A stretch of 23,136 nt of DNA from a virus, in IMG/VR virus record IMGVR_UViG_3300047668_001341, positions 1 to 23,136 of that record. The stretch is one strand, 5' to 3'. The position numbers and the translations under genes were made by a program. A model generated the notes under the pieces. That model ran no database searches and had not been told where the DNA came from. It saw nothing but the letters and a program-made list of their open reading frames with translations. Every line of letters starts with the position of its first letter. Within the stretch, counting starts at the first letter, position 1. Positions 1 to 23,136 of this stretch are shown in pieces.

Positions 1-87
1 GTAGCCTAGCTCGCCATCTGCTAATACGGGGTTTGCGCTGGACCAGTTTGATGAGCTATCGCGCCTAATTTGAAGTTGTACTGCCAT
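1..87 (-). CDS. Tail fibre-type protein, N-terminal fragment (cut by left edge)
   Basis: Only the first 29 codons are present. They read MAVQLQIRRDSSSNW and then SSANPVLADGELGY. A short polar stretch leading to a 'xxNPVLxxGExGY' motif is a common opening of phage tail fibre and adhesin proteins, where this segment anchors the fibre. A strong ribosome binding site, GGAGGGGGAG, lies 6 bases before the ATG, inside the end of the upstream fibre gene. The two genes are separated by a single base, so this is the next gene of the same operon. The start is well supported. The product class is inferred from the N-terminus alone because the rest lies outside the window. Confidence 0.75.
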   Translation of the reverse strand, partial: MAVQLQIRRDSSSNWSSANPVLADGELGY

Positions 88-88
88 G

Positions 89-1093
89 TTATGCTCCCCC
101 TCCGTTAAGGGCTATTGTAGAAGTATTCCTAGTAGTTGTTGCAGTTCCTCCGTCTATATTCAACCCTCCACTGTTTGCAAGAACAAAAGCGGTAGTTGCT
201 AGCTGAGTAGTATTTGTGGTAGGGGCAGCAGTAGGTGCTGTAGGAATACCTGTAAAAATTGGGCTGTGTAATGTAGATAATGAAGCAATCTCATTATCTA
301 CATAGGTGATCGATGCTTTAGCTGCTAAACTAGTAGTTACAGAGCCGGCAAAGTTGCTATCGTCGCCTAAAGCAGCAGCGAGCTCATTTAGGGTATCTAA
401 TGAGCCGGGGGCTGAATCGACCAAGTTACTTATCGCAGTATCTACATATACTTCGGTTGCAAAATCAGCGAGGTTACCGGGAGTAAAAGTAAATACACCC
501 GTAGTGTTATTATAGGCAAGGCCTCCCGCACCCGCAGCAGTAGCAGTCGTAGCACTTAAACTAATAAGCTCTATTTTATCTGCCAAGTTTGTCGGTATAA
601 TGTTATCGTCTGCACCTACAGAAGTATTTGCAGGAAGTACTATACCTCCATCATCATTTGCAGAGATATCTACATCACCCAGTGTAATAGTATTTGCCGC
701 AAACTTACCAGCTTTAACATATAAATTTGCAAATCTTTTTGTAGGACTACCAATATCAATACCCGAGTACGTAGTTACACCTGCTACAGTGCTAGTTGTA
801 GCAGTTGTAGCAGGTAACAACGCATCGTTTAAAGCGCCAAGCCTTGTATCTAAAAAGTCTATAGTCGTTAGTATAGGACCTGTAGCACTATTTAGAGCAG
901 TAGGTCCTCTTACTAGGCCCAAAAAGGTTGGGTCGGTGATAGTAGCTTTTAAAGCTGATAAAGCTATAGCATCGCTATTTACCGTATCTATCCCTGACAA
1001 TAAGTTAGAAAAGTTATCGTCCACCTGCTGATTTGACAGAGGTATGCCAGTAGGAACCCTTAGAACTAGGACAGGTGAGTAGTAAGTAGACAC
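89..1093 (-). CDS. Tail fibre / receptor-binding protein (334 aa)
   Basis: A virion fibre protein, probably trimeric and exposed at the tail tip. The N-terminus carries the 'PLSNQQVDDNFSNL' motif (residues 18-31) often seen at the start of phage fibres. A 'GLAYNNTTGVFTFTP' shaft motif is at 191-205. A 'DSAPGSLDTLNELAAALGDD' helix-rich unit at 226-245 is typical of tail fibre repeats. A 'PTAPTAAP...TTQLATTAFV' segment at about 284-304 resembles the phage tail fibre repeat family (PF03406 type). The end is Gly/Thr/Asn rich (LNGGGA). The start codon is GTG, preceded by GGGGGAT at good spacing in the 12-base gap after the upstream stop. No C-terminal chaperone is seen, so it may be a shaft or connector to which the next gene product attaches. 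The fibre call is firm; the receptor is unknown. Confidence 0.85.
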   Translation of the reverse strand: MSTYYSPVLVLRVPTGIPLSNQQVDDNFSNLLSGIDTVNSDAIALSALKATITDPTFLGLVRGPTALNSATGPILTTIDFLDTRLGALNDALLPATTATTSTVAGVTTYSGIDIGSPTKRFANLYVKAGKFAANTITLGDVDISANDDGGIVLPANTSVGADDNIIPTNLADKIELISLSATTATAAGAGGLAYNNTTGVFTFTPGNLADFATEVYVDTAISNLVDSAPGSLDTLNELAAALGDDSNFAGSVTTSLAAKASITYVDNEIASLSTLHSPIFTGIPTAPTAAPTTNTTQLATTAFVLANSGGLNIDGGTATTTRNTSTIALNGGGA

Positions 1094-1105
1094 TCTATCC
1101 CCCTA

Positions 1106-2056
1106 TTAAGTCTGATCTGCTATTTTAATGGACCAAGTTACCTGCAGACTATCCTGAGGGGCTTTGTTTACTTGCTTAAACCTGGTGCGGCATAGCATGC
1201 TCTGATCTTTATTAAGACCTAACTGACTGCTGTGGCCTAAGAAATCTGTTGAACCTATTCTGCCGTTTGCTGCTATCATAGCTTGTTTATTAAAAATACC
1301 CGCTTCTGTAATGGGCAGAGATACAGGACCATTAGAACCAGCGGCAGTTGAAGATTCTGAACCGCCTGTAATACCCCTCATAGAAGGATGGTTTTCACCA
1401 AAGAAAGCGCGATATACTAAGCGATCACCTGATTTCCGAGTCTGAGCTACTGAACCGACAGTTGCAATTGTACCATCTGATTGCACATAACTACCTTCAG
1501 GTGTAACTCCTGTATCTTCTTGAAGAACTCCCGAGTTTGCAGGGTATTCATTCGCTTGATAGATTTTATTTTCAACATGCCCAACATTATCTCCAGCAGC
1601 AGTACTAAGTCCATCTCCGTAGATAGAATTTGCAAGAAGATTTCCAGTTCGAGACATATCTACTCTGCCTGATTGAAAAGTAGGTAAAGGCGTATCAGCT
1701 GCAAGTGTTACATCGTTCTTACCGCTTGTAGGCTCCTGATTAGCAACGGTACCGCAAGTAACTTCTTTCTGAAGTGCGGTGTCGGTAGCTGAAGGTGTTA
1801 CGGCAGTCGCTATACCATCTATTTCATACGCTGAGCCTGAGCCCGTTCCTATACCAAGTCCCATAAATTTCATCATTGAAGGAGCATATGCATATGCTTC
1901 ACGATCTTCCCCTGAATCAATCATACGGCCCACAATATGTGCTAGACCTTGGTTTGTAATTTTGTTTCTTACAGTTTTGTGTTGTTTTACTTTACCTTGT
2001 TCATCTCTTAGAACAAGGTTAACGGTGCCTCTGGCCATCATTCCATCTTTATGCAT
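1106..2056 (-). CDS. Putative virion structural protein (316 aa)
   Basis: The N-terminal part (about residues 8-45) reads ARGTVNLVLRDEQGKVK and then a TVRNKITNQGL segment. This is a beta-hairpin opening that I associate with tail-associated structural proteins of marine and T4-like phages: 'G.v.lvlrd.nGkvk....v.NlIt..G'. The middle is rich in Gly, Ser and Thr. The C-terminus (TRFKQVNKAPQDSLQVTWSIKI) looks like a beta strand that packs into a sheet. No enzymatic motif is seen. GGAG sits 7 bases before the ATG and overlaps the last codons of the 985-residue gene; the genes are 2 bases apart. In-frame ATGs at codons 6 and 7 are possible alternatives. A structural role is inferred from the motif and the operon position. 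Confidence 0.7.
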   Translation of the reverse strand: MHKDGMMARGTVNLVLRDEQGKVKQHKTVRNKITNQGLAHIVGRMIDSGEDREAYAYAPSMMKFMGLGIGTGSGSAYEIDGIATAVTPSATDTALQKEVTCGTVANQEPTSGKNDVTLAADTPLPTFQSGRVDMSRTGNLLANSIYGDGLSTAAGDNVGHVENKIYQANEYPANSGVLQEDTGVTPEGSYVQSDGTIATVGSVAQTRKSGDRLVYRAFFGENHPSMRGITGGSESSTAAGSNGPVSLPITEAGIFNKQAMIAANGRIGSTDFLGHSSQLGLNKDQSMLCRTRFKQVNKAPQDSLQVTWSIKIADQT

Positions 2057-2058
2057 AA

Positions 2059-5016
2059 TTAATCTCCTGTGATTGTAGTGCCGACATATGCTTGTGAAAA
2101 ATACCCATCATTGGAGTAGTTCTGTGAAATAGCAGAAAAATTGTCGTCGGCTAACGCATTTTCTGCTTGGTAATCTCGTTTGTACGTTACTTGCCTATCA
2201 AAAGTATCTGGTACAACTAAAAGGTCCTCATATATACTTCCATTTGAAAGATCGTAGTCGCGTTCAATACGTTTTTGTATCTCCCTAACATCTGCGCTTG
2301 AAACTTCAAACTTATCAAAAGCAAACTCAGGTCTATATAACTCTGGTTTTGACAAAATATTTAAAGTTTCATCAAAAGGTTTATCTATGTCAAAACCGAA
2401 GCCCATATGAGCATCAGTTAGTCTTTTATCTTTTCTTTGAGAAACAGTAGTTCCATTTATAGTAACGCTTTCGTCACCTCCATCGACACCAGCTCTAAAA
2501 AAGCCTTGTGATGGTACTATCTCCTCCGCAACAAAAACAGTTACTCCCTGCTCGTTATACTCCCAGTGCGCTGGTACTACAGTTCTAACCTGAGTTAAGC
2601 TAAGATCTTTATATATAAGCTTATCTTCAAGAGTTGCTAAAGCTGTAAAAATTTCAGGAAGTGGATCTAATATCTTGCTAGCTAGAGCCTGAACAGTAGT
2701 TTTTATATGGTCAAAGAATGAGGCTTTATCTATATCGAAACCGAGGCCCATATGAGCATCGGTTAGTCTTTTATCTCTTCTTTGAAAAACAACAGCTCCA
2801 TTTATAGTAACGCTTTCGTCACCTCCATCAACGTCTGTGATTTGTTCAAAAGTTCCATAAACCGCTGGTACATAATAAGCTGGAACATAATTATACGCCA
2901 TGTCAGTGTAACCGGCAACCCAGTATCCGGTTGAAGGATCTATTCCCTCGGTTAAAGCCTTCAGTCTATAAAATAACGCTGTCGTATCAGCTGCAAAACC
3001 CATCTCATCATGTTCTATTAAAGCTTTCCCTGCTAATACATAGTCTGTTTTTATGCTAGCTAGTTGTTGTGGCATAGGTAGGGGTAGCTGAAAGGCCATC
3101 TGATCACGGCCTGCAAATACATGAACCAATTCTGTATCTCGCTCTGTAATAGCGCTGTTCGATGCATTTTCATTATTAATGTACGTTGCATAAAGGCTTG
3201 AGCCACTGCTATTTTGATACCATCTGTAAGGCTCACCACCACTATAGTATAGAAATTTATTCTGTGTGAAACTTAATTCTGTCTTCTGTTGAAGAAGCTC
3301 TTCAGGGTCTATTACATCTTCAGCGTAAACAATCTTTACTGGCTCTATTAACTGTTTTACGGTTAATATATCTGTAAGCCTCTTCCACTTGCTAAAAGAG
3401 ATTCCTGTTCCTGGGAACTCATTATTACCCCATCGTGCACTTTTTATAGTAGCTAACTCTATATCTCTGTCTGTAAACAAGCCTCTACTAGGGTGATACT
3501 CGCTTGTATAAGTTGCGGTAATGCCCGACGCAGCCGCCCCGATTCCCTGCCCAGTGCTTCGGCCGTTTGCTGCCAAAAGCATATAGTACCCACTATCTCC
3601 GGGTGCCATATCGTGTGAGTAAAGATAAGGCGTTTTATTTACTGCAAATTTTAATTCAATATTCTTACTAACAACATGTTCAAAGTCTGTTTCATCAAAT
3701 TCGTCCCTAACTTTAGTAAAATAAGGTAAGAAGGTCACACCTACTGTATCTTGCAATCTATTTGCTACTGAGAATTTGGCTCCTATACTCAGGTAGTCCA
3801 TTTTTCTTCCGGTGTAGAATGCGTTCTGACTCCAACTTATCTCACGCCTCGAAGAATCTGTAATGGCTAGTTCTATATCTCTTTCTGTAAGAGGACCACT
3901 GATCGCAGATGAGTAGCTTGACTGTCCAGGCCAGTTTAAAGTATTATAACGATAGTTATTAGTACTATCCTGGTAAAGTTTTAAATTATTTACAAAGTTT
4001 AATTTAAGATTTTGGCTGCTTATATCTTCAAAGTCTGTTTCATCTTCAGTATTAAAAGATCTAAAAGCTAGAGGTACTTCTTCCAGCTCTGCAATATCTG
4101 TCTTGCCGAGGAAAGTTGAAAACTTTGCCCCTCTATTTAGATAATTCCATTTGTCCGCCACATTTGTGCTAGTGCCATCTTCTATCCTATTAGCATCTAA
4201 TCCCGCAGACTCTTCTGAAGTACTTTCTCCACGAAAATCGTAAAGTATATCTTTAAATATATCCCTATTATCTAAACCTTCTGTGCTTAACTTATCTTCT
4301 GCTGATATGGGCTTCCATTGTTCGCTCTCTACGAATAAGCCTACACTTGAAGTATCAGCGGCTTTCTCAAAAAAAGTTTTTGCTCCTATAACTAGATAAT
4401 TCAGCTTATCTAGTGTTGGGGTGTACTGGTTCCAACTTGTTTCTAGTCTACTAGCATTTACTACACCTAAATGCTCTTGAATTAAGTCAGACCACCACTT
4501 AAAATAAACATCTTCTTCAAAAGTAAGAATATCTACTAGACCTTTTTCTACTTTGAAAGGAAGTAACTCAACTCTCAAAAAAAGTAAATCTTCTAGTGTC
4601 TTGAACGTTTGGTTGCTATAGTGTTCATCGTTTAGCGAACCAATAAGATCAAAAATACCTGACTTATTTATTACTTTACCTGCAATATCAGAAAGCTCTG
4701 AAACATCCTCAAGAGACTTATTAATATCAAAACTCGTTGCACTTAGTAGGTTAACTTCGTCAAAAAGGTGCTTATGGCCTCTAAATAGCAAGTCTAGGTT
4801 TAGAGACTTAATTAAAGGGGCTCCCATATTCAAAGTAGAGAAAGAAGCGCCTGCTAGTTGTATTTTTCCAAGAGCTGCTATTAACTGTTGCGAGACTGTT
4901 GGACTACTTAATGTTTGTGCTGTAGTTACGTTACCTAATGCAATAGCATTTTCTATACTAATAGTACCTAGCGAGGTTGAATCTACTACATATGCTAGGC
5001 TTAGTACTGGTTTCAT
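2059..5016 (-). CDS. Large repetitive virion structural protein (985 aa)
   Basis: I do not recognise an enzymatic domain. The protein is acidic, rich in Asp, Thr, Ser and aromatic residues, and internally repetitive. A roughly 34-residue block starting DGGDESVTING and ending with GFDIDK occurs twice, 115 residues apart, near the C-terminus. A looser repeat 'DETDFE.i.s.n..L.F..N....Y' followed by 'TeRDiEL' recurs three or four times between about residues 310 and 640. The final segment (DDNFSAISQNYSNDGYFSQAYVG) resembles the C-terminal tail I associate with repetitive marine-phage structural proteins; this is from memory and only moderate evidence. No signal peptide, membrane segment or collagen repeat is seen. 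The start has only a weak GAG at about 7 bases and probably depends on coupling to the small ORF just upstream. Likely a tail-tip decoration or adhesin. Confidence 0.65.
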   Translation of the reverse strand: MKPVLSLAYVVDSTSLGTISIENAIALGNVTTAQTLSSPTVSQQLIAALGKIQLAGASFSTLNMGAPLIKSLNLDLLFRGHKHLFDEVNLLSATSFDINKSLEDVSELSDIAGKVINKSGIFDLIGSLNDEHYSNQTFKTLEDLLFLRVELLPFKVEKGLVDILTFEEDVYFKWWSDLIQEHLGVVNASRLETSWNQYTPTLDKLNYLVIGAKTFFEKAADTSSVGLFVESEQWKPISAEDKLSTEGLDNRDIFKDILYDFRGESTSEESAGLDANRIEDGTSTNVADKWNYLNRGAKFSTFLGKTDIAELEEVPLAFRSFNTEDETDFEDISSQNLKLNFVNNLKLYQDSTNNYRYNTLNWPGQSSYSSAISGPLTERDIELAITDSSRREISWSQNAFYTGRKMDYLSIGAKFSVANRLQDTVGVTFLPYFTKVRDEFDETDFEHVVSKNIELKFAVNKTPYLYSHDMAPGDSGYYMLLAANGRSTGQGIGAAASGITATYTSEYHPSRGLFTDRDIELATIKSARWGNNEFPGTGISFSKWKRLTDILTVKQLIEPVKIVYAEDVIDPEELLQQKTELSFTQNKFLYYSGGEPYRWYQNSSGSSLYATYINNENASNSAITERDTELVHVFAGRDQMAFQLPLPMPQQLASIKTDYVLAGKALIEHDEMGFAADTTALFYRLKALTEGIDPSTGYWVAGYTDMAYNYVPAYYVPAVYGTFEQITDVDGGDESVTINGAVVFQRRDKRLTDAHMGLGFDIDKASFFDHIKTTVQALASKILDPLPEIFTALATLEDKLIYKDLSLTQVRTVVPAHWEYNEQGVTVFVAEEIVPSQGFFRAGVDGGDESVTINGTTVSQRKDKRLTDAHMGFGFDIDKPFDETLNILSKPELYRPEFAFDKFEVSSADVREIQKRIERDYDLSNGSIYEDLLVVPDTFDRQVTYKRDYQAENALADDNFSAISQNYSNDGYFSQAYVGTTITGD
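2381..2484 (-). repeat. Direct repeat, C-terminal copy (partner at 2726..2829)
   Basis: Together with 2726..2829 this forms a direct repeat with an offset of 345 bases (115 codons) inside the 985-residue gene. Both copies encode about 34 residues running from DGGDESVTING to GFDIDK. They are highly similar at the DNA level, with scattered substitutions, which indicates a fairly recent duplication in frame. Confidence 0.85.
2726..2829 (-). repeat. Direct repeat, N-terminal copy (partner at 2381..2484)
   Basis: Second member of the in-frame duplication in the 985-residue structural protein. The encoded block differs from its partner at only a few residues (GAVVFQRR against GTTVSQRK, and GLGF against GFGF). 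Confidence 0.85.
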
Positions 5017-5024
5017 TTAGGGTC

Positions 5025-5180
5025 TCATTTCAATACAGGATTATGTGTAGTAATCCTCTTTATAGTGGGCTTATTTATACTGCTAGTACCGATAGCAATA
5101 GGAGAGCTTATAACCAATACTTTTGATATCCTAACTGACCCATTATAGTGAAAACTTGAGTTTTGGAACATAATGTTCAT
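5025..5180 (-). CDS. Small hypothetical protein (51 aa), ATGA-coupled
   Basis: An uninterrupted 51-codon frame that starts MNIMFQNSSFHYNGS and ends THNPVLK. It fills almost the whole interval between the 113-residue and 985-residue genes. Its ATG overlaps the TGA of the upstream gene (ATGA), the same arrangement used by three other junctions in this operon. Its stop lies 8 bases before the ATG of the 985-residue gene. No strong ribosome binding site is present, so translation would rely on coupling. Composition is Ser/Thr/Ile/Asn rich with a mildly hydrophobic centre (VLVISSPIAIG) and basic residues towards the end; no domain is recognised. The tight fit supports a real gene or a coupling ORF, but the frame could also be open by chance. 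Confidence 0.5.
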   Translation of the reverse strand: MNIMFQNSSFHYNGSVRISKVLVISSPIAIGTSSINKPTIKRITTHNPVLK

Positions 5181-5518
5181 GAGAACTGAGTGCGTACTCG
5201 GAAAGTAACGTGTTCAAATACTGTCTGTCGAGTACCGTTATCAAATACAATCTCAATTTCTCCTTCGTAGTACCCTTCCTCTACTGTAGCAACCCAGGGA
5301 CCTAATGCAAATTGCAAGTTTCCGGTACCTAAAGTGGAGTTATTGGTATCATAAGTAAGAGTAGTTAATATTGCTGTTGTACCCTTTTTTCTTATTGCTA
5401 ACGTAATTGTCCCACCCACGCCTATGTTTATATTAAACGCAGCGGCAGTGTCATCTCTTACGAGAGAGATCTGTAGGTTTGCTAAAGTATCTCCTGATAC
5501 AAGTGAAATTATATTCAT
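5177..5518 (-). CDS. Small beta-rich baseplate/tail-tip protein, BppU-N-like (113 aa)
   Basis: The protein is a single predicted beta-sandwich. Alternating polar and hydrophobic strands start with LVSGDTLANLQISLVRDD, then a 'GTITLAIRKKG' strand pair, a 'LGPWVATVEEGYYEGEIEI' strand pair and a closing 'EHVTFRVRTQFS'. This layout resembles the N-terminal domain of baseplate upper proteins and related Ig-like attachment domains in phage tail tips; the similarity is by pattern only. It is the first gene after the consensus promoter at 5577..5605. The ribosome binding site is modest (AGGCAG about 5 bases before ATG, with AAGGAAAAG further upstream). The stop overlaps the next ATG. It may act as a small adaptor that attaches the larger adhesins downstream. 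Confidence 0.7.
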   Translation of the reverse strand: MNIISLVSGDTLANLQISLVRDDTAAAFNINIGVGGTITLAIRKKGTTAILTTLTYDTNNSTLGTGNLQFALGPWVATVEEGYYEGEIEIVFDNGTRQTVFEHVTFRVRTQFS

Positions 5519-5551
5519 AAAACTGCCTATTCTTTTCCTTTTTGGAACTTG

Positions 5552-5566
5552 TGGAAATTATTTCCA
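5552..5566. promoter_or_regulatory. Perfect 15-base palindrome, candidate operator
   Basis: TGGAAAT-n-ATTTCCA has seven-base arms around one central base. It starts about 4 bases after the transcription start expected from the promoter at 5577..5605, a position where a bound repressor would block the polymerase. A further half-site-like TGGAA occurs at 5543..5547, in tandem with the palindrome on the plus strand. It could also be a chance palindrome in AT-rich DNA. The binding protein is unknown. Confidence 0.45.
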
Positions 5567-5576
5567 GATAGTAAGA

Positions 5577-5605
5577 ATTATAACCAACTTAACATCAGAT
5601 GTCAA
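5577..5605 (-). promoter_or_regulatory. Consensus sigma-70 promoter
   Basis: On the minus strand the sequence reads TTGACA (5600..5605), a 17-base spacer and TATAAT (5577..5582). Both hexamers match the bacterial housekeeping consensus exactly and the spacing is optimal. It lies in the 131-base gap (5519..5649) between the 255-residue and 113-residue genes, the only sizeable gap in the window apart from the interval filled by the small ORF. Expected transcription start is near 5570, and the first gene starts at 5518. No convincing terminator lies upstream of it, so read-through from the core tail operon probably also occurs. Confidence 0.85.
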
Positions 5606-5649
5606 GAACTTTTTTTACTTTGGTATTGTCCTTAACGAATCCGAGCTGA

Positions 5650-6417
5650 TTAGTCGGTTGGATTATAACGTGCGTATGCTTTTACAACTCCATACGCTAA
5701 AGTATTTTTATTAAACGCAAAATTCCATTGCCACACAACATCGCAGTCTGTGTGAGTATCTGTAGGTAGAGGGTACTGAAGACTCTTATCAGTACAAAAC
5801 TCTTTTATGCGTTTAGGAGTTGCGGATACAGACACATCAATCCAGTCTGAGGAAGTCCCACTCTGGGAATGCGTGGTAGTATAATGTTTATACCCCGTGG
5901 GCAGGTCAGGTTTACTACCCGAGTACTCATCTAGTACCACTTTTAATAAAATATCCTCGCTTAATAGATTAAAGTTTAAAGCGTAATATTTAAAGTTACT
6001 TGCAGTATAATTTGTACTAAAGTCTGTTTGTATTGAGTTACTGGGTAAAGTACCTGTAGCATATTCATACGAATTGATACTAGTATTATCGTCATACCTA
6101 CCAATAAGACCGTAATCCGAACTCACGGAGTTTTCGTATGCAGGAAATGCTGTAAGCAACTCTTGCAATATCACAGCGCCCTCTGAGCTTCCTACTTTAT
6201 AGTCCTGTCCTACAATGGTTTCGTTAACATAAATATCATCACGGCAGTGACACTCTTTAAAAAAGTTTTGCTCTGCATGATATAGCAGTGCACTATCAAT
6301 AAGTTCTTGCATTACATCTGTATCTTCTGTAAAGGGTATCTGGTATACTACTTCATTTTTATCAAAAATAGCCCAACGATTGATGCCCTCAGTACCCATA
6401 GTATAGCTTCTATTCAT
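5650..6417 (-). CDS. Hypothetical tail-operon protein (255 aa)
   Basis: Not recognised. The N-terminal third is mixed helix and strand (GINRWAIFDKNEVVYQIPF, then a helical stretch around MQELIDSALLYHAEQNFF). A CHC motif (ECHCRDD) is at about residues 55-61, and further cysteines are at CTDK and DCDV. The C-terminal third is beta-rich and ends WQWNFAFNKNTLAYGVVKAYARYN. No membrane segment, signal peptide or catalytic motif is evident. The ATG overlaps the stop of the 184-residue gene (ATGA), and the gene is the last before the promoter gap. A virion or tail-assembly role is likely from position only. An in-frame ATG at codon 7 is an alternative start. Confidence 0.6.
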   Translation of the reverse strand: MNRSYTMGTEGINRWAIFDKNEVVYQIPFTEDTDVMQELIDSALLYHAEQNFFKECHCRDDIYVNETIVGQDYKVGSSEGAVILQELLTAFPAYENSVSSDYGLIGRYDDNTSINSYEYATGTLPSNSIQTDFSTNYTASNFKYYALNFNLLSEDILLKVVLDEYSGSKPDLPTGYKHYTTTHSQSGTSSDWIDVSVSATPKRIKEFCTDKSLQYPLPTDTHTDCDVVWQWNFAFNKNTLAYGVVKAYARYNPTD

Positions 6418-6968
6418 GTGAACACCACCGATACTGTAGCACCTGATGTTGTACCAAAAGGATTAGTAGTAGTCATCCAAATCCACGCCGTTCTTTTAGG
6501 CTCGGAACCCTGCGCATCATATTGATTAAAAGAAGCTATACTACTTCTAGCGTACGCTGTTGATCCTATAGTCATGGTGGTAAACCCGCTGTTTGCATGC
6601 CAACCTTCAAGCTGAAATTGGATAGTTTTAGTGTTTCCAAAGACGTTGAACTCTGCATAATGCAGAGCTTTTATATTTGCACCACTCTTAAAGTTACAAG
6701 TACCATCAGAAATACTACCCACCCCGGAACTAAAACCTCGATAGTATACAGTGGTACCCGAATTGTAAAGCCCTACAGTAACCGTTTGGCTATCGACACC
6801 AGAAGATGCTCCGTACCACTCTGAAAAAGCCATCTGAACACCCTCTGCTTTACCAATTAGAGCTCTAATATCTGCATCATTTATAGAGGCTTGGGTTTCC
6901 GATGAACCCCCTGCCTCTACATGGATTGCATTTAGAGTAAGTGCATTATATGCTGTTGTTAATGCCAC
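6414..6968 (-). CDS. Tail-tip associated structural protein with INDADIR/FSEWYG motif (184 aa)
   Basis: Residues about 28-57 contain SINDADIRALIGKAEG followed by MAFSEWYGAS. I have seen this short motif ('sindaDIR.Lig.a.G..m.fneWYGas') repeatedly in small proteins near the tail-fibre genes of marine phages; this is recollection, not a search result. The rest is a beta-rich domain of about 120 residues (VDSQTVTVGLY to GATVSVVFT) that may form a jelly-roll or Ig-like fold. The start codon is GTG, which shares one base with the TAG stop of the giant gene (TAGTG) and is preceded by GGGAG at 7 bases. Probably a virion protein attached to the tail tip; its exact role is unknown. Confidence 0.7.
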   Translation of the reverse strand: MALTTAYNALTLNAIHVEAGGSSETQASINDADIRALIGKAEGVQMAFSEWYGASSGVDSQTVTVGLYNSGTTVYYRGFSSGVGSISDGTCNFKSGANIKALHYAEFNVFGNTKTIQFQLEGWHANSGFTTMTIGSTAYARSSIASFNQYDAQGSEPKRTAWIWMTTTNPFGTTSGATVSVVFT

Positions 6969-9900
6969 TACTTATCTCCCTCTAATTTAGCCTTCAACTC
7001 TTTAACTTCTGCACTTAGTTCTTTAATTGCTTCAATCAAAAGTGGTACCATCTTTTCATATTGTACTGTTAGGTATCCCTGATCATTCAAAACTGGAGCA
7101 TCAGTTACTGCTTCAGGTAGTACTGCTTGTACCTCCTGAGCACTTACACCAACCCTAACTTTTCCTTGAGGATCGAGACCCAGCCTTACAGATTCGTCAT
7201 TAGGAGTAAAAGTAAAGCCATTCAACTCATTTACTTTATAAAGTGCATTTTCAATATTACCTAGCTTATCCTTTAATCTATCATCGGAATAGTAAGCGAT
7301 AATATCACCCTTACAGCGTATAGTATTAGCTACTGCACCGCTGGTTTGTCCAATCATTAGCCCTTCAAAAGCTACATTGTCGGTATTGGCAAGACCCAGA
7401 CCTGCACGAGTAGTAGGCGATCCTGGTGGTCCTGCAGGTATGGAGAATGCAAAGACTTTAGCAGTATTTGGACCTGACGATGTAATACCTATAGGTCCTG
7501 TTGTTGCTGTTGGAGTACCAAAACCAGCTGCTGGTCCTGGTGTAGTACTTGTTGGACCAGGAGGTCCTGCAGGTATGGAGAATGCAAAGACTTTAGCAGT
7601 ATTTGGACCTGATGATGTAACACCTATAGGTCCTGTTGTTGCTGTTGGAGTACCAAAACCAGCTGCTGGTCCTGCTACAGTACTTGTTGGACCAGGAGGT
7701 CCTGCAGGTATGGAGAATGCAAAGACTTTAGCAGTATTTGGACCTGACGATGTAATACCTATAGGTCCTGTTGTTGCTGTTGGAGTACCAAAACCAGCTG
7801 CTGGTCCTGGTGTAGTACTTGTTGGACCAGGAGGTCCTGCAGGTATGGAGAATGCAAAGACTTTAGCAGTATTTGGACCTGACGATGTAATACCTATAGG
7901 TCCTGTTGTTGCTGTTGGAGTACCAAAACCAGCTGCTGGTCCTGGTGTAGTACTTGTTGGACCAGGAGGTCCTGCAGGTATGGAGAATGCAAAGACTTTA
8001 GCAGTATTTGGACCTGACGATGTAATACCTATAGGTCCTGTTGTTACTGTTGGAGTACCAAAACCAGCTGCTGGTCCTGGTGTAGTACTTGTTGGACCAG
8101 GAGGTCCTGCAGGTATGGAGAATGCAAAGACTTTAGCAGTATTTGGACCTGATGCGGTAACACCTATAGATCCTGTTGTTGCTGTTGGAGTTCCAAAGCC
8201 AGCTGCTGGACCCGTAGGTCCCGCAGGTATGGAGAATGCAAAGACTTTAGCAGTATTTGGACCTGATGATGTAACACCTATAGGTCCTGTTGTTGCTGTT
8301 GGATTTCCAAAGCCACCTGCTGGACCCGTAGGTCCTGTAGGTATTGTGAATGCAAAGATTCTAGCAGTATTTGGACCTGAAGTAGAAATACCTAGAGGCC
8401 CTGCTGCTACTGTTGGAGTTCCGAAGCCAGCTGCTGGACCTACAATAGTACTTGCTGCACCAGGAGGACCTGGAGGTCCCGCAGGTATCGAGAATGCAAA
8501 GACTTTAGCAGTATTTGGACCTGAAAAGGTAATACCTATAGGTCCTGTTGTTGCTGTTGGAGTTCCAAAGCCAGCTGCTGGACCTGCTACAGTACTATCG
8601 GCACCGTCATCTCCATCATCTCCAGGAGCTCCCGGAGGGCCTGGAGGCCCGCCTGAAGGACCTGGAGGTCCCGGAGGTCCTTGAGGTATCGTGAATGCAA
8701 AGACTTTAGCAGTATCTGGACCTGATGTACCAATCGATAAAGCCCCCTCTGATACTGTTGGAACTCCAAAACCGGCCGCATCACCGTCCGTACCATCCGT
8801 ACCGTCGGAACCTGGAGGTCCTTCAGGTATAGTGAATGCAAAGACTTTAGCTGTATCTGGGCCTGATGAAGCAACACCTAGAGTTCCTGTTGCTAATGTT
8901 GGGGCTCCAAAGCCAGCTGCTGCACCCGGAGGGCCTGGAGCAGTACTTGCTGCACCCGGAGGGCCTGGAGGTCCGCCTGAAGGACCTGGAGGACCTGCAG
9001 GTATAGTGAATGCGAAAACTTTATTGGTATCTGGACCAGATGAAGAAATACCTAAAGCTCCTGTTGCTACTGTTGGAGTTCCAAAGCCAGCTGCTACACC
9101 CACACCATCATCACCATCTGTACCGTCCGTACCATTCGTGCCATTCGTACCATTCGTGCCGTCCGTACCATTCGTGCCATCCGTGCCATTCGTACCAGGT
9201 GTACCATTCGTACCATTCGTACCATTCGTACCGGCAGGTATAGTGAATGCAAAGACTTTAGCTGTATCTGGGCCCGATAATGTAACGCCTACAGCTCCTG
9301 TTGCTGCTGTTGGTGTTCCGAAACCAATTACTGCCTGTGAATCAATAGTTCCATCAGAAGCTATAGTAATATTAGTACCGGCAGTTAGTGCAGAAACTAC
9401 ATTAGCTGTAGTTGCTCCTACATAGTTACCAGCATTAATCACGGCACCTTCTTGATCAACTGCCCAATTTGCAGAAGCTAAGATAGGAAGACTGTAATTT
9501 ACATTAACACCAGAAAAAGTAGGAACATCAACTGCCGGTCCATCTTTAAATATAACTGCTAAGTTTAAAGCAGTAGCATTTGTGAGCTGGTATGACGATG
9601 TAACACTTAGCAGTTCGGAACCTGTCATCTGATTAGCAGAACTAGGAACAGCCATACTTTCTCTTAGAGCTTGAAATTCATTATTAACGGTAGCATCGGT
9701 CCAAGTTGTAGAGCCAAAAACTTGATTGCTATTATACTGCCAAGTTCCCGAATCCACTCGTGCAATTGGTCTTGAGCTAGCAGTACTCGATAAAATGCTC
9801 CAAGTAGTTTTAGAATCGTTAGAAATAGCATAAAATATACTATCATTCTGGTCAGTCGCAGTAAACTTGTTAACAATACCCCACGTACTAGTGTCAATAG

Positions 9901-12900
9901 TAGTATTTGCAATCATAGGCTGATAGCCTAATGAAGCTACTGTTCCACCAATCGTCTTTGCTTTGGTATAATTTCCTGCTATGTGAAAAAACTTAGTACC
10001 GTCCGGTTTAATAAATGAACCTCCGATGGAAGAACCAAAATTGCCCCCAATTGTAGAGAATATAGGAGAATCTACTGCACTACTAACATCCCATGCAGTC
10101 CCTAGTTCAAAGTGAGCCAACTCGATCCCGCTTTTTAGAAGTAGTCTAGTACCGAGTGTGTTGAAGAATACACCATGAATGCCGCCGCTGTTGTTACTTA
10201 GAAAGTCAAATGCACTGGATGCCGGATCGAAGGTCTCACTTGCGTCAGATGCGCTGGATACATCCCATGCGGTCGATAAATCGAATGTCTTCACCGTGGT
10301 GGTCGCTATATACATCTTAGTTCCGTCAGACTTAAAAGCTAAAGCCTTGCTGTACATAACCCCATGGTTGAACAAGCTATCGTAGCTAATGGTTGTTAAG
10401 TCCCACGCAGTTGATAAGCTGTAGCCATAAACAGTAGATCCGTTAGAGGGCTGTGTATTTTCGCCCACGGTTATAAAGATCTTAGTTCCATCAGGGCTAA
10501 ATTGTATACTATTACTAGGTACACCACCTCCCCATACAGTAGTAAGGAAAGTGGGCTCTGTGGGTGCCCAAACTTGTCCAGAATCAACTGTAAAGTTTCC
10601 ACCCCCAACAGTGGTTATATCCCATGCAGTCGATAAAGTCCAACGATACAGCTTTAAATCTTCAACACTCCATACAAACATTTTGGTGCCGTCACTACTA
10701 AAGTTGAGTGTTGAGACTCTGTGCGAAGCAGAGCCGGTGTAGCTAGTCGTAGCTCCCGACTTAAGTATAGTTGTATAGCTTCCTGTTCCTCGATAACCCC
10801 CTGCAAACGAGCTCGTGTTTGGATAGTCGTCAGTTGCAAAGCCTGCATCAAAAAGAGGGCCTCCAGAGCTGAGAGCTAATTTATCAGTTGTTGCATTATA
10901 GGTTATAGACTCAAGTTTCCAGTTTCCGGAAGTTTCCTGACCTGTCTGGCTAGAAGGTGCAACAACTTGAATAGCTCCGCCTGCTGCAGTTGTTAGTACG
11001 AAAATACCGCCTGACGTGCTGCCTGTAAACGTCTTACCTACCCATGACGCAGGGAAGTTAGTAGTATAGGAAACTCCATCTATAGTAAATCCAGATCCTC
11101 CATTCAAACGTATAGAAGTAGTCGTAGGCCAATCAAGAGTAGTAGCTTCTGCTATATCTTCATAGGTGAATCCAGTAGCTGATGCATCCCAGCTAGTAGC
11201 ATCGTCTTCAGTTATCGGAGGTATAGTTAGCTCACCTGTGGCCTCATCAAGGCTAACGCTATTGGAACCTTTTATGGAAGTCCTCCACGCAGGAACTCCA
11301 TTGGCGTCTGTTTGCCAAACCTTAGAATCCATACCCGCTCCAGATGTAACAAACCCATCTGCTGTTGCAGAGTTAGCTACATAAGCGGAAGAAAGTAAGT
11401 AACCACCAGCACTGTGATCACCCCATCCATAAGCTGTATTCCATTGAGTAGAGTCTCCTCCATCAGCTGTTACGTCTCCAAGTGTTGTGATATCGCCAGT
11501 GGCATCAAGGGTTCCACAAGTTATATTACCCTCACTATCTACAATCGTTGCATTATCAATTGTGATATTTGCTGTTAAATTTAAGCCAGTTCCTTCTACA
11601 TTACCTGCCGCATCAAATCCCTTTCCTGTAGTACCTATAACAAGTGATCCGTCGGACTGTATTGAGTTCCATTTAGTTATTAGCGCCGCTGTAATACCAC
11701 TTGATACATGAGCTGTGAATACAGGATCGGTCTCGGTATAAGCAGTTAAGTAGTTAAGAGCACTGTGATCACCCCATCCATAAGCTGTATTCCATTGAGT
11801 AGAATTACCGCCTGTTGCCGAAACTACACCTCCTGCGGGAACTCCTCCAGACTGAGCATTGTTCCAGTTAGTTATATCTGCGGCTGTAATAGCACTAGAA
11901 ACATGGGCTCCAAATACAGGGTCTGTTTCAGTGTAAGAAGTTAAGTAACCACCAGCACTATGATCACCCCACCCATAAGCTGTATTCCATTGAGTAGAAG
12001 TACCTCCCGTGGCTGTTATAATTCCAGTGGCGTCAAAACCAGTTCCGCTGCCATCAAGATCGAGACTTCCGTCTGTTGATATAGCGTCGCCCGCATTATT
12101 CCATTTAGTTATTAGAGCTGCTGTAATACCACTTGATGCATGAGCTGTGAATACAGGATCTGTTTCAGTAAAAGAAGACAGATACCCTTCACTACCATGA
12201 TCACCCCATCCATAAGCTGTATTCCATTGAGTAGAGTCTCCTCCACTAGCTATCATATTTGCTGTAGTTGTAATATCACCCGTGGCATCAATGGTTCCAG
12301 TAGTTATATTACCAGCATTATCAATCACTGTTGTACCAGCAATAGTTAAACCATCTGTTCCAAGTGTTGCTTCTACTGCACCCGCACCTACTCCTCCTGC
12401 AAAAAGTTTCTTATTAGCATCTACTAGAGCACTATTATTAATTTTTATCTCTAAAGTAACGTCTACGCCACTGATATTCTTTAGGTTACGATTAGAGTCT
12501 ATGACCTCTGTACCGCCTATTTTTAGGTTTGTAAAGTCAGCCTCTAATCCTATCAAATTGCCTGTAAGCGTTCCGCCGGCTAGATCTAATTTTAAATCAT
12601 CTGCTGCCGATAATAAACCATCTGCTGCATCTGTATAAGCTTTTGTTACTGCATCTTGGTTTGCTGTAGGATCACCAAGACCTGTAATCTTGGAAGTACT
12701 CATTGCTATGGCACCGGTCATTATACCACCACTTAGAGGTAGATGCCCTATCTGGGAATAAGCATAAGCAGTGTTCCACTGACTAGAATTACCCGCACTA
12801 GCAGGAGCTATAGTTGTAATATCGCTACTAAACGTTTTTGCTCCTGCTATAGTTTGAACACCAGCAGTCCTTACAACTGTCGAGTCTACAGAAATAGTTG

Positions 12901-15900
12901 CGTCACCTTTTATAGTGTCAGGCCCTGTTATTCCATCTCCTGCAATAATGGAAGTAATATCTCCATCTGCTAGACCTGTAGTGCCGTATCCTTGATCAAG
13001 AACTAGAAAACCTCTGCTAGCAGGGTCTGCAATTGCCTCGAGTAACCGAGAACCCTCGGCAATAGGAGCTATTCCTCCTGTAAACTCTATCTCAATATCA
13101 AAATAGTATATACCTACGGTAAGAGTCCTTGTTACTTCTTTTGTAATATACCCTTCACCATCTACTGCTCCAAGAGTTCCAGTTCTAGGATAGTCGATAC
13201 TGTAATCAGATTCTATAATTCCTGCTGATACGGCATTATCTAAATTGGGTGTTACTATGTACTGATTAGCAGTAGGTGTTCCGGAAGTGACTCTTGTAAA
13301 GTTGTTTGTAGACCAATGATCAATTATAGTGGCGGGGCTTGCGTCAGCAAGACTGGTTCTTTCAAACATTCTTGCTTTGATACTAGTAGGTATATGAGTT
13401 AAGATAGTAGCTGTTAGATCAGGCACAGCTGTAGTATTCTCAACAGTTGCCGCAATATCAGCCCCTTTTATTGAATAATATACAACTGTAGTACCTTGAC
13501 TATTAGCATATCCTGTTACAGTCTCTTTATATAATAGTCTAGTATACTCTACGCCTCCGGCAGTGAGAGTGCCAAGATCATTAGTGTTAGTACCTAGTAA
13601 ATTTCCGTCATAATACCAAGTCTGAATACTTGTGTTCAAATCCTCTGCTACATAAGAGTAAGGTGTCGATGCTCTACTATATAATTCAGGACCCTGACCT
13701 GATAAACCAGCTTTGAAAGCTATATTACTCTCTCCAGCTCTTTCTACTAAAAATCCAAACTCTTGCCCTGCGACTGCTTTGAAAGAGAATTCTTGTTTAT
13801 TCTTTGTCAGCGTAGTACTCGCGGGGTAAGCTGTACCATCTAGTTTAGTAGCTCCAGTAACAGTTGTAAGTTTGGTGTACCCTTGGTCAGCACCATGTAT
13901 AGCTATTACTATAACTTCTCCACCTTTTAAAGCTCTGTCAAAAGAGGAAAACGTTGCACCACCATCTCTTGTTACTTGAAGATCTGATCTTTTATAATTT
14001 GCTCCATGGTCGTGGGCAAATATTGTCAAACCTAGGGAAGACGACTCTATATTCTGTGCAAAATACTCTTCACTGAGATGCTTTGAGAAATTGTCTACAG
14101 GTACTCTCATCTTAAAGGTTACATCGGTAGTTTCTTCAATTTCTATTTTTTGATACGTAGTTCCAACTGCTGTATTAAAGTCTGCTGTTAAAGTAGCAGG
14201 AAGATTATATATTCTAGCTTTTTCTATTCCGCCAGCTGTCTGAGCAATAGCAGATGCACTAACACCAGTAGTAGAATCAAAGTGTATAGTACCATTGTCT
14301 CTGTATAGCTGTAAGTTCTTAGCTACCGCATGACCATTGTTTGCTACCCTAAGCGGGGCTACCTGAGGACTTTCACTTCCCGCGTATACTCTCCAATTCT
14401 CATTGGCACCATCCAATGCAGCATAAGAGCTATCAACAGTATCACCAGCACCGTCTTTCTGGTATACAGCTATTTTTGTGTGGGGATAAATATTCTCCCC
14501 ACGAATAGTATGAGCTGCAATTTTATCATAGGTAATCGAACCTGTTTTTATACTGGCACCTGTTATTGTATTATCACCTATAATAGTATCATCAATAGTG
14601 CCTACTGCAATAATAGACCCTGCGTCAAGAATATCTGCGCTTATAGATACTAAAGGAATTAGTATGTATGGGTTGTTCCTAAATACTTTTGCTACTATTA
14701 TATCTTCTTCGGTATCTATAAATATATTTGTTGTCTGAAATGATTGTGAGGCATAGGCAGTAGCTACAGACTTATCCACTACCATTGAGGTATTACTATC
14801 AATACCGACAATTCTATATAAATCATTATGATTTGTTGCTTTAAACACCTCTCCTACCTTACATTCAGTGCTAAAACTTGTTCCTGTGCCTACAATAAGA
14901 TTCGAACTAGCTGCTTTAGTAATCGTACCTGTTAAAGTTATTAGTCCTGAAGTATCACTACCATTACCCGCATCATACCAGTAAGGATGAGCATAAGTTG
15001 TGTTATCGTATTTAATTAGTTTTAAACGATCACTCACAGAAGACGCATCCATTAGAATATAATGATGATTGGCGTTGAATGAAGGAGTAGCGGGCCCAGC
15101 CGGTATGTTAGCTAAACCTGAGCAATCCTGTTCATACATAGTCTCAGGGTTAACGCTGGTACCTTTAAAAATAGTACCATCAGTACTCTGAGGAATTATT
15201 ATATAGCTACCTTTAACTCCGGGCTTCGTAGTGCCTAAACTAAATTTACCTGATGCGTCTATGCTCATACCTACATTACTAGTGCCTCCAACAGGGATTC
15301 CTAGTGGGTACTGAAGACCTGATAAAGCCTTAACATCACCTATGGTTATTGTGGCTACTTTACTTGTAGATCTATTGTCCAAAGTGTTTACCGTACGCAC
15401 TTTAACTATATACTCGCCTTCAGGAGTGTCCTTGGCCACTATCGAATTGACGCCTGCAGGCACTCTTAAAGGAGTTTGTAAGCTAGTGATATTATGTACG
15501 ATTTCATAACCTGCTAAATATTCATAGTAAGTACCGGCAGAGGCATTTAGAGCAGCAGGGTGTGTCCACGATATTTTAAAATTCTGTCCTTCCGCTGAGG
15601 TTGCAGGTAAAAAGGTCGCTTGAAGATCAAGAGGTGGCGGAACAACATCTGTAGCCCTTATAGAAGGGATTAAAACTTCCTCGTGATACGCTACAAAGTT
15701 ATTCTCTATTGAATCGAATTTTTCATTATAATGTTCGACTGCGGTTATATTTTGGTCAGTTTCACTGGACTGAGATATACTTAGAATTTTGTATTCTTTA
15801 GGTGATCCCTCAAAAGCATTACCATTAGCATCTTTTTCAGTAATAACCCAGATAGCACCCACTGTGGGCGCTTCTGTAAAGGCATTCGCACTAGCAATGG

Positions 15901-18900
15901 TTATAGCATTGACATTTGAGTCAGGCACTGTATTACTAATAGCGGCTTTCTCTACCCGAGTATATTCTGACCAAGTTACTTCAACAGAATTAGAACTGTC
16001 ATCTACTAGATTACTAGCAGCAGTTTCTGTAGTAATCGTAGGTATTAAATCTCCTCTGCTATAAGTCACACTACCTATTACAGCACTAGTTTGAGCTAAA
16101 AAGGCTCCTGGTTCCGCAATTAAAACACTTAGTTCATAGCTACGATTAGATATTAGGTTGATGGGCCCGTCAAGAATTAAACTGGTTGTTGTAGGCGTAG
16201 CAGCTGCACTTATTCTGCCACTGAAACGTACAGCATGTCTATCTGCATCTTGAACATTTATAATGTCTCCCGGAGCTAAAAAAGCTGCATTAATAGAGGT
16301 TGCAAAGCTGACTACTTCTGTTTGATTAATTGCCGTCCAAAGCTTCCAACGGCCATAGCGCTTGGCTTGACCTTCTGAAGTACAGCCAAACGCGACAGCT
16401 TCTTCGGTTATAATTCTTGCATTCTCTATGATATCTCGCTTGTCTTCTACAATTAATGCTTCGAGCATGTAACTTGCGTCTGGATTGTTCCAGGAAACAA
16501 CAATTTGATTATATCTAGTTTTACTTCCTGTACTTTCGTAAACAAAAGCACCATCAATTATATTGCCTTTAGAAAAGTTGTACACAGGTTCTTTTGCTTG
16601 ATCTATCACAGGATATACTTGACCATCCATCCAATAGATCATACTTCTAAATGTTGTGGCCATATCCTTGAGAACTTTGTAGCAGTCTGCTGATTTGGCG
16701 AGTAGTAGATTAGCCGTGAATCTTGGCTCCTCTCCTCCGAATCCATCGGGTACAAGCTCGTCGCAATATCTTGCTATTCTATACAAAGAGTATTTATCTA
16801 TTAGTGTCTCTTCAAGAAAGCTCCCTAGACCATAGCGATTATTAATAAGAATATCATAAAAGACCCAAGCAGGGTTATTAGTGTATACTTTAGCAGTTCT
16901 AAAGGTTCCATCCCAGTCTTGATACGTAGTTTGGATATTATCACTAGAATCTCTTGTATAAGAAGCTATACCTCCATTTTCGTCTCTTGTTACATAGTTG
17001 GAAGGGACTTTAACCAATAAACCCTTCATGTGATATGAACGAGTTGGTAGGGTCTTAAATTGTTCGGAGTTAAAACTTACTTGACCTAAAGCAGTGTAAG
17101 GGTAGCTCATAGGCTCTTTAATAATAGTAGTAACTCCTTGTATCTGAGATCCGGCTGTTTGAATCCACACGCCACGTTTGAGATTTAACGGGCCAGTGGA
17201 GCTATGTACCTTATATCTCGCATGTACGTCTGAGCTGAGCCTCTCTACGAATACTTTAAAGTTAATAAAAGGCTTGTATCGTGCTAGAGATATAACTTCT
17301 TCAAAAAGTACTGCATCTTTTGTGCCACCCCAATTTTCGTCACCATCCCCAAAATGAGATTTAATACCCTGTATTACTATGGGGTCGTCAAAGGTTGCAT
17401 TTCCGGGTTTTTGAATAGCTATTGAAAACCTATAATGTGCGGACGCTTCTCCGTGTTTGTCTTCTCCTTTTTTCTGGCTATAGAGACTTCCTGGATATCC
17501 AATATTTATTTTAACTTGGTCAGCTTGCTGTGCTTGCTCAAGACTTAGTCGAAAACCTGCTGTACTAGAAACTCCTATTATTTCCGTAGCAAATATACCT
17601 GCCGCGTCCGCCGTGTCGTCGGGGTGCGTATCTCCGCCTGCCGCCACTATCTCGGCATGAGCCGCGGCGGTTTGTTTCAACTCAGTGGGTGAGATAGTAC
17701 CTCCTGGTATAGATTGCACCCCCGATCCTGCAAAGCCTGAGAAAGGCGCTTGATCAATAGTACCGCGCCTAAATTGTGCCGATAGCCCTTCATACGTCCC
17801 GGTAAAATTCTCTTGATTACCTTTCCAGATATCTAACTGCCCAGTAGTTAATTTAGTTTCCCATACCTCGAATGCAAACTCTTGTGTACTGCTTATCCCG
17901 CTGCCTGCATAAACAGCCCAATTCGCATAGGCAAAGGCCGATGGCCATTCACGTATACTACCTACGCTCAGATTGTTTTCGTTAAAGGACACATTTAAGA
18001 TTATCTTATCTACTTCTATAGAATAACTTCCTGACAAGACTACATGATCGGCTTCTATTCCGTCTGTGGCCCCTGTAAAAGTGGCAGTTAATCCATTTGC
18101 AGAAATTTTAGTAAGACGACCTTTGACCTGAAGACCAGTTGAGTCTGTCAATGTTATAGCATCAAAAGGTGGCGGTTTATATGCGTCGGACAGCTTATCA
18201 ATAGTAGCGTCATATGCCGATATTTGGTCCTGCATCATATGTTCATTGAAAAAAGCTGTTGATGCAGTAAGAGTATAGCTTCGAGAATTATTTTCGCTAA
18301 GAGGGTCGTCAGTGGCGATAACGGTGGCTGTTCCAAGCCCTTTCTTTACTATGATACTTTTGAAAAACGTACCATAGATGTTGATGAAGTTTGGGGGAGC
18401 GGGAAACTTAATATCTCCACCGCCCACACTAGTCATAACAGAGCTACCAGCTGTTAAACTGATTCGCGCTGGGCCTGTCGATGTTAGTTGCGACCCTTGC
18501 GCCAAGGGTTGAATTCTATCATCATTCAAAAATATAGAAGATAAGCCATGTACTAGGCCGTGTATGGGGCCTTCTGCAATAACATCTGTAACAGTTATAT
18601 CTTGAGTAGACCCATAAAAGGTACCCTCTAGCCTGTTTCCTTCTAGATCTATTACTCCAGGAGTTCTTCCCGCCTTTGTAGCTTCCCCCCACATAGGTTG
18701 ATCAACTGCATCCATTGCCATGGATATAGGTCTACCCGGTATCCTTAACTCTCCGTAGAATACAGGAACTGGATCTCCCTCTTTAATATTTTGTCCCTGA
18801 CCGTCAAATAGGTAGTCTTCTGTCCCTGCGTCAGTGGCGGGATCCGGAGCCATTATTCCTCCAATTCCTTGCAGAGCTAAACTAGTTCCGAGCGTTGAAA

Positions 18901-19273
18901 TTGCAGTAGTCAGTGCAGTTGTTGCTCCTGCACTGAGCCCGGCCATGCCGGCTAATGGGGCTGCGTAGAATATTAAGATTGCGCCTGCTATAACCTTAAC
19001 TACATCGCCACCTGATCCGGCGGGGATAGCTGCAAAAGTAATATCTCCTTCCCTTAGTGGAAGTAGAAGCTCCTCTTCTAGTTTGAGAGGATCATTTTCT
19101 GTTTGAAAAGTAAAGCCTATACCTTTTTCGTTTGCATCTAATAGGTATCTTCTAAACGTTGGATGGTTTGATTCCATACACTTAATAACGTCTACATAAG
19201 TAGAGGCTTCTACTTTAAAACTGCTTCCAAATTTTTCGGCTAAGTCGCCAACTAAGTAAACTTTACGCATCAT
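6968..19273 (-). CDS. Giant gpI-gpJ tail-tip hub and central fibre with S74 chaperone (about 4101 aa)
   Basis: Residues 1-190 match lambda tail assembly protein I: a ubiquitin-like YLVGDLAEKFGSSF opening, a hydrophobic stretch at about 89-143, and VPVFYGELRIPGRPIS. From about 222 the gpJ-like hub begins (DVIAEGPIHGLVHGLSSIFL) and includes the hallmark NPAWVFYD...NNRYGLG and ARYCDELVPDGFGGEEPR near 800-850. A fibronectin III-like domain lies at about 1212-1318, then fibre shaft, WGDH/ETDPVF repeats, a propeller-like segment (about 2838-3114), a 13-unit GFGxPT repeat array with collagen-like linkers (about 3315-3956) and an S74 chaperone with SDDRLK starting at Ser3996. Lambda gpI (223 aa) and gpJ (1132 aa) are separate, so this is a fusion with a huge extension. 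The ATG at 19273 was chosen because GGAG lies 9 bases upstream; an in-frame TTG at 19288 has no such site. It overlaps gpK by 11 bases. Confidence 0.93.
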   Translation of the reverse strand: MMRKVYLVGDLAEKFGSSFKVEASTYVDVIKCMESNHPTFRRYLLDANEKGIGFTFQTENDPLKLEEELLLPLREGDITFAAIPAGSGGDVVKVIAGAILIFYAAPLAGMAGLSAGATTALTTAISTLGTSLALQGIGGIMAPDPATDAGTEDYLFDGQGQNIKEGDPVPVFYGELRIPGRPISMAMDAVDQPMWGEATKAGRTPGVIDLEGNRLEGTFYGSTQDITVTDVIAEGPIHGLVHGLSSIFLNDDRIQPLAQGSQLTSTGPARISLTAGSSVMTSVGGGDIKFPAPPNFINIYGTFFKSIIVKKGLGTATVIATDDPLSENNSRSYTLTASTAFFNEHMMQDQISAYDATIDKLSDAYKPPPFDAITLTDSTGLQVKGRLTKISANGLTATFTGATDGIEADHVVLSGSYSIEVDKIILNVSFNENNLSVGSIREWPSAFAYANWAVYAGSGISSTQEFAFEVWETKLTTGQLDIWKGNQENFTGTYEGLSAQFRRGTIDQAPFSGFAGSGVQSIPGGTISPTELKQTAAAHAEIVAAGGDTHPDDTADAAGIFATEIIGVSSTAGFRLSLEQAQQADQVKINIGYPGSLYSQKKGEDKHGEASAHYRFSIAIQKPGNATFDDPIVIQGIKSHFGDGDENWGGTKDAVLFEEVISLARYKPFINFKVFVERLSSDVHARYKVHSSTGPLNLKRGVWIQTAGSQIQGVTTIIKEPMSYPYTALGQVSFNSEQFKTLPTRSYHMKGLLVKVPSNYVTRDENGGIASYTRDSSDNIQTTYQDWDGTFRTAKVYTNNPAWVFYDILINNRYGLGSFLEETLIDKYSLYRIARYCDELVPDGFGGEEPRFTANLLLAKSADCYKVLKDMATTFRSMIYWMDGQVYPVIDQAKEPVYNFSKGNIIDGAFVYESTGSKTRYNQIVVSWNNPDASYMLEALIVEDKRDIIENARIITEEAVAFGCTSEGQAKRYGRWKLWTAINQTEVVSFATSINAAFLAPGDIINVQDADRHAVRFSGRISAAATPTTTSLILDGPINLISNRSYELSVLIAEPGAFLAQTSAVIGSVTYSRGDLIPTITTETAASNLVDDSSNSVEVTWSEYTRVEKAAISNTVPDSNVNAITIASANAFTEAPTVGAIWVITEKDANGNAFEGSPKEYKILSISQSSETDQNITAVEHYNEKFDSIENNFVAYHEEVLIPSIRATDVVPPPLDLQATFLPATSAEGQNFKISWTHPAALNASAGTYYEYLAGYEIVHNITSLQTPLRVPAGVNSIVAKDTPEGEYIVKVRTVNTLDNRSTSKVATITIGDVKALSGLQYPLGIPVGGTSNVGMSIDASGKFSLGTTKPGVKGSYIIIPQSTDGTIFKGTSVNPETMYEQDCSGLANIPAGPATPSFNANHHYILMDASSVSDRLKLIKYDNTTYAHPYWYDAGNGSDTSGLITLTGTITKAASSNLIVGTGTSFSTECKVGEVFKATNHNDLYRIVGIDSNTSMVVDKSVATAYASQSFQTTNIFIDTEEDIIVAKVFRNNPYILIPLVSISADILDAGSIIAVGTIDDTIIGDNTITGASIKTGSITYDKIAAHTIRGENIYPHTKIAVYQKDGAGDTVDSSYAALDGANENWRVYAGSESPQVAPLRVANNGHAVAKNLQLYRDNGTIHFDSTTGVSASAIAQTAGGIEKARIYNLPATLTADFNTAVGTTYQKIEIEETTDVTFKMRVPVDNFSKHLSEEYFAQNIESSSLGLTIFAHDHGANYKRSDLQVTRDGGATFSSFDRALKGGEVIVIAIHGADQGYTKLTTVTGATKLDGTAYPASTTLTKNKQEFSFKAVAGQEFGFLVERAGESNIAFKAGLSGQGPELYSRASTPYSYVAEDLNTSIQTWYYDGNLLGTNTNDLGTLTAGGVEYTRLLYKETVTGYANSQGTTVVYYSIKGADIAATVENTTAVPDLTATILTHIPTSIKARMFERTSLADASPATIIDHWSTNNFTRVTSGTPTANQYIVTPNLDNAVSAGIIESDYSIDYPRTGTLGAVDGEGYITKEVTRTLTVGIYYFDIEIEFTGGIAPIAEGSRLLEAIADPASRGFLVLDQGYGTTGLADGDITSIIAGDGITGPDTIKGDATISVDSTVVRTAGVQTIAGAKTFSSDITTIAPASAGNSSQWNTAYAYSQIGHLPLSGGIMTGAIAMSTSKITGLGDPTANQDAVTKAYTDAADGLLSAADDLKLDLAGGTLTGNLIGLEADFTNLKIGGTEVIDSNRNLKNISGVDVTLEIKINNSALVDANKKLFAGGVGAGAVEATLGTDGLTIAGTTVIDNAGNITTGTIDATGDITTTANMIASGGDSTQWNTAYGWGDHGSEGYLSSFTETDPVFTAHASSGITAALITKWNNAGDAISTDGSLDLDGSGTGFDATGIITATGGTSTQWNTAYGWGDHSAGGYLTSYTETDPVFGAHVSSAITAADITNWNNAQSGGVPAGGVVSATGGNSTQWNTAYGWGDHSALNYLTAYTETDPVFTAHVSSGITAALITKWNSIQSDGSLVIGTTGKGFDAAGNVEGTGLNLTANITIDNATIVDSEGNITCGTLDATGDITTLGDVTADGGDSTQWNTAYGWGDHSAGGYLLSSAYVANSATADGFVTSGAGMDSKVWQTDANGVPAWRTSIKGSNSVSLDEATGELTIPPITEDDATSWDASATGFTYEDIAEATTLDWPTTTSIRLNGGSGFTIDGVSYTTNFPASWVGKTFTGSTSGGIFVLTTAAGGAIQVVAPSSQTGQETSGNWKLESITYNATTDKLALSSGGPLFDAGFATDDYPNTSSFAGGYRGTGSYTTILKSGATTSYTGSASHRVSTLNFSSDGTKMFVWSVEDLKLYRWTLSTAWDITTVGGGNFTVDSGQVWAPTEPTFLTTVWGGGVPSNSIQFSPDGTKIFITVGENTQPSNGSTVYGYSLSTAWDLTTISYDSLFNHGVMYSKALAFKSDGTKMYIATTTVKTFDLSTAWDVSSASDASETFDPASSAFDFLSNNSGGIHGVFFNTLGTRLLLKSGIELAHFELGTAWDVSSAVDSPIFSTIGGNFGSSIGGSFIKPDGTKFFHIAGNYTKAKTIGGTVASLGYQPMIANTTIDTSTWGIVNKFTATDQNDSIFYAISNDSKTTWSILSSTASSRPIARVDSGTWQYNSNQVFGSTTWTDATVNNEFQALRESMAVPSSANQMTGSELLSVTSSYQLTNATALNLAVIFKDGPAVDVPTFSGVNVNYSLPILASANWAVDQEGAVINAGNYVGATTANVVSALTAGTNITIASDGTIDSQAVIGFGTPTAATGAVGVTLSGPDTAKVFAFTIPAGTNGTNGTNGTPGTNGTDGTNGTDGTNGTNGTNGTDGTDGDDGVGVAAGFGTPTVATGALGISSSGPDTNKVFAFTIPAGPPGPSGGPPGPPGAASTAPGPPGAAAGFGAPTLATGTLGVASSGPDTAKVFAFTIPEGPPGSDGTDGTDGDAAGFGVPTVSEGALSIGTSGPDTAKVFAFTIPQGPPGPPGPSGGPPGPPGAPGDDGDDGADSTVAGPAAGFGTPTATTGPIGITFSGPNTAKVFAFSIPAGPPGPPGAASTIVGPAAGFGTPTVAAGPLGISTSGPNTARIFAFTIPTGPTGPAGGFGNPTATTGPIGVTSSGPNTAKVFAFSIPAGPTGPAAGFGTPTATTGSIGVTASGPNTAKVFAFSIPAGPPGPTSTTPGPAAGFGTPTVTTGPIGITSSGPNTAKVFAFSIPAGPPGPTSTTPGPAAGFGTPTATTGPIGITSSGPNTAKVFAFSIPAGPPGPTSTTPGPAAGFGTPTATTGPIGITSSGPNTAKVFAFSIPAGPPGPTSTVAGPAAGFGTPTATTGPIGVTSSGPNTAKVFAFSIPAGPPGPTSTTPGPAAGFGTPTATTGPIGITSSGPNTAKVFAFSIPAGPPGSPTTRAGLGLANTDNVAFEGLMIGQTSGAVANTIRCKGDIIAYYSDDRLKDKLGNIENALYKVNELNGFTFTPNDESVRLGLDPQGKVRVGVSAQEVQAVLPEAVTDAPVLNDQGYLTVQYEKMVPLLIEAIKELSAEVKELKAKLEGDK
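6971..7288 (-). other. S74 peptidase / intramolecular chaperone domain (self-released tail)
   Basis: The last 106 residues of the giant protein. They start at SDDRLK, where the serine and the lysine five residues later form the Ser-Lys dyad of the endosialidase/S74 chaperone family, and cleavage occurs just before the serine. The segment continues with a KVNELNGFTF strand, VGVSAQEVQAVLPEAV and YEKMVPLLIEAIKEL, and ends in a charged coiled coil (SAEVKELKAKLEG). In this family the domain trimerises, folds the fibre upstream and is then released. Here it implies that the fibre is a homotrimer and that mature chains are about 3995 residues long. Confidence 0.9.
7428..8216 (-). repeat. Near-identical 135-bp tandem DNA repeat (six copies)
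   Basis: Copies begin at 7428, 7563, 7698, 7833, 7968 and 8103, exactly 135 bases apart; the sixth is shorter because its linker is shorter. Reading them by eye, the copies at 7428, 7698 and 7833 are identical over 135 bases. The copy at 7968 differs at one base and the copy at 7563 at about five. Each encodes 45 residues of the giant fibre. Such identity implies recent amplification or gene conversion and makes copy number prone to change or to assembly collapse. Confidence 0.93.
9104..9233 (-). repeat. Collagen-like GTN/GTD microsatellite
   Basis: Fourteen successive Gly-X-Y triplets, nearly all GTN or GTD with one GTP and one GDD, encoded by a 9-base tandem pattern (plus strand ccattcgta and variants). 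It forms the linker between units 1 and 2 of the 13-unit array. Gly-X-Y runs in phage fibres form trimeric collagen-like rods, which agrees with the trimeric S74 chaperone that follows. Confidence 0.9.
9930..10760 (-). repeat. Propeller-like STAWD repeats in the giant fibre
   Basis: Four or five degenerate repeats of about 45-75 residues, each with 'F..DGTKmf' followed by 'y.lSTAWDvss'. Clear copies end in STAWDITT, STAWDLTT, STAWDVSS and GTAWDVSS, and a final FIKPDGTKFF copy lacks the STAWD end. A DGTK turn followed by strands is typical of beta-propeller blades. The segment at about residues 2838-3114 is probably a folded globular domain inserted in the fibre, possibly a glycan- or receptor-binding head. 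Confidence 0.75.
11385..12243 (-). repeat. STQWNTAYGWGDH / ETDPVF shaft repeats
   Basis: Four copies of STQWNTAYGWGDH, three of them followed by a 'YL.s.tETDPVF.AH.SS.ITAA.I..WN' block. A fifth, divergent copy (SSQWNTAYAY) lies near 12750..12790. The DNA core of about 40 bases is nearly the same in all four copies, and the spacing between copies varies from about 195 to 350 bases. The motif is frequent in long fibre shafts and is consistent with a trimeric beta-structure. Confidence 0.85.
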
Positions 19274-19967
19274 AACGATATACTCCAATTATATATTTCT
19301 TCCATTGAGGGAAAAGATTCTCTCTACATGATATTCTATTTATTGCGTGGTGGTAAAAAAGGTCTTCTCCAATATATACTCCACAATGATTTGATACTTC
19401 TGACATTACTTTAAAAATTAACAAGTCTCCCTCTTGCATAGGGCCTTCTACTTTATTGAAGCCCCAAGTGTTTATATTGTTCTCTGTAAAATAATCAGCC
19501 CCGTCTATCCACCAACGATCTTTAGGGAGGTGGAAAGGACGTTTCAATATTGTTAAATCTTTAGACTTGTAATAATCTGTAATTGCAGAAAAGCAGTCAT
19601 TGACTCCTAGTTCATAGTCTCTTCCGACCAAAGATTTAGTTTCACGAATAGGGTCTAATTTAAACATATCCATCTCTGGATAACTAAAAATGTAATAAGG
19701 AATTCCTAACGCATTGCAGTACTTTATATCAAAATTACTAGGTTCAGGGGAGGCATCTGGGTGGCTATGAACTATTCCTACTATATCGCATTTTTGTGAT
19801 ATAGTAATGTACTGGCCTGAGTCAATTACAAACTCAGTTCCCTTCTCTGCTATATTGTCGCAAGGAAACCATTTTAACTCTCCTCTTACTACTCCTATTA
19901 CTCCACAACCTTCTTTTGGGTACCACTCTTTTAAATGTTGTTCGATTTGATCTAAAAGTGTTATCAT
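19263..19967 (-). CDS. gpK-like tail tip protein: JAMM peptidase plus NlpC/P60 hydrolase (234 aa)
   Basis: A two-domain enzyme of the lambda gpK type. Residues 1-100 are a JAMM/Mov34 zinc metallopeptidase domain with every expected ligand visible: Glu19 in PKEGCGVIG, and HSHPDASPEPSNFD, an exact H-x-H-x7-S-x2-D signature (His67, His69, Ser77, Asp80). Residues 115-234 are an NlpC/P60 cysteine peptidase domain with Cys125 in GVNDCFSAI, His194 in NHCGVYIG and a further His206/207. NlpC/P60 domains cut peptidoglycan peptide bonds. In tail operons such proteins act in tail-tip assembly or in local wall degradation during DNA entry. The ATG overlaps the gpL-like stop (ATGA), and the end overlaps the giant gene by 11 bases. 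All catalytic residues are intact, so both domains are probably active. Confidence 0.93.
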   Translation of the reverse strand: MITLLDQIEQHLKEWYPKEGCGVIGVVRGELKWFPCDNIAEKGTEFVIDSGQYITISQKCDIVGIVHSHPDASPEPSNFDIKYCNALGIPYYIFSYPEMDMFKLDPIRETKSLVGRDYELGVNDCFSAITDYYKSKDLTILKRPFHLPKDRWWIDGADYFTENNINTWGFNKVEGPMQEGDLLIFKVMSEVSNHCGVYIGEDLFYHHAINRISCRENLFPQWKKYIIGVYRYDA

Positions 19968-21103
19968 CTGTAGCTTCCACTCGCAGGAAATGCTCCGAAA
20001 GGTAAGGTATGTGCCGTATTGTATTTAGAAGAGGGGCCATATTCGTCGACATCTTTGTTAGCAGGAACTGCTTGAAATCTAGATTTACAAGAAGTTAGAG
20101 CTTTTCCGCACACATCTCCGCGTCTCCAATAAATTCTTCCAGTAACTGTTGTTGGGGCTTGGTTTACATGTTCAGCAACACAAACCCAGACAGTTTCCTG
20201 CCCTGAAGTGCCATGCTTTGCATAGTCTCCAACAGAAAAAGTTGTAGAAGCATCCCAATCAATATATCTATAGCACTCTTTCCAGTATGCTGAAGAGGTT
20301 GAAGGTGTATAGTTTAAGTTATCATCATATAAGCTAAGCCAGGTCTTACCACTATCATATATTACAATACTTGAAGTAGTATAAGTTGTCGAGGCAGAGT
20401 AAGTAGCATAAATTTCAGGACTTGTAGCAGGGATTATAGGATTGTCGTCTTCTGTAAAATAAAAGTGATTGAACTTAGCTGTATTCCCTGCCGTATTTGC
20501 GTGTGAGTACTTACTGTCCTTCTTCCAAGTACAACCTCCATAGCTAGGTGTAGAATAGAAACCTTGATATGCCCAACTACAGTATTTTCCTATTATTCTT
20601 CTACGAGGTAAATCTATGCCTTCGAGATCTAGAGGAGACGCTAGCTCAAAAGATATATGAGTACCTGTCTCTGCGGAAATTCTATCAATAATATATCGTC
20701 GAGTAGGGAACTCAATAGGTATCTGCCCTGTGGAACTACCTGGATTTCCTCCTACTAAGTGTCGTGCAAGGGTTTGTCTACGAATTAAAGTCTTGCCGAT
20801 TAAGTCTTTGTTCTTTAGACCATTAAGTGAAGCTTTAAATACTGTAGTAACGTTGGCCATGGTTATTTCTGGCCTACTTTGCGCTCCGTCTGCTTGTATC
20901 TGCATTTTATCTATTTCTATAGGCAGAGGTACATAAGTATTAATAGTCGATCCATCTAACGATATAAACTTTACATCTCCTAAAGAAGTATCTACTCCGC
21001 TATGAAAGTAAACGAAACTGCCGTTAATTTCTAGTTCAAAAAGGGTTACAAGGGGGCTATCAATGTACTGCCCCTGTACATCTGATGCAATTACATTACT
21101 CAT
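19964..21103 (-). CDS. gpL-like minor tail protein with an inserted binding module (379 aa)
   Basis: Lambda minor tail protein L family, a tail-tip component that binds an iron-sulfur cluster. The N-terminal 160 residues form the tail-tip beta domain (SPLVTLFELEINGSFVYFHSG). The C-terminal region carries four cysteines in the expected pattern: Cys175 (GKYCSWAYQG), Cys191 (YGGCTW), Cys332 (GDVCGKA) and Cys339 (TSCKSRF). Lambda gpL is about 232 residues; the extra length is mainly an insertion at about 231-330, between the second and third cysteines. It shows two copies of a short aromatic module ('Y.ast.Y..s..V.y.gk.W.s......N..P......W' and 'Wdast.fsvGdya...g...W.c...h.n..P......yW') resembling type 5/12 chitin-binding modules. 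The start overlaps the gpM stop (TAATG). Confidence 0.9.
   Translation of the reverse strand: MSNVIASDVQGQYIDSPLVTLFELEINGSFVYFHSGVDTSLGDVKFISLDGSTINTYVPLPIEIDKMQIQADGAQSRPEITMANVTTVFKASLNGLKNKDLIGKTLIRRQTLARHLVGGNPGSSTGQIPIEFPTRRYIIDRISAETGTHISFELASPLDLEGIDLPRRRIIGKYCSWAYQGFYSTPSYGGCTWKKDSKYSHANTAGNTAKFNHFYFTEDDNPIIPATSPEIYATYSASTTYTTSSIVIYDSGKTWLSLYDDNLNYTPSTSSAYWKECYRYIDWDASTTFSVGDYAKHGTSGQETVWVCVAEHVNQAPTTVTGRIYWRRGDVCGKALTSCKSRFQAVPANKDVDEYGPSSKYNTAHTLPFGAFPASGSYR
20114..20413 (-). repeat. Two tandem carbohydrate-binding-like modules inserted in gpL
   Basis: This segment encodes residues 231-330 of the gpL-like protein and splits its four-cysteine cluster. Both modules share a Tyr/Trp-Asp-Ala-Ser-Thr-Thr opening, a short strand pair and a closing 'P-x(4-8)-Y/W-W' pair. 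That is the layout of small aromatic-rich chitin or polysaccharide binding domains. The assignment rests on the pattern only. Confidence 0.6.
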
Positions 21104-21471
21104 TATTCATATACTCTTCTAAAAGTTGCTGTGGCACTATAAAAATTATCATAGTCGTATTTTTGTGTGTAAGTATCACACACTACTGTAATTGTAGTCT
21201 CCGAGCCAGAACCATTCGAATCTGGAATTGTAAAGTTAAAAGGTACTACACCGTGTTTTGTATCGAAAAAAGCTACTATATCGTCAATATCATTTTTTGT
21301 GCGGTTATTGAAAGACAAGTTATATGATTCTGATAAACCATTGATACCATCTCTTAATCTTTGCTCATAACCATCTCCAAACGTAGCTAGCTTCACTTTT
21401 GGTGAGGTGCTACGAGTAAGTTGTTTATCGGGGGATATATTTGTTGCCCCTACAGTAAATCCCAATGCCAT
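21103..21471 (-). CDS. gpM-like minor tail protein (122 aa)
   Basis: Lambda minor tail protein M family (about 109 residues in lambda), which links the end of the tail tube to the tip. The diagnostic motif is VKLATFGDGYEQRLRDGING at about residues 26-45, followed by ESYNLSFNNRTKNDIDDIVAFF, HGVVPFNFTIPD and a closing VVCDTYTQKYDYDNFYSATATFRRVYE. This is the expected order for the family. Length is as expected, with no insertions. The start shares one base with the tape measure stop (TAATG) and is preceded by GGAG at 7 bases. The stop shares one base with the gpL start. Confidence 0.93.
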   Translation of the reverse strand: MALGFTVGATNISPDKQLTRSTSPKVKLATFGDGYEQRLRDGINGLSESYNLSFNNRTKNDIDDIVAFFDTKHGVVPFNFTIPDSNGSGSETTITVVCDTYTQKYDYDNFYSATATFRRVYE

Positions 21472-23136
21472 TATGCTACTCCATAGGGGCTAAGTATGCC
21501 TCCTGATCTTTTTTGTGTTTGTAGTTCTTTTTGAACCGCTTTTGCTATATGTGCACCAAGTCTCTCGAAATCAGGACCAGAACTATCTGACGTACTTACT
21601 GAACCGTCCTGACTTATGTTTACAACTACACTATTGTTTTGCTGACCTGCGTTCTGAGGCATATCTACAGGTATAGACTTACCATTAGGTAAGGGTACGA
21701 CTGCTTCTGTTCCATGTAGTAGTGCTGGGTACCCAGCTCCTGGCCCTCTTGCTACTCCTCCGGTTGCATAGCCCTGAACTTTCTGTCCCATGCTAATAAC
21801 ACCTCCGTTTCTCGCCGCAGGAGCTGGTGCTCCAAATAAACTCGATATCCAGGTAATAGCAGTTGAAAGGAAATCACCTCCGCCGCCGCCGCCGCCGCCA
21901 CCGCCGGAACCAGGAGCAAAGAGGTTCATTATAGTAGAGCCAAAATCGGAAAAGAAGCTTCCCAGTTTTGAAAAGAATCCAGTCTCACTTTCTCCCTCAG
22001 CTTTGTCTTTTTCCCCGAACAAATTCATTACCCATTTACCCATGTCTCCAAGCATAGACATTAGTCCTCCTTCATCACCTTCCTCGCCTTCTTTTGATTT
22101 AAATAAACCTATAATCCAGTTTCCTAAGTTCATAAACATATCCCACAGATTTTGGAAGAATCCTTTTTCTTTCTTTGCGTCCTCAGCACCCTTTGACTTG
22201 AATAAGCCTGTGACCGCACCAACTGTCGTGTCGAGTATTTCCGCAATGTTAGCGAAAAAACCTCCATCCTCTTCAAGAGCTGCTGAGACACCTGTTTCAA
22301 TGTCTTTAGCCACAGTAGATGCTGTAGGCATAAATTCAGGGCCATTCATTGGGGGACTATCTGGAGCAGGATTCCCTTCACGTGGCCAACTAGTTTCTAT
22401 ACCTTCTCCTGTATCTGGAACTGGATGTGTTGTTGCTCCGGAGTTTTTCAGCACTGCCTTTACTGCTCCAACAACAGCTGCAGCTGCAGCTCCTGCTTCT
22501 TCACCTCCTCCTGGGCATTTTGGAGTGCAAAGATTTGCAGCAAGTTCAGCAGCTCCTACTCTACAAGCCGTTTCAATCGCGTTACCCATAGCTTCTGCAC
22601 CGGTCTGGCTAGATTTGGTAATTGCTTTTGCGGTTGTTGCCGCGCCTTTATTCATAGCAATCTTAATTTTAGCGGCTGTAGTATCAGCTCCAAAGATCGC
22701 ATCCATTATATTCTCTGCCAGCCGTTCGGCTAGTTTGTCTGCGATTGCGCTTAATACACTTTCTGCGAGTGTGAGCATTGCGTCTTTAAAGCTTTTTTCT
22801 TCATTTTTTATAAGAGCAGCTATACCGTCCGCCAGGCCAGCATTCATCGAATCTCTGATAGTTGCTTGCATCTCATACTCACGAGTTAATTTAGCGTTTT
22901 CTGCTACTATTTCTTTTGTAGTCTCAAGCCACTCAGGAGTAATATCTATACCCTTTGCTAAGGCTTTTAAAACTTGTTCTTGTACTGCTTGTTGTTGCTT
23001 CGACCAAGCAAAGTTTTCAGACTTGAATTTTGTTATCTGCCCTTCAGCCCTCATCTCATTCTGTTGCATTATTCCCGCATTTTTTGCTATATGAAGTGCT
23101 TGACGAGCTGAAAGTACAGCTGACTTTGCTGCTTCA
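21471..23136 (-). CDS. Tape measure protein (gpH-like), C-terminal part, cut by right edge
   Basis: The frame stays open to the window edge (upstream codons encode EAAKSAVLSARQALHIAKNAG), so the first ATG at 23069 is internal and the true start lies outside. The visible 554 residues contain the lambda tape measure C-terminal signature (DSMNAGLADGIAALI, then a helix KSFKDAMLTLAESVLSAIAD), an Ala/Gly-rich middle, five amphipathic repeats with acidic-basic linkers, a run of ten glycines, and the usual end GYATGGVARGPGAGYPALLHG-TEAVVPLPNGK. Tape measure proteins set tail length and travel into the host during DNA ejection, and the hydrophobic segments fit a role at the inner membrane. In this family the C-terminal part is often trimmed on assembly; no cleavage site can be assigned here. 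Confidence 0.9.
   Translation of the reverse strand, partial: EAAKSAVLSARQALHIAKNAGIMQQNEMRAEGQITKFKSENFAWSKQQQAVQEQVLKALAKGIDITPEWLETTKEIVAENAKLTREYEMQATIRDSMNAGLADGIAALIKNEEKSFKDAMLTLAESVLSAIADKLAERLAENIMDAIFGADTTAAKIKIAMNKGAATTAKAITKSSQTGAEAMGNAIETACRVGAAELAANLCTPKCPGGGEEAGAAAAAVVGAVKAVLKNSGATTHPVPDTGEGIETSWPREGNPAPDSPPMNGPEFMPTASTVAKDIETGVSAALEEDGGFFANIAEILDTTVGAVTGLFKSKGAEDAKKEKGFFQNLWDMFMNLGNWIIGLFKSKEGEEGDEGGLMSMLGDMGKWVMNLFGEKDKAEGESETGFFSKLGSFFSDFGSTIMNLFAPGSGGGGGGGGGGDFLSTAITWISSLFGAPAPAARNGGVISMGQKVQGYATGGVARGPGAGYPALLHGTEAVVPLPNGKSIPVDMPQNAGQQNNSVVVNISQDGSVSTSDSSGPDFERLGAHIAKAVQKELQTQKRSGGILSPYGVA
21825..22265 (-). repeat. Five amphipathic helix repeats in the tape measure protein
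   Basis: Five related segments, about 20-25 residues each, spaced about 30-35 residues apart: GGFFANIAEIL...VTGLFKSK, KGFFQNLWDMF...IIGLFKSK, GGLMSMLGDM...VMNLFGEK, TGFFSKLGSFF...IMNLFAP and GGDFLSTAITWISSLFGAP. Each starts with Gly plus a hydrophobic pair and ends with a hydrophobic 'LF' followed by a short charged linker rich in Glu and Lys. The pattern suggests tandem duplication of a membrane-active helix. Confidence 0.75.
21879..21906 (-). repeat. CCG/GGC trinucleotide run encoding polyglycine
   Basis: A run of CCG-type triplets on the plus strand encodes ten consecutive glycines in the tape measure protein, between the fourth and fifth amphipathic repeats. Its GC content contrasts sharply with the surrounding AT-rich DNA. 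Length changes by slippage would stay in frame. Confidence 0.9.

Follow-up and report, generated by a model that had tools for sequence, protein, structure and literature searches.

The 23,136-nucleotide stretch of viral DNA analysed here (the window) encodes, in one open reading frame, a complete homologue of the phage lambda tail assembly protein gpI joined to the hub protein gpJ, a long fibre and a C-terminal Peptidase_S74 chaperone. The single frame, the homologies of its parts, their predicted folds and their conservation are direct observations, and we conclude that an uncultured lambda-type siphophage very probably uses the chain as its central tail-tip protein, with the plug protein gpI linked covalently to gpJ, the protein of hub and fibre. 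The arrangement is known from other phages and is elaborated here; it is not a new kind of machine.

Extent and parts of the fused frame

The frame (19273..6968, minus strand) runs from an ATG at 19273 to a stop codon ending at 6968, is free of internal stop codons and encodes 4101 residues with a mass of 424,683 Da (Table 1). Its residues 1-192 match positions 3-200 of the 203 in the gpI profile phrog_32 (E 3.7e-29), and a PDB sequence search aligns the lambda gpI chain 8iyk_I with residues 2-203 (E 2.8e-11); the homology spans the whole length of the family, with a complete TAPI in frame with TAPJ. The gpJ profile phrog_31 covers residues 710-1313 (E 4.6e-130), the lambda gpJ chain 8iyk_J was retrieved from the PDB sequences at E 4e-57, and homology to the hub core (HDII-HDIV, Phage-tail_3) is present in the fused chain. 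At the C-terminus, the Pfam Peptidase_S74 model matches residues 3996-4057 (E 1.7e-10, 41.5 bits against a cut-off of 22), and alignment of the motif shows that its Ser/Lys pair is kept, as Ser3996 and Lys4001; self-cleavage would be expected from membership of this family. An earlier note on this DNA had described a complete gpI-like N-terminal region (residues 1-190), a gpJ-like core, a long fibre and an S74 chaperone in a single frame of about 4101 codons, and on each of these points the reading frame and the profile matches agree with it.

The FN3 domain that the same note had placed after the hub is less certain. The stretch at residues about 1205-1313 appears FN3-like by eye and from its place inside the match to the gpJ profile, but Pfam FN3 gave no match in the fused chain at E up to 0.1. 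The Pfam FNIII-A model, which matches several fused relatives, had no match in the window, and a PDB sequence search with residues 1200-1501 found no relatives. Within the fibre (residues 1314-3995) we recognise a BppL_N-like piece, five TQWNTAYG-type repeats and a GFGxPT/collagen-like array built on a 45-residue unit, together with propeller-like repeats that were recognised by eye only and whose region has just two weak relatives, too few to model. The size of the chain is an ordinary consequence of this fibre.

Table 1. Features of the fused frame and its neighbours (residues numbered along the fused chain).
Feature	Coordinates	Strand	Basis
gpI-gpJ-fibre-S74 fusion, single ORF of 4101 aa	6968..19273	-	ORF reading and Pfam/PHROG profile matches
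gpI ubiquitin-like (beta-grasp) domain, residues 1-86, last residue invariant Gly86	19016..19273	-	AlphaFold strands 2-84, fold matches, conservation
Two hydrophobic helices, residues 88-141, counterpart of lambda gpI H1/H2	18851..19012	-	AlphaFold model; PMC11101478
gpI plug/strand segment, residues 150-190, motif GDPVPVFYG	18704..18826	-	phrog_32; 9e7m_Ic, 8iyk_I; conservation
Fusion linker, residues 191-222; gpI stop and gpJ start at this place in relatives	18608..18703	-	
gpJ hub (HDII-HDIV region), residues about 223-1200	15674..18607	-	phrog_31, Phage-tail_3, 8iyk_J, folds 8xcg_J and 7zqp_b
FN3-like stretch, residues about 1205-1313	15335..15661	-	Within phrog_31 match
Central fibre shaft and head, residues 1314-3995, ~2700 residues	7289..15334	-	Repeats, BppL_N-like piece
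Peptidase_S74 intramolecular chaperone, residues 3996-4101, Ser3996/Lys4001	6968..7288	-	Pfam and motif
gpK homologue, JAB metallopeptidase and NlpC/P60 domains	19263..19967	-	Pfam, PHROG
gpL homologue, separate hub piece	19964..21103	-	PF05100, phrog_18
gpM homologue	21103..21471	-	PF05939, phrog_14
Tape measure gene end, cut by window edge	21471-23135		By position

Integrity of the gpI-gpJ junction

Since the window is a metagenome contig, and a stop codon separates the gpI and gpJ genes in its nearest kin, an assembly or sequencing error might have hidden a stop or frameshift within the fusion. We consider the chance of this to be negligible. Two contigs from other IMG/VR samples (L002 and L003) match the window at an identity of at least 99.97% (99.99 and 99.98%), gap-free over the junction, and the agreement of three contigs makes a frameshift or assembly artefact there very unlikely; the occurrence of fusions with differing linkers in 33 nonredundant loci also argues against it. 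No indel between the gpI and gpJ parts is found in these contigs; a stop or frameshift there was what the earlier note had named as evidence against a fusion. Nor is a separately initiated gpJ likely in the fused loci, to judge from their sequences: an in-frame ribosome site and start occur at none of 35 fused junctions, compared with 69 of 105 unfused gpJ genes in the same scan, in keeping with the claim of that note that gpI and gpJ form one product.

L002 and L003 stop short of the collagen-like repeats, at about residues 1531 and 2638, so that the residues after 2638, the C-terminal third of the chain with its S74 domain, come from the assembly of the window only. This part includes a tandem array (7428-8209) of 5.8 copies of a 135-bp unit, 97% identical, whose copy number is uncertain and may have been miscounted in assembly. 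Because the unit consists of whole codons, the frame would survive such a miscount, although the chain could become longer or shorter in steps of 45 residues. Two long plus-strand ORFs opposite the repeat array (7377-8684 and 8691-9425) reflect its 45-residue unit and do not point to genes there.

Predicted structure

An AlphaFold model of residues 1-1043, built with 66 relatives (mean pLDDT 72), is monomeric and carries no information on trimer contacts. In it a beta-grasp domain is followed by two helices, by plug strands and by a gpJ-like hub, with a linker of low confidence. When residues 1-87 of the model were compared with ubiquitin-like proteins (VIA-align), SAMP1 gave Z 8.8 (2l52) and 8.7, and human MoaD 5mpo gave 8.4. 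The hub part matches the lambda hub 8xcg_J with Z 16.3, and the T5 hub pb3 (7zqp_b) matches with Z 15.3 over residues 158-883, a span that begins inside the gpI part. Prediction of residues 1-121 from the single sequence was poor (pLDDT 50).

Distribution of the fusion and its possible link with S74

Seven collection scans, centred on fused queries as well as on the window, yielded 316 nonredundant gpJ loci: 33 with the fusion, 278 with separate genes and five with no gpI in view. With sampling around fused queries, 33/316 is not a prevalence; it does imply that the fusion is maintained and recurrent. Well-supported branches force two changes of gene arrangement in a gpJ tree of close relatives, and a wide gpJ tree contains at least four: in the window lineage, in a clade of 31 viral contigs, in a Paraburkholderia prophage (L216) and in an Azospirillum prophage (L231/L232). 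The nearest relatives of the window (L090-L092 and L008) have gpI and gpJ as separate genes, with a stop codon and a ribosome site between them in L090-L092, and the linkers of the fused loci differ in length and sequence. Among about 400 genomes of one bacterial phylum gpI is mostly separate, with some partial gpI matches inside long frames; four such frames and an Achromobacter phage were read, and in each the hub and the gpI plug lie in the same chain, adjoining, where this was checked, an NlpC-type protein without JAB. The survey indicates that parts of the siphophage hub have repeatedly been merged from separate genes. One gpJ locus close to these viral contigs, L164 (PBHZ01000026.1), is titled as a Euryarchaeota MAG and is probably a mis-binned phage contig.

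A terminal S74 domain is present in 13 of 13 complete fusions among the viral contigs, against 5 of 189 complete unfused gpJ proteins, a contrast that is new to our knowledge; the two prophage fusions have no S74. For the first measurement of the link, the profile had been trained on fused proteins. The rarity of S74 in unfused gpJ is confirmed by the Pfam S74 model, which was not trained on these sequences and matches 1 of 65 unfused gpJ C-termini. By counts, with ancestry ignored, the link reaches 7e-15 in Fisher's test; by tree-aware pairs it is two for and none against, which is not significant. Nearly all these fusions belong to one clade, leaving only two informative independent comparisons, and the link is therefore unproven.

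Comparison with known tail tips

The window shares its domains and gene order with the lambda tail tip (8iyk, 8k35, 8xcg), and a 3:3 copy number is expected in the window phage too, but lambda has two genes for gpI and gpJ where the window phage has one. Lambda gpJ has 1132 residues and carries no S74 domain. The lambda virion contains three gpI and three gpJ, the three gpI plugging the lumen of the gpJ trimer (PMC11101478, PMC10721106). The earlier note had said that fusion forces a fixed 1:1:1 stoichiometry; as the ratio is already 3:3 in lambda, fusion imposes nothing new in this respect, and what it alters is covalency. The separateness of the two proteins, also asserted there, is true of lambda but not universal, given the prophage fusions (PMC1779556) and the plug-hub single chain of cultured Achromobacter phages.

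The authors of the lambda tail-tip studies compared gpL, gpI and gpJ together to the single hub chain of T5 (PMC10721106, PMC11101478). In T5 pb3 (7zqp, 7zhj) plug and hub share one chain, as in the window fusion, but the T5 chain contains HDI as well, a domain that lambda has in gpL. The window retains gpL as a separate gene (19964-21103) and so does not have HDI, plug and HDII-IV in one polypeptide; its fusion is a partial step towards a hub made of one chain.

The joining of gpI and gpJ as such was already known: Iyer et al. (2006, PMC1779556) reported in-frame TAPI-TAPJ fusions in some prophages, with TAPK carrying JAB and NlpC domains in the same gene neighbourhood, and took TAPI not to be part of the mature tail. 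The window has gpI in frame with gpJ as they do, and differs in its much longer fibre, its S74 domain and its origin in a metagenome phage. A literature search that had most subscription journals outside its reach returned no paper that describes a gpI-gpJ fusion under those names, nor any that describes an S74 domain on gpJ. Plug-hub single chains such as those of Achromobacter phage Axy14_029 (1165 aa) and loci L460-L463 likewise have the C-terminal part of gpI and the hub in one frame; in these chains, however, the ubiquitin-like domain is divergent or missing and the neighbour is NlpC-only, and Pfam scans of the three genome hubs covered found no S74. Tail fibres with S74 chaperones (Peptidase_S74, PF13884) have a C-terminal domain with an SDxRLK motif, as does the window chain. 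Such chaperones usually occur on side fibres or tailspikes, not on a hub fused to gpI.

Proposed assembly and its alternatives

We infer trimerisation, plugging and two cleavages for the fused chain. Three chains would form the hub, and each would place its gpI helices and plug segment in the lumen, there to hold the tape measure and DNA as the separate gpI of lambda does. The fibre of ~2700 residues would trimerise with the help of its C-terminal S74 domain, which would then cut itself off at Ser3996. With plug joined to hub, every hub would have a plug by construction, the native 3:3 ratio being unaltered. The N-terminal ubiquitin-like domain would be an assembly part, perhaps removed at Gly86 by the JAB domain of gpK.

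This last step follows a 2006 proposal that the JAB of gpK frees the ubiquitin-like domain at its last glycine (PMC1779556). Gly86, which ends the domain, is present in 246 of 246 aligned gpI sequences. The window gpK matches Prok-JAB (E 1.2e-14) and NLPC_P60 (E 6.1e-11) in Pfam and has the E...HxHx10D metal motif. The motif is present in each of the 32 fused loci for which gpK can be seen, including six in which gpK has no NlpC but keeps JAB. Cleavage is thus possible, and on these sequence patterns we would give removal at Gly86 by JAB somewhat less than an even chance; we know of no test of the proposal. Evenly balanced, in our judgement, is a form of the same explanation in which JAB makes no such cut and the domain stays on the tail tip, where it would be a module of the fused chain with a structural or membrane-facing role. 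In some natural plug-hub fusions a glycine-rich, ubiquitin-like-looking N-terminus is retained next to an NlpC-only, gpK-like protein, so that the domain can apparently persist without being cut, and JAB may serve some other purpose. Lambda gpI, moreover, is found in virions by mass spectrometry, with its N-terminus unseen in structures (PMC10721106, PMC11101478); lambda gpK is not among the virion proteins (PMC10721106). Against an uncut domain stand the invariance of Gly86 and the retention of JAB in the fused loci, the six without NlpC included.

A cut between gpI and gpJ, within residues 191-222, would instead give a lambda-like mature virion and make the fusion a device for co-translation. 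The variation of the linkers in length and sequence, and their low confidence in the model, would suit such a cut, but no protease motif is shared among the linkers of the fused loci and plug-hub single chains exist in cultured phages, and we think it improbable; if gpI is cut at all, a site inside gpI after the ubiquitin-like domain is likelier. Returning to the covalently joined plug and hub, a fuller version is unlikely: both ends would be trimmed, by JAB after Gly86 and by S74 at Ser3996, leaving residues 87-3995 as the mature chain, and gpI-gpJ fusion and S74 gain would have co-evolved for very long central fibres. The fusion offers a clean readout, in that one large virion band would show, by its size and its N-terminus, whether the ubiquitin-like domain has been removed, and the main use of the fused phage is as a test case for removal of the front end of the plug during assembly.

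Two further hubs bear on the N-terminus. L460 (G184 C29) has a hub frame of 1810 aa with a gpI plug, no recognisable ubiquitin-like domain and an NlpC-only neighbour, and is a candidate natural deletion. Salmonella phage Jersey gp32 (L464 6538-9096), a gpJ-like hub, has a tethered N-terminal domain left unplaced by its authors (PMC13243795); the order of GGG, helix and hub resembles fused gpI, but we rejected this domain as a fused gpI, the direct profile comparison not being significant.

Neighbouring genes

The gene order around the fusion is that of a standard lambda tail tip: the end of the tape measure gene, gpM, gpL, gpK and the fused frame. One fused subclade (L140, L143, L145-L148) has a JAB-only gpK of about 119 aa (L140 3630-3986), from which NlpC/P60 is gone. 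The gpL homologue of the window is long (379 aa), and Phage_tail_L covers only its residues 32-181; the insert that follows, before a Cys-rich end, resembles carbohydrate-binding repeats (W/Y-rich, by eye), and the fused relative L140 has the same kind of gpL insert. Elsewhere in the window, 2059-5016 on the minus strand encodes a 985-aa protein with repeated internal segments, among them two copies of GGDESVTING followed by KRLTDAHMG.
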